Part shown: piece by piece, positions 1 to 64,000 of the stretch
Position numbering within the stretch: position 1 is the stretch's first letter
How the letters are laid out: every line of letters begins with the position of its first letter
DNA from: Acidimicrobiales bacterium
GTDB taxonomy: Bacteria > Actinomycetota > Acidimicrobiia > Acidimicrobiales > Iamiaceae
Reading direction: 5' to 3'
Length of the DNA: 64,000 nt
NCBI GenBank assembly: GCA_035547835.1
Contig: DASZTW010000020.1
Span: 62,001 to 126,000, forward strand
Translations under genes and position numbers: made by a program
Notes under the pieces: generated by a model
What the model was told of the DNA's origin: nothing
The model's database searches: none
The model's input: the letters and a program-made list of their open reading frames with translations, nothing else

Positions 1-2
1 AC

Positions 3-392
3 AGGTACACACGGGGCCGGCAGTCGCTGGTCGACACGCTCGCCACCATCGGTGCACCTGCCACCATTCCCAAGATCCTTCGCGAGGCACCCCACTTCGT
101 GCAGAGCTCGCTGTACCGGAACCTCGCCGTTCTCCAGGACGCGGGCGTCGTCACCCGCGTCGACGTCGGCGAAGGCCGGGCGTACTTCGAGCTCAGCGAA
201 GCAGTGACCGAGGAGCACCACCACCACCTCGTCTGCCGCGAGTGCAGCGCGGTTGTCGACATCGCGCTGCCGACACGGGCCGAGCGAGACCTCGAGCGCG
301 TGCTCGACGACGCCGCGCAAGGTGCCGGTTTCGAGCTGACGGAACACCGCGTCGACCTCGTCGGCGTGTGCGCGACCTGCCGCGCGGCCTGA
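3..392 (+). CDS. Fur-family metal-responsive repressor, 5' truncated
   Basis: The frame is open from the left edge of the window, so the start lies outside; the internal ATG at 99 is not the start. The visible part holds the end of the winged helix (SSLYRNLAVLQDAGVV, the recognition-helix region of Fur proteins) and the dimerisation domain with the metal-binding HHHHLVCREC segment and a C-terminal CATC pair, the structural zinc CxxC motifs of the family. Fur proteins repress iron, zinc or peroxide-response genes when metal-loaded. The exact metal cannot be read from this part. Confidence 0.9.
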   Translation, partial: RYTRGRQSLVDTLATIGAPATIPKILREAPHFVQSSLYRNLAVLQDAGVVTRVDVGEGRAYFELSEAVTEEHHHHLVCRECSAVVDIALPTRAERDLERVLDDAAQGAGFELTEHRVDLVGVCATCRAA

Positions 393-445
393 CGCGGGAT
401 CGAGCCGGTGAGCTCGAGCGGCGTCGCCGTCGTAGGGGCGACGCC

Positions 446-598
446 GTGACGCACACCCTCGCTTGGACGAAGGGACGCGCCATGGAGGCCACGAACCTCG
501 CCGTCGACGGGGGACTTCCGCCGGTCGACTGGAAACCGATCGCCGACAAGCTCGCCGCCGGCATCGAACCGGGAGACCTCAGCCGCTTCGCGTTCTGA
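446..598 (+). CDS. Small hypothetical ORF (38-50 aa)
   Basis: A short ORF lies between the Fur gene and purU. It can start at GTG 446 or, better, at ATG 482, which is preceded by GAAGGGA at about the right distance. The peptide from 482 (MEATNLAVDGGLPPVDW and onward) has no recognised domain. The forward direction and the ribosome-binding-site-like sequence are the only support. Confidence 0.3.
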   Translation: MTHTLAWTKGRAMEATNLAVDGGLPPVDWKPIADKLAAGIEPGDLSRFAF

Positions 599-688
599 GC
601 GCCGTCACACCCACCGCTGAACCCATCGAGCGTTGCGGCGTACGTTTGCGGACGCCGAGGGATCCGGGCCAGTGAGAGGAGACGGACC

Positions 689-1540
689 GTGACCACCGCA
701 ACGCTGTTGCTGTCGTGCCCGGACCAGCCGGGGATCGTCGCGGCCGTCGCCGACTTCGTGTTCCGCCACGGCGGCAACATCGTCCACGCCGACCAGCACA
801 ACGATGCGGAGCGAGGCGTGTTCTTCCAGCGCGTCGAGTTTGAGCTCGAAGGGTTCGGGCTCGGCCGTGCCGACCTGGCGACGGCTGTCGAGGACCTCGG
901 CGCCCGATTCGAGATGCACGTCGACATCAAGTACTCCGACGAGCGGGCGAAGACCGCGGTGCTGGTGTCGAGAGAACCGCACTGCCTGTACGACCTGCTC
1001 GCGCGGTGGCGGGGTGGCGAGCTCCCGGGCGACATCGAGCTCGTGATCAGCAACCATCCCGATCACGCCGACGTGGCGGCCCACTTCGGGCTCCCCTACC
1101 ACCACCTGCCGGTCACCGCCGACACCAAGGCGCAACAGGAGCGAGCCGTGCTCGCCCTGCTGCACGACCACGGCGTCGAGCTCGTGGTGCTGGCCCGCTA
1201 CATGCAGATCCTGTCGGCCGATTTCGTCGACCAGTTCCCGAACAAGATCATCAACATCCACCACTCGTTCCTGCCCGCGTTCGTGGGCAGCCGGCCGTAC
1301 CACCAGGCCCACGAGCGGGGCGTCAAGCTCGTCGGCGTCACCGCTCACTACGCCACGGCCGACCTCGACGCCGGCCCGATCCTCGCCCAGGACGTCGTAC
1401 ACACCAGCCACCGCGACGCGGTGGCTGATCTCGTGCGGAAGGGCCGCGACCTCGAAAAGGCAGTGCTGGCGCGGGCGGTCCTCGCCCACCTCGAGCACCG
1501 GGTGCTGGTCTACGGCAACAAGACGGTGGTGTTCAGCTGA
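689..1540 (+). CDS. purU: Formyltetrahydrofolate deformylase
   Basis: PurU hydrolyses 10-formyltetrahydrofolate to formate and tetrahydrofolate, balancing one-carbon pools for purine and glycine metabolism. The 283-aa protein has the family length and order: an N-terminal ACT domain (about residues 4-80, starting LLLSCPDQPGIVAAVADFV) and a C-terminal formyltransferase domain (about 87-275). The catalytic Asn189 and His191 are in NIHHSFLPAF and Asp227 is in DLDAGPILAQD. The start is GTG 689 with GAGAGGAGA upstream. The gene ends 19 bases before the convergent sulfotransferase gene. Confidence 0.95.
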   Translation: MTTATLLLSCPDQPGIVAAVADFVFRHGGNIVHADQHNDAERGVFFQRVEFELEGFGLGRADLATAVEDLGARFEMHVDIKYSDERAKTAVLVSREPHCLYDLLARWRGGELPGDIELVISNHPDHADVAAHFGLPYHHLPVTADTKAQQERAVLALLHDHGVELVVLARYMQILSADFVDQFPNKIINIHHSFLPAFVGSRPYHQAHERGVKLVGVTAHYATADLDAGPILAQDVVHTSHRDAVADLVRKGRDLEKAVLARAVLAHLEHRVLVYGNKTVVFS

Positions 1541-1559
1541 GGCGCGACTGGAGGCGTCC

Positions 1560-2786
1560 TCAGATGTCCACGGCGAGGAAGGCGAAACGCTCGGCCACCT
1601 CGCCCGGATCGATGCCGAAGTCCTCGGGCGTGTAGCGGTGGGCGCCGTGCTCGTGACGCGGGTGTTGGCGCTGGTACGCCTCGACGAAGCCGGGCAGGTC
1701 GGCGGGCGGTTCGATGCCGGCCGCGGCGTACACGGCCGACACGACGGCGGCAGGATCGCGCACCAAGTCGGAGTAAGCGACGTCGACCAAGGTCACGTGG
1801 CTGGCGAGCTCCCCGGCGCGAAACGCCCACGCGCGCCGCAGCCAAAGCTCGGTCTGGTCGAGCTGGAAGCGACCGACATCGGTTGGGTCGACTTCGTCGC
1901 TGTACGTGGAGCGGAACACGGCGAACAGGCTGGCGCCCGACGCGACCGTCTCGACCATGTCGCGGTGGAGGTGGACGACCACCGCGCCAGGGAACGTGCG
2001 GGCGACGTGCGCGAGCTCAGGGGTGTGCGCCGGTGCTTTCAGCACGAAGCGCCGCCCGTCGCCATCATCGAGCAGCTGTAGCACCCGGCGGTACTCCGCG
2101 TACGCAGTGGCGAGGTCCTGGGTGGCGAGCCAGCTGGCGTACGCGTCCAACCGGACCGTGGCGGGGAACCCCCAGCTCCTGAGGTCGACACCCATCGCCA
2201 GCACACACTCCTCGGCCAAGCGCGGCCCGTGGTCGTGCACCGATCGGAGAGCCGGGTTCAACAGGTGCAGCGGGTTCGGTGCCGCGTCGAGCTGGTCGGT
2301 CAGCGCTGCCCGCTCCCGCAGCGACGACACCGCGACCTTCCAGGGCCGTGTCAGCTCGAGCGGCAGCGGGGCACGGAGGCGCGGGTCGGTGCCGAGCAGC
2401 CGGAACAAGAACGTCGTACCCGTGCGCCAGCCCCCCACGATCACGATCGGGGGTTGCAGCACACGGCCGGCTCGTTCGGGATGTTCGGCGAGCGTGGCGC
2501 GGACACGGGCGCCGAAGGCGAGCTTCGAGGCGGCCTGCTCGCCCATGATCCGCTCGCCGATCGCGTTCAGGCGGCCGTCTTCGCGCGCCGAGCCGAGGAA
2601 GTGCTCCAGGCCCGGGCGCCAGTCGCCCACGAGCTCCGAGGGATCGGCCACGCGGTGCGACATCGCCCGTTGCACGATCACGTCGGGGTCCAGCGAGAAC
2701 GCCTCGGGGTTGGCCCGCCGTTCGGCTTCGGCCGCCTCGTGGAGCGCCTGGGCAGCGGCGGGGCGCGGGGGCGCGGTCCAGGTCAC
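1560..2786 (-). CDS. PAPS-type sulfotransferase family protein
   Basis: A 408-aa protein of the sulfotransferase fold. The 5'-phosphosulfate loop is GGWRTGTTFLFRLLGTDP and the 3'-phosphate-binding motif is VVVHLHRDMVETVASG, so transfer of sulfonate from PAPS is likely. The acceptor is unknown. Large expansions of this family are common in actinobacteria that modify lipids or steroids. The start was chosen at GTG 2786 because it overlaps the stop of the upstream gene as GTGA; the frame stays open further upstream but enters that gene. It is the last gene of a three-gene operon. Confidence 0.85.
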   Translation of the reverse strand: MTWTAPPRPAAAQALHEAAEAERRANPEAFSLDPDVIVQRAMSHRVADPSELVGDWRPGLEHFLGSAREDGRLNAIGERIMGEQAASKLAFGARVRATLAEHPERAGRVLQPPIVIVGGWRTGTTFLFRLLGTDPRLRAPLPLELTRPWKVAVSSLRERAALTDQLDAAPNPLHLLNPALRSVHDHGPRLAEECVLAMGVDLRSWGFPATVRLDAYASWLATQDLATAYAEYRRVLQLLDDGDGRRFVLKAPAHTPELAHVARTFPGAVVVHLHRDMVETVASGASLFAVFRSTYSDEVDPTDVGRFQLDQTELWLRRAWAFRAGELASHVTLVDVAYSDLVRDPAAVVSAVYAAAGIEPPADLPGFVEAYQRQHPRHEHGAHRYTPEDFGIDPGEVAERFAFLAVDI

Positions 2787-3883
2787 CGGCTGAGATCCTC
2801 GACCTCGTCGACGTGGCACACGCGCACTTCGGGCAACGGCACGGGCTCCTCCGGCAACAGCCAACGCATCACGACGAGGCCGAACTGGCGGCCTTCGGTG
2901 TCGAGCCAGTCCAGGTCGCCTGCGGGCTGACGGGCGGCCAGCACGAAGCCGTAACGACCATCGACGAGCCGTGCGGTTCCCGACGTGCGCGAGACGGTGC
3001 GCGATCGGTAGTCGAGCGAGTTGAGATACCGGCTGTACAACAAGATGTTCCAGTAGCGGCTCGGTACCGCGCTGCCTCGAATGACGAGCGCCTCATCGGC
3101 CCCCAGGCTCCATGCACCCCGCACGTAGTGGATGCCGGGCTCGGTGAACGCGGCCCCACCGCTCATCTCCGACCAATGGCGGAGCTGGTTGGCGCGGCCC
3201 TCCTCGGCCTTCCACGTGGCCTCGAACACCTCGGGCACGATCGAGATCGACGCGGCGAGCCGGCGCAGCTGCCGTTGCACGTCGTGTGCGTCGAACGCGG
3301 TCGGCGTTGCCGGCGGGTCGTGCGGCTCGATCGTGCAGTCGCCGAGCCGGTCATGGTCCACGTCTTCGTGGAAGTGGCGAACCCACACCATGGTCACGCC
3401 GGGCTCGAGCGGCAGCCACGTGCCGACGCCCGGGTCGCTCGGCGCGAGCGTCACTTCGAACCGGCCGCCGGCATCGATGTCGAGCGTGTCGGTGTCGACC
3501 CGAGCAGTCGCGACAGCGCCGAGCCCGTCGCCGCGGTACACGGTGATCGACTGGAACACGGAATCACCGACCGCGCCCGAGAGCCGGTAGCGACGATCGT
3601 CGCGGATGTCGGCGACCCAGTACCGGAAGTCGGGGTTGTCCATGAAGAACTTCTCGCGCCAACCGTTGAACGAGACGAGCTCGGGTCGCTCCCGGTCACG
3701 CTCGAGCCGACTGAGGTGGTTGTTCAGCGCCCGGGTCAGCGCACGGAACCCGTCGGCACGCTCGCGATCATCGAGGTGAGCCGTGAGCTGCGCGAGGCGC
3801 TCCCCGGCGCGGTGCACGGCGTCGCCCACCGCGATCCACTCCTGCTCCCCCGCTGACGCGGCCACCTCCGGCACGCGGATCAC
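2783..3883 (-). CDS. DUF1214-like conserved protein
   Basis: A 366-aa soluble protein, mixed alpha/beta, with a C-terminal region (HYVRGAWSLGADEALVIRG, then SRYWNILLYSRYLNS) like the DUF1214 proteins found next to steroid and lipid genes in actinobacteria. Function is unknown. The start GTG 3883 overlaps the stop of the small upstream gene as GTGA, and its own stop overlaps the sulfotransferase start in the same way, so the three genes are probably translationally coupled. No signal peptide or membrane segment is seen. Confidence 0.7.
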   Translation of the reverse strand: MIRVPEVAASAGEQEWIAVGDAVHRAGERLAQLTAHLDDRERADGFRALTRALNNHLSRLERDRERPELVSFNGWREKFFMDNPDFRYWVADIRDDRRYRLSGAVGDSVFQSITVYRGDGLGAVATARVDTDTLDIDAGGRFEVTLAPSDPGVGTWLPLEPGVTMVWVRHFHEDVDHDRLGDCTIEPHDPPATPTAFDAHDVQRQLRRLAASISIVPEVFEATWKAEEGRANQLRHWSEMSGGAAFTEPGIHYVRGAWSLGADEALVIRGSAVPSRYWNILLYSRYLNSLDYRSRTVSRTSGTARLVDGRYGFVLAARQPAGDLDWLDTEGRQFGLVVMRWLLPEEPVPLPEVRVCHVDEVEDLSR

Positions 3884-4059
3884 GTGGGGACGAACTGGTA
3901 CCACCACTCCTGCGGTGGCCCGTCGTCGACCAGCACGTAGACACCGTCGTCTTCCGTGATCTCCAGCTGCGGCGGCATGCGCTCGAGTCGGGTTTGGGAC
4001 GGCCCACCGACGCACCGGATCAGCATCCGCTCACCGGGCGCGATCGACGGGTACGGCAC
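3880..4059 (-). CDS. Small conserved-looking protein (59 aa)
   Basis: Starts at GTG 4059 (VPYPSIAPGERMLIRCVGG) and ends in EWWYQFVPT, overlapping the next gene by 4 bases (GTGA). Codon use is GC-rich at third positions like its neighbours, and the overlap argues that it is translated. No domain is recognised. It leads the DUF1214-like/sulfotransferase operon. Confidence 0.6.
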   Translation of the reverse strand: MPYPSIAPGERMLIRCVGGPSQTRLERMPPQLEITEDDGVYVLVDDGPPQEWWYQFVPT

Positions 4060-4289
4060 GGCGCAGAGGCTACCTGCACGTCACCAGCCGGGACCCACCC
4101 GGCAGGGCCGGCGCGCCAAGGACCTGCGCGGATGGGCGTGCGCAACGTCTCGCCGGCCGGGTGGCGCCCGTGACGGCGTCCTCGTCCTCGCCTTCGCTGG
4201 TGGAGGCTGTCGTCGTGCGTCCTGGCGGGGGCCCCGGCTCGACCATCCGCCACGCGACGTACCCGCGCAGGTCCCTACACTCTGCGGCG

Positions 4290-5534
4290 ATGGGCCGGGC
4301 ACCCACCTCCGCCGTGATGCGGGACGAGCTCTTCCGGGCGCAATGGCAGCGCGCCCTCGGGTACGCGCCGTACGAGGGCGCCGAGATCGGCGAGTGCCTG
4401 GCGGTGGCCGACCAGATCACCAGCGTCGACGCCACCGTCTGGTACGACCGGTGGCACGAGCTCGCCGACCGGGTGCACGAGGCCGCGGTTCGCAGCGAGA
4501 CGTCGGGCGACATCGACGCCGCCCGCGCCGGCTTCCTGCGCGCCTCGAACTACTACCGGAGCGCGGGGGTGTTCCTCCTCGGCGCGCCGGTCGACGAGCG
4601 CCTGCGAGACACCCACCGCAGCGAGGTGGCGGCGTTCCGTCGGGGCGTCGCGCTGTTGGGCGTGCCGGCCGAAATCGTGGAGATCCCGTTCGGCAGCTTC
4701 CGCCTGCCCGGCTACTTCCTGCGACCGTCGCGCGACGGTGCCCCCCGGCGCACGATCGTGCTCACGGGCGGCTACGACGGCACGGCCGAGGAGCTCTACT
4801 TCACCAGTGGCGCGGCAGCGGTGGCACGGGGCTACAACGTCGTGGCCTTCGACGGCCCGGGCCAGGGCTCGATGATCGTCGATCAAGGCGTTCCGTTCCT
4901 TCCCGACTGGGAGTCGGTCGTGACCCCCGTGGTCGACTGGCTCCTCGCACGGCCCGACGTCGACCCGGCGCGCATCGCGCTGATGGGGCTGAGCTTCGGC
5001 GGCTACCTCGCGCCGCGCGCCGCCACGAAGGAGCACCGCTTCGCTGCGTGCATCTCGGATTGCGGGCCCTACGACCTGTTCGAGACCGCCGTCGCACGCA
5101 TCCCGGGCGTGCTCGGCCGGCAGCTCCCCCACGGCAACCGCATCGCGCTCGGCCTCCTGCGCCGCGTGCTGCGCATCGTGATGGGCAAGCCGACCGCGGG
5201 TTGGGCGTTGCGCCGCAACGTGTTCGTCCACGGGCTCACCGACCCGCTCGAGTTCTTCCGGATCGCGCCGGACTACTCGCTCGAGGGCCGTGAAGCGGAG
5301 ATCACGTGTCCGACCCTGGTGTGCGGCGCCGAGCATGACGATCTCAGCGCCAACGCGCCACGGCTGTACGACGCGCTGACGTGTGAGAAGTCGTATGTGC
5401 AGTTCCTCGCTGCCGACGGCGCCGGTGACCACTGCGAGAGCGGTGCACGCCCCCTGTTCAACCAGACCGCCTTCGACTGGCTCGACACCGTGATGCCCGA
5501 GTCGTCGGTGGCAACCTCCGCGGCAGGGGCATGA
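4290..5534 (+). CDS. Alpha/beta hydrolase
   Basis: A 414-aa serine hydrolase with an N-terminal helical extension (about 110 residues) before the alpha/beta core, an architecture like 2,6-dihydropseudooxynicotine hydrolases and FrsA-like enzymes. The nucleophile elbow is GLSFGG, and the oxyanion region is VLTGGYDGTAEE. The likely acid and histidine are in the AEHDDLSAN and GAGDHCESGA segments near the C-terminus. ATG 4290 fits the natural N-terminus; ATG 4317 and upstream in-frame codons are alternatives. The substrate is unknown. Confidence 0.8.
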   Translation: MGRAPTSAVMRDELFRAQWQRALGYAPYEGAEIGECLAVADQITSVDATVWYDRWHELADRVHEAAVRSETSGDIDAARAGFLRASNYYRSAGVFLLGAPVDERLRDTHRSEVAAFRRGVALLGVPAEIVEIPFGSFRLPGYFLRPSRDGAPRRTIVLTGGYDGTAEELYFTSGAAAVARGYNVVAFDGPGQGSMIVDQGVPFLPDWESVVTPVVDWLLARPDVDPARIALMGLSFGGYLAPRAATKEHRFAACISDCGPYDLFETAVARIPGVLGRQLPHGNRIALGLLRRVLRIVMGKPTAGWALRRNVFVHGLTDPLEFFRIAPDYSLEGREAEITCPTLVCGAEHDDLSANAPRLYDALTCEKSYVQFLAADGAGDHCESGARPLFNQTAFDWLDTVMPESSVATSAAGA

Positions 5535-5547
5535 CCCCCCTCGGGCC

Positions 5548-5765
5548 CGCGGCTTTGGCGCGGGGTGGATCCTCCCCCGCCTCATCGACGCCGCCGAAGC
5601 GCACCGCATGGGAAGCAGGCGCGGTGGGTCGAGCAGGAGATCGGTTCGCTCCAAGCCGCCATCGAGCACGACGACCGCACGCAGCTCATGGCCGGTTTCA
5701 CCGACAACCTCACTGAAGCCATCCGCTCGTTCGACGAGAACCGCGTGCCCGTCTACCTCGCCCAC
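5548..5765 (+). pseudogene. Enoyl-CoA hydratase-like remnant
   Basis: One frame encodes RARGFGAGWILPRLIDAAEAHRM, matching the crotonase segment usually seen as GxGxxWLLPRLVG. A shift of frame then gives EQEIGSLQAAIEHDDRTQ and LTEAIRSFDENRVPVYLAH, like the crotonase C-terminus. The piece is much shorter than a full gene (about 70 of 260 residues), with an internal deletion and a frameshift. It lies directly after the hydrolase gene. The assignment rests on short motifs only. Confidence 0.4.
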
Positions 5766-5866
5766 TCCCGCCGCGACATCTTCGAACAGGCCTGCTCAGT
5801 CCACGCGACGGAGCATGCCGTCGACCACCTCGTAGATCGGAAACTCCGTGGCCGTCAGCGGCACCT

Positions 5867-6199
5867 TCAGGTGTCGGTGGGTGGGAACGGCGGGGCGAGG
5901 AACGCGAGCAGGGTCATACCGGTGGTGCCGGTGTTGGATACTCGGAGCTCTTCGTCGCCACGCAAGTGAGCAAGTGTTCCCGCAGTGAAATCAGTCGGGC
6001 CGTCAGGCGTGTCGAGACGGCCGGTGCCGTCGACCACGTAGAGCATGAGGTCGGAGGACCCGTGGGTGTGCGGGGGAAGGTTCTGACCTGGAACGAGCCT
6101 GATCACTCTGACGTTGCACTGCTCGGCGTCGAGGAATGCTCGGGCGACGACGTGGGCGTCGTCGAAGTCGGGAGCGTCGGCGAGCGAGGTCAGCTGCAT
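5867..6199 (-). CDS. Cupin-domain protein
   Basis: A 110-aa single cupin barrel. The metal-binding motif has the form PHTHGSSDLMLYVVDGTG, and the second motif is in GTLAHLRGDEELRVSNTG. ATG 6199 (MQLTSLADAPDF) gives the usual small-cupin length; the frame is open to 6244. Such proteins are sensors, isomerases or small dioxygenases; the role here is unknown. It sits among gene remnants. Confidence 0.75.
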   Translation of the reverse strand: MQLTSLADAPDFDDAHVVARAFLDAEQCNVRVIRLVPGQNLPPHTHGSSDLMLYVVDGTGRLDTPDGPTDFTAGTLAHLRGDEELRVSNTGTTGMTLLAFLAPPFPPTDT

Positions 6200-6266
6200 G
6201 CGACCATCATGGCGCGCAGCGACCGCCCAGACGCATCGTGTCAACGACGACCTCGGCCTACACCGA

Positions 6267-6434
6267 TCAGGCTTCCTCGAGAATCCTGAAGGACTCGTCC
6301 TCTTCCTCGGGGGTGAGGTCCTCGATCACGAAGCGGCGCAGGTCACCCATCGGCTGACCGACCCGGAGCACCTCAGCGATCGTCGTCGGCTCGCTCGTCG
6401 CAGCACGCTGGTTAGCGGTGTCGTCCGACGTGAC
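6267..6434 (-). CDS. Short coding-like tail, start not found
   Basis: This frame ends with VLRVGQPMGDLRRFVIEDL followed by an acidic tail TPEEEDESFRILEEA. It looks like a natural small-protein C-terminus, perhaps antitoxin-like. No convincing start codon with a ribosome binding site is seen: the frame stays open to 6644 but crosses the dnaE2 remnant on the other strand. It may be a truncated gene. Confidence 0.3.
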   Translation of the reverse strand, partial: VTSDDTANQRAATSEPTTIAEVLRVGQPMGDLRRFVIEDLTPEEEDESFRILEEA

Positions 6435-6482
6435 CTCTCCCTTCGCAGGACGCTCCGAAGAGCAAGGGTACCCGTCGCCACC

Positions 6483-6686
6483 TACGGCTTCCCCGACAGC
6501 CACAGCGTGAGCTTCGCCTACCTCGTCTACGCCTCGGCCCGGCTCGAACTGCACGAACGCGCCGCGTTCTTCGCCGCGCTCGTCAACTCCCAACCCATGG
6601 GCTTCTGGTCCCCGCAGAACCTCACCGCCGATGCCCGCCGACACGGCGTCACCATCCGGCGGCCCGACCTCCAGGCAGTCCGGTGG
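6483..6686 (+). pseudogene. Remnant of error-prone DNA polymerase III alpha subunit (DnaE2)
   Basis: A stretch of about 65 residues reads YGFPDSHSVSFAYLVYAS, then SQPMGFWSPQNLTADARRHG and VTIRRPD. This is the highly conserved segment of DnaE/DnaE2 polymerases that includes GF(P/A)(E/D)SHS and QPMGFYSP. The rest of the roughly 1,100-residue protein is absent on both sides. It ends against the convergent PHP gene. DnaE2 usually works with ImuA'/ImuB in damage-induced mutagenesis; no such partners are seen here. Confidence 0.75.
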
Positions 6687-6690
6687 CCGA

Positions 6691-7539
6691 TCAGCCGAGG
6701 GTCAAGAACCCGGACCGGGCGGGGTCGGGGTGGAACCCTTCGGCGGCGAGCGTCGTGGCCGCCACGTCGAAGCCCTGAGCGAGGAAGTGCGAGTCATGCA
6801 CGTCGCTACCGACGCTCACCGTGGTGCCGCCCTCCTGGCGCCACCACGTGACGACCCGAGCGTCGAGGGGAAGCCGAGTGTTGACCTCCAGCGCTCGCTC
6901 AGTCGCAGCCAGTGCGTGCAGGACCGTCCGGTGCTCTTCCTCGAAGTCGCCTGCGTCGTAGGGACCGGCTCCATCTGGTCCGGTGTCGGCTGGCCAGGAC
7001 CGGGCGGCGTAGTCGATGTGGGCCAGCACGTCGAAGCGGTCCCATGAGCGGATCATCCGCTCCATCTCGGTCAGGTAGCCGCGCACGACCTCGGGTGCAG
7101 AGCGGTCGAGGTAGGCGTCGGACACCTCGACGAGACCGTCGCCGCCGGGCAGCGAGTGGACGGCGGCAACGACGAGGTCGAACGCCCCGGCGTCGAGCAC
7201 AGCAGTGGCCTGCTGCGGATCCCGGTGCGGCTCGCCGAGCTCGACTCCGGCGTGGATCTCGAGGTCGGGGAACCGCTGGCGGCACCGCTCGACGCAGGCG
7301 AGGTAACCGTCGACGTCGAGAGGTGGCGGCACGAAGGTGCCGTCGTCCACGACCGCCCCGAGGTCGCCGAGGAACTCGGCCACGCCCGTCGAGACGCGCC
7401 ACCGGACGAAGTCGGCGTGATCGGTGAACGCGATCGAGTCGAGGCCCAGCACGAGCGCGCGTGCGCAGGCTCGTTCCATCGAACCGTGAGGGGCGTCCCA
7501 GGACCACTCTGTGTGCACGTGGCCGTCCCTCGGCGTCAT
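6691..7539 (-). CDS. PHP-domain phosphoesterase (histidinol-phosphatase-like)
   Basis: A 282-aa polymerase-and-histidinol-phosphatase domain. The metal ligands are in DGHVHTEWSW (residues 5-14), FTDHADF, GVELGE, AAVHSLPG, LAHIDY and the C-terminal GSDVHDS, in the family order. Enzymes of this type hydrolyse phosphate esters, classically histidinol phosphate, but this family also includes nucleotide-cleaving proteins. ATG 7539 has GAGGA seven bases upstream. The frame is continuous with the restored frame of the broken gene before it. Confidence 0.8.
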   Translation of the reverse strand: MTPRDGHVHTEWSWDAPHGSMERACARALVLGLDSIAFTDHADFVRWRVSTGVAEFLGDLGAVVDDGTFVPPPLDVDGYLACVERCRQRFPDLEIHAGVELGEPHRDPQQATAVLDAGAFDLVVAAVHSLPGGDGLVEVSDAYLDRSAPEVVRGYLTEMERMIRSWDRFDVLAHIDYAARSWPADTGPDGAGPYDAGDFEEEHRTVLHALAATERALEVNTRLPLDARVVTWWRQEGGTTVSVGSDVHDSHFLAQGFDVAATTLAAEGFHPDPARSGFLTLG

Positions 7540-8647
7540 GGTCACATCCTCGCAGGCAACCCCATACACATCAGCCGATCCGCCCGAGCGCCAGTCCTTG
7601 TCGCCGGACCCGTGCTTCAGTCCCTGGATCACGCCGACGAGGTCGTTCAAGGCGCGCAGATGCAGGCGCACGGCATTCGCTTCTCCCGGGCGGTCGCGCA
7701 GGAGGTACTTGACCCGCAGCGCTCGGGTCGGCTTGTCGTTGTGAAGCGCGTCGGAGCGGTTCGTCGCGTTGTACCAGGCCAACACGTCGACATCGGGAGC
7801 TGCGCCGCGGAGCGCGCCGTCGACGGTTTCCATGAGCGAGTGCGCCGCCTGCGATGCCGCGTCGGGTCCCGTACGGCTGACGCGCTCCCCACGCGCCGTC
7901 GAGGCGCGCGGGCAAAGCCGGGTCGAGCTCGCCCAAGCGGCCACGAAGCCGCGTCGCGAGCGCCTGCGGGCCGAGTAGTTCCTCGGTCTCGGCGGGGCCG
8001 CTCTCGGTTCCCTCCGAAAGGGCGATACCGGCGGCCGTGATGCCGAACGTGCCTCGCCCGAATGCCTCGAGGGGCTCGACGCGCTGTTCAAGTGTCGCGG
8101 CCCCGATCGCGCGCGTCGCCTCGTCCCAGCCGCGGATACCGATGCTCACCGAGCGTTCGACGAGAAGGGGTGTCGTCAGACCGCGGTACAGGGTCGGCAT
8201 GTTCTCGACGACGCGCGCAATGCGTGTGAGGTCGTTGAGCTGTCGCTGCAACGACGTATGGGCCGAGGTGTCGAGCAGTCCGATCTGCCGCTGGAACGTG
8301 GAGTCCGCAAGCGTTGCAAGGATGCGTGTCCGCGCCTGCTGCGCCTCGATGGCAGCGGCAAACACACTGGATCCCGTGATCCAGCGTGCTGATGCGGCGG
8401 CGGCCGAGATCGCAGGAAGCTCGACACCTGACGGGAGGCTGTCCATCGCACGGCGCGCCGCCTCGATCACGGGCCATTGGGTCGACATCTGCGCGACCAC
8501 TCGTTGGGCCGCGAGGATGGAGTCGGGCAGCGTGAACTGCCGGCTCAGCGCCGTGTAGGGAACGCGAACGACGACCTCGTCGGCCTCTTCCGGCTCCGCA
8601 TCTTCGTCGGTTTCGTGCCGAGCGTCGTCGGGCGATTCGTCGACCAC
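7540..8647 (-). pseudogene. Frameshifted gene with pPIWI-associating nuclease-like C-terminus
   Basis: The first part reads in one frame from about 8647 (GTG, uncertain) with an acidic N-terminus (DESPDDARHETDEDAEPEE) and helical regions, ending at LGELDPALPARLDGAW. The text then continues in a second frame near 7890: ERVSRTGPDAASQAAHSLME, VLAWYNATNRS, KPTRALRVKYLL and LNDLVGVIQGLKHG. The combined C-terminus resembles the domain of predicted nucleases linked to prokaryotic Argonaute/PIWI loci. The restored frame has no stop before the PHP gene, so a mutation or deletion is likely. Family assignment is from memory of its pattern. Confidence 0.45.
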
Positions 8648-8740
8648 GACGTCATCATGGCCGACAGTCCGGCAGCGATGGCGCACGAACACGTCGATCC
8701 ACCACCGTTCGCCGCGGTGAGCCGGCCCTACGCTCGGCGC

Positions 8741-9415
8741 ATGTCGGAGGGCAGGACATTCAGCTACACCGATGCGGTTGAGTGGGCGGCGACGTTGCCG
8801 CCGGTCGCCGAGCATGCGATCCGGTGGTACGAGTCGAGTTGGGCCGACCGGATCGTCGCGTTGAAGGACGAGCTCGCCGTGCTCGCGACGCGCTGCGTCC
8901 CGGATGCGAAGAAGCCAACGGCGCTGAACGTGTCGCGCCAAGTCGTCTTCAACGTCTTCGCGGATCCGGCGACGTCGGCGCGCGAGCGCTTCACCGCCGC
9001 GATGGTCTGGGGCTACGGCACCGTCGGTCGCGGCCCCGCACGCGTCGCGAACATCATCGGGCGCTCCGGCAACACTCTCGACGCGCGGCTCGAGCAGGTG
9101 ATCGACGCAGCCTCAAGCGATCCCGGCACCGCGTGGGACACCGCACTCCGCGACGCGAAGATCGCGTATCTCGGACCGTCGTTCGCGACGAAGGTGCTGT
9201 ACTTCGCCGCGTTCGCCGGCGGAGTGCCCGACCGGCCCGCGCCGCTCATCGCCGACGTCGTCGTCGCGCACGCCCTCCGGCTTCGGCGCTTCGGACGCGA
9301 CAGCTACGTCCAGTACTGCACCGACGCTGCACGAGCCGCCAAAGCCTTGTCGGGTGTGCGACGACGCGCCGACCAGATCGAGTTCGCGCTCTTCGAGACC
9401 GGCAAAACACGCTGA
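8741..9415 (+). CDS. Putative OGG-fold DNA glycosylase-like protein
   Basis: A 224-aa protein starting at ATG 8741. The core has an HhH-glycosylase-like layout: helices with TAMVWGYGTVGRGPARVANI, then LRDAKIAYLGPSFATKVLYF and PAPLIADVVVAHALR. It resembles the 8-oxoguanine glycosylase OGG-fold family of small bacterial proteins, where GPSF(A/F)TK and an Asp after a proline-rich turn are conserved. If active it would excise damaged bases. It is divergent from the broken gene before it and convergent with the fragments before DISARM. Confidence 0.5.
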   Translation: MSEGRTFSYTDAVEWAATLPPVAEHAIRWYESSWADRIVALKDELAVLATRCVPDAKKPTALNVSRQVVFNVFADPATSARERFTAAMVWGYGTVGRGPARVANIIGRSGNTLDARLEQVIDAASSDPGTAWDTALRDAKIAYLGPSFATKVLYFAAFAGGVPDRPAPLIADVVVAHALRLRRFGRDSYVQYCTDAARAAKALSGVRRRADQIEFALFETGKTR

Positions 9416-9443
9416 ACGCGCACCCGAGAGGTCACGCTCCGGC

Positions 9444-9677
9444 CTAGCGGTCCACAACGCGGCCCCACTCGTCAAGCTCGACGTGGAGCCCACAGCATCG
9501 AACTCGCGTGGCGAGGTCGAGCTCGACGCGCAATGTAGCGACCCGCTCATCCCGCGACGCCTGCACGTGGGCCTGCTCCGCGCGGCCGAGGGCGTCGTAG
9601 CTGTCTGCGGCGGTCGGCTTCGCTCGTCGCTCACGACATCGACGGTACGCCCTTGATGTGGCGCTGTGAACCGCCGC
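9444..9677 (-). pseudogene. Coding-like fragment without a start codon
   Basis: An open frame of 77 codons encodes a natural-looking amphipathic sequence (PTAADSYDALGRAEQAHVQ, then DERVATLRVELDLATRVRCC and ELDEWGRVVDR at the end). No ATG or GTG precedes the good part before an in-frame stop. It is probably the end of a gene whose 5' part was lost. No family is recognised. The rest of 9678-9902 shows nothing else. Confidence 0.25.
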
Positions 9678-9902
9678 TCATCCGAGGTCGTCGCCGGTGG
9701 CGATGACGCTGCTGCTGATGAGGTAATGTCGCCGACGCGGACGGCGTCTTTGCCGCTTTGACCTGGATACGACGGACTCGTCATCGAGACTCGGTTGCAC
9801 CTGACGAGTGCCAGTGACGAGTGCCAGCAACGACCCTAGACAATCGATGAGCGACACACGTCCGCGGTTCGGCTCCCACTTCAGTGCCCTGGTCGCGAGA
9901 CG

Positions 9903-10019
9903 CTATGCGCTGTAAAGGTCAAAGCGGTCCTCGATAAGGTCACCCTTGTAGCTGCGCGCTCGTACCTCGCGGTAGATGTGCAAGTCGGTGGCCCGCACCC
10001 GAGAAAGCCGACAAGTCAT
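9903..10019 (-). CDS. Small hypothetical ORF (38 aa)
   Basis: ATG 10019 is preceded by GAGGG about ten bases away. The peptide ends ATDLHIYREVRARSYKGDL followed by IEDRFDLYSA, which looks protein-like. It is divergent from the small gene at 10055. No family is recognised, and the length makes the call weak. Confidence 0.25.
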   Translation of the reverse strand: MTCRLSRVRATDLHIYREVRARSYKGDLIEDRFDLYSA

Positions 10020-10054
10020 AACCCGGTACCCTCGGACGGTAGAGGGAGAGCCTC

Positions 10055-10228
10055 GTGGAACAAGCGTCTGAGAACAACAACGCCGCACTGGACGCCGCCA
10101 TCTCTCAGGCCGCGCAAGAGACCAACTTCGCCGAGGCGCTCTTGGCTTCCGGCCACTCGGTCGTCGTGATGGACGACAAGGGCCGCATGGTCTGGCGCCA
10201 CCCGGACGGGTCCACGACGATGCAGTGA
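10055..10228 (+). CDS. Small hypothetical protein (57 aa) at the DISARM border
   Basis: GTG 10055 lies four bases after AGAGGGAGAG, a strong ribosome binding site. The peptide has an alanine/asparagine-rich helix (VEQASENNNAALDAAISQAA) and a beta-like end (GHSVVVMDDKGRMVWRHPDG). It is convergent with the methyltransferase gene and followed by a hairpin. No family is recognised. Its position and good start make it a candidate accessory gene of the defence locus. Confidence 0.6.
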   Translation: MEQASENNNAALDAAISQAAQETNFAEALLASGHSVVVMDDKGRMVWRHPDGSTTMQ

Positions 10229-10243
10229 GTCCTCGCAGGACTC
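10227..10243. terminator. Short hairpin between convergent genes
   Basis: GAGTCCT-CGC-AGGACTC is a perfect 7-base-pair stem with a 3-base loop, beginning at the stop codon of the 57-aa gene and lying 24 bases before the end of the convergent methyltransferase gene. There is no T-run, so it may be a weak or factor-assisted terminator for either strand. Confidence 0.4.
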
Positions 10244-10266
10244 TGTCGCAGGGCGACGACCGATGG

Positions 10267-12177
10267 TCAGCCGTTCGCCGAAAGGAATCGCGCTTCGCGC
10301 AAGCGCTTGACGAACTCGTCTTCCCAACCTTCCGGGAGGTCGCCGATCCGAAGTGCGGCGTCACCGATCTGTCGGCAGTACTGCCCTTCGTCCCCCTTGG
10401 GCACCGAACGCGCACGGTGCTGTTGTTTCGGTTTCACTGATGTGACAACGAGGTCGAGCAGAACGTCGAGGTTGCACGAACGTCGTCCGGCTTTGGCGTA
10501 GTCGTCGGCGTTCTCCGAGACGACGACCTCATAGCCGAGCGCGTGGAAGCCAGCGGCCTGCAGCGCGCCAAAGAGGGCAACCCATGCGATCGGCGCGCGG
10601 TTTGCGTACGACAAGATGAGGTGGCCATTTGGCTTCAGCGCTCGGCTCACCTCGGAGAACACAGCTTCAAGTTGCGCGCGGTAGATCTTCGTGGTCTCGT
10701 CTGCCGCGCCGCGCGCAACGATGACATCGCCATCGATGCTTCCGAGCGGAAGGTCCGCCCACGCGCGGAAGATGTTCGAAAGCTCGCCGTAGTGCACGTC
10801 ATCGTGGTAGGGCGGATCCGTGACAACGAAATCGAGGCTCGCGTCGGGAACGACTAGCCGCGCGCTTGACCCTTCGACAACGCGAAGGTCGAGATCGGCC
10901 GGAAGCCGTCCGCGACGGCGACCGACCGGTACGGGTCCGTCGACATGCAGCGTCCGTCCGATGTGTTCGTCGAGCCAGAGCGATGCCTTCGCCGTGGCGC
11001 GCACCCGGCGGACGATTGTGCCGCGCCCGGAGTCTCCTGCGCCCCAAACATTCGGCTCCACGGCGAGCGTCGTCGCGTTGAACCGGTGATTCGCGATGGT
11101 CTCGTACACCTTCAAATAGCGCGGGTCCCATCGCGCGGCACGGCCCGCGATCTCGGTCGCACCGATGACTACGGCAATAAGCGCGTTCCTCGTCCGATCG
11201 TCGAGCTCGAGATCATCGATACGGTCGAGCAGCGTCTCGAGGACGACGCGCTGGCGGCTTGGATACAGGTCATGCCATGAGCTGAACCCCATGCTCGTCA
11301 GCCGATTCGTCTCGGGGCCACGCTCGATGGTGCCGAGATCTCGCTTCGGTCGCCAGCGCTTGTCGCTCGCTTGGGCACGCTCTACCGCCGTGGGTACATC
11401 AATTTCGCGAGCACCTTGCGCAACGCGCTCAGCCAGGATCGGTGACCACGAGAGCCGTGCGCCGATTTCCGAGATCGGTCCGCAATGGCCGCACGACGTG
11501 CATGTGTACTCACGACCGTTGAGGTAGCGCTCGTCGGGGTCGACGTGACGCGCGCACGTTCTGCACCGGGTCCGTCGGCTCGCGTCGGCGTGGTGCATGT
11601 GCCCCGCGCGGCACGCAACAAACCCGTTCTGGCCGCCGCAGTCCACGCGCGTGTCGAGAGACACGAGCGCGCCCGGGAACAGCCGAACGACGCGGCGGCA
11701 CTTCCGGCATGGAGCCTGCGCGAGCCAGAACGTGTGTGCAATCTCGGCCGGCGTCCCGTCCCGCAACGAAGTGGCGTAGGCATCGCGGAGCAGACACGCC
11801 GCCGCGTCGCGCAGCTCACCACTCGCGCTCTCGAGATCGGCGGGATCTGGCAGCGACGTCATGGTCGTGAGCCCGCGCACGGCCCACGGGTTCACATCCT
11901 GGGCGTACACCTTGTGTCCGCGAAGGAGTGCAGCGAGGCCAATGACCCCGCCACCGGCGAAAGGATCTGCGATCGTAAGCGAACCGGGTCGATCCCGCGC
12001 GATCGCGTCGATGATCGCGCCCGTCACGGTCTCGCTTCGGCGCGCCCACCATCGGTACACGCTGATGGGTGGTAAGTGGTTCTGTCGGCTGCGAAGCTCG
12101 GCGCGGGTCGCGTCCCGAAGCGCAGGCGCGTCGAGGTGACGTAGAGGGCTCGACCCGGGAGTGGCGCGCGTGGTCAT
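10267..12177 (-). CDS. DISARM-type DNA methyltransferase (DPPY, N6A/N4C)
   Basis: A 636-aa SAM-dependent DNA methyltransferase. Residues about 38-47 (ISVYRWWARR) and the SAM loop DPFAGGGVIGL (71-81) open the protein. A cysteine-rich insert with pairs at about 157/160, 205/208 and 226/229 looks like zinc ribbons. The catalytic motif DPPY is at 454-457 and the C-terminal strand region LKPNGHLILSYAN follows. DPPY marks amino-methylation of adenine or cytosine, like the DrmMI enzyme of class 1 DISARM, which labels host DNA as self. ATG 12177 was chosen; GTG 12366, overlapping the drmC stop, gives a low-complexity 63-residue extension. Confidence 0.8.
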   Translation of the reverse strand: MTTRATPGSSPLRHLDAPALRDATRAELRSRQNHLPPISVYRWWARRSETVTGAIIDAIARDRPGSLTIADPFAGGGVIGLAALLRGHKVYAQDVNPWAVRGLTTMTSLPDPADLESASGELRDAAACLLRDAYATSLRDGTPAEIAHTFWLAQAPCRKCRRVVRLFPGALVSLDTRVDCGGQNGFVACRAGHMHHADASRRTRCRTCARHVDPDERYLNGREYTCTSCGHCGPISEIGARLSWSPILAERVAQGAREIDVPTAVERAQASDKRWRPKRDLGTIERGPETNRLTSMGFSSWHDLYPSRQRVVLETLLDRIDDLELDDRTRNALIAVVIGATEIAGRAARWDPRYLKVYETIANHRFNATTLAVEPNVWGAGDSGRGTIVRRVRATAKASLWLDEHIGRTLHVDGPVPVGRRRGRLPADLDLRVVEGSSARLVVPDASLDFVVTDPPYHDDVHYGELSNIFRAWADLPLGSIDGDVIVARGAADETTKIYRAQLEAVFSEVSRALKPNGHLILSYANRAPIAWVALFGALQAAGFHALGYEVVVSENADDYAKAGRRSCNLDVLLDLVVTSVKPKQQHRARSVPKGDEGQYCRQIGDAALRIGDLPEGWEDEFVKRLREARFLSANG

Positions 12178-12362
12178 GAGGAAGAAGGTGCCTGTTCCGT
12201 CCGCCAGTTCACTCGTCTCGGTGCACCATGATGGCGTGGACGTTCCCCACACCCGCGGCATGCTCCGGAAATCGCTGTCGGGCGGCGGTTCGTGGCCGTG
12301 CGCCGGGGCAGCTCGCTGGTCCGACGGGCCCGCGGCTTGACCAGACGCATCCGCCCCGCGTC

Positions 12363-13232
12363 TCACATCTCGGCACGGGGTGAGTCGTCGAAGAGCCCTG
12401 CGGCATCAAGCTCGTCGAGGAACTGCACGAAGCGCTGGCTCTGGCCGGCCGTGAGTTCAACGCCTGCTTCGATGTGGCCGTGCAAGCCCCACGACGTGAG
12501 GTTCGCGGTGCCGAGGTAGCCGTGCACGTTGTCGCGGATGACGAACTTGGCGTGCAACATGGTTGGCCGCGCGCCGACGAACCATCGGACCCGTACCGGC
12601 CCGGCAGATCGGAGCGTCGCAAGCCGTTCTTGCAGGGGCGCGAGGTAGTCGCGCTCCGGTGTGTTCACGTAGACGGTGGTTGCGATTCCGCGCACTTGCA
12701 CCGCTGGCAGGAGCACGTCATCAAGGAGTTCGAAGCCTGCTTCGTTCCAGAACGCGCCGCCTATCGCGAGACTGGTAGTCGCCTGTCGGATGACGTCGAG
12801 GACGAACCCGTCGAGACGCTCGCGGTCAGCGAGCGGGACGGTGCCCGGCGGCGCGGAGAGCACAAGACGTGCATCGGGAAGCAGTCTCGGCGATGGCATC
12901 GTGCCGTTGGCGAGGATCTCGCACACGACAACGAGCTCCGCTACGCGCCCGGCGGCAGGAACGCCAGACTCGGTCATGACGCCGGCGCCAATGAGCTCTG
13001 CGCGTGCGGCGAGGCGGCGGTCGTCGTGCCCGCGAAGGAGAACGTGCGGGTCCCCTCCGAGGAGCTCGAGTGCGAGGCGCGTCGCGCCGTGGCGGCTGCC
13101 AGCGATCTCAGCGAGCAGTTCAGCGACTGGGACGAGGCCGACGAGGCCGTTCACGGCACCGGCTGTTGCTGCGTCCACAGCCAGAAGCGGCGGAGGAGTC
13201 GTCGGTCGAGATCGGCGTTCCAGGTGCGACAT
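12363..13232 (-). CDS. drmC: DrmC-like phospholipase D-family nuclease
   Basis: A 289-aa protein with one PLD (HKD) active site near the C-terminus: His227, Lys229, Asp234 and Asn244 in HAKFVIRDNVHGYLGTANLT. The N-terminal half is helical (VNGLVGLVPVAELLAEIAG). Single-HKD proteins act as dimers, usually as nucleases. DrmC is one of the three core DISARM genes, and in described systems is the least essential. The start ATG 13232 lies 82 bases inside drmB; GTG 13178 is an alternative with a 28-base overlap. Confidence 0.8.
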   Translation of the reverse strand: MSHLERRSRPTTPPPLLAVDAATAGAVNGLVGLVPVAELLAEIAGSRHGATRLALELLGGDPHVLLRGHDDRRLAARAELIGAGVMTESGVPAAGRVAELVVVCEILANGTMPSPRLLPDARLVLSAPPGTVPLADRERLDGFVLDVIRQATTSLAIGGAFWNEAGFELLDDVLLPAVQVRGIATTVYVNTPERDYLAPLQERLATLRSAGPVRVRWFVGARPTMLHAKFVIRDNVHGYLGTANLTSWGLHGHIEAGVELTAGQSQRFVQFLDELDAAGLFDDSPRAEM

Positions 13233-14965
13233 CCGAATGAGAGGTGCAGGCACCGGTCGCACGCGGCGTGAGGTCGTTGTGACGATACGTGTGAGCACAT
13301 GGGATCGTTGTCGCAGTGGTTCACGTTGTCGGCTGCACTGAGTAACCAGGGCGCGAGCCGCCTGCGCAGCACAGTGTCGAACGCGCCGAGCGTGAAGTCG
13401 TTGTACGACGCGACATAGATCGCGGTCGTCATCGCATCGGTGACGATCCATTCGGCGAGGCTGGCCTCGCCGAAGCCAGTCTGGCCGTCGTCGAGCGCGC
13501 GCAACAACGCGTGAGATGCGGAGTGAACGAGTCGCCGCGTCTTGCCCGCGGCGTTGTCGCCTCCGATTGCCGGATCGCCGGCCAGGAGTTGCGCGACCGC
13601 GAGCTTCGCATCCCGGCTCGAAGCCGGGACCGGTCCCGCGGCGTCACCCTCGTGCACCAGGAATCCGAGGACAGCACGAGCATCGAACGTCACGAGGAGT
13701 GCCTCGGTGTCCGCCGGTACGGCGAAGATTGGCGTCTTGCCGTTGTAGCGACGTGGTTGGGCATAGCTGCGGAGGTTGGAGTTGCCGGGCGTCCGATCGC
13801 ATCGGCTGTAGCCGTAGCTCGCGACGACGATCGGGAATCGCTGCGTCATCGAGATGTCCTCGATGCCGAGCAGCGCCATCGTTCGCGCGGTGTGGTCCGC
13901 GATCGTTCGTGCGGGACCCGTCGCGCCATCGCGTAGTTCCACGAAGCTCTTGCGGTCGTCGATGATGTTGCGGTCGAAGAGGCCGGCGCGTTCGACCATC
14001 GAGCGTTGCCCCGCAACTGCGATGACATCGGGATGGACGGATCCGGCAATGGCGGCGACACCACTGGTTGCCGGGCCCTGGAGGGCGCGTACGTTCGCGA
14101 TGACCGACTCGTCGACGCCACTGGCGCGCAGCGCCTGCTCCTGTGTCGCCCACTCGGCAGCGGTCATGCGCTGGCCGCCACCTGGTCGCTCGAGTTCTGT
14201 GAGTGACACGGCGAGCTCGGTCTGATCGCCAAGCCATGAGGCGAGCGCGGCGAGACCACGCTCGGAATGCCGCTGCAAGTTGTCGTAGGTCTGTCCCGAG
14301 ATGTTGATGATCGTGAGCGTCTGCGGCAGCCAAACGCGCTGGTCGCGCGCGGTGTAACCCTGCCGGTACGGCTGACCGCCACCCCGTGCGTAGCGCCCGC
14401 AGTCGCACGGTGTGAATCGTGTGCTGATCGCTGCGCCACATTGCCGACAGCGCCACGACGAGGACCGGAACGACCCGAGGTCCTCAAGGTACATGTGGTC
14501 GGGGATGCCGCAGTTCGGGCACCGCTGTGTGTGCAGCGGTTGCATCGTCCCACAGTTGTGGGCGGTGAGGTACCGCAGCTGCCGCATCTTCGAGTTGCAG
14601 TGCGGGCACCTGACCTTGCCGGTCGCGTTGGTGTCGGTAAGTAGCTGATCCTGCTGGAACCATCGCTTTACGCGACGGCAACTTGGATTCGCACATTCGA
14701 ACGTCAACGGGTACACGTCCCATGACACCTCTTCGGGTTCGATGATGGTGTACTCGTCGGGATTGGAGCGTGGATCGGGAATCCCGATCTGGTCCGGCAG
14801 CCACTTGTCGAGTTCGACGGCAAGCTCTTCGAGGAGAACGGTGCGGTTCAGGTCACCGACACGCGGGCCCGTGATGTGATGCACCTGTGCGATGAACCCG
14901 TCCTCGTGCGGAAAGACCGCGCCGGGGAGGTAGCGGTACAGCACCTGGGTGGTCGAACGCTTCAT
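13151..14965 (-). CDS. drmB: DrmB, DUF1998 protein of DISARM
   Basis: A 604-aa protein with several zinc ribbons: C91/C96 with C120/C123, C149/C152, and C173/C176 with C187/C189. The C-terminal DUF1998 domain has LVHSASHALLRAL and ends with CDRCLHLSFGC. DrmB binds the DrmA helicase and the complex engages incoming DNA, preferably with a 5' overhang, in described systems. The gene starts 12 bases after the drmA stop and overlaps drmC at its end. Length and motif order match the family. Confidence 0.85.
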   Translation of the reverse strand: MKRSTTQVLYRYLPGAVFPHEDGFIAQVHHITGPRVGDLNRTVLLEELAVELDKWLPDQIGIPDPRSNPDEYTIIEPEEVSWDVYPLTFECANPSCRRVKRWFQQDQLLTDTNATGKVRCPHCNSKMRQLRYLTAHNCGTMQPLHTQRCPNCGIPDHMYLEDLGSFRSSSWRCRQCGAAISTRFTPCDCGRYARGGGQPYRQGYTARDQRVWLPQTLTIINISGQTYDNLQRHSERGLAALASWLGDQTELAVSLTELERPGGGQRMTAAEWATQEQALRASGVDESVIANVRALQGPATSGVAAIAGSVHPDVIAVAGQRSMVERAGLFDRNIIDDRKSFVELRDGATGPARTIADHTARTMALLGIEDISMTQRFPIVVASYGYSRCDRTPGNSNLRSYAQPRRYNGKTPIFAVPADTEALLVTFDARAVLGFLVHEGDAAGPVPASSRDAKLAVAQLLAGDPAIGGDNAAGKTRRLVHSASHALLRALDDGQTGFGEASLAEWIVTDAMTTAIYVASYNDFTLGAFDTVLRRRLAPWLLSAADNVNHCDNDPMCSHVSSQRPHAACDRCLHLSFGCRTWNADLDRRLLRRFWLWTQQQPVP

Positions 14966-14977
14966 GGTCGTCTCCTG

Positions 14978-17900
14978 TCACCCGTGTAGGCGAGCGATGA
15001 TCTGGCCGGCACGGCTTCCGCCGGAAAACTCGACGGGCGGATTGACGTCGCGCAGGCTCGTCATTGCCGGGGTCGTGAACAGGTCCGTAAGCCATTCGGC
15101 CTGCCATTGCTGCATGCGTTGCCGTTCGACGTTCTCCCACCGGTCGAGCGCGTCGTCGACGAGCTTCTGTTCGTCGACGACCATCGCGGGGTCCTGAACC
15201 GGACATCGGTACGCGCGCTCGATGCGCGCTCGTAGGTGCGGAATGAGAGCCGCGGCGTTGGCGTTCCACCACGGCCGGAACTTGCGCGTCGTTGATATCT
15301 CGTCGATGCTCGGCCAGTTCGGGTTGCGGGTCTCGTCCCACAACAGTGCGCTGACGATGCCCGGAAGCGTGCGTTCAACCGCGCGTGTCGCGAAACGGTT
15401 TACCGGAACGGGCGCGACCATCCGCTCGAGTGCGGCGTGCGTTGTCGCGAAGCTCTGGTACATCGAGGTCTCGCGACGGTTCGCTCGGTCGAACACCGAC
15501 ACGACGAGCCCAACATGGGTGCGACCTGCCCGTGCGGTCACCTGGATGTAATCGGCGTAGGTCGGCGGCATGCCGGCGAGGACTTCGAAGTTCAGCCGAT
15601 CTAGGTCGACGCCGTGCGAGATGACGGACGTTCCGACGAGCGCGCGGATGCGTTGTGCACGCGCTGTCGCGGATGTGTCTGCTTGGATCGCGGCGACGGC
15701 GGCGGCGAGTTCTCCGAGTGACGTGTCGCCGATGAGGTATTCGCTGCGTACGGGGTCGGATCCTTGGTTGATCAGCTTCTCCGACAGCCGGTGGATGTCG
15801 TCGTGCACGACGACACCGTGCGCCTTGCTGTTGACGAAGGCGAGGGCGAGTTCGTAGTCGAAGAGCATCGCCCTCGCCTCGGTCGGCGACGCGGTGAATC
15901 CTTCGGCGGCGAGCGCCGCGATCAGCGGCGTCGGGTCGTCGGTGAGGCAGTGCACGTCCTCAACGAGCTGGGCGGTGATCGACGCGGCCAGGTCGACCTT
16001 GACAGTGCCGCCACCCGCCGGAAGTACGCCGAGGTAGATGCGACGAATGTCGTCGACGACCTCGGTGTAGAACGACTTGCGGAGCGTGGGGCCACCGACA
16101 GGGAACATGCGCGGCTTGCGCCCGTACACCTGTGAAAGCTGGTCCTCGTATTGCTCGATGGTCGCGGTTGCGGCGATCACCTTCGATGGTTCGTTGCCCA
16201 CTCCGGCGGCGAGCTCCGCGACGAGCGTGTGGTAGTGGCCTGCGAATACGCCGAGCTCTTCGCGCACGAGGTGCAACTCGTCTTGGATCCACAGTGCGGG
16301 GGTCGGGTCGTAGAAGCCCGAGGGAGACGTGTGCGTGCTCGGGTCAACTGCACAGCCCTTTGCTATGCAGGCCTTGTGCGTATACCAACCGTGCTGAGGA
16401 CAGCGCCGACGGGGCCCGTGGTTGATAGCGGTAAGCTGCCCGTTGCGTGCGAACGCCGTGATCTTGTCGACGGTGGACACGATGACGGCCGGTTGGTATC
16501 GCGTGACTTCCTCGTCGCTCGAGTGGATCGCGAGCACGTGCCCGCACGTTCGGCACACGTGGAGAAGTCGCTGGTCTGCGAGATCGACGTCGAGGCCAAC
16601 ACTGTCGCCTTGGCCGCATGACGGGCATGCGCCGACGAGCCGGCGTTCGTCGCGTTCGGCCTGCGACCGCTTGGCGAACTCATCGATCCCGTCCCACCAG
16701 CTGTTCGGATCGTTGTAGCCGAGACGGTTCGGCGTGTTGCCCGATCCGACGAAGTAACCGAGCACGAATGGGTCTCCAGGAAGACTTCCCGCGGCCCGGA
16801 CCGCTTCCGCATGATGGAGGATCTCGTTGATGCGTGCGAGTTGCTGAACGGAGAGCATGCGCAGCGGGAACAACAGCCAAGCCGTCGTTCCGCGCTCTTT
16901 GTCCCGCAGCCGGTCGAAGAAGAGCGCGACGGCGATGAGTCCGAGGTACGCCTCGGTTTTCCCGCCGCCGGTCGGGAACCACAGGACGTCGACCGAGTCG
17001 ATCTCGTTGCGCAGACGCGTATCGGTGCGGCTTTCGCGAGCGGCGAGCGCTCCGAGTTCGGAGACGATGAAGACGAGCTGGAACAGGCGCCAGGCACCGG
17101 TCGGACCCTTTGCCGCCGCGAAGGCGCGGTTCGCGAAGATGAAGGCACGGTCGAGGCGTACGTCGCTGCGCAGGAGGTCGCACCCGAGCTCGTACCGCTC
17201 GACTTCTGCTTCGAACTGCTTGCGCAGCTCCTCGAGCTGGTCGTGCTCATGTCCGGGGTTGGGTGCCGCGCTGAAGTCCCAGGTGCGCAGGAATGAACGC
17301 ATGGCCGACCCGATCGCCGCCAGCGCGCTCTGGTATCCGGCCTCAAGCGTCGCGAAGCGCAGATCGATGCCGTGGTCGCTTGACTCGGCAACGTGCTGCG
17401 CGTGCAGCGGCAAGGTCTCGGCGACGATCGTTTTCGGCGTGTCGCCAGGCATCGCAACGCAACCCCGGCCGCGCCCAACGACGGTCGCAACGTCGGCGTA
17501 ACGGACATCGTCCTTCGCGAAGCCGAGCCGCTGCGGGACGACGACACCTGCGCCGGCGACGGTGACGCTCATGCGCGTGTCGTAGACCGCGAGGTCTTGC
17601 AGCGCACGCTCTGTGAGCACGCGTGCGTTGGTAATCGAGACTGACACGGCGATGTCACCGTTCGGCGTCGGCGCGGTGGTGACCGTGAGCTGCGGCTGCG
17701 GCCACAGCGGGTTCCAGCTCGTGTCCCGCCGCCCGTTGAGGGCCTGCCGATAGTCGGCTTGGGTGCCGAGCGCGGCCGCGACGGGCAGCGTCTGGTTGTT
17801 CGTCAGCTTCCACAACGCGTCGGGGTTCGTGTAGTGCGCCGTGACGGCTGATCTCGTGTCCGCTTCGAGTGGGTCGCCGCCGGGAATCGCGTCACTTGTC

Positions 17901-18499
17901 ACCATCACTTCGCCGGCCTGCACCGGCGCGCGGATCGTGAAGGTGACATCGCGATTGTCGCGAACCCACGTCGGATTGACTGGAACAGTTGGCCGCCGGC
18001 GACGGTTTCCTCCGCCTGCGCTCGCGGCAGCGGCGCGCACTTGGGCTTCCGTATTGATGTAAGCGAAGTCCGGAACGAGCGGGTGGTACAGCGCGAACGC
18101 GACGTGCACGTCGAGCTCGACCTCCACGACACCGCTCGCGATTACGAAATCGAGTCCGACGACGCCTCGGTTCTCGACGGGAGGTGCGACAGCCGGCTGC
18201 CCGGCACCCGCCGCGCCAGCGTCGGTATCCCCATCGCCGTCGTCGCCACTCGTGCCGCTCCCCGCACCGGCCGCCGGTGGGGGTGTGTTGATGGTGGCGC
18301 CGAGAACGCCGATGCGCACCTGCTGGTCGGGTGTCCACGGGAACGCGTGGGTCGTGCCCGTCCTGTCGGTCAGCGCCTCGATCGTGTTCGCGAGCAGGTG
18401 GTGGACGAGCACCTGCTCACGCCGGTTCGTCGCTTTCTGTCCGGCTCCGGCGAGCGGCAACAGGGTCGACGGCGCGCTCGCGCCAGGCACGATGGTCAT
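14978..18499 (-). CDS. drmA: DrmA, SF2-type helicase of DISARM
   Basis: A 1,173-aa helicase. The Walker A motif WFPTGGGKTEAYLGL is at about residues 505-519, the Walker B DELH box in WIQDELHLV near 740, and the C-terminal helicase motif with YIQVTARAGRTHVGL near 985-1000. A zinc knuckle (CPSCGQGDS with CRTCGH) sits between the two RecA lobes. DrmA and DrmB form the DNA-sensing core of DISARM. The start is firm: ATG 18499 follows GGGAGGAACC. The GCGGGGAGC-rich linker near residue 70-85 is glycine-rich and probably disordered. Confidence 0.88.
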   Translation of the reverse strand: MTIVPGASAPSTLLPLAGAGQKATNRREQVLVHHLLANTIEALTDRTGTTHAFPWTPDQQVRIGVLGATINTPPPAAGAGSGTSGDDGDGDTDAGAAGAGQPAVAPPVENRGVVGLDFVIASGVVEVELDVHVAFALYHPLVPDFAYINTEAQVRAAAASAGGGNRRRRPTVPVNPTWVRDNRDVTFTIRAPVQAGEVMVTSDAIPGGDPLEADTRSAVTAHYTNPDALWKLTNNQTLPVAAALGTQADYRQALNGRRDTSWNPLWPQPQLTVTTAPTPNGDIAVSVSITNARVLTERALQDLAVYDTRMSVTVAGAGVVVPQRLGFAKDDVRYADVATVVGRGRGCVAMPGDTPKTIVAETLPLHAQHVAESSDHGIDLRFATLEAGYQSALAAIGSAMRSFLRTWDFSAAPNPGHEHDQLEELRKQFEAEVERYELGCDLLRSDVRLDRAFIFANRAFAAAKGPTGAWRLFQLVFIVSELGALAARESRTDTRLRNEIDSVDVLWFPTGGGKTEAYLGLIAVALFFDRLRDKERGTTAWLLFPLRMLSVQQLARINEILHHAEAVRAAGSLPGDPFVLGYFVGSGNTPNRLGYNDPNSWWDGIDEFAKRSQAERDERRLVGACPSCGQGDSVGLDVDLADQRLLHVCRTCGHVLAIHSSDEEVTRYQPAVIVSTVDKITAFARNGQLTAINHGPRRRCPQHGWYTHKACIAKGCAVDPSTHTSPSGFYDPTPALWIQDELHLVREELGVFAGHYHTLVAELAAGVGNEPSKVIAATATIEQYEDQLSQVYGRKPRMFPVGGPTLRKSFYTEVVDDIRRIYLGVLPAGGGTVKVDLAASITAQLVEDVHCLTDDPTPLIAALAAEGFTASPTEARAMLFDYELALAFVNSKAHGVVVHDDIHRLSEKLINQGSDPVRSEYLIGDTSLGELAAAVAAIQADTSATARAQRIRALVGTSVISHGVDLDRLNFEVLAGMPPTYADYIQVTARAGRTHVGLVVSVFDRANRRETSMYQSFATTHAALERMVAPVPVNRFATRAVERTLPGIVSALLWDETRNPNWPSIDEISTTRKFRPWWNANAAALIPHLRARIERAYRCPVQDPAMVVDEQKLVDDALDRWENVERQRMQQWQAEWLTDLFTTPAMTSLRDVNPPVEFSGGSRAGQIIARLHG

Positions 18500-18671
18500 G
18501 GTTCCTCCCGGGTGGAATCAAACGGTCTGGCCGGCCACCGATCCGCTTCGAGCGTGTCGGCCCGACCCCAAGGGTCTGCTGAGGGAAGGTTGTGTTGTGT
18601 GCCGCGTCGCGGCAAAGGCAGTGAACCCGAAGCCCGACGTCGGTGTCAACGATTTCCGACGATCGCGTCAT
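18417..18671 (-). CDS. Candidate small ORF (84 aa) between drmE-like and drmA
   Basis: ATG 18671 overlaps the stop of the 798-aa gene as ATGA, the coupling signal used throughout this window. The frame runs through the 168-base gap and 83 bases into drmA. The peptide (MTRSSEIVDTDVGLRVHC, then arginine-rich) has no recognised domain, and its codon use is less GC-biased at third positions than the neighbours. It may be a real coupling ORF or chance. Confidence 0.3.
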   Translation of the reverse strand: MTRSSEIVDTDVGLRVHCLCRDAAHNTTFPQQTLGVGPTRSKRIGGRPDRLIPPGRNHDHRAWRERAVDPVAARRSRTESDEPA

Positions 18672-21064
18672 CGGACCCGTCCCGCGATGTAGGCGGGTAT
18701 CTCGCGCGCTTCGTCAACGCCGGTGACGGTCGATATCACGAACTCGTCGAGGAGTTCGTCGGCGACAGGGCCGACAAGATCACGCAGCCGAGCGACGGTG
18801 TCGTCGCCACGGCCGCCGGCGACGGCGGCGACGAACCGGCCGAGCGTCCGGTTCAACGAGCGCAACGCGTCCGCGACCGCGTAGATGAGGTTGAGGTCCG
18901 GGCACGGCCGGTGCGCAGCGCGAAACACGGCGCGCACGTCTTCGGGCTCGCGCGGCGCGATAGTGGTCCCGTTGGCCGACGCACCCAGCTGGCTGGGCGC
19001 TTCCGCACCGACGTTCGCGACACGTTTGACGGCTTCACGTTGTGTCCGCGAACTGGCTATCACGGCGCGCGCGGCAGCACGCAACTGGCTCAGGATGAGG
19101 TCGAGCGATTGGACATCGGCGTTCGACCTGCTGGCCGCGACCAGCCGAGCGTGGATGGAATCGGTGCCCTCTCCGGCCGGGACAACGATCGAGTCACCGT
19201 CTTGGAGCTGCGCGACCGGGCAGTGCTCGGGCCCGCCCGCGGTGACACGCACGACGGGCGTGGCGCCGTCGCCATCATCGATGCACCACCATGTGCGTCC
19301 GTCGGCAAGATGAACGGGCACGCACATGCGAGCGCTCGCGCCCCCGCTGAGCGTCGTTGTCGACACCGGCTGTTCCACCTCGTCAGGCGGATCGAGCGCA
19401 TCGGTTGCACTGTCGAGTACCTGCGCGAGAGATAGTCCCGGCACCTGCAACGTGGCCACCGCACGAGCTGGTGCTGCCTCGCCGCTCGCAGCGACGGGCG
19501 ACACGAGTGCATCGGGCGCGGGCGCGTTGAGTACGCGCGCCAACGCGCGATCCCAGCCAGATGCGGTCGCGGCCCATCGTTCGCCCTGGCGCGCCAGAAT
19601 TGCTTCTTCCGCTGCGTAGACGAGCACGTGCGTTGTTGGTGCCTCGATACCGAGAAGCAACGAGAACAGCCATGGCGGCGGTGGACTGGTCAGGACTTGT
19701 GCGTCGACATCGCCTGCGGCGACACGCTCCTTGAACGTGCCAATGCGTACCCTGGCCTCGATGCGGTCCCAGAGCGCGATCTGCGCCTCGGTTCGCTCGC
19801 CGGTCGAAAGCGACGTGCGCGTCGCCTCCGCGGCCGCGCGCGAGTGGCAGCGAATGAGGATGGTGCCGCTCGTCGTGCGCTCGAGCTGGTCGAGAACGCG
19901 CCACAACGCGAGCAGCTTGGGATTGTCCTCCTCGAGCGCACGCCACAGCGCGCGGGCCGCCGCCTTCAACGCGCCGAGGTTCGCCGTTTCCCAGGAGCGC
20001 CAGTTCGGCGGCAACGTCGCGGTCGCCCGATCGAGGAGCCGAAGAGCGGGAAACTCGCCCGGACGCGGGTTGTACGTACATGCGGTCTTGTAGTCGGCTA
20101 CACGCGCGGCGAGCCGCGAGCCGTTCCTGACGAGCTTCAACGGGACGTCGAGTTGTGGCGGCGGAGGCCCGTTCGGCTTCGCTGCGATCGCCTCGAGAGC
20201 GCGAGAGACAGCGTCGTTCGCAGCCTCACCGACGACACGGTGCAGCGACACTGACGTTGGCGAGAGCCACAAGATGCTCTGGCTCGAAAGTGTGCTGGGC
20301 GGACACACGCCACGGTTGAATGTGGCAACGAGATCCTGCGCGAGAGGCTGCGTCACGGCGAGAACAAGGGGTACGAGCCCAGCGTCGGAAACGGTCTTGA
20401 CAAGCCCGTCGTCGCCGAGATCGCCGATCACGGCGATCGCCGCCGCGCCCTGCTGCAGCGCCCATTCGAGCGCACGCGTCCGCGCGACAGGATTCTCGAC
20501 TGATGTGGCGTCGACCACGACCAGCGGCGGGCTGCAGGTGATCGACGGCTGGCCGATGCGGGTGTTGTAGTACAGCAACGAGCGGTCGACCGGCCGGGCC
20601 TCGCTCCCGATCAGCGGCTCGGCGGACCCGGCGCGCGTGAGCCGATGCGCAGAAAGCGGGTTCCCATCGGCGAGGCCCATCCGTCGCCGGTTCCGCACGG
20701 CGAGCGACCGAAGCTGCGATACGAGGTCGACGTCGAACCCGACGAGCACGACCGGCCCACCAAGGTCGGCCGGGGGCTGGCGGCACAGCAGGTGGCTCAT
20801 GATCGCGAGGAGAAGCGCCACGCGGTGTTTCGCTCGGGGCAGTTGCACGACAGCGACACGGCCGAGTGCCGGGTCGAGGAGCAGGCGTCGCGTGAGGGCC
20901 ATCAGCATTTGATCCACGGGCGAAACCGCGACGTCGACCTGGCCGTCGATGAACGTGGCGTTCGCGAGCTCCTCGAGCGGCGGGTCGGACCGGTTTGGCA
21001 GGAGCGCGTCGACAATCGATTCGGCTGAGGGCGGTACGGCGGAGCCGGCGGCGCGAATGGTCAT
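18668..21064 (-). CDS. DrmE-like DISARM accessory protein with degenerate helicase-like fold
   Basis: A 798-aa protein that leads the DISARM operon. In size and position it matches DrmE of class 2 DISARM, whose function is unclear. Several parts look like worn SF1/SF2 helicase motifs: RVAVVQLPRAKHRVALLLAI where a P-loop would be, VVLVGFDVDLVSQLRSLAVR (motif Ia-like), PPLVVVDATS (motif II-like) and GTILIRCHSRAAAEATRT (motif IV-like). No GKT/GKS P-loop or DExx box is present, so ATPase activity is doubtful. ATG 21064 is the only good start. The name DrmE rests on context and general resemblance. Confidence 0.5.
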   Translation of the reverse strand: MTIRAAGSAVPPSAESIVDALLPNRSDPPLEELANATFIDGQVDVAVSPVDQMLMALTRRLLLDPALGRVAVVQLPRAKHRVALLLAIMSHLLCRQPPADLGGPVVLVGFDVDLVSQLRSLAVRNRRRMGLADGNPLSAHRLTRAGSAEPLIGSEARPVDRSLLYYNTRIGQPSITCSPPLVVVDATSVENPVARTRALEWALQQGAAAIAVIGDLGDDGLVKTVSDAGLVPLVLAVTQPLAQDLVATFNRGVCPPSTLSSQSILWLSPTSVSLHRVVGEAANDAVSRALEAIAAKPNGPPPPQLDVPLKLVRNGSRLAARVADYKTACTYNPRPGEFPALRLLDRATATLPPNWRSWETANLGALKAAARALWRALEEDNPKLLALWRVLDQLERTTSGTILIRCHSRAAAEATRTSLSTGERTEAQIALWDRIEARVRIGTFKERVAAGDVDAQVLTSPPPPWLFSLLLGIEAPTTHVLVYAAEEAILARQGERWAATASGWDRALARVLNAPAPDALVSPVAASGEAAPARAVATLQVPGLSLAQVLDSATDALDPPDEVEQPVSTTTLSGGASARMCVPVHLADGRTWWCIDDGDGATPVVRVTAGGPEHCPVAQLQDGDSIVVPAGEGTDSIHARLVAASRSNADVQSLDLILSQLRAAARAVIASSRTQREAVKRVANVGAEAPSQLGASANGTTIAPREPEDVRAVFRAAHRPCPDLNLIYAVADALRSLNRTLGRFVAAVAGGRGDDTVARLRDLVGPVADELLDEFVISTVTGVDEAREIPAYIAGRVR

Positions 21065-21314
21065 CTGGGCGCCTGTCTCGCGTAGTCCCGCATCTTCTGT
21101 ACAGCCACTGTCATGTCCCCGGACGACGCCGTAGCGCGAAGGGCGCGCACCGGGTCACCTGCGCAAACGGTACAGGTGGGCTGGGACAACATGCCCGGGC
21201 GACCGTGCGCTGCGCACAGTCGCGCCGCACGGGTTTCTCCCAGTGCGGCGCTGCCCTTTGCCGTATGGATGTGTAGGCTTACACGCGTGGACCGGCCGGG
21301 ACCGAGACTGCCGC
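21065..21314. other. Probable leader region of the DISARM operon
   Basis: No gene is seen in the 250 bases before the first DISARM gene. This is where its promoter should lie (minus-strand transcription). I see no clear -35/-10 pair. The only notable motif is the GTGTA-GGCT-TACAC inverted repeat listed separately. Confidence 0.3.
21271..21284. promoter_or_regulatory. Inverted repeat, possible operator
   Basis: GTGTA-GGCT-TACAC, 5-base-pair arms with a 4-base centre, about 207 bases before the first DISARM gene. A regulator site is possible, but short arms like this also arise by chance. Confidence 0.2.
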
Positions 21315-21635
21315 CTACTCCGCGATGCCGTCAGGTATGAGGTCGCTGGCGTCTTGCGGGACTGGGTACACCTCGATGCCGGTCACGGTGACCCAGCGCA
21401 GCAGGTTGCCCGCGGACGCGAACGCTTTGCCGTTGAACTTGCGGGTGACGGTGGCGCGCCGCTCGCTGGTGCGCTGGGCCAGGTAGCCAATGGGGTCGCG
21501 TTGGTGGCCGGTGTCTCGGCACCATGCTCGGATCTGCCGACGATTCGCAGGTCTCGCTGCTCGCGGTCCTCGATGTGTCGCCGAAGCGCGCGCCGGCCGG
21601 CGTGATGGGCAACGAAGTGGGATGGGTACGGCCGG
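21315..21635 (-). pseudogene. C-terminal gene fragment, no start
   Basis: The last 70 codons of this frame read naturally: QIRAWCRDTGHQRDPIGYLA, then ATVTRKFNGKAFASAGNLLR and VTVTGIEVYPVPQDASDLIP. Upstream codons look like out-of-frame sequence, and no ATG or GTG is available before an in-frame stop at 21636-21638. It is probably a broken gene, perhaps with a frameshift near 21530. No family is recognised. Confidence 0.3.
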
Positions 21636-21667
21636 TCACTGCAAGCGGCCCCGATGCGGCCCTGCCG

Positions 21668-21862
21668 TCACTCGTTGGTGTCGTCGTCGTCCGCGGCGGC
21701 TTCCTGCGACCCAGCGACTTGAGCCACTAGCAGGGTGCTCAGAATTTGATCGTACGTGGCCCCTACGACGCTCCTCCTCAGAGCTGGACCACGGCCGCCG
21801 ACCGGCGTCCCTGCGGCTACGGCGTGTGCGCCAAGCCGCCACTCAACCGGGCCTAGTTGCAC
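21668..21862 (-). CDS. Small hypothetical ORF (64 aa) after the toxin gene
   Basis: GTG 21862 overlaps the end of the PIN toxin gene by 20 bases. The product ends QILSTLLVAQVAGSQEAAAD and an acidic tail DDDTNE. No family is recognised. Coding is suggested only by the overlap and the natural-looking C-terminus. Confidence 0.3.
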   Translation of the reverse strand: MQLGPVEWRLGAHAVAAGTPVGGRGPALRRSVVGATYDQILSTLLVAQVAGSQEAAADDDDTNE

Positions 21863-22400
21863 GGCGTCGGACTTCGTCGGCAAATGCCGGGACACCGCCC
21901 CGCTCGAGGGCATCAAGGATCTGGGGAAGCGTTCTCGGGGCTCGGCGGTTGGCGGCTGCCTGTCGCGACAACTCGTCGACCACTGCGCCGGGGGCAAGGT
22001 CGAGCAGGTCGAGGAGGAAGGTGTCCGGGTGGATGACCTCGACTGCGTACGGCTCGATGCTGTGGTCGGGGAAGTCGGTGGTGTTGAAGGTGACGATCGC
22101 TCCGGCGTTGGCTCGCACCGCTGACGCGAGGACATGCCGATCCTTCGGGTCACACGTCAGCCCGTCGATGAGCGCCTGGTATCCGGTCACCTCGGCGTCC
22201 GGGAACGCGGCGGTCATCTGGCCGAGCAGGCGGTCGACTACCGACGGGTCGACCACCTCCGTCAGGTTGCGCCGCAGCTCCTCGACGATGTCGGCCGACC
22301 ACAGGGCGCGGTAGAACCCGCGTTCGGTCAGGCGGAGCAAGGTGTCTCGCAGATGCGCCGGGTACAGCACGCAGGTGTCGAGCACCGCCGCGAACGTCAC
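21843..22400 (-). CDS. PIN-domain toxin (VapC-like)
   Basis: A 185-aa PIN-fold ribonuclease. The acidic residues are in the first strand (AAVLDTCVLYPAHLR), in EELRRNLTE, in DPKDRHVLASAV and in FNTTDF, the usual four-acid layout. Toxins of this type cleave RNA when their antitoxin is lost. It starts 6 bases after the antitoxin stop, so the two are co-transcribed. It is longer than classic VapC (about 130 aa), with a helical C-terminal extension. Confidence 0.8.
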   Translation of the reverse strand: MTFAAVLDTCVLYPAHLRDTLLRLTERGFYRALWSADIVEELRRNLTEVVDPSVVDRLLGQMTAAFPDAEVTGYQALIDGLTCDPKDRHVLASAVRANAGAIVTFNTTDFPDHSIEPYAVEVIHPDTFLLDLLDLAPGAVVDELSRQAAANRRAPRTLPQILDALERGGVPAFADEVRRRATRPG

Positions 22401-22406
22401 GACGGC

Positions 22407-22871
22407 TCAGCGGGTGCACTTGGGGGTGGCGGTGCGTTCGTAGAGGTCGGCCTCATCGGCGATCTCGACCATCCGGTCGAGCGCCGCTCGACGCTCGACC
22501 GATGCCCGCTCGCGGTAGGCGAGGACGTCGGCGAGGCGGACCCGGCGGTGACGGCCGGGCTGTTCGAAGGGGATCTCACCGGATTCGAGCAGCTTCACCA
22601 CCGTCGGCCGGCTCACACCCAACAGATCGGCAGCCTCCTGGGTCGTGAGTCGCTGATGGACCGGTGCGATCGTCACCGCCTGTCCCTGGGCCATGGCCTC
22701 GACTACATCGCGAAGCACCTCGAGCACCTTCGGGGGCAGTACCAAGTGCTCACCGTTCGGGCCTGACAGGGTCGTGGTCGGCTCCGCTCCAAGGCCGTCG
22801 AGCATCGCCGCCAACGCCTGCAACGGCTCAGCCGGGGGCAGCACGGTTCGTTCGATCGTGGACATCGCCAC
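22407..22871 (-). CDS. Excisionase-type HTH antitoxin
   Basis: A 154-aa protein with a helix-turn-helix of the excisionase/MerR-like kind in the middle: LTTQEAADLLGVSRPTVVKL followed by LESGEIPFEQPGRHRRVRLA. This is the usual DNA-binding antitoxin partner of PIN toxins of this size. It probably represses its own promoter and binds the toxin through its C-terminal helix. The start may be GTG 22871 or ATG 22865. Confidence 0.8.
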   Translation of the reverse strand: MAMSTIERTVLPPAEPLQALAAMLDGLGAEPTTTLSGPNGEHLVLPPKVLEVLRDVVEAMAQGQAVTIAPVHQRLTTQEAADLLGVSRPTVVKLLESGEIPFEQPGRHRRVRLADVLAYRERASVERRAALDRMVEIADEADLYERTATPKCTR

Positions 22872-23118
22872 TCCGGTCCTCCTTCTCGACCTTCAAGACC
22901 GTACCGCCAATTCGAAAGATTCGCAACCAGCAAGGTGGCGGTCCAATCCCGGCCGTGGCCGAGATCGCGCCAGGTCGATGCGTTCCCTCGACTCGGCCGA
23001 CAGGCCCTCCAGCCTTCCTACCTGCACTTTCGCGAGGCCATGAGGGGCGGGGCGTCACCAAAAGGGCGGTGTCTACCGATCGTTTCTCCGTGTTCCGATC
23101 GCGGAACCGCACGTCCAC

Positions 23119-23487
23119 AAGGAGGACAACCACCTGCGCCACACCCACGGCAGCCTTCTCATCAAGGAGGGCGTCCCGGTGAAGGTCGTCTCCGAACGGC
23201 TCGGCCACGCTCAGATCGCCCACACGATGCAGACCTACCAGCACGTCCTGCCCGGCATGCAAGCCGCCGCCGCCGACACCACCGAGCGCCTCGCCAACCC
23301 TCGACCGGGAACCACGACCCCACCGAAGAGGACTCCGACGAGGAAGACCACGCCGAAGAAGACCTCTCCGGACAAGGCCACAGCAAAGGAAGGCACGCCA
23401 AAGAAGGCTGCAGCCAAGAAGGCCACGAAACCGGCTCGGAAGACGCCGGTGGAACGTCGTGGGAACAACCGGAGGAAGGCCGCCTGA
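23119..23487 (+). pseudogene. C-terminal remnant of a tyrosine recombinase (phage-type integrase)
   Basis: The frame holds the end of the catalytic domain: HLRHTHGSLLIKEGVPVKVV (the HxxR box), SERLGHAQIAHTMQTYQHVL (LGH and the nucleophile Tyr). The N-terminal arm and the first half of the catalytic domain are missing, so it should be inactive. After the catalytic end comes a lysine/proline/alanine-rich tail of about 50 residues (TPKKAAAKKATKPARK), like histone H1 tails. It stops 65 bases before the tRNA gene. Confidence 0.8.
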
Positions 23488-23511
23488 ACCGGTAGAACGC
23501 CCTCCTCAAGG

Positions 23512-23544
23512 ACGAAGGCCCAGGTCGCTGACCTGGGCCTTCGT
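23512..23544. terminator. Strong hairpin terminator
   Basis: A perfect 15-base-pair stem (ACGAAGGCCCAGGTC / GACCTGGGCCTTCGT) with a 3-base GCT loop. It lies 25 bases after the integrase remnant and 9 bases beyond the 3' end of the minus-strand tRNA gene, so it can end transcription from both sides. Confidence 0.85.
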
Positions 23545-23552
23545 GCTGAAGC

Positions 23553-23629
<77 letters not shown>

Positions 23630-23716
23630 GCGTGGGAGGGACTGTACCAACGGTGGCGTGGACCTTCCAACCCCGTGCCGGCGACCGGGCGAGATCGTCG
23701 ACGGAGGACCGGCTGC

Positions 23717-24301
23717 TTACCGGGCTGCGGCGGGTGCGAGCAGCGTGGTGAACACGGCGACCAAGTCGCGTTCGACCTCGTCGCGAGTGGCGTGACCGGC
23801 GAGCCACGTGGTGACGCCGCCGACCAGCGCACCTTGCGCAACGCCGGCCACCACTTTGGCTCGGTCGCGGTCGAGGCCGTGGAAATGGGTGAACACCTCG
23901 ATCACGAACGGCACGCCGGCGGTGCCGGGGTCGGCCACTGCCGCGACGGTGGAGCCCGGCGCGGTGAGCGCGCCGAGCACTGCGGCCCGCCGGCCCATCT
24001 CCTCGAAGTAGGCGTGGATGCTGGTGCGGATCAGGTCGTCGCCGGGGCCCGCTGCCTCGAGTGCCCGCCAGGCCGCCCGCCCGAGGGCCTGGGTCTCGCG
24101 TCGGTACAGCGCGACGAGCACAGCATTGCTGTTGTCGAAATGCTTGTAGGGCAACGCTTTGGACACGCCGGCCTCGACCGCCAGACGCTCCATGCTGAGC
24201 GCGGCAGCGCCGTGCTCCACCAGGATCTCGGCGGCCGCGTCGAGCAGCTGGTCGCGGCGCTCGTCGGCGGGCAGGCGCGACCGCGTGGTCGCCGTGGGCA
24301 C
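23717..24301 (-). CDS. TetR-family transcriptional regulator
   Basis: A 194-aa repressor with the TetR N-terminal HTH (RRDQLLDAAAEILVEHG, then LAVEAGVSKALPYKHF). The C-terminal ligand domain is typical in length. The start, GTG 24301, is 2 bases after the stop of the amidohydrolase gene, so the two form an operon and the regulator probably controls it. The ligand is unknown. Confidence 0.88.
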   Translation of the reverse strand: MPTATTRSRLPADERRDQLLDAAAEILVEHGAAALSMERLAVEAGVSKALPYKHFDNSNAVLVALYRRETQALGRAAWRALEAAGPGDDLIRTSIHAYFEEMGRRAAVLGALTAPGSTVAAVADPGTAGVPFVIEVFTHFHGLDRDRAKVVAGVAQGALVGGVTTWLAGHATRDEVERDLVAVFTTLLAPAAAR

Positions 24302-24303
24302 GA

Positions 24304-25461
24304 TCAGGCCCGCACGAGGTCGCGGAAGTTGCCCTCGTAGAAGGCGTCGCGCGCGGCGGCATCGGTGCCGTGCTCGTCGAACGCTCGCTCGAAGCGGCCG
24401 ATCGGGTCCTTGGTGCCCTCTGGGTGGGGGTAGTCGCTGGAGAACAGGTACAGCTCGGGGCACGACAGGGCGATGAGGTCGGCCACGTCCTCGCCGGGGA
24501 ACGGCGTGAAACGCACTTGGCGGCGCAGGTACTCCGACGGGGTGAGGCTGAGCTCGGCGAGCATCGGCTCGGTGCGGCGGAACATGCGGGCCGTCGAATC
24601 GAGGCGCGACAGCAGCGACGGCACCCACGAGGCGCCCATCTCGATCACGCCACAGCGCAGGTCGGGGAAGCGCTCGAACACGCCGTCGAGCACCATGGCC
24701 GTGAGAAACGTCTCGGCTGCGTGGTGCACCGAGGGCAGGTCCTTGGCGCGCAGGTTCTCGCCGCCACCGTGGAGGTCGACGGGCCGCGGGCGACCATTGC
24801 GGTGCCAGCCCTTGGAGATGCCGCTGCGACCACCGCCGATGTGCAACACCACGGGCACGCCCGCATCCTGCACGGCCGCCCACACTGGGTCGTTGTCGAT
24901 GTGCGCCGGCGACCGGCCCGACGACGGCGCGTGGAGGAGCCACAGCGCCCCGCAACCGAGGTCGAGCGCCTCGGCGAGCGCCTGCAGCGAGCGATCCGGG
25001 TCGTTCAGCGGCAAGAAGCCCACACCCAGCAGCCGGGCGTCGCTCCCACAGAAGTCGTGCATCATCCGGTTGTGCGCGCTCGCGCCGCCGTAGACCACGT
25101 CGAGGTCGTCGCTGAACGCGAACAGGCCGAGCGAGAACGTCGAGAACACGAACTGCGACTGGAACCCCAGCAAGTCGAGGGCCCGCGACCTTTCCGACGC
25201 GTCCATGGCGCCCAGCGCCACCCAGCCCTTCGCCGACGCGATCACGTCGTCCTCGAGCTGCGCGGTGCGCGCCGCGTCGCCGATGCGCGCCTCGCCGGCT
25301 GCAATGGCCTTCGCCGCGCCCGCGCCGCCCTTGTCGAGCACGCGGCTCATGTCGGGGAGCTTGGCGCGGGTGGCTTCGTCGGCGTGGTCGCGCAGCCAGT
25401 CGAGGCCTTCCATCAGGTGGCTGTCGGCGTCGTGGATGACCGGGCGGTGTGCGTAGACCAT
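24304..25461 (-). CDS. Amidohydrolase-family (amidohydrolase_2) metal-dependent hydrolase
   Basis: A 385-aa TIM-barrel protein. The N-terminal metal site is in VIHDADSHLME, further ligands are probably in GVPVVLHIGGG, and the C-terminal Asp is in FSSDYPHPEGTKDP. The family includes decarboxylases and hydrolases of aromatic or lipid breakdown. ATG 25461 has AAGGGGAG upstream. It is followed directly by the TetR gene. Confidence 0.85.
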   Translation of the reverse strand: MVYAHRPVIHDADSHLMEGLDWLRDHADEATRAKLPDMSRVLDKGGAGAAKAIAAGEARIGDAARTAQLEDDVIASAKGWVALGAMDASERSRALDLLGFQSQFVFSTFSLGLFAFSDDLDVVYGGASAHNRMMHDFCGSDARLLGVGFLPLNDPDRSLQALAEALDLGCGALWLLHAPSSGRSPAHIDNDPVWAAVQDAGVPVVLHIGGGRSGISKGWHRNGRPRPVDLHGGGENLRAKDLPSVHHAAETFLTAMVLDGVFERFPDLRCGVIEMGASWVPSLLSRLDSTARMFRRTEPMLAELSLTPSEYLRRQVRFTPFPGEDVADLIALSCPELYLFSSDYPHPEGTKDPIGRFERAFDEHGTDAAARDAFYEGNFRDLVRA

Positions 25462-25750
25462 GGCTGCTCCCCTTGGGACCTGCGCGGGTAGGTCGCCCGA
25501 GTCGCGGGTCACGGTTCGATTCGCCAGGCCGCTCCTCGCGAACAGGCGCCGTGTTGATGGGCCGGCGCGCCCATCGGCTCGCCCCTTGGGCTGACCGCCA
25601 CAAGTTACGGTTTCTCACCTAGGGCGTCAACAGGTCGACCGCGCCCGTCAACCCCGTCCACACCCGCACCCGGGTCGCGGCCACCGCGCCGGGGAAGCGT
25701 CGGCCGCGGTGGGCCACGTGTTGCCGATCCTCGCGGGCCCGGCGCGTCGA

Positions 25751-26191
25751 TCAGCGCGGCTCGAGCACGAACAACGGGATCTGACGGTCGGTGCCGGCCT
25801 GGTAGCTGTCGTACGCGGGCCACACCTCGACGGCCCGAGCCCACCACGTTGCCTTCTCGTCGCCCGACGCCTCGCGCACGGTGAGGTCGTGCTTCGTCTC
25901 GCCGTCGTGCACGCGGGCAACCGGGTTGGCTCGGAGGTTGTGCACCCAGTTGGGGTTCGTCGGCGCACCGCCTTGCGAGCCGATCACCACGTACGTGCCG
26001 GCCCCGTCGGTCACGCGCACCAGCGGCGTCTTCCGGACCTTGCCCGACTTGGCACCCAGCGTCCACAGCACGATCCACTCGTCGCCGACGATCTCACTGG
26101 GCTCGGCGCCGTTGGTGCGCTCGTACCGCTCGACCTCCTTGGCGATCGGCTCCCACGGGCTCGGCTGGTACTCACCATCGAAGTTCGCCAT
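25751..26191 (-). CDS. F420-dependent nitroreductase-type (DDN family) protein
   Basis: A 146-aa split beta-barrel protein of the deazaflavin-dependent nitroreductase family. Typical segments are LWTLGAKSGKVRKTPLVRV, YVVIGSQGGAPTNPNWVHNL and ANPVARVHDG. Members use coenzyme F420 to reduce quinones or nitro compounds in actinobacteria. The start, ATG 26191, is divergent from the methyltransferase gene. Confidence 0.9.
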   Translation of the reverse strand: MANFDGEYQPSPWEPIAKEVERYERTNGAEPSEIVGDEWIVLWTLGAKSGKVRKTPLVRVTDGAGTYVVIGSQGGAPTNPNWVHNLRANPVARVHDGETKHDLTVREASGDEKATWWARAVEVWPAYDSYQAGTDRQIPLFVLEPR

Positions 26192-26247
26192 TGCAGTCCC
26201 TTCCGGGCGGTGACGGTCGGGTCGGTACCATGCCGCACGGTGATGGC

Positions 26248-27084
26248 ATGAGCGAAACGCCCGACAGCAGTGCCGTTCGCACGGCCTTGTGGCGCGCCCT
26301 GCACGTGCAGGTCGACCCGCCGCCACACCTGATCGCCGACGAGATCGGCCTGCAGCTCGCCGACCCGCCCGACGGGTGGCAGGCACGTGGCGACATGCAC
26401 CCCCAAGGCACCGGCCCGTACCGGATCGGGATCGTGGCGCGCACCCGCTTCGTGGAAGACGTCGTGGTCGACGAGCAGATCGGCCAGTACGTCTTGCTCG
26501 GGGCAGGGCTCGACACGTTCGCGCAGCGCCACCGCGACCTCGCCGATCGGGTGCACGTGTTCGAGATCGACGATCCCGGCACGCAGGCGTGGAAGCGGCA
26601 GCGGCTCGACGACCTCGGCTACGGGGTGCCCGCCAACCTCCACCTCGTCCCGGTCGACTTCGAGACCACCGGCGACTGGTGGGGCTCGCTGCTCGCCGCC
26701 GGCTTCCACCCGACGGCGCGAGCGCTGGTGTCGTCGAGCGGCGTGTCGATGTACATCACCAAGGAAGCCACCGGCGCCACGCTGCGGCAGCTCGCCGCGA
26801 TGGCACCGGGCTCGGTACTGGCGATGACGTTCATGGTGCCGCTCGAGCTGGTGGACGCCGCCGAACGCCCCGGGCTGGAGGCCGCGGCGCGGGGCGCGGA
26901 GGCATCGGGCACACCGTGGATCAGCTTCTACACACCCGGGGAGATCGTGGCCCTCGCCGACGACGCAGGATTCGCCGCAACCGAGACCGTCACCACCGTG
27001 GAGATCGCCGACCGCTACCTGGCCGGCCGCTCCGACGGCCTGCGAGCGGCGAGCGGCGAGCGCATCCTCATCGCCCGCACCTGA
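26248..27084 (+). CDS. SAM-dependent methyltransferase (leucine carboxyl methyltransferase-like)
   Basis: A 278-aa protein of the actinobacterial LCM-like methyltransferase family. The SAM-binding loop is in GQYVLLGAGLDTFAQR and the acidic loop in VFEIDDPGTQAWKR; VSSSGVSMYITKEAT lies in the active-site region. These proteins O-methylate small acids or polyketides. ATG 26248 is preferred; ATG 26230 is in frame upstream. Confidence 0.85.
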   Translation: MSETPDSSAVRTALWRALHVQVDPPPHLIADEIGLQLADPPDGWQARGDMHPQGTGPYRIGIVARTRFVEDVVVDEQIGQYVLLGAGLDTFAQRHRDLADRVHVFEIDDPGTQAWKRQRLDDLGYGVPANLHLVPVDFETTGDWWGSLLAAGFHPTARALVSSSGVSMYITKEATGATLRQLAAMAPGSVLAMTFMVPLELVDAAERPGLEAAARGAEASGTPWISFYTPGEIVALADDAGFAATETVTTVEIADRYLAGRSDGLRAASGERILIART

Positions 27085-27177
27085 CCTCGATCCAGGACCT
27101 CCTCGCGACACACCTCGCCGCCATCGACGGCAGCCCGGGTCGTCGGCGGTGGCACGTGTAGCTCGTTTCGTGTCGGG

Positions 27178-27529
27178 TCAGGCGGACCGTTCGGCCATGC
27201 ACACCACCAGTGACTTGGGGGCCCACGGGTCGAGGCACGCGACTCCGAGCGGTTCGAAGTGTCGGGCGTTGCGGGTGACAACGATCATCTGGGCGGCTTG
27301 GGCGACGGCTGCACTTCAGCGCGTCGTCGAGCGGGGTGTGTTCGGGGACCCGGTACGCGGCCAGGATGCGGGCGGCGGGCAGGTCGAACGGCAGCACCCG
27401 GTCCACGAAGGCGGGCAGGTTGCGGATCAGGAGCTTCCATCGCGACCGAAGCGCCCAGAGCTGACCCGTGAGGTTACTGATCTTTCCCTCGGTCGCGTCC
27501 GGGTAGCCGCTCCTGACGAGGGCGTGCAC
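27178..27529 (-). pseudogene. Decayed vapC-like (PIN) gene with frameshift
   Basis: One frame reads RVLPFDLPAARILAAYRV then EHTPLDDAL, the C-terminal half of a VapC toxin. A shift near 27311 moves the rest (AAVAQAAQMIVVTRNARHF, then LGVACLDPWAP) to another frame that stops at 27178. The upstream part (GYPDATEGKISNLTGQLWAL) does not look like a PIN start, so the 5' half is replaced or lost. No intact toxin is possible. Confidence 0.65.
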
Positions 27530-27658
27530 CTCGTCGCGGGTCGATGCGCCTGACAGGTCGGCGACCTCGTGGAAGCCACCTCCGGCAAACCCTCGAAGGC
27601 GTCTCGTTCGCCAGCTCTGCCGGCACGGGCTAACCCTGCGCGAGGTTCGGTTGCTTCG

Positions 27659-29143
27659 TCATGCGTCACGATCGACCTCCACGCCGATGCCTTGGAGGGA
27701 CTCGGCGAGTTCGGTGAACTCGGCGAGGGCGGCTTCGAGGTCTTCGACGATCTCGGCTGCGATGACACCGGGGGCGGGGAGGTTGTCGGTGTCTTCGAGG
27801 CTCTCGTCACGGAGCCAGAAGATGTCGAGGCTGGCCTTGTCGCGGGCCACGAGCTCGTCGTACGTGAACCGGTGGAACCGCTCGGTCTCCTTGCGTTTGC
27901 CACGCTTTCCGGCCTTGTAGCAGTCGACGAAGTCGTCGAGGTCGGAGCGCCGCAGGGGGTTGGTCTTGAGGGTGAAGTGGTGGTTGGTTCGCAGGTCGTA
28001 GATCCACAGATCCTTGGTCCACGCCGTGTCGGAGCCCGGTTTGCGGTCGAAGAACAACACGTTGGCCTTCACGCCCTGGGCGTAGAAGATCCCGGTCGGC
28101 AGGCGCAGCAGCGTGTGCACATCACACTCGTGCAGCAGCCGTCGACGGATCGTCTCCCCTGCCCCACCCTCGAACAGGACGTTGTCGGGCACGACCACCG
28201 CAGCCATGCCACCAACGTTGAGCAGCGTCTTGACGTGTTGCAGGAAGTTCAGCTGCTTGTTCGACGTCGACGCCCAGAAGTCGTCGCGCACCACGGTAAG
28301 GCTCTGACGCTCGGCTTTGCCCTCGGCGTTGATGATCTGGACCGACGACTTCTTGCCGAACGGAGGGTTGGTGAGCACCATGTCGAACCGCTCGCCCGGG
28401 TCGGCCCGCAGCGCATCGTCGACGTGAACAGGGCTGTCGGACTCGGGCGACTCGATGCCGTGCAGCAGCAGGTTCATGGCGCACAGCCGCGCGGTGTTGT
28501 CGACGATCTCCCAGCCGGTGAACAGCCCCGAGCGCAGGTGGCGCTTCTGATCGGGGTCGAGGCTGGGGTTGTGGCCGAGGATGTAGCTGAACGCTGCGAG
28601 GAAGAAGCCGCCGGTGCCGCACGCGGGGTCGCAGATGCGCATGTCGGGCCCCGGCTGCATCACGTCGACGATGCCGGAGATCAGCGCCCGCGGCGTGAAG
28701 TACTGGCCCGCTCCCGACTTGGTGTCGGCAGCGTTGCGCTCGAGCAGCCCCTCGTAGGCATCACCTTTCACGTCGGCGTCGAGCATCATCCACGACTCGC
28801 CGCCGATCAGGTCCTTGATGAGCCGCTCGAGCTTGGCCGGATCCTGGATCCGGTTCTGCGCCTTGCGGAACACCACGCCCAGTAGGTCGTCAGTGCCGCC
28901 GAGGTGGTTGAGGATCGCGAGGTAGTGCGCCTCGAGCTTCTCGCCTTTGCGCTCCAGGAGCGACGACCAGTCGTAGCCCTCGGGCACGATCCGCGGCAGG
29001 CCGAGTTGGTGCTGCTCGTCGGCCATCTTCAGGAACAGCAGGTAGGTGAGCTGCTCGAGGTAGTCGCCGTACGACAAGCCGTCGTCGCGCAGGATGTTGC
29101 AGTAGTTCCAGAGCTTGTCGACGATCACCTTGGTGTCGCTCAC
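27659..29143 (-). CDS. hsdM: Type I restriction-modification DNA methyltransferase (HsdM)
   Basis: A 494-aa N6-adenine methyltransferase. The N-terminal HsdM helical domain is KLWNYCNILRDDGLSYGDYL, the SAM motif is in RICDPACGTGGFFLAAF, and the catalytic NPPF motif is in VLTNPPFGKKS. It pairs with HsdS to methylate host sites. The start GTG 29143 shares one base with the stop of the upstream ATPase gene (TAGTG), so they are coupled. It is the last gene of the operon. Confidence 0.93.
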   Translation of the reverse strand: MSDTKVIVDKLWNYCNILRDDGLSYGDYLEQLTYLLFLKMADEQHQLGLPRIVPEGYDWSSLLERKGEKLEAHYLAILNHLGGTDDLLGVVFRKAQNRIQDPAKLERLIKDLIGGESWMMLDADVKGDAYEGLLERNAADTKSGAGQYFTPRALISGIVDVMQPGPDMRICDPACGTGGFFLAAFSYILGHNPSLDPDQKRHLRSGLFTGWEIVDNTARLCAMNLLLHGIESPESDSPVHVDDALRADPGERFDMVLTNPPFGKKSSVQIINAEGKAERQSLTVVRDDFWASTSNKQLNFLQHVKTLLNVGGMAAVVVPDNVLFEGGAGETIRRRLLHECDVHTLLRLPTGIFYAQGVKANVLFFDRKPGSDTAWTKDLWIYDLRTNHHFTLKTNPLRRSDLDDFVDCYKAGKRGKRKETERFHRFTYDELVARDKASLDIFWLRDESLEDTDNLPAPGVIAAEIVEDLEAALAEFTELAESLQGIGVEVDRDA

Positions 29144-30300
29144 TACATCGCTCGTTTCAGGAATTGATCGAACAGCGGCACGGTGAAAGCGGTATCGCCG
29201 TGCGCCGGGCTGTAGACCATGCCCTTGTTAATGAGGCTCGCGCGCCTCGGACCGACCGATTCCACCCGGACGCCGAGTTGTGCCGCGACGTCGCCCGACC
29301 GGTGTGGACCTGGGCCGAGCTCGGCCATTGCCCGGAGATACCGCTTCTCGGATGGTGTGAGCCGGTCGAATCGAACGGCGAAGAAGTTTCGGTCCAGATG
29401 ACCAAGCACCGCCGGCGTGACCTGCTCCACGACCTCGATGCCGACCGGACCATGTGCGGCTCCGTTCCACAGGTGATAGCCCCATTCCTGGAGGAAGTAG
29501 GGGTAGCCCTGCGCATGCGCCACCAAGGCATCCAACGCGCGATCGTCAACCTCCACACCCTCCGCCGCGGCAGGCGCTCGAATCGCCTCACGCGCGTCGT
29601 CGTGCCCGAGGGAGCCGACGGACGGAAACTCGAACAGACGCTCCGCGTAGGACTTCGCGTCGCCGGCCAGCCCGGGCAGCTGCGGCAGCCCTGCGCCTAC
29701 GACCACAACCGGCAAGTCTTGTTGCGTCGTTCGGTGGATTGCGGTGATGAGCGCGGCCAGCTCCACCCCCGAGAGGTATTGGACCTCGTCGACCGCGAGC
29801 AGCACGCCGCTGTCCGCCTCCGCCGCGGCGTCTCCAACTGCAACCAACAGGTCGGTGATGTCGTCGACCAGCTCCCCGCTGTCTGCCTGACCAGCGAGCG
29901 CGTCCACATCGATCGACACCCGCGCGCCGTCGGGGAGCTGCAGTGAGAAGCTCTTCAACACTCGCAGCGCCCGCAGCACCTTCGCACCGCGTCGACGGGC
30001 GTTGTACGCAAGCAAGACCCGGCGGAGGCGCCCGGCAAGCAACGTGCGAAAATCGCCCGACTCCGGGGCCTCGATGAAGCCCACCTCGAAGCCCTCCTCG
30101 ACGCCGATCTCGGTGAATCGGTTGAGTAGCACCGTCTTCCCCACGCCTCGGAGGCCGATCGGCATGACGCTCTTGCCCGGCCGGCCAGCTCGAGCGCGCT
30201 GTGCCGTGACCCTGAAGTGGCGCAGCAGCTCGTCACGTCCGACCAACGCCGGCGGCTGTGTGCCAGCACCTGGCCGGTAGGGATTGGCTGCCTCATCCAT
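29143..30300 (-). CDS. AAA+ ATPase with C-terminal winged helix, inside the hsd operon
   Basis: A 385-aa ATPase. The Walker A is in PIGLRGVGKTVLLNRF (about residues 48-63), Walker B in GVLLAVDEVQYL, and sensor-like VVVVGAGLPQLPG follows. The end (LTPSEKRYLRAMAELG, then GDVAAQLGVRVESVGPRRAS) is a winged-helix DNA-binding domain. It resembles ORC/Cdc6-like bacterial ATPases that act with mobile elements. Standard type I systems have no such gene. It is coupled to hsdM by a one-base overlap and may assist or regulate the system. Confidence 0.8.
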   Translation of the reverse strand: MDEAANPYRPGAGTQPPALVGRDELLRHFRVTAQRARAGRPGKSVMPIGLRGVGKTVLLNRFTEIGVEEGFEVGFIEAPESGDFRTLLAGRLRRVLLAYNARRRGAKVLRALRVLKSFSLQLPDGARVSIDVDALAGQADSGELVDDITDLLVAVGDAAAEADSGVLLAVDEVQYLSGVELAALITAIHRTTQQDLPVVVVGAGLPQLPGLAGDAKSYAERLFEFPSVGSLGHDDAREAIRAPAAAEGVEVDDRALDALVAHAQGYPYFLQEWGYHLWNGAAHGPVGIEVVEQVTPAVLGHLDRNFFAVRFDRLTPSEKRYLRAMAELGPGPHRSGDVAAQLGVRVESVGPRRASLINKGMVYSPAHGDTAFTVPLFDQFLKRAM

Positions 30301-30345
30301 CCTGATGGATCTTACCGCATCTTATGGTTCTTATCGAGAGGTGGG
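30301..30345. promoter_or_regulatory. AT-rich repeated element before the ATPase gene
   Basis: The 54-base gap between hsdS and the ATPase gene is unusually AT-rich. ATCTTA occurs at 30309 and 30319 with a near copy TTCTTA at 30328, spaced about one helical turn. On the minus strand these read TAAGAT, like -10 boxes or operator half-sites. It may be an internal promoter or the binding site of the ATPase's winged helix. Confidence 0.35.
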
Positions 30346-30354
30346 TAAGGTCGG

Positions 30355-31653
30355 TCAAACTCCGGCAGGCCGCGCCTGCGACCTCGCCGCCCTCCGCGTG
30401 CGTTTGGTCGGCTCGGCCGCGGCCCGTTCGGCGCGGATCCGGTCGAGCAGCACCGACGCCGGCTCGTCAGTGGGGTCCTGCGGCACGAGCTGGCCGGAGA
30501 ATGCGGCAGCCAAGATCGAGCGACGAAGGACCCGAGCACGGAGCCGCGCATGATCTATCACCTCGAGGACTCGCGTCTTCACGTCGCCCGCCTCCTGCAG
30601 TGCACCCATGATCGCCTGCTGCTCAGATCTCGGCGGCGCCGGAATTGGGAGCTGCTTCAGCGTGCCGAGGTTGATCGAGGCAAGGTTCGTCGTCTGCTTC
30701 CCGTGCGCCTCGAACCAGGCTCGCCCCCACGTGTTGGCGTGGGTGGAGACGAAGTAGGGGTCAAAGGCGTCGTTCAGGCGGGCCCGGAACACATGGTTCT
30801 GATGAATGCAGTCAGAAACCTGACCCTCCCAGACCCAACCGCGCCCGAGCTTGTCCCGGTCGCCACCCTCGTTGAGCAGGACGTCACCCGGCTCGAGACG
30901 TAGCGCCTCGGCCTTGTCGGGATGGACATGAATCGTCGTCACATCCGAGAGGTCGAGTCGCCCACGCTGCACGTTCGCGACCCGCAGGTAGGGCACCTCG
31001 ACGAACGACGCATCGGATTGCCGCTTCGAGTCCTTCGTCACACCACCCTTGATCTCCGCGATCTCTCCGAGGGTCGTCCAGGGCCAACCCCCCGCCTCGA
31101 AGGCCTGGCGGACCCGCACCCGGTCGAGAACTCGCACGCGGTGCTCGGCACGGGTAAGAGCCGTCTCGGCAGCGTCGAGGCGGGAAAGGTGTTCCTCGAT
31201 GGCGGCGACGATCCGCCCCTGCTCAGCCAGAGGCGGCAGTTGGACGGGGGTCGAGTCGAAGTTGCCCTTGGTGATGTGGACCATGCCAGAGCCGTGCGTC
31301 CGATCCTGAAGGGACGCCAACGTGTACTCGAGCAGCCACCGATGAAACGCTGGGTCGATTCGGCTGTCGACTTTGAAGATGTGCTGATTCAGGACCGCTT
31401 CCGGGCCATGCCACAGGAAGACGCCCAGGGTTGCCGCCCACGACACCAACAAGTCGCCGTCTCTGACGATGTGTCGCTCCTCGGCCTCGCCGGCGTAGTA
31501 GTTGAATTCACCGCCTGAGCCCGTCAAGTTCTGAATTCGGATGATCGGCCGACCGCTTTCCCGCCACTCGGACTTCTTGAATCCTCGGCCGTTCAGGTAG
31601 CTACCGATTTCGCCGAGCGTTGCCATCGCCCATCCTGTCGGCAACTCGCTCAT
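30355..31653 (-). CDS. hsdS: Type I restriction-modification specificity subunit (HsdS)
   Basis: A 432-aa protein with two target-recognition domains separated by a helical spacer. The first starts LPTGWAMATLGEIGSYLNG and ends LPPLAEQGRIVAAIEEHLSR; the second starts WPWTTLGEIAEIKGG and ends PIPAPPRSEQQAIMGALQE. HsdS decides the DNA sequence that is cut or methylated. Its ATG 31653 overlaps the hsdR stop as ATGA. The C-terminus is basic (TKRTRRAARSQARP). Confidence 0.92.
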   Translation of the reverse strand: MSELPTGWAMATLGEIGSYLNGRGFKKSEWRESGRPIIRIQNLTGSGGEFNYYAGEAEERHIVRDGDLLVSWAATLGVFLWHGPEAVLNQHIFKVDSRIDPAFHRWLLEYTLASLQDRTHGSGMVHITKGNFDSTPVQLPPLAEQGRIVAAIEEHLSRLDAAETALTRAEHRVRVLDRVRVRQAFEAGGWPWTTLGEIAEIKGGVTKDSKRQSDASFVEVPYLRVANVQRGRLDLSDVTTIHVHPDKAEALRLEPGDVLLNEGGDRDKLGRGWVWEGQVSDCIHQNHVFRARLNDAFDPYFVSTHANTWGRAWFEAHGKQTTNLASINLGTLKQLPIPAPPRSEQQAIMGALQEAGDVKTRVLEVIDHARLRARVLRRSILAAAFSGQLVPQDPTDEPASVLLDRIRAERAAAEPTKRTRRAARSQARPAGV

Positions 31654-34499
31654 GCGGCGATGGCTTCGGTGAGGTCGGACAGGATCGTGTCGAGGTCGTC
31701 GCCGAAGAGTTGGCGGGCCTTGCCGAGGCCGCCGCGCTGGCTGAAGGGCGGGTCCTGGAACTCGAGTGGTTCGATCGACAGCGATGCGGCGAGGTGGTCG
31801 CGGATGAGGGTGAGCCACTCGAGCTGCTCGGCGCTGAAGACCCGGCCGGTGTTGCGCTGTTGGAGGAGCCAGGCGTCGAACCGTTCGCACACCAGATCGG
31901 GGAACGGGGTGAGCTCGTCGCTGTCGCCGAGGGCGAAGCGCACGAGGCTCACGATGTTGGTGAGCACCGTGCCGGCCGAGCCGCGCACCTTCGACGCGTC
32001 GAGCGTCTCGTATGCCTCCCACAGCCCTTCGGGGGTCCAGCGGTGCGGCGGCTTGCCGATGGCTTCGGCCAGCTCCTTCACGTCGCGATAGGTGAGGCGT
32101 TTGGCGTACGGCCGGCTGTAGAGCACCTCGAGCGCGGTGATCTGGTCGCGGTGCTCGTCGAGGAACTCGCGGAACGACTCGACGGTTGCGGCCGCCCGGG
32201 CGCGGGCATCGACGGAGAACTCCGCACGGGTGACCTCGTCGACGCTGATCTCGTCGATCATCTGGTCGATGCTGCGTTGCACGTTCACCAGCGCGTCGCG
32301 CAGCTCGGCGTTGGAAGCAAGCGGCTTGACGGCCTCGTCGAACAGCGCCTTGCGGGCCTGGTCGATCTCGGCGCCCGTTGGCTCGCTGTTGCCCGAGGCG
32401 ATCTGGGCGGCGGCGCGTTGGCGATCCGGGTCGATCGCGTCGACCAACCCGTGCTCGATCGCTTTGAGCGACTGGCCGGCGAGCGCTTCGAGCGCGTCGC
32501 GGTCGGCGGGGGTGATGCGGCCGTCGATGCGGGCCAGGCGCGACGCGAGCGTGGAGACGAGATCCTCCGATACCTGCCCGAGCGCGGCCTGGTGGAGGAG
32601 CTTGTCGAGCGACACGCCTCGTTTGCGTTCGAGCGGGGTGGTCTCGATGAGCTTCGTTTCCGTGACCCCTACCGCGTCGACGAGCACGAAGCGGTCCTTG
32701 TGCGTGGCGTCGGGCGTGACGACCTGGAGGTCGCTGTCGGCGATCGTGCGCACGCCGCGGCCCTTCATCTGCTCGAAGAAGTTCCGCGACCGCACCATCC
32801 GCATGAACACCACCATCTCGATGGGCCTCACGTCGGTGCCGGTGGCGATCATGTCGACCGTCACCGCGATGCGCGGGTAGTAGCTGGTGCGGAACGCCTG
32901 GAGCAGGTCTTCGGGCTTGGCCCCGTCGGACGACTTGTACGTGATCTTGGCGATCACATCGTTGCCCTTGCCCAGCTCCTCGCGTGCGATGCGCACGATG
33001 TCCTCGGCGTGGCTGTCGTCCTTGGCGAAGATCAACGTCTTCGGGATGTGCCGCAGGCGGCCGTGCTCGTCGACCTCGCGGTCGGGGAACATCGCCGGGA
33101 GGTTGTCGCGGATGGCGCGGATCACCGTGCGGATCTGGTCTTTCGCCACGACGCGCTTGTCGAGCGCCTTCTCGTCATACGTGAGATCTTCGTCGACCTC
33201 CTCGAGGCGCTCCTGGCGGGTCTCGCGGTCGCGGAAGGTGGTGACGTAGCCCTGGCCGCCCTCGATCGTCGACCCCTGCTCGGTGATCGCGGTCGACAGG
33301 CGGAACACGTCGAAGTCGACGTTCACGCCGTCGGCCACCGCCTGAGGGAAGCCGTACTCCATCACCAGGTTCTGGTTGAAGAACCCGAACGTCTGCTTGC
33401 CCGGTGTTGCCGTGAGACCAACGAGGAACGCGTCGAAGTACTCGAGGACCTGGCGCCACACCCCGTAGATCGATCGGTGGCACTCGTCGACGATGACCAC
33501 GTCGAACGCTTCGATGGGCAGCGCCGGCTGGTAGTCGACCTCCACGGCGCGGGGCGGAGCGAGGTCGAAGCTCGATTCCTCGTCGAGCTCATCGGCCAGC
33601 TCCGCGTCGCCCCGCAACATCGAGTACACGCGCTGGATCGTGCCGATGCACACGCTCGCCACCGGGTCGACCTTGTTGTGGGTGAGGCGCTGCACGGTGT
33701 ACAGCTCGGTGAACTTCCTGCCTGAGCCCGGCACCTCGTAGCCCTGGAACTCCTTGAGCGTCTGGCGGCCCAGGTTGCCCCGGTCGACCAGGAACAGGAT
33801 GCGCTTCGCCTGCGCTTGGCTGATCAGCCGCTCACAGATCACTGCCGCGGCGAGGGTCTTGCCCGAACCGGTGGCCATCTGGATCAACGCCCGGGGCCGG
33901 TTTGCCTTCAGCGAGGTGTCGAGCTTGCGAACAGCTTCGACCGAGGCCGGCCGCAACCAGGTGGGGATGCCCTCGGTCGATTCGATGGCCGGGATGCGGG
34001 CCCGCAGGGAGCCGCCGCCGTGTCCGATGTGCTCTTCGACCTCGCGCTCGAACGTGGCGGGCTGATGGAACCAGAAGACCCTCCGGGCGGTGGGCTCGGG
34101 GTCCATGTGGCAGGTGAACCAGGTCTCGTCGCCCGTCGACTCATACGCATAGGGCACGCAGCGCACCGTCGAGCCGTCTTCCCGTTCGCGGTCGACGAGG
34201 TAGGCCGGCAGCTCGTCGGGCACGTTCGTCTGGTACTTCACCGTCTGCCACTCGACGCCCGACAGGGTGGTCCCCTGCTTCTTCGCCTCGATCACCCCTA
34301 CGGCTTGGCGGTTCACGAACAGCACGTAGTCGGCTGGACCCGCGTCGGTGACCAGCTCACGAACCGCCACACCCGTGCCGGCGTAGAGGTTCGCCGCCTT
34401 GTAGTCCTGCACCGCCCAACCCGCGGCCTCCGGCATCGCATCGATGCGAACACGCGCGCGCTGCTCGGGCAGCAAACCGTCCATGTCGTCGGAGCCCAT
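31650..34499 (-). CDS. hsdR: Type I restriction endonuclease/translocase (HsdR)
   Basis: A 949-aa restriction subunit. The N-terminal PD-(D/E)xK nuclease has Asp57 and Glu71/Lys73 in VGVIEAKKQG. The translocase has Walker A MATGSGKTLAAA at about residue 210 and DECH in DECHRSIYG near 338, followed by the second helicase lobe (EQMKGRGVRTI). The C-terminal helical domain binds the methyltransferase. It is the first gene of hsdR-hsdS-ATPase-hsdM. The length fits the shorter HsdR type. Confidence 0.94.
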   Translation of the reverse strand: MGSDDMDGLLPEQRARVRIDAMPEAAGWAVQDYKAANLYAGTGVAVRELVTDAGPADYVLFVNRQAVGVIEAKKQGTTLSGVEWQTVKYQTNVPDELPAYLVDREREDGSTVRCVPYAYESTGDETWFTCHMDPEPTARRVFWFHQPATFEREVEEHIGHGGGSLRARIPAIESTEGIPTWLRPASVEAVRKLDTSLKANRPRALIQMATGSGKTLAAAVICERLISQAQAKRILFLVDRGNLGRQTLKEFQGYEVPGSGRKFTELYTVQRLTHNKVDPVASVCIGTIQRVYSMLRGDAELADELDEESSFDLAPPRAVEVDYQPALPIEAFDVVIVDECHRSIYGVWRQVLEYFDAFLVGLTATPGKQTFGFFNQNLVMEYGFPQAVADGVNVDFDVFRLSTAITEQGSTIEGGQGYVTTFRDRETRQERLEEVDEDLTYDEKALDKRVVAKDQIRTVIRAIRDNLPAMFPDREVDEHGRLRHIPKTLIFAKDDSHAEDIVRIAREELGKGNDVIAKITYKSSDGAKPEDLLQAFRTSYYPRIAVTVDMIATGTDVRPIEMVVFMRMVRSRNFFEQMKGRGVRTIADSDLQVVTPDATHKDRFVLVDAVGVTETKLIETTPLERKRGVSLDKLLHQAALGQVSEDLVSTLASRLARIDGRITPADRDALEALAGQSLKAIEHGLVDAIDPDRQRAAAQIASGNSEPTGAEIDQARKALFDEAVKPLASNAELRDALVNVQRSIDQMIDEISVDEVTRAEFSVDARARAAATVESFREFLDEHRDQITALEVLYSRPYAKRLTYRDVKELAEAIGKPPHRWTPEGLWEAYETLDASKVRGSAGTVLTNIVSLVRFALGDSDELTPFPDLVCERFDAWLLQQRNTGRVFSAEQLEWLTLIRDHLAASLSIEPLEFQDPPFSQRGGLGKARQLFGDDLDTILSDLTEAIAA

Positions 34500-34571
34500 C
34501 CCAGCCAGAGAGTACGGGACTCGCGTACGCCCGGCCCGTGACCAGAGGTGACGGCCAGTACCGGACGCGGG

Positions 34572-35612
34572 TTACAGCCCCGCCGCGTTCACGTCGGCGA
34601 CCAGGTCGAGGAGGTGGGCGAGGCCGGCGAGCTGGTCGTCGAGGGTGTCGCCCATGGGGTTGACGCGCAGCTCGTCGACGCCGCAGGCGCGGTACTCGAG
34701 CAGGCGGCGTCGGATCTCGTCGGGCGGGCCGATCAAGTTGGTGCGCAGCCCGATCTCGAGCGGCACGGCCGCCCGGGCCGCGTCGCGGTCGCCGGCGCGC
34801 CACAACCGCTGCACCTCCGCGACTGCGTCGCCAAGACCCTGCCGGCCGAACGCCTGGTTGTAGAAGTTGGTCGAGGCCGAGCCCATCGCCCCGAACGTGA
34901 ACGCGTAGCCAGCCGCGTGACGCCTGCCCGCCTCCTCGACGTCGTCGGTGATCTCGCAGCTCACCGCCACGGTGATGTCGACGTCGTCGATGGTGCGGCC
35001 CACGGCGGTCGCGCCCGCGGCGATCTCGTCGAGGAAGACGTCGGCGTGCTCGCACAGGAACGAGTTGCCGATCCACCCGTCGGCCAGCGCGCCGGTCATG
35101 CGGAGGTTCGCCGGGCCCAGCGACGCCACGTAGATCGGCACGTCGACGGGCCGCGCCGCCACCCGCAGCGCCTTGCCCTCGCCGCCCGGCAGGGGAAGCT
35201 CGAACACGTCGCCGTGGTAGTCGACCCGCTGGCCCGACGTCGCCAGGCGGATGATCTCGATCGTCTCACGCGTGCGGGCGACGGGCTTGGTGAAGCGCAC
35301 GCCGTGCCAGCCCTCCATCACCTGCGGCCCGCTCGTGCCGACGCCGAGGACGAACCGGCCACCGGACAGCTCCTGCAGCGACAGCGCCGACATGGCGAGC
35401 ATGGCCGGCGTGCGGCTGCCGAGCTGCACGATGGCCGTGCCCAACCGGATCGACCGCGTGACTTGCGACAACGCACCGAGGGGGGCGAGCGCGTCGTGGC
35501 CCCAGAACTCGGGCAGCCACACCGTGGCCGCGCCGAGCTTGTCGGCCTCCACCACGTAGTCGATCATCCACGGCATCTGAGGGGAGGCCGTGACGCCGAC
35601 GCGGAACGTCAC
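34572..35612 (-). CDS. LLM-class (luciferase-like) F420-dependent oxidoreductase
   Basis: A 346-aa TIM-barrel oxidoreductase of the luciferase-like family. Typical segments are VWLPEFWGHDALAPL, SIRLGTAIVQLGSRTPAMLA and FVLGVGTSGPQV. Related enzymes use F420 or FMN; the substrate is unknown. Its start GTG 35612 overlaps the stop of the SRPBCC gene as GTGA, so the two may share a pathway. Confidence 0.88.
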   Translation of the reverse strand: MTFRVGVTASPQMPWMIDYVVEADKLGAATVWLPEFWGHDALAPLGALSQVTRSIRLGTAIVQLGSRTPAMLAMSALSLQELSGGRFVLGVGTSGPQVMEGWHGVRFTKPVARTRETIEIIRLATSGQRVDYHGDVFELPLPGGEGKALRVAARPVDVPIYVASLGPANLRMTGALADGWIGNSFLCEHADVFLDEIAAGATAVGRTIDDVDITVAVSCEITDDVEEAGRRHAAGYAFTFGAMGSASTNFYNQAFGRQGLGDAVAEVQRLWRAGDRDAARAAVPLEIGLRTNLIGPPDEIRRRLLEYRACGVDELRVNPMGDTLDDQLAGLAHLLDLVADVNAAGL

Positions 35613-36160
35613 GCTCGGCCCTCAGCGATGGCGCGGATGCCTTCGACGGTTCGCGCCATGTTGCCGTGGTGCTCGACGAGACGGTGCCGGAGGATCCGGG
35701 GTTCTTTGTCGGGCATCGACTCGATGGCCATCGTGATCCCCGACGGGCCGGGCCCGATCGACGCCGAGTAGCGAAGGCGGGTTCTGGCCCCTTCGGGCGT
35801 GAGGTCGAAGCGCCAACGTGAACCAGGGTTCGAGCGGTCGATGGTGGACCAGGCGAACGACCGGTTCGGTTCGTGGACCTCGACGAACGCCGCGACTTCC
35901 CACTCCCCGATCGCCTTGTGGCGGTTACGGCCGTTGAACACGGCGCCCACCGCAGGCCGGTCGGTGCCGACCCACGACGCCCCGAGGAACTCGGTGGAAA
36001 ACCGGGCGGGAAGCGAGATGTCGGTCACCAGCGCGAACACGCGCTCAGGCGGTGCGTCGATCACCACTTCGACCCACGTGCCGGGCTCGTCGGCGAGCCG
36101 GATCGGGTCACTCGGCCCCGAGCCGAACGTGAGAGGGATCTCCGGATCTGTCCCGTCCAC
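35609..36160 (-). CDS. SRPBCC (START-like) family protein
   Basis: A 183-aa polyketide-cyclase-like hydrophobic-ligand fold: VVIDAPPERVFALVTDISLP opens the barrel, and RWRFDLTPEGARTRLRYSA lies in the sheet. It has no fixed catalytic motif; such proteins bind or modify lipids and polyketides. It is directly upstream of and coupled to the LLM oxidoreductase. GTG 36160 is the likely start. Confidence 0.82.
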   Translation of the reverse strand: MDGTDPEIPLTFGSGPSDPIRLADEPGTWVEVVIDAPPERVFALVTDISLPARFSTEFLGASWVGTDRPAVGAVFNGRNRHKAIGEWEVAAFVEVHEPNRSFAWSTIDRSNPGSRWRFDLTPEGARTRLRYSASIGPGPSGITMAIESMPDKEPRILRHRLVEHHGNMARTVEGIRAIAEGRA

Positions 36161-36420
36161 GGCTGCACTCCCCGGTCAGTGGCAACGTGATGCCTACTCG
36201 GCGGTCACGATAGGCGCTCGTGTCGGAGGTCGGTCCGCTGCCGCCGCCATGGGCTCGGCGAACGTTTGTGGTCAGGGCACGAGCGGTTGGCACCCGCCCA
36301 GGGTCCGACGCCGCCGATCTTGTCGACGGTGTAGCGCACGACCTGCCGGCAGATCGAAGTGCGACGTGCCTGTCGTCCACACGGGACGTAACGCCAGCAC
36401 TTCGGACCGAAGTCCCGACC

Positions 36421-39400
36421 TCACCCCTTCAAGGTGGTGGTGGTCCGAGGCGTCGTGGTCGTGGTGGTCGAGGCCGACCCCGACGATGAGCTGAACAAGC
36501 TCTGGAGCTGCTGGGTGTAGTCGTCGACCTTCGACTGGTCCTGCGCCCAAGTCGCGTAGTCGCCACGGCCGTAGGCGGCGCGGCCGTCGGCAAGCGCGGC
36601 GTCGAGCTGGGCGATCAGGTTCTTGGCCTTGGCCGCGTCGGATGCGCTGAGCGCGCCGGGCAACGACGGTGTGGTGGGCGTGGCCGGAGTGGTCGGCGTA
36701 GCTGGAGTGCTCGCCTGCACCGCCGTCTCCCGTGTGGACGGCAGGCCGCAGTTGGGCGCGTTCTCCGTCTCGCTCAAGTGGCTGCCGGGGCACAGCAGGC
36801 GGCTGAGCGCGCCGTACAAGGTGGGGTCGATGGCGACGTCAGTGGCGTCGCCGTGCTGCGTGGCCACGATCACGCGCTTGAGCTGCGGCAAGCCGTTGTT
36901 CTCCGCGGCCACATACAGCGCGCGGACGTACAGCAACGAGTTGTCGATCGGCACGAGGAAGGTGGAGCCGTACACACAGTTCGCCCCCTGCTGGCACAAC
37001 AGGGTCTGCACCCGCGACACGACCGGGTCCGATGTCATCTGGTCAGCGATGAGACGCGGACCGTCCGGCAAGTTGCTCGACGGCGTCTGGTACACGGTCA
37101 CGCGCCCGTAGTCGGACGGGTCGCTCTGGGCAGCCATGAACCCGGTGAGCTGCTGGCGGGTGTTGGCGCCGCTCGCCACCGGCTCGAACGGCCGCAGCAT
37201 CAAGAAGCTGGCCGAGCTCTGGTCGGGGAGGCGCATCAACAGGTAGTAGGGGTCCATCCGGTCTGTGGACTTGGGCTGTGCACCGCTGGCGGTCGGGGCG
37301 ACCTCGGCGTTGCGACCGCTGGTGCCCACGTTGGGGTCGAGCGCCAACGTCCACGCGTCGTTCTTGTTGTAGAAGTCGTCGGGGTTGGTGAGGTGGTAGC
37401 GGCCGTACATCGTGGACTGCGCCCGGAACAGCTCCTCGGGGTACCGGAAGTGGCTGCGCAGGTCGGCCGACGCCTTCGAGCCGTCGACGAACAGCTTCGG
37501 GAACGCCGAGCGGTACGCATCGATGATCGGGTCGGTCTTGTCGACCACGTACAACTTGACGGTGCCGTCGTACGCGTCGACCACGGCCTTCACCGGGTTC
37601 CGCACGTAGTTGAAGTCGTGGTCGAGGCCGCTGCCCGAGGGGATGTCGGAGGTGTCGACGGTCTGCGCGTTGGGATAGTGCCGGGTGGTCGTGTAGCCGT
37701 CGACGATGTACACGACCCGACCGTTCTTCAAGGTGACCACGTACGGGTCGTGGTCCCATGACAGGAACGGGGCCACCGCGTGCAGGCGCTGCTCCACGTC
37801 GCGGTTGATCAAGATCTTCGACGACGACCGCACGTTCGACGAGATCAGCGGGTTGATGTCGCCAAAGCGCAGCGCGAACGCCGCCCGGTTCACCAGACCG
37901 CTCAGACCGGCACCCACCTTGATGCCGTCCTTGCCGACGTACTTGGTGGTGTGGGTTCGGTTGTTCTTGTCGGTGTAGTCGACCTCGGTGCGGCCGGTGT
38001 TGACCATCACGTAGCCCGACTGGCCCTCGCCGAAGTAGATGTCGGGCTGCTTGATGTCGGGCGCGCCCTTGGTCGACGAGGTCGGGATGTCGAACAACGT
38101 GAAGTCCGGACGGCCCTGGTCCGACGCGTTGGCCGGCGCCATCACGGTGCCGTACCCGTGCGTGTACGCCAGGTGGGTGGCCTCCCACGACCGCTGCGGC
38201 ACGCCGCTCGTGTCGAGGTCGCGGTTCGACAGCAGCACCTGGGTGAGCTCGCCGTTGAGGTCGTAGCGGTCGACGTCGACGTCGTTGATCTCGTAGTACG
38301 GCCGCTGCGCCTGCAACTTGGAGTACACGGTCTGCATCACCGTCGGGTCCCACAGGCGGATGTTGCGGACCGTGGTCGTGTTCTTCGTGAGGTCGCCGGG
38401 CGTCAGCTGCGCGGAGCCGCCGAACGGCTTGATCTGGATCTTGTCCAAGCCCAGCGCGTGGCGGGTGGCCTTGATGTTGTGCTCGATGTAGGGCCGCTCG
38501 GTCGACGACTCCGACGGCTGCACCCGGAAGCGCTGCACGAACCACGGCACCACCGCGCCCGCCAGCACCGCGACCAGCGCCCACAAGCCCACCGCGATCA
38601 CCGGCAGCACCCAGCCACGCCGCCAGATGTTCACGATGAACAACACCAGTGCGAACGCCGCGATGAGGATCAGCAGGTAGATCGACTTCAGCTCGACGTT
38701 GGTGTCGGTGTACAGCGCGCCGTTGACCGTGCCGCGGTGCGAGAACGTGAGCTGGTAGCGCTGCAACCAGTACTGGTAGCCCTTCACCAGCGCCAGCACG
38801 CCGAGCAACACCGACAAGTGCGCCTTGACCTGCGGGCCGACCTCGGGCCGCGGCGACCGCACGCGGATGCCGCCGTTCACGTAGTGGGCCACCGCCGTGA
38901 CGATCAAGATGATGATGAACGCGGCGAACAGCCAGCTGCCGAGGAACGTGAGGAACGGCAACCGAAACACGTAGAAGCCGACGTCGGTGTGGAAGGTGGC
39001 GTCCTTCACGCCGAAGCTGCGGGCGTGCGTGAACAGGATCCAGTCGTTCCACTGCGACGACACGCCCGCACCCGCCACCACCGCGAACACCGCCGACACC
39101 ACCACCCGCACCAGACCGGTGCGGTGACCGACCAGGTCGCGGTAGCGCTGGACGAGCTCCTCTTCGGGATCGGGGATGAACGCCGGCGCGATCCGGTCCG
39201 CGATGAGCAAGTTGGCGAACATCAGCCCGAAGAACAGGACCATGAAGATGGCCGCCAGCGCGAGCTTGGCCCCGAGCACCCCGCTCCAGACTCCCGTGAG
39301 GTGCAGCGAACGGAACCACAGGTAGTCGGTGTAGAAGTGCGCCACCCCGCGCAGCGAGATGATCAACACGATCAGCACCACGACGATGCCGACCGCGAGG

Positions 39401-39468
39401 GCCCGCCCCCGACCCATCAGCCGTGGCCGCCCGCGCGGCCGACGGGGCTGATCCGGAGTCGGTCGCAT
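36421..39468 (-). CDS. UPF0182-family large membrane protein
   Basis: A 1,015-aa actinobacterial membrane protein. The N-terminal third has about seven membrane segments (ALAVGIVVVLIVLIISL, LALAAIFMVLFFGLMFANLL, FAAFIIILIVTAVAHYV and others), then a large extracytoplasmic region with conserved SFLMLRPFEP- and QLTGFMAAQSDP-type segments. It ends in a Ser/Thr-rich disordered tail after TPTTPSLPGAL. ATG 39468 (MRPTPDQPRRPRGRPRLMGR) gives a positive cytoplasmic start. Function is unknown. The start is 10 bases after the DivIVA-like gene. Confidence 0.9.
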   Translation of the reverse strand: MRPTPDQPRRPRGRPRLMGRGRALAVGIVVVLIVLIISLRGVAHFYTDYLWFRSLHLTGVWSGVLGAKLALAAIFMVLFFGLMFANLLIADRIAPAFIPDPEEELVQRYRDLVGHRTGLVRVVVSAVFAVVAGAGVSSQWNDWILFTHARSFGVKDATFHTDVGFYVFRLPFLTFLGSWLFAAFIIILIVTAVAHYVNGGIRVRSPRPEVGPQVKAHLSVLLGVLALVKGYQYWLQRYQLTFSHRGTVNGALYTDTNVELKSIYLLILIAAFALVLFIVNIWRRGWVLPVIAVGLWALVAVLAGAVVPWFVQRFRVQPSESSTERPYIEHNIKATRHALGLDKIQIKPFGGSAQLTPGDLTKNTTTVRNIRLWDPTVMQTVYSKLQAQRPYYEINDVDVDRYDLNGELTQVLLSNRDLDTSGVPQRSWEATHLAYTHGYGTVMAPANASDQGRPDFTLFDIPTSSTKGAPDIKQPDIYFGEGQSGYVMVNTGRTEVDYTDKNNRTHTTKYVGKDGIKVGAGLSGLVNRAAFALRFGDINPLISSNVRSSSKILINRDVEQRLHAVAPFLSWDHDPYVVTLKNGRVVYIVDGYTTTRHYPNAQTVDTSDIPSGSGLDHDFNYVRNPVKAVVDAYDGTVKLYVVDKTDPIIDAYRSAFPKLFVDGSKASADLRSHFRYPEELFRAQSTMYGRYHLTNPDDFYNKNDAWTLALDPNVGTSGRNAEVAPTASGAQPKSTDRMDPYYLLMRLPDQSSASFLMLRPFEPVASGANTRQQLTGFMAAQSDPSDYGRVTVYQTPSSNLPDGPRLIADQMTSDPVVSRVQTLLCQQGANCVYGSTFLVPIDNSLLYVRALYVAAENNGLPQLKRVIVATQHGDATDVAIDPTLYGALSRLLCPGSHLSETENAPNCGLPSTRETAVQASTPATPTTPATPTTPSLPGALSASDAAKAKNLIAQLDAALADGRAAYGRGDYATWAQDQSKVDDYTQQLQSLFSSSSGSASTTTTTTPRTTTTLKG

Positions 39469-39478
39469 GGAGGCGACT

Positions 39479-42058
39479 CTACTGGGGGTCCACGAACACG
39501 AAGCAGCGACAGCCCGGGTGCGCCGGCGGGCAGACGTGCTCCGTGGGGAACGGATCACCGCGGGTCACCCCACCCGCCAGCACGTTGTCGGCGCAATCGG
39601 GGCACGGGTGCGCCGTGTCGTCGATGACCCACGTGAGCTCGACCCCGCCGGGCACCGAGTCGTACAGCCCGCGGGTGAACGCGGCGAGCACCGAGTGGCG
39701 GACGAGGTCGCCGAGCCGCTGGGTCCGCCACTCGCGGTAACAAGCGCGCACCTGATCGGCGAGCTCGAGCTCGTCGATCGGGTCGTCGCCGCCGGCCGCG
39801 TCGTCGATCACGCGCTCCACGCGGGGTCGCAGCAGCTCCACGAGCTCGGATGCCAACTCACCCGCCAACGCCGAGATGTCGGTGGCCGATCGGCCCGCAG
39901 GCGGGTCGCCCGCGCCGATGTCGGCCACGTTCGCGGCGCCTTCCGCCGCGGCCTCACGCAACAGCGGGGTGGCCGCATCGGTGTACTTGTGAAGGACGTC
40001 GTCGTGCGGCGGCAGGACCTTGTCCGGTTTGGGACGGCCCTTCACCGTGCGGAGCTGGTCGAGCAGCTCACTCTCCTCGTCGGCCAACGTGCGCTTGAGG
40101 CGGCGGGCGAGTCGCTTCTCGAAGCCGGCCAGCGAGGCGTCGCGGCGTTTGCGCCACGCCACCGGCGCGGGGTCGGGCTCGCCTTCTTCGTCGGCGTCGT
40201 CGCCCTCGGCCCCTTCCTGGTCCGAAGGTTCCTCGCCGCCGGCCTCATGAGGCTCGACAGGGGCCGCAGCGGGGGCACCGGCGACCGCCGCGGGGGTGCG
40301 GGCGGCGGCCTCCCCCTCAGCCTCGTCGGACGCATCGTCGTCCTGCGAGGCGCGGATGCGGGCGAAGAGGTCACCGATGGCCGGGTTGCCCGGTGGCGCC
40401 GACGGCTCCGCGCCTCCTCGAACCGCCGCGGGGGCTGCCGCCTCGGCCACGACGGTCGACGCCGACCCGGCGACGTCGACCACCCGCGTCGCGGGATCGG
40501 GCGCCGGCGCCTCCGGACCCGGGGCGGACCCGACGGGCGACGCATCGGCCGACGACAAGATCACCCCCGGCTCGGCGTGCAGCGGCTCACGTCGACGGCG
40601 GCCGAACAGCCCACGGCGTCGGTCGTGCCCCTCGCCCTCGCCCTCGCCATCGCCTGCGTCCGCGGGCTCGCCGCCTGCGTCCGCGGGCTCGCCGCCTGGG
40701 TCCGCGGCGTCGTCGGCGGGGGCGTGGTGACGGTCCCCCTCCGCCTCGGGCGCTTCACCCGGCCCAGTTGGAACCGCGTCGCCCACGTGATCGGGAGCCG
40801 CCCAGGGCCCGGCGCCGGCAGCTGGCGGACCTGCCGCGTCGTCGGGCGACGGCGGGCCTTCCTGTACCAGCGGGAGCTCGAGGTCGCGAGCGGTGCGCAA
40901 CTCGGCTTCCAGGTGCGCAACGGGCTCTTCGGGCTCCGCCATCGCCCGGTTGAGCGCGTCGCTGGCCGCGGCGCGGGCCTCTGGGAGGACGGCGTGCAAC
41001 TCGTGGGTGGCGTCGTCGACGGTGGTGCGCACCACCTCGTATGCGCTCAACAATCGGGCGCGGGCGGCCTCGAGCTGCTCCAAGTGGGCCTTGGCCTGCT
41101 TGCGCCGGCGCGACAAGTCGTGCAGCACGCGCTCGCGGGCCGCCTCCGCCTCGCGCAACAGACGATCGGCTTCCTCGCGGGCACGGTCGAGGACGCCTTC
41201 GGCCGACGCTTGGATGCGCTCCCGCTCGGCGTGCGCATCGCCCACGATGCGGCTCGCTTCGGCGTTGGCCTCCTCGCTGCGAAGGTGCAGGACCTGCTCC
41301 GCTTCGTCGCGCACGGCGAGCGCCGCCGCGTCGGCTTCGGCACGCAGCCGGTCGGCCTCCGCTTGGCCCTCCTCACGCAAGCGCAGCAGCTCGTCGTCGG
41401 CGGCACCGCGAGTGGAGGTGGCGTAGTCGTCGGCCTCGGCACGGACGCGCGCCACGTGATCGTCGGCCTCGGTTCGCAGCTCGGCCATGTGGGCCTCGGT
41501 GCCGCGTCGGACCTCGTCGACCTCGGCTGCGGCCCGCGCCCGCATCTCCTCGACCTCGGCGTCGGTGGCGCGCCGGAGCTCGGCCGCATACCGGTCGGCG
41601 TTCGAGCGGGTGGCGGTGGCTTCCTCTTCCGACTCGCGCCGCAGCCGGGCCGCGTACTCGTCGGCCGACGCCTTGCTCTGGGTGGCCTCCTCGTGCGCGT
41701 CGCGCAGCAGTCGGGTGGCGTTCTCCTCGGCCTTCGCCTTGATCTCCGCCGCGGCCTCACGGGCGGTCTCGAGGACGCGAGCGGTCTCCTCGCCCACCAG
41801 CGTCGCCACTTGCTGCACGTCGAGCTCGCGGGGCGGCGAGGCCGGCGACGGCGTCTGCGCGGCACGAAGCCGCGACTCCAGCTCGGCGACGTGGTCTTGC
41901 AACGCGCTGATGTGATCGGCAGCGATGCGGAGGTGGGCACGAACCTCGTCGGGCTCGAACCCACGGCGTGAGGTCGCGAACGCGCGCTCGGCGAAACTGC
42001 GCGGGTCGATGGGAGCGGGCCGCGCCGGGACGGACGGATCAGTCGACGCCGACATCAT
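39479..42058 (-). CDS. DivIVA-domain coiled-coil protein fused to a phage-head-like Cys-rich C-terminus
   Basis: An 859-aa protein. Residues about 15-55 carry the DivIVA entry motif FERAF-like FAERAFATSRRGFEPDEVRA, followed by about 300 residues of alanine/glutamate-rich coiled coil. Then comes an acidic, low-complexity linker. The C-terminal part resembles Mu F-like phage minor head proteins: DLVRHSVLAAFTRGLYDS, HPCPDCADN, HVCPPAHPGCRCFVFV. DivIVA domains bind curved membrane at poles or septa. The fusion is unusual. ATG 42058 or 42055 is the start. Confidence 0.75.
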   Translation of the reverse strand: MMSASTDPSVPARPAPIDPRSFAERAFATSRRGFEPDEVRAHLRIAADHISALQDHVAELESRLRAAQTPSPASPPRELDVQQVATLVGEETARVLETAREAAAEIKAKAEENATRLLRDAHEEATQSKASADEYAARLRRESEEEATATRSNADRYAAELRRATDAEVEEMRARAAAEVDEVRRGTEAHMAELRTEADDHVARVRAEADDYATSTRGAADDELLRLREEGQAEADRLRAEADAAALAVRDEAEQVLHLRSEEANAEASRIVGDAHAERERIQASAEGVLDRAREEADRLLREAEAARERVLHDLSRRRKQAKAHLEQLEAARARLLSAYEVVRTTVDDATHELHAVLPEARAAASDALNRAMAEPEEPVAHLEAELRTARDLELPLVQEGPPSPDDAAGPPAAGAGPWAAPDHVGDAVPTGPGEAPEAEGDRHHAPADDAADPGGEPADAGGEPADAGDGEGEGEGHDRRRGLFGRRRREPLHAEPGVILSSADASPVGSAPGPEAPAPDPATRVVDVAGSASTVVAEAAAPAAVRGGAEPSAPPGNPAIGDLFARIRASQDDDASDEAEGEAAARTPAAVAGAPAAAPVEPHEAGGEEPSDQEGAEGDDADEEGEPDPAPVAWRKRRDASLAGFEKRLARRLKRTLADEESELLDQLRTVKGRPKPDKVLPPHDDVLHKYTDAATPLLREAAAEGAANVADIGAGDPPAGRSATDISALAGELASELVELLRPRVERVIDDAAGGDDPIDELELADQVRACYREWRTQRLGDLVRHSVLAAFTRGLYDSVPGGVELTWVIDDTAHPCPDCADNVLAGGVTRGDPFPTEHVCPPAHPGCRCFVFVDPQ
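40652..40708. repeat. 21-base in-frame tandem repeat in the linker of the DivIVA-like gene
   Basis: Two exact copies of a 21-base unit and a partial third (GCCTGCGTCCGCGGGCTCGC, then one more C) encode GGEPADA repeats in the acidic linker. It is in frame, so copy number can change the linker without breaking the gene. Confidence 0.8.
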
Positions 42059-42147
42059 CCCGATGCTACGGCCACCACGCCGGCGATTCGGGGACGGTGG
42101 CGCCCGCCGGACCCCCCGGTGCGGGATCGCCAGGCAGGCATGGCGGA

Positions 42148-43455
42148 TCAGCCGCCCAGTAGCCCGCCCTTGCCGGCCACGCCGTTGAGCAGGCCCGACA
42201 ACAGCTGCGTGGTCGTGTCGACCAGGCCCTGCAGCGGGCTGGTGACCTGCGGCGGCACCGTGACCGGCGGGAGCTGTGGCAGCGGCGACGGCAACAGGGG
42301 CGTGGTCGGCTGGGGGACTTGGAGCGCCGGCAGCGACGGAGATGTCACCGTGGTGCCCGGGGTCCCGGAGCCCGAGCCGGTTGCGCCCGAGCCGTCGGCA
42401 GGAATGGTGGTGCCCGACGGAGCGCCGGCTCCAGGCCCGCCGATCACCGGCGCGGTGGGTTGCGCAGCCGCGACCGTGGGGCCGCCGATGCGGAGCGGCG
42501 ACTGGTCGATGGCTCCGCGAACCCGGTCGAGCAACGAGTCGGCGCTGACGTGCTGGTCCATCGCGACCAGCCCCCACGTGGCGCCTTGCGAATGGAACCG
42601 GAACACCGCATTCCAGCGGTGTTCGAACGTGCCCTTCTGGGCGAGTGACGTGACGGCCGCGCCGACGATCGCGTCGGCGGGGCGGCTGAGCGTGTCGTCG
42701 ACCTCCCGTGCGCGATCGAGCAGCGTGTTCACGACGTGCGTCGATGGCAGATCGGACAAGTGCAGCGACGCGGCGGTGATCTGGCCCGTGCTGCTCTGGT
42801 TGAACGCGAGCGTGAGCGGGTCGAGCTGCTGGTCGACGGTGATCGCCGGGCTCAAGTACGCCCGGTCCCACCGGTCGGTCGAGCGGAAGCGCAGCGGCGA
42901 CGGGTTGGCGGGCAACTGGCCGAGCGCCGCCACCTCCGCCGCGCGCAGCGCGGGGATCTGCAGGCTGCTCCCCGCGGACTCCAACGTGGCCGAGCCCTGG
43001 TAGACGGAGACCCGCAGCGCCAACGTGCGGGTGAGGCGCACCGCGCCCCCTTGGTCAGCTTTGCCCACCGTCACCGACGAGCCGGCCGAGTCGATCTGCG
43101 TGCGGTGCTCGCTGGTGGCCAGCAGCTCGCCGCCCAGCAACTCCGGCGTGGTGCCCATGAGCAGGCGGGTGGGGCCGGGCTTGCCGCTGCCGGCCATGGC
43201 TTGGAACACCGCGTCGCGGGTGGTGATCGAAGCCGTGCCCGACTGCATCTTCAAGGTGTCACCCGCGTGCATGCGGATGCGATCGGTGACAGGGCGAGAA
43301 CGGCCGTCGGCCGTCGTCACGACGGCCGTGCCATCGACCTCGACTTCTGCCTCGCCCGACTTCAGCGCGCTCTGCCCGGGCCGAACGACCAATGCGACGA
43401 CCACCAGCGCGACGACGAAGACCGGAGCGAGCACCAGCAGCACACCCCGCCTCAC
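42148..43455 (-). CDS. FecR-like single-pass membrane protein with proline-rich tail
   Basis: A 435-aa protein with one N-terminal membrane segment (VLLVLAPVFVVALVVVALVV) and an extracytoplasmic beta-rich region resembling FecR domains (AVVTTADGRSRPVTDRIRMH, then QSGTASITTRDAVFQAM). The end is a Pro/Gly/Thr-rich region (LLPSPLPQLPPVTVPPQ) and a short hydrophobic tail. The role may be envelope sensing or structure. GTG 43455 was taken as start because it places the membrane segment at the N-terminus; no strong ribosome binding site decides it. Confidence 0.6.
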   Translation of the reverse strand: MRRGVLLVLAPVFVVALVVVALVVRPGQSALKSGEAEVEVDGTAVVTTADGRSRPVTDRIRMHAGDTLKMQSGTASITTRDAVFQAMAGSGKPGPTRLLMGTTPELLGGELLATSEHRTQIDSAGSSVTVGKADQGGAVRLTRTLALRVSVYQGSATLESAGSSLQIPALRAAEVAALGQLPANPSPLRFRSTDRWDRAYLSPAITVDQQLDPLTLAFNQSSTGQITAASLHLSDLPSTHVVNTLLDRAREVDDTLSRPADAIVGAAVTSLAQKGTFEHRWNAVFRFHSQGATWGLVAMDQHVSADSLLDRVRGAIDQSPLRIGGPTVAAAQPTAPVIGGPGAGAPSGTTIPADGSGATGSGSGTPGTTVTSPSLPALQVPQPTTPLLPSPLPQLPPVTVPPQVTSPLQGLVDTTTQLLSGLLNGVAGKGGLLGG

Positions 43456-43576
43456 CTGCCAGATCGTAATGGTTGGACCGTGTCCGCCGGAAGGGGTGTC
43501 CGATATGTGTGGTTCATGTCGTCGACCTGGGCGGATGGCCGATGGTGGTGGTCCGGACGGGCGGCCCGCGGCGGAT

Positions 43577-46264
43577 CTACGAGCGACGGGAGCGGCTCCG
43601 GCCAGCGTCACCCGAGGCGTCGGGCACCACGACCGAGAACGTCGAACCGGCACCCGGCGCCGACGAGCACTCCACCCACCCGCCGTGCGCACGCACAATC
43701 CGATCGACGAGCGCCAGGCCGAGGCCCAAGCCCGAAAAGGACCGGGTGGCCGACCCGTCGCCCTGGAAGAACTCGGTGGTGAGCTCCTCCATCCGATCCG
43801 GGCTGATGCCGATGCCCTGGTCGGCGACCGAGATCCGCACGAAGTGCGACGCGGCGTCCGGCGCCGCCCAGGCCGAGGTGTCGGTTCCCGTGGCGACGCC
43901 GTTCGAGCTCAGGCGGATGCCATCGCCGTGGTCATCGGGATCGACTTTGCGGGTGGTCACCACGATCGCGCCGCCATCGGGTGAGTACTTCACCGCGTTG
44001 TCGAGCAGCTCGTCGAGGACTTGGCCCATGGCCACCGGGTCGACCATCAACGGCGGCGTGGCTCGGGCGACACGTCGCGTGAGGCGGTGGGTGGTGGCCC
44101 GCGAGCGCCACCGCGTCACGGCGCCGCCGACCAGGTCGGCGGCCCGCACCGGCTCGGGCGCCAGGTCGAGTCGACCAGCGGCCGCGGTTGCGAACGCCAC
44201 CAGCTGACCGATCACCCGCTCGAGCTGCGCGACGCCACCGGTGATCTCCGTGGCGAACTTGGTGGTCTGCTCCTGTTGCAGGTCGCGGGTGGCGAGAATG
44301 TGCGCGTAGCCCTTGATCGGCGTCAACGGCGTGCGCAGCTCGTGACTGATGTTCGACAAGAACTCCGTCTTGAGCTGCTCGATCTCGCGCTCCCGGCGGA
44401 GGTCGCGCAGCACCACCACCGAGCCGACCGACCCGCCGTCGACGTCGTCGAGGTGACCGACGGACACCGCGACGGGCACGTCGACACCGGTGGACGTGCG
44501 AACGATGCTCTCCCCGATCCGCACCCGCTCCCCATCGTCGAGCACCGGCCGGATCCCCTCGATCACCGGTACCACCACGTCGAGCGGACGGCCGATCGCG
44601 TCGTCGCGCGCCCAACCGAGCAAGTGAGTCGCGGCCGGGTTGCATTCGGTGACGATGCCGTCGCGGTCGACGGCGAGCAACGCCTCGCCCATCCCGGACA
44701 CCACCGCTTCGAGCCGCGCACGGAGGCGCGCTTCATCGTCGGCCGAGCGCCGCAGATCGCCGGTCATCTTCTCGAGCGACCCGGCCATCGAGTCGAACGC
44801 CTCTGCCAGGACGCCGAGCTCGTCGGGGCTGGTGAACCCGCTCCGGGCGCCGAGCTCGCCGGCGCGAAGGCGGGTCGTGGCGGCGGTCAAGCGACGCAGG
44901 CCACCGCCGATCCGCTCACCGGCGAACACCGCCAAGACGAGCGCCACCAGCGCGGCGCCCATGGCCACCAGGAACAGCGAGCGGAACAAGTCGCGCCGGG
45001 TCTGGTCGATCGCGGACGTCGGTGCGGACAGCACCAGCGCGGCGCGCGGCGACCCATCGGTCCCGAAGATCGGCTGCGTGACGACGAACCGGCCGTCGGC
45101 AGTCCGGGACACCCCTGCGCCGCGCTCCAACGCGGCGCGGGCCACCGACACCATCACCGCAGTCGGCGGCTGCTGCCCCGCGCGGGCGAGGACTCGAGTG
45201 TGATCTGCCAGCGCCAGCGACAAGTCCTCGCCGGCGATCTCCGCCCGCACTTTCAAGAACACGTCGTCGAGTGGGTGGGCGATGACGATGGCGCCTGCTG
45301 GCTGCTGGGGCGTGCCCGGGAGGTAGATCGGATACGCGGCCAGCGCGTACAGGTCGTGCGACACGACGGTGACCGACTGGCGGGCACCCGCGTTGGCGCC
45401 GACGGCCTCGGTGACGACGTCGCTTCCCGCCAGCGCGAGCAAGGTCGAGGTGTCCAACTTCGGTCCGACGGCGACCTCGAGCCGGCTCGAGCTCACGAAC
45501 AACATGGGGTCGTGACTGTCGATCGCGCTGCGCAGCGTCGTGAGGTCGGCCTGGATCACCGCTCGGGCCTCGGCAGTGCCCGAGCCGTCGATCCACGTGC
45601 GCAGCTGCGTCGAGGCGCCGGGGTCGCCCGCCAGGGAGCCGGCGACGATCTTGGCGAACGTGAGCTGGTCAGCCGACGACTGCCGGGCGTTGGCGGCTTC
45701 GGCGGACGCTCGGCTCTCGTAGCGGGCGAACGCGCTGTCGACGACGTTGCGGTTGATCACGATCGACAGCGACACCGACACCGCCAACACGACGGCGAGG
45801 AGCAGACCTCCGGCGATCGTGCCGATGCGAGCAGGGATCGAGTGGCGCCCGGCCTGGATCAGCGCGATGCCGAGCAGCGCGCCCGCGACGAGCCGGCACA
45901 CGTCGCCGGCCCGGCCCGCGCCGGTGAGCCCGAGCCCCAGCCCGCAGGCCAGCCACAGCACCACGCCGCCGAGCAGCGCCCGCGCCGGCCAATCGACGGT
46001 CCACACCACGGTGGCCAACGCCAACATGACCAGGCCCGCGATCCGCAGCCCCACCAGGGCGGGCTGGTTGAAACCTGTGACGAGGAACGAGCCGTAGAGG
46101 AAGGCTGCGGCACCTTCCGCGAACAGGCCGGTGCCGAGCAGGACACGATCGGATGCAACCCGTGCGATGGCGTTGGGCCGCAAGCAGAGGATCAAGCCCG
46201 CGAACGAGGTGAGGAAGACCGCGAACTCGGCGGCGAAGCGCAGCTGGGAGACCGAGTCCACCAC
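43577..46264 (-). CDS. Large membrane sensor histidine kinase (HAMP-PAS-HisKA)
   Basis: An 895-aa kinase. The first 170 residues hold about six membrane segments, then an extracytoplasmic dCache-like sensor region to about 420, a further membrane segment (SLFLVAMGAALVALVLAVFA), HAMP, a PAS domain (GIVTECNPAATHLLGWARD) and the HisKA box FLSNISHELRTPLTPIKGY with the phospho-acceptor His near residue 641. The ATPase domain ends the protein (DQGIGISPDRMEE and GLGLGLALVDRIVRAHGG). No response regulator is next to it. GTG 46264 starts 3 bases after the protease stop, so the two are one operon. Confidence 0.88.
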   Translation of the reverse strand: MVDSVSQLRFAAEFAVFLTSFAGLILCLRPNAIARVASDRVLLGTGLFAEGAAAFLYGSFLVTGFNQPALVGLRIAGLVMLALATVVWTVDWPARALLGGVVLWLACGLGLGLTGAGRAGDVCRLVAGALLGIALIQAGRHSIPARIGTIAGGLLLAVVLAVSVSLSIVINRNVVDSAFARYESRASAEAANARQSSADQLTFAKIVAGSLAGDPGASTQLRTWIDGSGTAEARAVIQADLTTLRSAIDSHDPMLFVSSSRLEVAVGPKLDTSTLLALAGSDVVTEAVGANAGARQSVTVVSHDLYALAAYPIYLPGTPQQPAGAIVIAHPLDDVFLKVRAEIAGEDLSLALADHTRVLARAGQQPPTAVMVSVARAALERGAGVSRTADGRFVVTQPIFGTDGSPRAALVLSAPTSAIDQTRRDLFRSLFLVAMGAALVALVLAVFAGERIGGGLRRLTAATTRLRAGELGARSGFTSPDELGVLAEAFDSMAGSLEKMTGDLRRSADDEARLRARLEAVVSGMGEALLAVDRDGIVTECNPAATHLLGWARDDAIGRPLDVVVPVIEGIRPVLDDGERVRIGESIVRTSTGVDVPVAVSVGHLDDVDGGSVGSVVVLRDLRREREIEQLKTEFLSNISHELRTPLTPIKGYAHILATRDLQQEQTTKFATEITGGVAQLERVIGQLVAFATAAAGRLDLAPEPVRAADLVGGAVTRWRSRATTHRLTRRVARATPPLMVDPVAMGQVLDELLDNAVKYSPDGGAIVVTTRKVDPDDHGDGIRLSSNGVATGTDTSAWAAPDAASHFVRISVADQGIGISPDRMEELTTEFFQGDGSATRSFSGLGLGLALVDRIVRAHGGWVECSSAPGAGSTFSVVVPDASGDAGRSRSRRS

Positions 46265-46267
46265 CGC

Positions 46268-47434
46268 TCAGCCCCCGAGTTGCTCGATGATCTTCAGCGC
46301 CTGGTCGAGCGTGTCGACCTTCACGACCCGCATCGACCCAGCCTCGGCTCTGGCCTGCGCGTACTCCGCGCTCGGCACCAAGAAGATGTCGGCCCCCGAG
46401 CGCCGGACGGCGATCGTCTTTTGCGGCACCCCACCCACCGGCCCCACCCTTCCCTCGAGGTCGATGGTACCCGTCGCCGCGACCTTGTGGCCGTGCAGGA
46501 TCCCGGCGGGCGACAGCCGGTCGATCAACGTCAGGGTGAACGCCAGGCCGGCCGAAGGGCCGCCGACCGGCCCGGTGTCGATGTCCACCGGGAACGGCAA
46601 CGTGAACGCCGCATCGGTGACGGGGGTGATGCCGAGGAACGCTCGGTTGGGTTGAGCTGGCTGGCCGCCATCGGCGGGGAACGACGCCAGCTTCACGGTG
46701 ACGTCCTGCGCAGTGCCGAGCGGCACCGCGACCGCGGTGCTCTGGCGGAACCGCCGCACGGCGAGGTGCACGGTGTCGCCAGGATGGTGGGCGGCGAGCA
46801 ACAATCGCAGGGCGTCGGAGGTCGTGACGGTTCTGCCGTCGATGCCGACGATCGTGTCGCCGATGCCGATGTGGCCGTCGGCGGGCGAGCCGTGGACGAT
46901 GTCGGTGACCAACGCGCCGCGGTCGGTCTCACCCACGTGCAATCCGAGATGGCGCATGGCCAACACGACCGCTGCCTGCTTCGAGACGCGCATCTCGAGG
47001 ACACCGGTGCGGAAGTCCTCCTCTGGGGTGTGCGTGCCGACCACGTCGTTGCTGGGGAAGACCGCTTGGTCGCCGCGCAGCCAGCCGTACACGGCTTCGG
47101 CACCGCTCACCCGATCGCGCACGTTGACGGTGACGAACAGCAGCGCGCCTCGGTGGTGGTAGCTCGGGTGGCCGGTGATCTTGACCAGCGGCTCGCCGGC
47201 CGTCGCCGAGCCAGGCGCGAGGACCGTGTACGGGAAGCGTTCGAACCCGACCACGAAGCCCGTCGCGACCACCACCAGCATCAGCGGCCACACGACCCAC
47301 CAGACCCTGGACCACCGCCGACGAGGCCGTCCCGGATGTGGCGCGGCGGGTCGTGCGACCGCGGCTGGGCCGAAGTCGCGGGCTGCCTCGGGAGATGCCC
47401 CGGGCTCGTCAGAGGGCGTGGGTTCAGTGATCAC
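46268..47434 (-). CDS. PDZ and Lon-type serine protease (YlbL family)
   Basis: A 388-aa membrane protein: short cytoplasmic N-terminus, one membrane helix (WWVVWPLMLVVVATGFVVGF), a PDZ domain (GSPADGHIGIGDTIVGIDGR) and a C-terminal Lon-type S16 protease domain. The catalytic Ser is in GGPSAGLAF and the Lys in GGVPQKTIAVRRSGAD, a Ser-Lys dyad. YlbL-like proteins cut envelope or division proteins. It is followed by the histidine kinase gene. Confidence 0.92.
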   Translation of the reverse strand: MITEPTPSDEPGASPEAARDFGPAAVARPAAPHPGRPRRRWSRVWWVVWPLMLVVVATGFVVGFERFPYTVLAPGSATAGEPLVKITGHPSYHHRGALLFVTVNVRDRVSGAEAVYGWLRGDQAVFPSNDVVGTHTPEEDFRTGVLEMRVSKQAAVVLAMRHLGLHVGETDRGALVTDIVHGSPADGHIGIGDTIVGIDGRTVTTSDALRLLLAAHHPGDTVHLAVRRFRQSTAVAVPLGTAQDVTVKLASFPADGGQPAQPNRAFLGITPVTDAAFTLPFPVDIDTGPVGGPSAGLAFTLTLIDRLSPAGILHGHKVAATGTIDLEGRVGPVGGVPQKTIAVRRSGADIFLVPSAEYAQARAEAGSMRVVKVDTLDQALKIIEQLGG

Positions 47435-48194
47435 GACGGCGCGCCCTCCGGAGCGTTCCGGTGAGCCGCATCAGCCTGCCACGCGAGCCGCACTCGGGCA
47501 GGTCTCCCACGCGGGCGAGGGACCGCGGGCGCGGCGCAACTACCGTGCGGGCATCGGTCCACGCGAGCGCTTCCCGGTTCCCGATCTCCACGCTGACGAC
47601 GCCACGCGCGCCCGCCGCCGGGCAGCCTCCGAAGCGGGCCACCGCGGCGACGCCGCGACCGCGCGCCCGTTCCTCGCCGACTCGGACCCGCGTGTCCGCA
47701 GCGCGGCCGTGGGTGCCCTGGCCCGGATCGGCGCCCTGGAGCCAGCGGAGCTGGCCGCCGCCTTGCACGACCCTGCGCCCGTGGTACGGCGGCGGGCCCT
47801 CCATGCGGCCGCCGCGACCGCGGCGGGCCCGCCTCCAGAGTGGTCGCTCCTGGCATTGCTCGACGATGGCGACCCGTCGGTCGTCGAGACGGCCGCTTGG
47901 GCTTGCGGCGAGTGCCAGCCCCCCGAGGCGGGGACGGTCGAACGCCTCGCAGAGCTGGCGACGACCCACGACAACGCGCTGGTCCGAGAGGCCGCCGTGG
48001 CCGCGCTCGGCGCGATCGGCGACGAAGCCGGCCTGCCGGCGATCCTCGTCGCGTGCCGCGACAAGCCGGCCGTGCGAAGGCGAGCCGTCCTCGCCTTGGC
48101 CCCCTTCGATGGGCCCGAGGTGCGGGCCGCGCTGCGCGCGGCCCGCGACGACCGCGACTGGCAGGTGCGCCAGGCCGCGGAAGACCTCGAGTGA
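47427..48194 (+). CDS. HEAT-repeat protein
   Basis: From about 47590 the frame encodes five or six short alpha-alpha repeats of the PBS lyase HEAT type: DPRVRSAAVGALARIG, DPSVVETAAWACGEC, NALVREAAVAALGAIGD, KPAVRRRAVLALAPFDG and DRDWQVRQAAEDLE at the end. Such folds bind proteins. GTG 47427 overlaps the start of the divergent protease gene; the true start is unclear and may lie further in. It converges with livK, with a 3-base gap. Confidence 0.7.
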   Translation: MITTARPPERSGEPHQPATRAALGQVSHAGEGPRARRNYRAGIGPRERFPVPDLHADDATRARRRAASEAGHRGDAATARPFLADSDPRVRSAAVGALARIGALEPAELAAALHDPAPVVRRRALHAAAATAAGPPPEWSLLALLDDGDPSVVETAAWACGECQPPEAGTVERLAELATTHDNALVREAAVAALGAIGDEAGLPAILVACRDKPAVRRRAVLALAPFDGPEVRAALRAARDDRDWQVRQAAEDLE

Positions 48195-48197
48195 CGA

Positions 48198-49484
48198 CTA
48201 CTTGAGCGGGACCTCTTTCCCGATCGTGCTCGTGTAGTTGATGGCGTCGGGCCCGAGCGGCGTCAGACCACCGTTCGTGTTGAGCGTCGAGGCGGTCGGC
48301 TTGAAGAACGACGTCTCGCGCTGGGGCACGCGGTCGGCCGGCAAGCCGTACGCCTCCGACGACACGAGTCCGCCGAAGTCGAGCTTGCCGATGTCGGCCA
48401 TGGCCTTCATGATCCCGTCGCGCGACAGGTCACCCAACTCGACTGCCTTGGCCAGCAGCTGCGTGACGGCGTGCGCCTCCATGTAGCCGTACACGAAGTA
48501 GATGTCGGGCTTCTGCGACGGCGAGTACTTCTGGAGCGCGGCGCGCAGCTCTTTCATGCCGGCGACGTTGCTGTCCCATGCCACGCCCTCGCTGGCGAGG
48601 ATGAAGTGCTGCTCCATGTAGTCCTTGAGCCCGGTCTGCAACAGCACCGAGACCCACGTGGGCGACTGACCGAACCACTGCGGTGCGTAGTTCGTCTGGG
48701 CCGCACGCCCGAGGATGGTCGGGAGGTCCGAGGGCAGCGAGGTGATCCACACCATCTCACAGCCCTTGCTCTTCAGCCCGTCGACCTGCGCGGTGAGGTC
48801 GGTGGCACCGGCGGTGAAGGTCTCGCTGTCGGTCAGCTTCGTGCCGAGCTTGTCGACCGCGAACTTGGCGCCTTGCAGGCCGGCCTGACCGTAGGGGTCG
48901 TCCGACGTGATCGTGCAGAGCTTCTTGCCCTTGCCGTCCATCTTGTTGACGTAGTAGTCGAACCCGTTCGCCGTCTGCACCTGGTACGGCGCCAGGATCG
49001 GCAGCAGGTTCTTCTCCTCGTACCACGGCGCGTCGAGCGTGGCGACGCCGGCCACGATGTTGTCCTTCTTCAGCTGCGGCAGCACGGCCTGCGTGGGTGG
49101 CGTGCCGAGGATCTGCATGTACATGACGACGTCGTTCTTGGTGGCGTTGTACTGCGTGACCGTGTCCTGCGTCGTGTACTTGCTGTCCTTCACCACGGCT
49201 TCGACCTTGTACTTGCCGTCGATGCCGCCGCTGGCGTTGAGCTGCTCGAGGAACACCTGGTTGCCGTTGGTGAGCGGGTTGCCGATCACCGCAGCCGCGC
49301 CGGTGAGCGGCGTCAGCACGCCGACTTTGATCGTGGTGCCGTCGAACCCGGCGGTGACCGCAGGCGCGCCCTTCTTGCCGCCACCACTCGACTTGTCCTT
49401 GCTGGAGCGACCACCGCACGCACCGGCCACGACTGCCAGGGTGAGCGCCGCAGCCAGCAGGCGAACGGTCTTGTGTCGGAACAT
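48198..49484 (-). CDS. Branched-chain amino acid-type ABC transporter substrate-binding lipoprotein
   Basis: A 428-aa periplasmic-binding protein of the Leu/Ile/Val type (LivK/Peripla_BP_6). The signal peptide is MFRHKTVRLLAAALTLAVVA with lipobox VAGAC at Cys23, then a Ser/Lys/Gly-rich spacer. The fold begins TIKVGVLTPLTGAAAVIGNP. Because it travels with an acyl-CoA synthetase, the cargo may be a carboxylic or fatty acid rather than an amino acid. It is the last gene of the operon. Confidence 0.9.
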   Translation of the reverse strand: MFRHKTVRLLAAALTLAVVAGACGGRSSKDKSSGGGKKGAPAVTAGFDGTTIKVGVLTPLTGAAAVIGNPLTNGNQVFLEQLNASGGIDGKYKVEAVVKDSKYTTQDTVTQYNATKNDVVMYMQILGTPPTQAVLPQLKKDNIVAGVATLDAPWYEEKNLLPILAPYQVQTANGFDYYVNKMDGKGKKLCTITSDDPYGQAGLQGAKFAVDKLGTKLTDSETFTAGATDLTAQVDGLKSKGCEMVWITSLPSDLPTILGRAAQTNYAPQWFGQSPTWVSVLLQTGLKDYMEQHFILASEGVAWDSNVAGMKELRAALQKYSPSQKPDIYFVYGYMEAHAVTQLLAKAVELGDLSRDGIMKAMADIGKLDFGGLVSSEAYGLPADRVPQRETSFFKPTASTLNTNGGLTPLGPDAINYTSTIGKEVPLK

Positions 49485-49535
49485 TTGTCCTCCTCGTGTC
49501 GGTGTTGCAGGTTTCCTTCGTGGTGCTGGACCTGG

Positions 49536-50684
49536 TCAGTACGAGAACGGCCAGGCCTGGAAATAGCCCTTGATCCGGCGCCAGACCGCAGCCAGCCCGT
49601 ACGGCTCGAGCAGCAAGAAGGCCACGATCATCACGCCGAAGATGAAGTTGTTGAACGACGCGACGCTCATGATCCCGTCGGGGCCGAGGAACGGGAGGCT
49701 GCCCGTGTAGCGGTTGATGAGCTGCGGCAGGCCCTGCACGATCAGCGCGCCGACGATGCAGCCCCACACGCTGCCGAGCCCGCCGACGATGATGATCGCC
49801 ACGAACGTGATCGACATGACCAGCCCCGGCAGCTGCGACACCTGGGTGGGCTCCAGGTTCTGCTGGATCACCGAGTAGTAGAGCGCGCCGCCGACCGACG
49901 CGAACGCGCTCGACACGGCGAAAACGCCGATCTTCGTTCGCATCTGGCTGACGCCGATGACCTCGGCCGCGAGGTCGCGGTCGCGCACGGCTTGCATGGC
50001 CCGGCCGGCGCGACTGCGCACCAGGTTGCGGGCGAGCAGCGCGGCCAGCGCCACGAACCCCCACACCAACCAGAAGTAGCCCTGCTGATCGGAGTAGGCG
50101 CCGTTGTGCAACTTGGTGAAGTCGAATGGGCCGATGGCCAGGCTCGGTGCGTAGTTCACGCCGCTGCCACCGCCGGTGAGGTCGGTGGCGTTCTTGAAGA
50201 GGTAGAAGCCGAGGAACAGCAGCGCGAGCGTGACGATGGCGAGGTAGTTGCCCCGCAACCGCAGCGCGAACGGACCGATCAGCGCGCCGAGGATCGCGCC
50301 GACGATGGCGGCGCCGAGCAACGAGATCAGCAACGGTTGCTGGGTGACCCACCGGAGATGGCCCTGGGAGGCCACGCCGCTGGAGAAGTGCGCCACTGTG
50401 TAACCGCCAGCCGCCACGAAGAAGGCCTGGCCGATCGACACCTGCCCGGTGAAGCCGGTGAGCAGGTTCAAGCCGATGGCGCCCACTGCGTAGCAGCCGC
50501 ACACCGTCAAGATGTTGAGCCAGTCGTCGGTGAGGCGCAGCGGCGTCACCACATAGATCACGGCTACCAGCACCAAACCGAGACGCGCCCAGTGGCCAGG
50601 AAAGGCCCGCAACGACTGGCCGTACGTGCGCGGCAGGGCCCGGTTCGCACGACCGCCGCGGGCACGCGAGAGCACCGCGATCAC
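49536..50684 (-). CDS. livM: Branched-chain amino acid-type ABC transporter permease (LivM)
   Basis: A 382-aa membrane permease with about nine to ten helices. Family segments are LLTGFTGQVSIGQAFFVAAG, GPFALRLRGNYLAIVTLALL and GGLGSVWGCIVGALIV, the last near the EAA-like contact region. It pairs with LivH to form the pore. GTG 50684 overlaps the livH stop as GTGA. Confidence 0.93.
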   Translation of the reverse strand: MIAVLSRARGGRANRALPRTYGQSLRAFPGHWARLGLVLVAVIYVVTPLRLTDDWLNILTVCGCYAVGAIGLNLLTGFTGQVSIGQAFFVAAGGYTVAHFSSGVASQGHLRWVTQQPLLISLLGAAIVGAILGALIGPFALRLRGNYLAIVTLALLFLGFYLFKNATDLTGGGSGVNYAPSLAIGPFDFTKLHNGAYSDQQGYFWLVWGFVALAALLARNLVRSRAGRAMQAVRDRDLAAEVIGVSQMRTKIGVFAVSSAFASVGGALYYSVIQQNLEPTQVSQLPGLVMSITFVAIIIVGGLGSVWGCIVGALIVQGLPQLINRYTGSLPFLGPDGIMSVASFNNFIFGVMIVAFLLLEPYGLAAVWRRIKGYFQAWPFSY

Positions 50685-51562
50685 ACCCGCCGCACCTCCT
50701 CGGTGCCGAACAGGCCGCTCGGTCGCACCAGCAGCACCGCGATCATCACCAAGTACGGGAAGACATCGGGGAAGCCCTGGCCCCACTTCATGTAGTGCGA
50801 CGCGAACTGCTGGCTCCACCCGATGATCAACCCGCCGACCACCGCGCCCACCGGTGAGTCGAGACCGCCCAACACGATGGCCGGGAAGGCGAGCAACGCC
50901 ACGAACTGCAAGGTGGGATCGAGCCCGGCCGGTGGCGCGGCGTACAGCACCCCGCCGATCGCGGCCACCGCGCCGCTGATCGCCCAAGCCACGCCGTACA
51001 CGCGGCGAGCCGAGATCCCCTGGGCCAAGGCCGCTTCGGGGTCGACCGCCGTGGCCCGCATGGCGAGGCCGAGCGACGAATAGCGGAAGAACGCGAAGAA
51101 CAAGAGCATCACGACCACGGCGGTGATGATCGTGAACAGCCGCAGCTGGCTGAGCGTCGCGCCGCCGACCGTCACGACCTTGTTGCCCCATGGCGCCTGG
51201 AGGTCTTGTCTGTCGACCCCCCAGATCGTGGCCACGATCTCTTGGATCACGAACAGCAGGCCGATCGTGACCATGAGCTGCGCGAACACGGGCTGGCCGA
51301 CCATGAACCGGAGGATCGTGGCTTCCACGAGCCAGCCGACGAGCGCGCCGCCGACGATGCAGATCACCACCGCCAACCAGAACGGCAGGCCCCACGTGAC
51401 CCGGGCGTTGAAAGCCAGGTACGCGCCCACCAGCATGAACCCGCCCTGCGCGAAGTTGATGACGCCGGTGGCCTTGTAGATGATCACGAACCCGAGGGCC
51501 ACGAGGGCGTACACCGCACCAACCGCGGCGCCGTTGAGCACGATGTCGAGGAAGACCTTCAC
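50681..51562 (-). CDS. livH: Branched-chain amino acid-type ABC transporter permease (LivH)
   Basis: A 293-aa membrane permease. Characteristic parts are LNGAAVGAVYALVALGFVII, ATGVINFAQGGFMLVGAYLA and VLGGLDSPVGAVVGGLIIG. It partners LivM. GTG 51562 overlaps the acyl-CoA synthetase stop, and its own stop overlaps livM, both as GTGA, so all are translated together. Confidence 0.94.
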   Translation of the reverse strand: MKVFLDIVLNGAAVGAVYALVALGFVIIYKATGVINFAQGGFMLVGAYLAFNARVTWGLPFWLAVVICIVGGALVGWLVEATILRFMVGQPVFAQLMVTIGLLFVIQEIVATIWGVDRQDLQAPWGNKVVTVGGATLSQLRLFTIITAVVVMLLFFAFFRYSSLGLAMRATAVDPEAALAQGISARRVYGVAWAISGAVAAIGGVLYAAPPAGLDPTLQFVALLAFPAIVLGGLDSPVGAVVGGLIIGWSQQFASHYMKWGQGFPDVFPYLVMIAVLLVRPSGLFGTEEVRRV

Positions 51563-53460
51563 GATCCCTCCTCCCCGCTCGCCACCGCCGACGCGACCGC
51601 AGCGGCATCGCCGGCTTCGCCCGACCCGTCGTGCTCGCGCTCGTACAGGGCCTCGATGAGGGCGCCGAACTCGGCCTCGATCGCCCGCCGTTTCACCTTC
51701 TGCGTGGCGGTGACCTCGCCATCCTCGTGGTCGAGCTCCTTGGGCAGCAGCGCGAACTGCTTCACGGTCTCGACTTGCGCCAGGTCGGCGTTGACGGCCG
51801 CGACCCACTCGTCGACCAACTCGCGCACCTCGGGCAGCGACGCCATGTCCGCGTATGTGGTGTGCGGGATCTGACGTCGCGACAGCCAGTCGCCGACCGT
51901 GTCCTCCTCGACCCCGATCAGCGCCACGAGATAGGGCCGGCGGTCGCCGATCACCACCGCTTCGCGGACGTACGGGCTCACCTTCAACCGGTTCTCGATC
52001 TCCGACGGCGACAAGTTCTTGCCGCCCGCGGTGATGATGATGTCCTTCTTGCGGTCGGTGATCGTGAGGCTGCCGTCGTCGGCCAGCGTGCCGATGTCGC
52101 CGGTGTGCAGCCAACCGTCGGCGTCGATCGTCTCGTCGGTGGCCTTCTCGTCGCGGAAGTAGCCGAGGAAGACACCCGGCCCGCGGGTGAGGATCTCGCC
52201 GTCGTCAGCGATCTTCACCTCCATGCCGGGGACCGCCTGACCGACCGCGCCGAGCCGCACGTGGTCGCGGCGGGTGACGGTGGCCTGCGCGGTGTTCTCG
52301 GTCTGCCCGTAGCCCTCGACGACCGGCACGCCGATCGCCCAGAACCACTCGAGCACTTGCGGGGCGACCGGCGCGGCACCTGACAGCGCCACCTTGCAGC
52401 GGCGCAGGCCGAGCTTGTCGCGCAGCGGCCGGTACAGCAGCGCCCACCACCAGCCGTAGCGGACCTTGTCGAGGATCCCGAAGCGACCGTTCATGCGCCG
52501 GGTGGCGACGCGCTCGCCGCTGGCCCGTGCCCGGCGGTAGACGGTGCGCTTCAGCCAGGACGCGTCGGCCATGCGGATCTCGACGGTGGCGAGCAGCTTC
52601 TCCCACACTCGTGGCACGCCCAGGAAGAACGTGGGCTGCACCGCCGGCAGGTCGATCGGCAGCTCCTCGATCCCACCGCCGAAGTTCACGACGTACCCAA
52701 CCGCTAGGTGGTCGATCAGCGAGAACAGCCGCTCCGCCACGTGGCACAGCGGCAAGTAGGACAGCACTTCGTCGCGCGGGCCCACCTCGAACACGCTGGT
52801 GGCGGCGTCACCGGCGGCTTCCAAGTTGGCGTGCGACAACATGGCACCTTTGGGCGGACCGGTGGTGCCCGACGTGTAGACGATGATCGCCGGCGCCGAC
52901 GGGTCGAGGCGTCCAACCGAGTCCCGGTACGTCGCACGCCCGGCGTCGCGGTCGGCGTCCCCTGCGGCTTCCAGGTCGGCGAACGTGTGGACCATCGGGT
53001 CGTCGAGCACGCGGACGCCCCGCGGGTCGATCACCACGATCGCTTCGAGAGCCGGGCAGCTGCCGCGCACCTCCCACGCCTTGTCGAACTGCTCCTCGTC
53101 CTCAGCGATCAGCACGCGCGCGCCCGAATGCGACAGCAGGTACTGCACCTCCGACGCGGGCGACGTGGGGTAGATCCCCACCGTCACCGCACCGAGCCCC
53201 TGCGCCGCCAAGTCGGCCACCACCCACTCGGGACGGTTGAGCGAGTGGATCGCCACGCGGTCGCCGGAGCCGACGCCCAGTTCGGCCAGCCCGGTGGCGA
53301 CGTCGCTCACCCGCTCGGCGTAGCGCGCCCACGTGGTCTCACCCCACAGCCCGCGGTCCTTGTAGCGAAATGCCACCCGCTTCGGAGAGGAGCCGGCGAG
53401 GCAGAGCAACCGGGCCGGCAGCGTGTGCGCGGCTGCGACGGGGGCGGTCGCCGAGCTCAC
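51559..53460 (-). CDS. Long-chain acyl-CoA synthetase (AMP-binding)
   Basis: A 633-aa adenylate-forming enzyme. The phosphate loop is YTSGTTGPPKGAMLSH, further motifs are EGYGQTENTAQAT and the C-terminal hinge TGDIGTLADDGSLTITDRKK with GGKNLSPSEIE. It joins CoA to a long-chain or other carboxylic acid at the expense of ATP. It lies between livG and livH with 4-base overlaps on both sides. This links acid uptake with activation. Confidence 0.92.
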   Translation of the reverse strand: MSSATAPVAAAHTLPARLLCLAGSSPKRVAFRYKDRGLWGETTWARYAERVSDVATGLAELGVGSGDRVAIHSLNRPEWVVADLAAQGLGAVTVGIYPTSPASEVQYLLSHSGARVLIAEDEEQFDKAWEVRGSCPALEAIVVIDPRGVRVLDDPMVHTFADLEAAGDADRDAGRATYRDSVGRLDPSAPAIIVYTSGTTGPPKGAMLSHANLEAAGDAATSVFEVGPRDEVLSYLPLCHVAERLFSLIDHLAVGYVVNFGGGIEELPIDLPAVQPTFFLGVPRVWEKLLATVEIRMADASWLKRTVYRRARASGERVATRRMNGRFGILDKVRYGWWWALLYRPLRDKLGLRRCKVALSGAAPVAPQVLEWFWAIGVPVVEGYGQTENTAQATVTRRDHVRLGAVGQAVPGMEVKIADDGEILTRGPGVFLGYFRDEKATDETIDADGWLHTGDIGTLADDGSLTITDRKKDIIITAGGKNLSPSEIENRLKVSPYVREAVVIGDRRPYLVALIGVEEDTVGDWLSRRQIPHTTYADMASLPEVRELVDEWVAAVNADLAQVETVKQFALLPKELDHEDGEVTATQKVKRRAIEAEFGALIEALYEREHDGSGEAGDAAAVASAVASGEEGS

Positions 53461-54323
53461 GCCAGCTCCTCCACCACTTCGGCCGGCGCGCCACCGAGGT
53501 ACGCCCGGATCACGGCCGGATGCGCCTGCACCTCCGCAGGCGTGCCGGTGGTGATCGGCACGCCGAAGTCGAGCGCCATCACCCGGTCGGCGAGGTCCAT
53601 GACCATGGCCATGTCGTGCTCGACCAGGATCATCGGCAGCGCCAGCTCGTCGCGCGCCTGAAGGATGTAGCGGGCCATGTCCTCGGTCTCCTCGACGTTC
53701 ATGCCGGCCACCGGCTCGTCGAGCAGCAACAACCGGGGCTCCATCACCAGGGCGCGCCCGAGCTCGATGCGCTTTTGGATGCCGTACGGGAGCAGGCCCA
53801 CAGGCTGTCCGCGGTAGTCGCCCAACTCGAGCAAGTCGACGACCTCCTCGATGCGGGCGCGGTGCACGAGCTCCTCGCGCCGGGTCCGGCCCCACCACAA
53901 CATGCCGGCCAGGAACCCTGACTTCATCAGGTGGTGCCGGCCGAGCATCAGGTTGTCGACCAACGTGAGATTGGTGAACAAGCCGAGGTTCTGGAACGTG
54001 CGACCCATGCCGCGCTTGGCGAGCTGCACAGGACTCACCCCGCGGATCGACCGCCCGAGGAACTCGATCTCGCCGGACTGGGGGTGGTACACGCCGGACA
54101 GGCAGTTGAAGATCGAGGTCTTGCCGGCGCCGTTGGGCCCGATGACGGCGAACAGCTCGCCCGGCCAGACGTCGAAGGTGACACCTTCGAGCGCCGTGAC
54201 ACCACCGAAGCGCAAGGTGACGTCGGACATGCGCAGCACCGGGATCGCGCCATCACCGCTGCGCTCAGGATCGGAGCTTGGTGAGGCCGGTGGGGCCTGC
54301 TCGATCGGTGGGTCCGCGGCCAC
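53457..54323 (-). CDS. livG: ABC transporter ATP-binding protein (LivG)
   Basis: A 288-aa ATPase. Walker A is VIGPNGAGKTSIFNCLSG, the signature region is LLPYGIQKRIELGRALVMEP (the C-loop is less canonical here, as is usual in LivG), and Walker B is RLLLLDEPVAGMN. It energises the LivHM pore with LivF. GTG 54323 starts one base after the livF stop; its own stop overlaps the acyl-CoA synthetase start. Confidence 0.93.
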   Translation of the reverse strand: MAADPPIEQAPPASPSSDPERSGDGAIPVLRMSDVTLRFGGVTALEGVTFDVWPGELFAVIGPNGAGKTSIFNCLSGVYHPQSGEIEFLGRSIRGVSPVQLAKRGMGRTFQNLGLFTNLTLVDNLMLGRHHLMKSGFLAGMLWWGRTRREELVHRARIEEVVDLLELGDYRGQPVGLLPYGIQKRIELGRALVMEPRLLLLDEPVAGMNVEETEDMARYILQARDELALPMILVEHDMAMVMDLADRVMALDFGVPITTGTPAEVQAHPAVIRAYLGGAPAEVVEELA

Positions 54324-54324
54324 G

Positions 54325-55167
54325 TCAGGCCCCCCACCGCTTCCGGCGACGGTACGTCTTCACGTCGCGCAGCGAGCGCCGACCGGCCTCACCGACCCCC
54401 AAGTAGAACTCCTGGATGTCGGCGTCGGCCAGGAGCGACGGACCCGGCCCCTCCTTGACGATCCGGCCGTTCTCCAACACATAGCCGTGGTCTGCGATCG
54501 ACAGGGCCATGGCCGCGTTCTGTTCCACGAGCAGCACGCTGGTGCCGCTGTCGTTGACGGTCGTGATGATCTCGCGGACCTGCTCGACGATCAGCGGTGC
54601 GAGGCCGAGTGACGGCTCGTCGAGCACCAACAACTTGGGGTCGGCCATGAGGGCCCGCCCCATGGCCACCATCTGTTGCTCGCCACCGGAGAGGTAACCA
54701 GCGGTCTGGCGTCGACGCTCGGCGAGTTTGGGGAACAGCTCGAGCACCCGCTCGTAGGACGCTTTGATGGCGGAGCGGTCGCGCCGGGTGGCGGCGCCGG
54801 TCCGCAAGTTCTCGTCGACGGTGAGGTCGGCGAAGATCCGTCGGCCTTCCATCACCTGCGCCACGCCCCCGCGCACGATCGCCGCGGCGGGCAGCTTGTG
54901 GATCGGTCGACCGTCGACGGTGATCGCGCCTTTGGTGATCTTCCCGCGGTGCAAGTCGAGCAAGCCGGTGATCGCTCGCAGCAGCGTGGTCTTGCCGGCG
55001 CCGTTCGCGCCGAGCAGCGCCACCACCGCCCCAGAGGGGACCTCGAGGCTCACGCCCCTGAGCACCAGGAGCAGGTCGTGGTACACGACCTCGAGGTTGG
55101 TGACGCCCAGCGCGGCACCGGCGACCGCCGCCCGACCGCTCGCCTCTGTCTGGGTGCCGACCGACAT
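54325..55167 (-). CDS. livF: ABC transporter ATP-binding protein (LivF)
   Basis: A 280-aa ATPase, first gene of the liv operon. Walker A is LLGANGAGKTTLLRAITG, signature LSGGEQQMVAMGRALMADP and Walker B LLVLDEPSLGLAP. ATG 55167 has AAGGGGGA upstream; the frame stays open to 55251. The promoter should lie in the 174 bases between mreB's end and this gene. Confidence 0.93.
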   Translation of the reverse strand: MSVGTQTEASGRAAVAGAALGVTNLEVVYHDLLLVLRGVSLEVPSGAVVALLGANGAGKTTLLRAITGLLDLHRGKITKGAITVDGRPIHKLPAAAIVRGGVAQVMEGRRIFADLTVDENLRTGAATRRDRSAIKASYERVLELFPKLAERRRQTAGYLSGGEQQMVAMGRALMADPKLLVLDEPSLGLAPLIVEQVREIITTVNDSGTSVLLVEQNAAMALSIADHGYVLENGRIVKEGPGPSLLADADIQEFYLGVGEAGRRSLRDVKTYRRRKRWGA

Positions 55168-55341
55168 TCGAACGCCGTCCCCCTTGTCGCTGGTGCGCGG
55201 CGGCAACCGGACAAAACCAACGACGCCGCTGGCGCGTGACCATAGACACACATCGGGGCGTCGGCAACGATCGTCGACGTTCGCAAGAGAACCGTCACAT
55301 GACGGATCCGGACGGATGCCGCGAATCGGCCGGCTGTGTGG

Positions 55342-56349
55342 TCAGTGCGGGCGTTGACCCATGAACATCACACGGAGATCGTCGTAGGCCTCGATCACCC
55401 GGCCGGCCCCGAGCACGACGCACTCGAGCGGCGCGTCGACGAGGTGCACTGGGATCTCGGTCTCCTCCGCCACGCGGTTGGCGAGGCCGCGCAACATGCC
55501 GCCGCCACCGACAAGGTGCATCCCGCGGACGATGAGGTCCTGCGCGAGCTCGGGCGGCGCCTGGCCGAGGCAGGCGATGACGGAGTCGACCATCGACGAC
55601 ACCGGCTCGTCGATGGCCTCACGGACTTCCTCTGGCGACAGGATGACCGTCTTGGGAAGACCCGACATGAGGTCGCGGCCGCGGACCTCGGCCTTCACGT
55701 CGTCCTGCACCGGCCACGCCGAGCCGATCGCGACCTTGATCTCCTCTGCGGTGCGCTCGCCCACCGCAATGCCGTACTCACGGCGGATGAAGGTCTGGAT
55801 GGCGGCGTCGATGTCGAACGACCCGACCCGGACAGCTTGCAGCGCCACGATGCCACCGAGCGAGATCAGCGCGGTCTCGGTGGTGCCGCCACCGACGTCG
55901 ATCACCATGTTGCCGACCGGCTCGTGGATCGGGAGCCCGGCGCCGATGGCCGCCGCCATCGGTTGCTCCAACAACTGGGCGTCGGCCGCACCGGCACGTC
56001 GAGCCGCCTCGATGACCGCACGACGCTCCACTTCGGTGATGGCCGACGGGACGCAGATCACGACCCGGGGACGGTTGAACCTGCTGACGCCTGCCCGTTG
56101 GAGCAGCAAGCGGATCATCCGCTGGGTGATCTCGAAATCGGTGATGGCTCCCTGGCGCAACGGCCGGACCGCCACGATGTAGCCGGGCGTGCGGCCGATC
56201 ATCTGCCAGGCCTCGTGCCCCATCGCCAGGACTTCGCCGGTCTTGGAGTTGAGCGCGATCACCGACGGCTCGTTCAACACGATGTGCTTGCCCCGCGCGT
56301 ACACGAGCGTGTTGGCGGTACCGAGGTCGATGGCGAGGTCGCGCGCCAT
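55342..56349 (-). CDS. mreB: MreB-family actin-like protein
   Basis: A 335-aa rod-shape actin homologue. Phosphate-binding loops are IDLGTANTLVYARGKHIVL and VIDVGGGTTETALISLGG; the adenosine motif is LVGGGGMLRGLANRVAEE. It polymerises under the membrane to guide wall synthesis. It is the last gene of moaE-small protein-mreB; no mreC/mreD is seen beside it. Confidence 0.95.
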   Translation of the reverse strand: MARDLAIDLGTANTLVYARGKHIVLNEPSVIALNSKTGEVLAMGHEAWQMIGRTPGYIVAVRPLRQGAITDFEITQRMIRLLLQRAGVSRFNRPRVVICVPSAITEVERRAVIEAARRAGAADAQLLEQPMAAAIGAGLPIHEPVGNMVIDVGGGTTETALISLGGIVALQAVRVGSFDIDAAIQTFIRREYGIAVGERTAEEIKVAIGSAWPVQDDVKAEVRGRDLMSGLPKTVILSPEEVREAIDEPVSSMVDSVIACLGQAPPELAQDLIVRGMHLVGGGGMLRGLANRVAEETEIPVHLVDAPLECVVLGAGRVIEAYDDLRVMFMGQRPH

Positions 56350-56351
56350 GG

Positions 56352-56543
56352 TCAGCCGCCCCCGGGACGTTGCCCGGCGCGTCGCTTGCGCTCATCGCCC
56401 TCGGGTGACAGCGCCCGCATCTCGCGCCGGAAGGACTCCACGCCCGACTCGAGCGAACGTGGCTTGTGGTGGCGGAACCACAACCAGCCGCCACCGAGCA
56501 CGATGATCACCACCGGGATCGCAAGGAAGATCAGCGCGGTCAC
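56352..56543 (-). CDS. Small single-pass membrane protein
   Basis: A 63-aa protein with one N-terminal helix (VTALIFLAIPVVIIVLGGG) and a basic tail that ends RRAGQRPGGG. GTG 56543 overlaps the moaE stop as GTGA, and its own stop is 2 bases before mreB. No family name is known to me; such small proteins next to mreB may be assembly partners. Confidence 0.75.
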   Translation of the reverse strand: MTALIFLAIPVVIIVLGGGWLWFRHHKPRSLESGVESFRREMRALSPEGDERKRRAGQRPGGG

Positions 56544-57070
56544 CGAAGCACGCTCCCCGTGGGGATGGCCACCGGATCGGTGATCGGGACAGACCCGGTG
56601 CCCCAACCGGAGCCGTCGGCCCAAGCCTCGTGCTTCCAGATCGGGACCGAGGACTTCACGGTGTCGATGCACCAGCGCGCCGCGTCGAACGCCTCGCCGC
56701 GGTGCGGCGCGCTGACCACCACCCGAACCGCCGCCTCGCCGACGTGGAGGCGACCCACCCGGTGCAGCATCGCGAGGCGGCCGAGCGAGGGCCACCGGCT
56801 GCGTGCGGCAGCGGCGATCTCCTCGAGGCGGCGACCGGCAACCTCGGCGTACGCCTCATAGGTGAGGGACTCGACGCCGGTCCGACCCTCGGCGTGGTCG
56901 CGCACGTTGCCGTCGAACGACACGATCGCACCGCAGTCAGGCCGGGCCGCCCACGCTGCGAGGCCGTCGGGAAGGTCGTGGGGGCACAGACCGGTCCACG
57001 TGTCACCGGAGGGTGGTGCGACGGGCCCGCCCGAGGGGCGTGCAGCTGGATCGGGTGCGGACACCCTCAT
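56540..57070 (-). CDS. moaE: Molybdopterin synthase catalytic subunit (MoaE)
   Basis: A 176-aa MoaE. The core is GAIVSFDGNVRDHAEG, LTYEAYAEVAGRRLEEIAAA, VGRLHVGEAAVRVVVSAPHR, and the catalytic Lys region VKSSVPIWKHEAW. It transfers sulfur from MoaD thiocarboxylate to precursor Z to make molybdopterin. The N-terminal 20 residues are proline-rich and may be an overextension; ATG 57070 was taken. No moaD is in the window. Confidence 0.92.
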   Translation of the reverse strand: MRVSAPDPAARPSGGPVAPPSGDTWTGLCPHDLPDGLAAWAARPDCGAIVSFDGNVRDHAEGRTGVESLTYEAYAEVAGRRLEEIAAAARSRWPSLGRLAMLHRVGRLHVGEAAVRVVVSAPHRGEAFDAARWCIDTVKSSVPIWKHEAWADGSGWGTGSVPITDPVAIPTGSVLR

Positions 57071-57177
57071 GATGCTAAGTGCTACGGCGACGAGGTGAGT
57101 CCCGGTGTGGCAATTCGCTCCGGTGGCCGCCGCGGGGCGAGGACCACGAGCGCAGGTGCGCAAGTACGATCGGCCCC

Positions 57178-57939
57178 ATGCCGCTCGACGACGCCGACGA
57201 CGAGCGGCCCGAGTTCCGCCCACCGCTTCCACCCGATGACCGCCTCTGGCGCCACCCCTCGGAGCTCGGGTCGGAACACACCCACGGACCCACGGCAGGG
57301 GTGCAGCCGCACATCGCCACGCTTTCCCGGCGCGATGCAGCCCGCAGCAGGCGGCGCAACCTCGTCGCATCGGGCGTCGTGCTCCTGGGCGCCGCCGCCG
57401 TCGTCGGGCTCGTCGCGCTGTCGGCGACCATGACCGACAGCCCGCCAGTGGTCACCGTCGCATCGGCGCTCGAGAGCCAGACCGTCAGCGCCACGAGCGC
57501 GGTCCTCGGCTCGTCGACCGACCGCACGACCCGCGCGTGGTTGGGGGTCACCGGCACGGATTGGGACGACGGTCTGACGGAGGCGAGCCTCGACCAAGGG
57601 GCCGGCTCGGGGGCCCGCCTGCTGGCGATCGACGCCGGCAGCCCCGCCGACCAAGGTGGGCTGCGGTCCGGTGACGTCATCACGGCGGTCGACGGCCACC
57701 AGATGGGCACCATGGCCGATCTGGTCGATGACGTGAGCAACCACCGTCCCGGCTCGAAGGTCGAAGTCACCTACCGGCGCAATGGCCAAGTGCAGCGCAC
57801 CACCGTGGTGCTGGGCCATCCACCACCGGGCGACGGCGAGCACCAGGCCCCGGCGACCACCGGTCCTCCGCAGCCGACCACGACGGCGACGCTGCCGACC
57901 GGATCGGTGGTTCCCACGTCGACCAGCGTCGGCGGCTGA
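57178..57939 (+). CDS. PDZ-domain membrane protein without protease domain
   Basis: A 253-aa protein: N-terminal cytoplasmic acidic and arginine-rich part, a membrane helix (LVASGVVLLGAAAVVGLVAL), a short extracytoplasmic linker and a PDZ domain (ARLLAIDAGSPADQGGLRSG, then DVITAVDGHQMGTMADLVDD). The end is Thr/Pro-rich. It resembles HtrA/PepD without the trypsin domain. It probably presents ligands or regulates a protease. ATG 57178 starts 108 bases divergent from moaE. Confidence 0.8.
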   Translation: MPLDDADDERPEFRPPLPPDDRLWRHPSELGSEHTHGPTAGVQPHIATLSRRDAARSRRRNLVASGVVLLGAAAVVGLVALSATMTDSPPVVTVASALESQTVSATSAVLGSSTDRTTRAWLGVTGTDWDDGLTEASLDQGAGSGARLLAIDAGSPADQGGLRSGDVITAVDGHQMGTMADLVDDVSNHRPGSKVEVTYRRNGQVQRTTVVLGHPPPGDGEHQAPATTGPPQPTTTATLPTGSVVPTSTSVGG

Positions 57940-57956
57940 GCGACCACACCGCCTCC

Positions 57957-59105
57957 TCACCCGCCGCGGCGCCGCCGGCGGATGGCCCCGCCGGCGACCA
58001 CGCCGGCCCCTGCGGCCGCCACGGCCGCGCCTCCGAGGATGAGCTCTTGGCGTCGTTGCGGGCTCAACGTGGCGAGCGGACCGGCGGGGTGGCCCGCCAC
58101 CCAAGCCTCTTCGTTCGTGTGCTCGGGCACCCAACCGGCGCTTCGCACCTTGTCGTTGGCCACGACCCAGGGATGCACCGCGTACGGCAACAGCTCCGGC
58201 GGGGTCGGCGCCACCCCCAGGCGCCACCGCCAGCCGTGCAGGCGAGCGGCCACGGCCTCGGGCAGCCGGATGCGGGGGCGCACGTCGAGTGCGCGCCGGG
58301 CCGCGCCGTCGAGCCAACCGTCGGGCGCCACGTTGACGGTGCCCTCGACGCCGGACCGCCGCACGATGTCGACCGCCGACGCGAGATCGTCGACGTGAAG
58401 GAACTGGGTGGGTGGATCGTGGTCCTCCACCGGAAAGCCGAGTGCGGAACGAAGGGCGCGGGCCAACCAGCCGGGCCGGTCCGGGGCCACGGTGGTGACG
58501 GGCCGGAGCACGGCGACCGTGTTCGCCGGGTGATCGTCGTGCCAGTCGGCCACCCGTCGTTCGACTTCGGCCAGCGCCAGCGCGGGGGCAAACCCCGGAT
58601 TCGGCCGGACCGGGGCCGCGTCGGTGAGCGGCACCGGATTGGTCGTCCACGCGCCGTAGACCATGGCGCTCGACACCACCACCAGCGAGAGCGGCGCGAC
58701 CCCTTCGGTCGCGCGCAGCACGGCGTCGGCCACCGCAACGATGCGGTCGCTGCCGCCCTGGCTGAGGCCGCCCGCCGCCGCCCAGCCGAGGTACAGCACG
58801 GCGGTGGCCCCCGCGAGCGGCCCCCGCAAGTCGTCGCCCGCCATCACGACGAACCGCTCGATCGATGCGCCGGTGCCGCCGGCCAACGCCGCCACCGGCG
58901 GGGTACCAGCGTCGTCGGGGTCGGCGATGTCGACCGCGACCACCCGCCCGACCGCCTCGTCGCGCACCGTGAGGTCGACGACCCGCCGCCCGAGGGGGCT
59001 CGAGGCGCCGATGATGACAACGGATCCGAGCCGTTTACGATGGACGGATGCGCCTTCCGGTTCCACTGCGGGATCGTCAGACGGATGAGCAACGTCGTGT
59101 CGCAT
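57957..59105 (-). CDS. NAD-dependent epimerase/dehydratase (extended SDR)
   Basis: A 382-aa Rossmann-fold protein. The cofactor loop is VVIIGASSPLGRRVVDL (glycine pattern somewhat altered), further VLYLGWAAAGG, the active-site region SSAMVYGAWTTNPVPL with the Tyr in the YG position, and FLHVDDLASAVDIV. It ends with a membrane-like segment and an RRRRR tail (LILGGAAVAAAGAGVVAGG). The substrate is unknown. ATG 59105 is the only upstream start in the frame. Confidence 0.78.
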   Translation of the reverse strand: MRHDVAHPSDDPAVEPEGASVHRKRLGSVVIIGASSPLGRRVVDLTVRDEAVGRVVAVDIADPDDAGTPPVAALAGGTGASIERFVVMAGDDLRGPLAGATAVLYLGWAAAGGLSQGGSDRIVAVADAVLRATEGVAPLSLVVVSSAMVYGAWTTNPVPLTDAAPVRPNPGFAPALALAEVERRVADWHDDHPANTVAVLRPVTTVAPDRPGWLARALRSALGFPVEDHDPPTQFLHVDDLASAVDIVRRSGVEGTVNVAPDGWLDGAARRALDVRPRIRLPEAVAARLHGWRWRLGVAPTPPELLPYAVHPWVVANDKVRSAGWVPEHTNEEAWVAGHPAGPLATLSPQRRQELILGGAAVAAAGAGVVAGGAIRRRRRGG

Positions 59106-59172
59106 GGGAATGGCATGGTGCACCAGCTCGTGACAGAAAGCGAACGGACTCGTACGACGCGCGGGGGCCACG

Positions 59173-60381
59173 GTGAGTGACGCCGGTCCACCAGGCGGCG
59201 ATCCGTTCAAGGGGATGCCGTTCTTCGGTGACCTGATGAAGATGATCGGCCAGCAGGGCCCGGTCGCCTGGGACGCCGCGTCGCAGCTCGCGATCACCAT
59301 CGCCACCGAAGGCGAGTTCGAGCCGAACGTCGATCCGCTCGAACGGATCCGGCTCGAACAGCTCGGCCGGGTGGCGGAGCTGCAGGTCACGTCGCTCACC
59401 GGGCTCGATACGCTCGTGGCCGGCCGCTCGGTCGAGATCGTTCCCGTGACACGGACGATGTGGGTGGTCGACACGATCGAAGCCTGGAAGCCCCTCTTTT
59501 CGAACTTGGCCACCGCGCTCGGATCGCCGCATGCGGGCGGCGCCACCCCCGACGCCGGCCCCCTGACCCCGGCGTCGCCGGATCCCGAGGCGTGGCTCGG
59601 CGAGCTGCTCCAGGCGCTGAACCCGATGCTGCTCGGCATGACCGCCGGGTCGATGGTCGGCCACCTCGCGCGGCGCAGCTTCGGCGTGTACGACCTTCCG
59701 ATCCCGCGCAAGGCCAGCCACGAAGTGCAGGTCGTGCCGGCCGGCATCGATGCGTTCGCCGCCGAGTGGAGCATCGACGCCGACGACCTTCGCTTGTGGG
59801 TGCTGCTGCACGAGCTCACCCACCACGCCGTGCTCAACGTCCCGCATGTGCGCACCCGGCTCGAAGGCCTGCTCGCCTCGTACGCGGCAGGGTTCCGGGC
59901 TGACCCCTCCGCGTTCACGTCGCGCCTCGGCGACCTCGACCCCGCCCAGTTGCAGGGTGGGTTCGACATGGCCGAGCTGTTCGGCGACCCCGAGATGCTC
60001 CTCGGCGCCGTGCAGTCGCCCGAGCAGCGCGATCTGATCCCCCAGATCGAGGCCACCGTGGCAGTGGTCGTCGGCTACGTCGACCACGTCATGGACCACA
60101 TCGGCGCCAACTTGATCAGCAGCTACGGGATGGTCACCGAAGCCATGCGCCGGCGCCGGGTGGAGGCCAGCGAGGCCGACCGCTTCGTGGAACGGCTCCT
60201 CGGGCTGCACCTGACCCAAGACCGCTACGACCGCGCCGCCAGCTTCGTCGACGGGGTGGTGGAGCGAGCCGGGTTCGGGGCGCTCGAGCGGCTCTGGGCC
60301 GACGAGCGCGACTTGCCGACGCCAGCCGAGGTCGATGCGCCCGGCCTTTGGCTCGCCCGCATCGATCTGCCGGACGACTGA
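59173..60381 (+). CDS. DUF2342 zinc-dependent metalloprotease-like protein
   Basis: A 402-aa protein of the actinobacterial DUF2342 family, linked by phylogenetic profile to F420. The HExxH motif is in LHELTHHAVLNVPHVR (about residue 215), with DPAQLQGGFDMAELF further on as a typical segment. Partner or substrate is unknown. GTG 59173 is the start, divergent from the SDR gene. Confidence 0.88.
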   Translation: MSDAGPPGGDPFKGMPFFGDLMKMIGQQGPVAWDAASQLAITIATEGEFEPNVDPLERIRLEQLGRVAELQVTSLTGLDTLVAGRSVEIVPVTRTMWVVDTIEAWKPLFSNLATALGSPHAGGATPDAGPLTPASPDPEAWLGELLQALNPMLLGMTAGSMVGHLARRSFGVYDLPIPRKASHEVQVVPAGIDAFAAEWSIDADDLRLWVLLHELTHHAVLNVPHVRTRLEGLLASYAAGFRADPSAFTSRLGDLDPAQLQGGFDMAELFGDPEMLLGAVQSPEQRDLIPQIEATVAVVVGYVDHVMDHIGANLISSYGMVTEAMRRRRVEASEADRFVERLLGLHLTQDRYDRAASFVDGVVERAGFGALERLWADERDLPTPAEVDAPGLWLARIDLPDD

Positions 60382-60396
60382 CCCGGCGGCGCCGGG

Positions 60397-62067
60397 TCAG
60401 GAAGGCCAGGCTTCGTCGTCGTCGGGCGCGACTTGCGTGGCCGGCTCGTCGGCGGCGGAGGGCTCGTCGGGAAACGTCAGCGGCGACGGCTCGAACGGCA
60501 CCGTCGTCGAGGTCGGGCCGAGGTCGATCGTGGGCGGCTCGGGACCGGGCGCGGGCGCGGCGGACGGTGACCCGCTGCTGGTCGGACGATCGGCTCTCGC
60601 CGGATCGAGCGCGGCCTGCCGCGGCCGCGGCGGGCCCACTTGGTCGTCGATGCCGCGCGGCGGCGGGTCGTCGCCGATCCAGACGGGCCAGCCGGTCGGT
60701 GGCGGCAATGGCGTCTCGGCGGGCAGCGGGCGCTGATCGCGGTGGCGCCACCCCGTCGCGGCCGCGCGCACCCGCTCTCTTGCCTCGCCGGCCAGCCGGT
60801 TCATGCGCTGGTCGAGTTGGACGGCCGCCGCGTCGACGCCGGTGAGCGGCACGGCGCGGGCGCGGGCCTCGGACGCCTTGGAGCCCACTGCGTAGGAGAA
60901 CAGCGTCACGGCGGCCACGAACAACACCACCAGATAGCCGGCTTCCTTCGGCATCGGCGCGATCGCGATCAGCGCGCCGACCACCCACAGGATCTGGAAG
61001 CGCGTCTCGAAGCGGGCGAACGACCGGCCGCGGTTGGCGTCCGGCGCGTCGCGCTGGACGATCGAGTCGAACGCCAACTTCCCGCACGCTGCCGCGATGC
61101 CGACGATCGCCGCCAGGATCATCGCGCCCATGACGCCGCTGCTCAGGCTGGCCAACACGCCGGCGATGGTGATGGCACCCAGCGCTCCCATCAGGAGGTT
61201 CTCCTCCTTGGTCATGCGGCGCAACGGCGGTGCGATGAGCGCACCGATCTGGCTGCCGACCACCGACGAGCCACCAACCACGGCGAGCTCCCACGGCGTC
61301 CCGCTCTTCTTGTAGAACGCGAACGCGATGAACAGCGTCATGAACCCGACGATCCCGCGGATCATCCCCATGGCCGAGCCGCCGAGCAGGATCGACGTGC
61401 TGTGCAGCTCGGCGCGCTCCTCGTGGCTCGACGCCTCCGACGCGACCTGCACCTTCGGCAGGCGCAGGCCGAGCGCCGCGGTGGCCAGGTAGAACAGCAT
61501 GGCCACCACCAGCGCCCCTTGCGCGCCACCCGCGATCTTGTACGCGAGCGCGCCGGGACCTGCCCCCACCACCGAGCCGATGCCCGACAGCAACGACAGC
61601 TTGGAGTTGGCCTCCACCAGCTCGTCGTCGCTCTCCACGGTCGACGGCACGAGCGCCGGCTTCGTGATCGTGTAGGTCTTCTGCAGGACCAGCACGCCGA
61701 ACGCCTCGGGGAAGAAGAGCAAGCTCTTGACGTGCTGGATCATCACGAAGCACAGGACCGCACGGCCGATCCCGCTCACGATCACCATGATCCGGCGGCC
61801 GCCGCGCACGCGGTCGACGAGCGGACCGATCAGCGGCGCGACCACCGAGAACGGCGCCATCGTGAACAGCAGGTACAGCAGGACCTTGCCGCGAGCTTCG
61901 CCTGTGGGCAGCGTGAAGAACAGCGACCCGGCCAGAGCAGTGGCCAACGCCGCGTCGCCCGACGTCGACACCAGATGCGCGTGCGCCAAGCGCGCGAACG
62001 CCGAGGTCACCCGCGACTGGGGTTTCTGCGGTGGGGTGAAGGGCCGCCACCCTTGCTGCGCGGTCAC
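60397..62067 (-). CDS. MFS transporter with long C-terminal proline-rich tail
   Basis: A 556-aa major facilitator protein with 12 predicted helices; between helices 2 and 3 it has the MFS-A motif-like PLVDRVRGGRRIMVIVSG. The last 150 residues are cytoplasmic, proline-rich and acidic (TPLPPPTGWPVWIGDDPPP), ending DDDEAWPS. The substrate is unknown. It lies between DUF2342 (convergent) and the response regulator, and is not coupled to either. Confidence 0.82.
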   Translation of the reverse strand: MTAQQGWRPFTPPQKPQSRVTSAFARLAHAHLVSTSGDAALATALAGSLFFTLPTGEARGKVLLYLLFTMAPFSVVAPLIGPLVDRVRGGRRIMVIVSGIGRAVLCFVMIQHVKSLLFFPEAFGVLVLQKTYTITKPALVPSTVESDDELVEANSKLSLLSGIGSVVGAGPGALAYKIAGGAQGALVVAMLFYLATAALGLRLPKVQVASEASSHEERAELHSTSILLGGSAMGMIRGIVGFMTLFIAFAFYKKSGTPWELAVVGGSSVVGSQIGALIAPPLRRMTKEENLLMGALGAITIAGVLASLSSGVMGAMILAAIVGIAAACGKLAFDSIVQRDAPDANRGRSFARFETRFQILWVVGALIAIAPMPKEAGYLVVLFVAAVTLFSYAVGSKASEARARAVPLTGVDAAAVQLDQRMNRLAGEARERVRAAATGWRHRDQRPLPAETPLPPPTGWPVWIGDDPPPRGIDDQVGPPRPRQAALDPARADRPTSSGSPSAAPAPGPEPPTIDLGPTSTTVPFEPSPLTFPDEPSAADEPATQVAPDDDEAWPS

Positions 62068-62119
62068 TGCCCCATCGTAAGGAACGGCGCGGAGCCCCGA
62101 CCGCGCATGCCCGCCCGGC

Positions 62120-62833
62120 TCAGGCTCGTGGCCGCTCGAACTTGTAGCCGACTCCCCGAATGGTGACGATGCGCTGGGGGTTCGACGGATCTTCTTCGAC
62201 CTTGGCCCGCAGCCGCTTGATGTGCACGTCGAGGGTCTTCGTGTCCCCGACGTAGTCGAGACCCCAGACCCGGTCGATCAACGTCTCACGGGTGAGCACC
62301 CGCCCGGCGTTCTCGAGCAACAGCGTGAGCAGCTCGAACTCCTTGAGCGGCAAGGCGACCTCGGCACCCCGGATCACGACCTCGTGGCGGCCGGGGTCGA
62401 GTGAGACGTCGCCGACCTGCAGGACCTCACCGTCGCGGGGCTCCTCACGACTGTCGCCCGGCGACCTGCGCAGCACCGCACGCATGCGAGCCACGACCTC
62501 GCGCAGCCGGTAGGGCTTGGTGACGTAGTCGTCGGCACCGACTTCGAGCCCGACCACCGTGTCGATCTCCGACGACTTGGCGGTGACCATGATGATCGGC
62601 ACTTTCGAGCGACGTCGCAGCTCGCGGCACACGTCGATGCCGGACACGACGGGGAGCATCACGTCGAGCAGCACGAGATCGGGCGCGACCGCGTCGAACA
62701 CATCGAGGGCTTCCGCGCCGTCGCGGGCGACCTGCACGCGGAAGCCCTCGCGCTTGAGGCCGACCAGCAGTGCGTCGACGTACGAGTCCTCGTCTTCGAC
62801 GAGCAGGACAGTGGTCTGTGGTTGGTCGCTCAT
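62120..62833 (-). CDS. OmpR/PhoB-family response regulator (RegX3-like)
   Basis: A 237-aa regulator: receiver domain with phospho-Asp in PDLVLLDVMLPVVSGID (residue about 56), Thr/Lys in VTAKSSE and DDYVTKPYRLREV, and a winged helix ending KRLRAKVEEDPSNPQRIVTI. Its ATG 62833 sits one codon from the kinase stop (ATGA overlap). SenX3/RegX3 and PhoR/PhoB systems respond to phosphate. Confidence 0.9.
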   Translation of the reverse strand: MSDQPQTTVLLVEDEDSYVDALLVGLKREGFRVQVARDGAEALDVFDAVAPDLVLLDVMLPVVSGIDVCRELRRRSKVPIIMVTAKSSEIDTVVGLEVGADDYVTKPYRLREVVARMRAVLRRSPGDSREEPRDGEVLQVGDVSLDPGRHEVVIRGAEVALPLKEFELLTLLLENAGRVLTRETLIDRVWGLDYVGDTKTLDVHIKRLRAKVEEDPSNPQRIVTIRGVGYKFERPRA

Positions 62834-64000
62834 GACGACTCCTGTCGGGGGGACGGCAGACCGTCGAGGTCGCCGAGCGCAGCCGCATCGGTGTGGTCGA
62901 CCGGCGCCGCATCGGCGCGGGGAAGCCGCAACGTGAACCGCGACCCCTTCCCCTCGACCGACGTGACGTCGACTTCACCACGGTGGTTGTGGATCACGTG
63001 GCGCACGATCGCCAAACCGAGGCCCGTGCCACCGGTGTCGCGGCTGCGGGCTTCGTCGACTCGGTAGAAGCGCTCAAAGACCCGGTCCAGGTGGGGTTGC
63101 GGGATGCCGACGCCGTGGTCGACGACGGACAACTCGACGAACCGGTCGCCGAGCGAACCTTCGAGCTGCACGGCGGACCCCGGGTCGGAGTACTTGATGG
63201 CGTTGTCGAGCAAGTTGGACAACGCCGACACGAGCTGGCGGCGGTCGCCAAGGACCTCGAAGCGGGGCGGCCGGCAGCTCACCTCGATGGCGACTTCACG
63301 CAGATCGGCCGCTGGCCGCACCCGATCGGCGGCGTCGGCGAGCAGTTGCACGACCGGGATCCGCTCCTTCGACGACGGCTCCCCGCCCTCGATGCGACTC
63401 AGCTCCAGCAGGTCGTCGATCGTGCGGCCGATGCGCAGCGCCTCGTGGTGCACCCGGCCCGCCAACCGCTGCACCACCGCAGTCGAGGTTGCGTCGAGAC
63501 CCGCGGCCGTGCCGCTCGCGGTCGTCTCGTCGAGCAGCGTCTCGGCGAGCAACCCGAGCGCGCCGACCGGCGTCTTGAGCTCGTGGCTGATGTTCGCCAC
63601 GAAGTCGCGCCGGAGGTTCTCCACCCGGCTCCGCTCGGAGATGTCGTCGATGACGATCGCGACGCCCTCGACCGAGGCTTGCGGACCGGCGAGCGGCGCC
63701 AGCCCACCGGTCGGCGGTGCGACAGGCCCATCGGCTGGGCTGTCGACGTTGGGCCGCAGTGGCAGCGCAGTGAGGAGGTACGTCCGGCGCGGTGGGCCCT
63801 CGACGTCGACCGTTCGGCTGCTCTGGTCACCGGCGAACCCCGGTCGCAGCAGACCCCACATCGTCTGGTCGAGCTCTGGGCCGCCTTGGCGCACGTCGAG
63901 GAACGCGACCGCCGCCCGGTTCTGCACCATCTGGCTACCGTCGCGGGCGAAGAGCACGACGCCTTGCGGGATGGCGTCGAGCGCGCGGATGAGCACGGCT
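62830..64000 (-). CDS. Sensor histidine kinase (SenX3/PhoR-like), 5' truncated at the window edge
   Basis: The frame is open to the right edge, so the start is outside; internal GTG 63996 is not the start. Visible parts are a PAS-like domain (LDAIPQGVVLFARDGSQMVQ), HisKA FVANISHELKTPVGALGLL, and the ATPase domain DNAIKYSDPGSAVQ and GTGLGLAIVRHVIHNHRG. It overlaps the regulator by ATGA. PAS plus this kinase core matches SenX3-like kinases that sense phosphate through the Pst system. Confidence 0.9.
   Translation of the reverse strand, partial: AVLIRALDAIPQGVVLFARDGSQMVQNRAAVAFLDVRQGGPELDQTMWGLLRPGFAGDQSSRTVDVEGPPRRTYLLTALPLRPNVDSPADGPVAPPTGGLAPLAGPQASVEGVAIVIDDISERSRVENLRRDFVANISHELKTPVGALGLLAETLLDETTASGTAAGLDATSTAVVQRLAGRVHHEALRIGRTIDDLLELSRIEGGEPSSKERIPVVQLLADAADRVRPAADLREVAIEVSCRPPRFEVLGDRRQLVSALSNLLDNAIKYSDPGSAVQLEGSLGDRFVELSVVDHGVGIPQPHLDRVFERFYRVDEARSRDTGGTGLGLAIVRHVIHNHRGEVDVTSVEGKGSRFTLRLPRADAAPVDHTDAAALGDLDGLPSPRQESS

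Follow-up and report, generated by a model that had tools for sequence, protein, structure and literature searches.

The operon and its surroundings

The window analysed here, a stretch of 64,000 nucleotides from a draft assembly in 22 contigs, contains five ORFs on its minus strand that run in the same direction from 21064 to 10267 and encode, in this order, a DrmE-like protein, DrmA, DrmB, DrmC and a DPPY methyltransferase (Table 1). All five frames are open, with the motifs of DrmA, DrmC and the methyltransferase intact, and the ribosome-binding sequences upstream of drmA and drmB are good. The GC content of the operon is 66.6%, compared with 69% for the window. As listed, drmC was a 362-aa ORF (13451-12363) extending into drmB; its start is probably the GTG at 13154, which overlaps the drmB stop and gives a protein of 263 aa. 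For the methyltransferase, the start is likely either GTG 12366 or ATG 12177, of which the latter agrees with the relatives.

Table 1. Features in and around the operon, with positions as numbered in the window
Feature	Position	Strand	Description
drmE-like	18668..21064	-	798 aa; predicted SF2-helicase-like fold (~46-514) and DrmE_C-type C-terminal domain (~590-798)
drmA	14978..18499	-	1173 aa; SF2 (YprA-family) helicase; motifs FPTGGGKTE, QDELH, TARAGR
drmB	13151..14965	-	604 aa; zinc-ribbon / DUF1998-type DrmA partner; Cys pairs conserved
drmC	12363..13154	-	Probable 263-aa PLD nuclease; one intact HKD motif HAKFVIRDNVHGYLGTANL
DNA amino-methyltransferase	10267..12366	-	699-aa ORF; N-terminal RWWARR, DPFAGGG (motif I), zinc-ribbon-type Cys pairs, DPPY (motif IV) ~370 residues after motif I
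Type I R-M locus	27659-34499	-	HsdM, AAA ATPase, HsdS, HsdR; near the DISARM operon
PIN-domain / HTH pair	21843-22871	-	Probable toxin-antitoxin
Tyrosine integrase remnant	23122-23484	+	C-terminal part
tRNA-Met	23553-23629	-	
OGG-like glycosylase	8651-9412	+	PF21790, 2.6e-38
Part of a predicted pPIWI-associating nuclease domain, joined to PHP domain	6691-8941	-	PF18165; next to the glycosylase

When analysed with the PADLOC and NCBIfam profiles, DrmA was matched at 8.1e-104 and DrmB at 1.4e-37, with DrmC reaching 7.9e-8 (PADLOC) and 2.7e-12 (NCBIfam). The sole PDB match for DrmA was the solved class 1 DrmA (7s9v, 1.6e-47), and the sole match for DrmB was the class 1 DrmB of the same entry (7s9v chain B, 8.5e-5). 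The DISARM core of DrmA, DrmB and DrmC that a sequence-only reading of this DNA had proposed was borne out by these profile and PDB matches. As in DISARM systems, DrmA and a separate DrmB of the DUF1998 type are encoded by adjacent genes, and both a PLD-family DrmC and a DNA methyltransferase lie inside the operon.

The type I R-M locus is close to the DISARM operon, and the region can therefore be described as a defence island. The PIN/HTH pair, the integrase remnant and the tRNA-Met suggest an old integration beside the operon; a repeat of the tRNA-Met end that could have served as attachment site was looked for and none was found. On the other side, the reading frame of the ORF that joins the PF18165 and PHP domains seems to be split near 8.0 kb.

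The DrmE-like protein and the methyltransferase

Aligned by itself with the Pfam DrmE_C model (PF24957), the 798-aa protein scored 15.2 bits, below the cut-off of 27, and it gave no DrmE match among the PADLOC or NCBIfam profiles, thus staying below every DrmE cut-off. Proteins that fill this slot in related operons are 23-63% identical to it and reached up to 68 bits with DrmE_C. These included the protein of L006/L016 (27% identical to the window protein; NF038316 DrmE_fam 2e-21, DrmE_C 65.5 bits), that of L022 (NF038316 5.9e-17, DrmE_C 68.1 bits), and those of the Streptomyces locus L024 and the Nocardia locus L014, with DrmE_C scores of 54.8 and 31.6 bits, respectively. Using hhalign, the family profile could be aligned with an annotated DrmE-family protein of Haloplanus at 97% probability over 208 C-terminal columns, and with the actinobacterial, C5-associated DrmE of L021 at 95.5% over 552 columns, with nothing significant against the single sequences of L020, L086, L083, L099, L102, L100 and L097. 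As full-length relatives in the same slot match DrmE models, we assign the 798-aa protein, through those relatives, as a very divergent DrmE; the kinship to annotated DrmE proteins is firm for the C-terminal part only and weaker elsewhere. A DrmE-like protein, as claimed in the sequence-only reading and as belongs to class 2, was hence upheld by way of relatives above the PF24957 cut-off together with the hhalign results, with the window protein alone scoring below.

An AlphaFold model built on seven family sequences (mean pLDDT 73, pTM 0.73) displayed tandem RecA-like domains with a helical insertion. The best Foldseek match of this model was the Hef helicase (1.7e-8), and the best match by VIA-align was RIG-I (Z 13.6, 317 residues, 3.8 A). 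At the position of Walker A the family carries an LPR[AG]-like sequence and at that of DExx a [VI]D[AR][TS]-like one, with the Walker A GKT and the DExx motif being absent from every aligned family member. DrmE is thus predicted to be a catalytically dead pseudo-helicase of SF2 fold. By eye, the DrmE-slot proteins of L020, L021, L094, L098 and L100 seem to share this family's pattern of strand, Pro-loop and helix at the P-loop position. The C-terminal domain alone gave no significant fold match, with weak intein-like beta matches (E at least 0.07) as the only ones obtained. The role of DrmE in DISARM has been described as open (PMC9142583), and the predicted fold would provide a first testable idea for this protein.

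The motifs of the methyltransferase are found in the alpha-type order, and the enzyme carries the signatures expected of a DUF1156/COG1743-like protein, with WWARR near the N-terminus, DPFAGGG, the Cys pairs, DPPY and a long insertion separating motif I from motif IV. Its best profile matches were a PADLOC type II methylase model (MTase_II, 76 bits) and the PglXI, HmaB and DUF1156 models, and it scored 64 bits with the NCBIfam DUF1156_antiphage model NF042963, which has a cut-off of its own of 1000. Neither DrmMI nor DrmMII was present among its best 25 PADLOC matches. The claim that a DPPY enzyme stands here in place of a C5 methylase also held, with DPPY present and no match of the operon methylase to PF00145; the single PF00145 gene of the genome sits on a different contig (C7). 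Judged by these matches, the enzyme would be a zinc-ribbon, DUF1156-like amino-methyltransferase, neither DrmMI nor a C5-type DrmMII, and its product is most likely N6-methyladenine, as indicated by DPPY and by the relatives.

Recurrence and phylogeny of the gene set

The whole set recurs in other genomes in the same order, individual proteins of the close set being ~46-74% identical in amino-acid sequence, and the operon is therefore not a chance assembly. At least 10 genomes besides that of the window carry the variant, and the gene set is common to 11 loci from Acidimicrobiia, Nocardia, Streptomyces, Rubrobacter and two further actinobacteria. With E, A, B and C denoting the drm genes and M the methylase, the order E-A-B-C-M of the window is also found in the MAG loci L011, L005/L012 and L008/L015, in Nocardia higoensis (L014) and in L022 (genome G685); the loci of L008 and L011 end at contig edges, and in L022 the DrmE and DrmC frames appear broken. 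Other loci are arranged differently: L013 has E-A-B-M and lacks drmC, L006/L016 has M-E-A-B, and a plasmid of Rubrobacter tropicus (L031/L098) carries M-E-A-B-C. In L024, from plasmids of Streptomyces cellulosae, E-A-B-C is accompanied by a divergent M, and L085 (genome G683) shows A-B-C-M where its contig ends. A full drmC was found in neither L013 nor L006, and this gene is therefore probably optional. Two ORFs, judged by eye, directly precede the DISARM operon of N. higoensis (L014, 1310-9825): one of 2099 aa that apparently contains an NTPase module, and one of 739 aa that resembles a metallo-beta-lactamase-fold protein.

The variant is rare, its DrmE being present in 4 of the 298 genomes of the order. 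Among 396 sampled Actinomycetota, the variant accounted for 4 of the 28 DrmA-positive genomes, that of the window counted. Viral contigs and phage records gave no relative, and a plasmid search using the DrmE of L020 and that of L021 gave no match.

A 37-row tree of DrmA grouped the loci having a DUF1156-like methylase into one clade (11 rows, 99/98), which was kept when the plasmid loci were added (10 rows, 100/98). The sister of this clade in the 37-row tree comprised L021, which has a C5 methylase together with DrmE, and L084, which has an MzaA-like sigma factor, with the class 1 loci and those of the C5/UvrD type found on the opposite side of the tree. With the plasmid loci included, the clade was nested in a wider group that contains haloarchaeal DrmE, C5 and N6_Mtase loci. 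For the close set, the tree of DrmE was in agreement with that of DrmA. L006 and L024 were set apart on a long branch of the methylase tree, and in these loci the methylase gene also has a different position; the modification gene was therefore probably swapped within the clade. The picture is that of an old lineage whose modification gene can change, and not of a recent hybrid. Such a variant suggests an exchangeable methylase module and a set of DrmE, DrmA and DrmB that travels together.

Class assignment and proposed working

Class 2 DISARM, as defined by Ofir in 2018, reportedly consists of drmE, drmA, drmB, drmC and drmMII. The class definitions that we used were taken from PMC9252829 and PMC9142583. 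In PADLOC, type I requires DrmA, DrmB, DrmC, DrmD and DrmMI and prohibits DrmE, and type II requires DrmA, DrmB, DrmC, DrmE and DrmMII (PMC9252829). The operon satisfies neither definition. Like class 2, it encodes a DrmE-family protein together with DrmA, DrmB, DrmC and a methylase and has no DrmD, but the methylase is DUF1156-like and not C5, the DrmE is divergent and missed by the profiles, and DrmA belongs to a clade of its own. With class 1 it shares the DrmA-DrmB-DrmC core and an amino-methyltransferase, but it has neither the SNF2 protein DrmD nor a PglX-like DrmMI of ~1340 aa, and DrmE is present.

No SNF2 helicase was found among the five genes, in agreement with the sequence-only reading. 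A remote drmD was rejected as well; in the whole genome there was no DrmD at the family cut-off, the sole long SNF2 match scoring 177 bits against 610 required (contig C17) in a search that also gives matches in all 14 control genomes. The refutation named in that reading, no DrmE match together with a remote drmD, does not apply, as the kinship to DrmE is shown through relatives and no genome match reaches the DrmD cut-off.

With regard to other defence systems, the Hma (HmaB), MADS (Mad2), PglXI and BREX-related methylases are of the same broad zinc-ribbon amino-methyltransferase kind, with the window enzyme scoring 37-64 bits against their models, but their partner genes are absent here and the partner is instead the DISARM core. 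ARMADA and MZA likewise use a YprA-family helicase, and the sister branch in the DrmA tree includes the MZA-like locus L084, but the operon lacks a BrxHII-like helicase, a PglX-like methylase and an MzaA-like sigma factor. According to Bell et al., the DISARM-like clade of YprA helicases holds many uncharacterised classes, and their main text has no mention of DrmE or DUF1156 (PMC12458937). Among open papers, we found none that names a third DISARM class.

Taken as a whole, we consider it quite probable that the operon constitutes a complete DrmE-type DISARM of a coherent actinobacterial subtype having a DUF1156-like zinc-ribbon amino-methyltransferase as its modification enzyme. That it is an anti-phage system of the DISARM kind is probable. 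The sequence-only reading had spoken of a hybrid or a separate subtype, and of these the separate subtype is supported, by the DrmA clade and the conserved gene set. The other part, a mix of class 2-like and class 1-like components as would arise by recombination of a class 1 methylase with class 2 DrmE modules, did not survive and we regard it as barely credible, even if a DPPY amino-methyltransferase does adjoin a DrmE-family protein. The class 1 methylases in the survey are NPPF enzymes of ~1340 aa, and the class 1 example L062 reached 1846 bits for DrmMI and 1467 bits for DrmD, whereas the window enzyme had no DrmMI match within its best 25; the DrmA of the window is also distant from class 1 DrmA. 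Methylase profiles and DrmA tree together thus spoke against the hybrid.

A stronger competitor, although in our view still unlikely, is that the operon is merely class 2 DISARM with another methylase substituted for the C5 enzyme, meriting no separate name. The DrmE-family protein, the E-A-B-C order and the methylase at the end are all in line with this, as is the nearest DrmA outgroup L021 with its C5 methylase and DrmE, and methylases do vary on the DrmE-type branch, being of C5 type in L021 and L100 and of N6_Mtase/Eco57I type in L099 and L102. Against a simple replacement, wherever a methylase is visible in the DrmA clade it is of the DUF1156-like type, and because this clade branches deeply and covers several groups of actinobacteria, the association is old; moreover the actinobacterial locus L020, whose DrmE passes the NF038316 cut-off, has its DrmA elsewhere in the tree. 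A role other than phage defence, in a restriction- or repair-like system acting for instance on plasmids only or in DNA repair, seems distinctly improbable. YprA helicases outside defence do act in repair (PMC12458937), but here DrmA and DrmB are encoded separately, as they are in DISARM, and their operon also holds DrmC and a methylase. In addition, the window contains a type I R-M locus, two relatives are on plasmids, and occurrence in only 4/298 genomes of the order points the same way.

Returning to a DISARM subtype as the preferred reading, the system could work as follows. The methylase would mark host DNA, most likely with N6-methyladenine in view of DPPY and the relatives, and DrmA-DrmB, judged by homology and intact motifs, may load on unmarked DNA ends or single-stranded overhangs and translocate, as shown for class 1 DrmAB. 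DrmE, predicted to be a dead SF2-helicase-like protein with its own C-terminal domain, might bind DNA or act as a scaffold in the place that the SNF2 helicase DrmD takes in class 1, and the DNA would be degraded by DrmC or another nuclease. In class 1, DrmAB is subject to autoinhibition and loads onto 5'-overhang DNA that is unmethylated, with methylation slowing it, and DrmC is dispensable and often missing (PMC9142583). As DrmA and DrmC keep their motifs here and the genes follow the same logic, a mode of the class 1 type is likely. More tentatively, and with slightly less than even confidence, we propose that DISARM is a modular DrmA-DrmB chassis and that the operon represents a third, old class in Actinomycetota, having a DUF1156-like self mark and a DrmE that replaces DrmD as a dead SF2 helicase. 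If so, DrmE would in general be a pseudo-helicase.

The variant breaks the two-class scheme used by PADLOC, with drmD paired with DrmMI and drmE with DrmMII, and such operons would therefore be reported incompletely or missed. In line with this, the PADLOC models gave no DrmE match either for the window protein or for the DrmE of L020, which is positive with NCBIfam.

Several further loci with DISARM-like genes were seen in the survey. The Polaromonas plasmid locus L099 (2719-14628) and the Mesorhizobium plasmid locus L102 (2904-14391) encode an N6_Mtase/Eco57I-type methylase, a DrmA-like helicase, a hypothetical protein and PLD proteins, with a protein of 830-940 aa having no family match in the DrmE slot. 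Plasmids of Halarchaeum (L097, 2982-19471) and the halophilic archaeon DL31 (L093, 5573-19638) carry genes for a C5 methylase, a DrmA-like helicase, a hypothetical protein, PLD-type proteins and a type IIG-like enzyme, the DrmE slot of L097 being taken by a protein of 910 aa whose HATPase-like match is weak. On a Tsukamurella plasmid (L101, 4351-20328), a DISARM-like locus comprises a C5 methylase, a RelA/SpoT-domain protein, UvrD, a DrmA-like protein, DUF1998, a DEAD helicase and a restriction-type methylase, such that a RelA/SpoT nucleotide-signalling domain adjoins the DISARM core. Finally, sigma-70-like genes, MzaA-like in L084 and L081, were found directly before genes for DrmA-like and DrmB-like proteins in L084 (5621-12257), L081 (6755-13110) and L095 (7365-13244), which suggests that MZA-type systems use a helicase pair of the DISARM type.

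Follow-up and report, generated by a model that had tools for sequence, protein, structure and literature searches.

A second DivIVA of Acidimicrobiales ends in a MuF-like domain and is encoded beside UPF0182

We identified in an Acidimicrobiales bacterium a gene for a specialised additional copy of DivIVA, a protein that marks cell ends or sites of division. It lies outside the SepF/FtsZ cluster, and its C-terminal domain is, with good support, a homologue of phage MuF proteins in the wide sense. The homology and ancestry of this DivIVA-MuF protein are well supported whereas its function we infer: we consider it reasonably probable that the domesticated MuF part of this second DivIVA makes contacts with other proteins as a module of a membrane scaffold, and that the scaffold acts together with UPF0182. 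The gene lies on the minus strand of the window (the whole 64,000-nucleotide stretch that was analysed) at 39479..42058, with an ATG start at 42058 and a TAG stop at 39479, and codes for 859 aa, exactly where an earlier note on this DNA had placed it. Its architecture was drawn from Pfam and PHROGs matches and from two AlphaFold models, one of the C-terminal domain alone and one of the full-length protein. A DivIVA head (residues 15-68, 41855..42016, minus strand as for all parts of the gene) carries the motif RRGFEPDEV at residues 31-39, forms helices 19-23 and 36-68 in the full-length model, and precedes a long coiled coil, modelled as helices over residues 81-374 (40937..41818). An acidic disordered linker follows (residues 375-630, 40169..40936, pLDDT mostly <50), and the MuF-like domain (residues 631-859, 39482..40168), recognized by profiles, profile-profile comparison, AlphaFold and Foldseek, closes the protein with a Cys/His knuckle, C819-x2-C822 ... 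H847-x2-C850-x-C852 (39503..39604), that is conserved in most relatives. The full-length model reached an overall pLDDT of 70.6 and a pTM of 0.40, and therefore does not predict the mutual arrangement of these parts. The only longer helix predicted in the linker spans residues 559-581 (40316..40384) and bears a conserved LFARIR at 564-569, a pattern present in 79 of 99 complete relatives and in 4 of 1980 shuffles. This LFARLR-type motif, at 40352-40369 in the window and likewise in relatives, stands in otherwise disordered sequence, some 66 residues (median) ahead of the MuF domain. The 150 aa directly preceding that domain have a net charge of -21.

The N-terminal DivIVA domain noticed earlier was borne out by Pfam, PF05103 matching at 1.1e-9 with 38.7 bits (cut-off 28), and the B. 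subtilis DivIVA head 2wuk gave a weak match (E 0.77). By regular expression, the DivIVA motif was found in 91 of 99 complete relatives, compared with 29 of 1980 shuffles. Four of the eight misses (L119, L125, L137, L061) have a changed motif by eye, two (L130, L155) contain masked stretches, and two (L049, L050) lack the head motif. In the last two, from one lineage, the coil and the MuF domain are present but no DivIVA head could be recognized. The same genome encodes its ordinary DivIVA (L184) on a different contig, next to SepF (PF04472) and a gene recognized as FtsZ from its sequence. It is thus L184 and not the fusion gene that occupies the place of Wag31, and with the Wag31 profile NF050102 the fusion gene fails the equivalog test (16.8 bits, cut-off 260). 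Membership in Scy/FilP was also considered and rejected, NF041483 matching at 1.3e-9 with 36.3 bits, far under its cut-off of 1040. Since the gene is a second DivIVA and not the copy at SepF and FtsZ, the label of polar-growth protein that the earlier note had given it is not established.

On the window's own C-terminal domain, PF04233 stayed below threshold (0.036, 15.2 bits against a gathering cut-off of 29.6), as did TIGR01641. The PHROGs family phrog_2662, 'portal protein', matched residues 15-223 of the 225 of the domain with an E of 1.6e-11 along its positions 491-708 of 717, that is, the C-terminal end of the portal protein. Among 41 relatives, 38 matched phrog_2662 and 14 matched PF04233 at E<=0.01. 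For profile-profile comparison we used phage MuF ends from a viral scan, in which 251 stretches yielded 38 relatives, 28 of them kept after dropping near-duplicates; 12 of these 28, all matching PF04233, made up the phage profile. Aligned by hhalign with the 41 relatives, it gave a probability of 99.4 and an E of 1.5e-21, compared with 0.022 for a reversed profile and 0.8 for the coiled coil. The domain modelled alone is a helical bundle with a knuckle (pLDDT 95.1, pTM 0.91). Foldseek returned 28 matches among viral models at E<=1e-3, most of the domain being covered, with a phage portal protein on top (TMq 0.75); the named ones, among those listed, were mostly portal, head-morphogenesis or minor capsid proteins. 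A search of the phage record collection added one weak match, the putative portal protein of Brevundimonas phage Strzyga (8e-4). Among the matches listed by searches of the PDB by sequence, Foldseek and VIA-align were generic helical bundles or chance matches and no solved MuF structure. The similarity to Mu F-like head proteins, first suspected from the HPCPDC...CPPAHPGCRC pattern at residues 819-852, is therefore confirmed by profiles and by the predicted structure, where phage portal and head proteins come first, and the alternative of a simple zinc ribbon is ruled out by the helical bundle that carries the knuckle.

A subtler explanation would be a stand-alone zinc knuckle placed on a helical bundle of other descent, its likeness to MuF being convergent. 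The cysteine part does give much of the profile score: in a control hhalign the E was 6e-22 with it and 3.3e-4 for the helices without it, and the folds matched in the PDB were generic. When the knuckle was removed, the phrog_2662 match was kept in two of six sequences tested, the window's sequence not being one of the two. However, the helices without the cysteine part aligned in the same register and scored 28.0, whereas none of 20 column shuffles exceeded 14.2, the two divergent members that kept their phrog_2662 match once the knuckle was removed did so at 8.6e-6 and 2.2e-4, and the viral Foldseek matches span most of the domain. We consequently regard convergence as very improbable.

Residues were counted over 127 unique sequences out of 142 loci. 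In domain numbering, the knuckle is conserved at C185 (124/127), C188 (116/127), H213 (124/127), C216 (127/127) and C218 (127/127). Because 80 loci of the scan were chosen by their cysteine pattern, we also counted the 58 rows that were not, and obtained 55, 49, 56, 58 and 58, respectively. In six loci from five genomes (L204, L205, L206, L207, L212, L213), the frame already ends behind the last long helix, and UPF0182 comes next with no knuckle in between. One of these genomes (G364) has two operons that pair a knuckle-less MuF domain with UPF0182. The role of the knuckle is probably to stabilise the bundle, which can do without it. Of the 28 phage rows, 27 have the TE glutamate of the phage proteins; of the 127 chromosomal rows, one has it. 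In helix 1, R18, K21, R22, N29, L32 and R36 are near-invariant, the window itself having S at position 29.

Those basic residues of helix 1 bear on what the domain may bind. RacA anchors the chromosome in Bacillus, and the MuF domain could similarly bind DNA while DivIVA tethers the chromosome to the poles or septum. The near invariance of R18, K21, R22 and R36 favours such a tether, as does SPP1 gp7, a studied MuF protein that is titled DNA-binding in a reference of two papers (PMC5576092, PMC6316719). Against it, 119 of 127 relatives show no net positive charge on the domain (the median net charge being -3.7 per 100 aa), the linker is highly acidic, several lineages have no knuckle, and the adjoining genes are envelope genes. 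The negative charge, together with the six loci without a knuckle, fits protein contact better than DNA or zinc chemistry, and we judge the tether quite unlikely.

The gene order around the fusion gene is that of an envelope locus. Only 10 nt separate its stop from the ATG at 39468 of the UPF0182 membrane protein gene (36421..39468, minus strand, PF03699 1.2e-259). After removal of 8 duplicate loci, 95 distinct loci were left for neighbour counts, and UPF0182 was the downstream neighbour on the same strand in all 93 that have at least 600 nt downstream; the nearest in-frame start downstream was at a median of 11 nt over 102 loci, duplicates included. Upstream on the minus strand of the window is a gene at 42148..43698 without a Pfam match and with one membrane segment by eye, which we take to be FecR-like only from its appearance and place. 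Further upstream in the same orientation come a HAMP-PAS sensor histidine kinase (43577..46264), found in the same place in some relatives, a PDZ/Lon-type (YlbL-like) membrane protease (46268..47434, PF13180 and PF05362) and, further away, a MreB/Mbl gene (55375..56343, positions 117375-118343 of contig 20, PF06723 1.6e-127). A HEAT-repeat gene lies on the plus strand at 47175-48191, where many relatives also have a related open frame. The neighbourhood varies between loci: of the 79 distinct loci that extend 2.5 kb or more upstream, 60 have the PDZ/Lon-like protease there in the same orientation, and of the 55 that extend 4.5 kb or more, 39 have MreB. The histidine kinase was upstream in 15 of 55 loci that were long enough. 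In genomes without the fusion (L189, L196-L202), the protease, sometimes with the kinase and the FecR-like gene, is followed by UPF0182, which is present without the fusion gene in many actinobacteria.

A prophage remnant or a recent phage insertion would be the usual explanation for a MuF domain in a bacterial genome, as 96% of bacterial muf genes lie in prophages or their remnants (PMC5576092). For the same reason, it would be uncommon for a core envelope gene to have put a phage head domain to lasting new use. Here, the labelled loci had UPF0182, the PDZ protease, the kinase and MreB as neighbours and no portal, terminase or other phage gene among them, the place was constant over the 95 distinct loci, and the search of the whole genome of the window found no PF04233 match at E<=0.01. 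We rejected the prophage remnant, which we find barely credible.

The earlier note had proposed the distribution in Acidimicrobiia as a check; presence there was found, and the range proved wider. For 198 genomes sampled from the order to which the window belongs, tblastn gave a match in 152 and the profile in 159 (in 127 of the 153 of high quality), mostly in single copy. In a sample of the phylum, the profile matched 57 of 396 genomes, one of which (G343) looks like GrpE by eye and was left out as a false positive. The domain occurs in other Acidimicrobiia, in Nitriliruptoria (16 of 66 genomes of the class) and in further lineages of Actinomycetota. The best 80 of 190 relatives in a scan of the whole collection all have record titles of actinobacteria, contigs named Nitriliruptorales and Egibacter among them. 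Two of the 80, contigs titled Bifidobacterium breve (L167, L173), carry an Acidimicrobiia-type locus, and their labels are probably wrong.

Five genomes of one Nitriliruptoria family (L217, L218, L219, L226, L227) have, in the same slot before UPF0182, a DivIVA without MuF. The standalone DivIVA that precedes UPF0182 at L203:5062-5523 belongs to this family, in which four further genomes show the same arrangement, and the frames measure 154 to 416 aa from stop to stop. The L203 gene was first suspected to be a pre-fusion state; loss is at least as likely, because other families of Nitriliruptoria have MuF. With its whole MuF part missing from one family, the protein can do without it, and the loci that lack the knuckle, the MuF domain or the head indicate that the parts are separable and that the UPF0182 neighbour is the constant. 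The absences of MuF and of the knuckle also speak for a plain second DivIVA scaffold, in which MuF only adds oligomerisation or stability and the adjacency to UPF0182, itself widespread without the fusion gene, is historical. The near-invariant residues of helix 1 and the wide retention of the domain suggest, on the contrary, a specific surface, and we consider the plain scaffold unlikely.

With regard to origin, the 58 chromosomal rows formed one side of a branch opposite the 28 phage MuF ends (SH-aLRT 96), in a tree that does not show the direction of transfer, as it was built by a quick method on 130 columns, is unrooted and includes phage rows chosen by their cysteine motif. Distances between MuF domains were correlated with those between UPF0182 proteins (Spearman 0.77 over 75 loci, 0 of 999 permutations as high), which partly reflects shared species history. 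We infer that the domain passed from phage to host. Its wide and mostly single-copy presence, its conserved position and its single branch side relative to phage MuFs support domestication, as the earlier note had suggested, and an ancient one, of a MuF domain like those that some phage portal proteins carry as a fusion at their C-terminus. An alternative use for a kept phage part would be defence: held at the membrane, MuF could bind the portals or procapsids that an infecting phage makes and spoil their assembly. Defence genes are usually patchy in their spread, whereas the fusion gene, a single copy among conserved envelope neighbours, recurs in different classes. Such a decoy is thus most unlikely, even though the MuF homology is genuine and interference with virion assembly is a known mode of defence (PMC10884400).

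Returning to the reading that we favour, the DivIVA-MuF protein is probably a scaffold of envelope growth or division, since UPF0182, the PDZ protease, the sensor kinase and MreB share its neighbourhood. The DivIVA head and coiled coil would build an oligomer on the inner face of the membrane at curved sites, septum or poles, from which the acidic linker, helped by the LFxxLR helix within it, may space and dock partners. At the free end, the MuF bundle would act as a protein-protein module, a placement modelled on MuF atop the phage portal ring. In phages, SPP1 gp7 binds the portal and is dispensable, about 25% of virions without gp7 being infectious (PMC6316719). The likely client would be the co-encoded multi-pass envelope protein UPF0182, and it is gene order by itself that suggests a contact between the two. 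We presume that Rv3193c is a UPF0182 protein. It has seven transmembrane helices and is listed in a Tn-seq table of an rv0954 mutant (PMC8093794). In Bacillus, an inhibitor of division is a target of YlbL (PMC6051672). A broader scenario, which we offer tentatively and rate somewhat short of probable, is that a single ancient capture of a portal-type MuF made DivIVA a lineage-wide scaffold that organises UPF0182 and MreB/Mbl at sites of growth or division in Acidimicrobiia, Nitriliruptoria and relatives. If so, a part of the virion vertex would have found a new use as a marker of position within the cell.

The place of the gene beside cell-envelope genes in many species suggests that an old viral part was reused for building cells. 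The fusion gene offers a handle on UPF0182, a widespread family of unknown function, and on the growth mode of deep-branching actinobacteria, which, according to a review, cannot be inferred for the deepest branches that have both divIVA and the mre cluster (PMC4255298). No description of a DivIVA-MuF fusion was found in the open-access literature, where most subscription papers are missing.

Several known systems share features with the protein. The MuF polymorphic toxins of temperate phages also join MuF to other domains, with the toxin fused to the C-terminus of a MuF protein in prophages (PMC5576092, PMC6316719), whereas MuF here is the very C-terminus and the Pfam, PHROGs and NCBI-type (NF/TIGR) profile matches of the fusion protein include no toxin family. 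Scy and FilP likewise have a DivIVA-like head and a long coil, and the weak similarity to NF041483 reflects this; the protein is nevertheless far below the Scy cut-off, and passages of one paper on Scy and FilP mention no MuF domain for them (PMC9858780). It resembles DivIVA/Wag31 in its N-terminal RG(F/Y)D..EV head, its coiled coil and its actinobacterial host, and differs in being a second copy outside the SepF/FtsZ cluster, with 859 aa that include an acidic linker and a MuF domain. The phage MuF proteins and SPP1 gp7 (PF04233, TIGR01641) have in common with the domain a helical bundle ending in CxxC...PPAHPGCRC, its register and its predicted fold. Unlike theirs, the domain described here is chromosomal with no phage genes adjoining, is net negative, has lost the TE glutamate and, in some lineages, misses the knuckle. 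It is fused to DivIVA instead of a portal, and shares with the portal-MuF fusions of phrog_2662 the attachment of MuF to the C-terminal end of an oligomeric partner.
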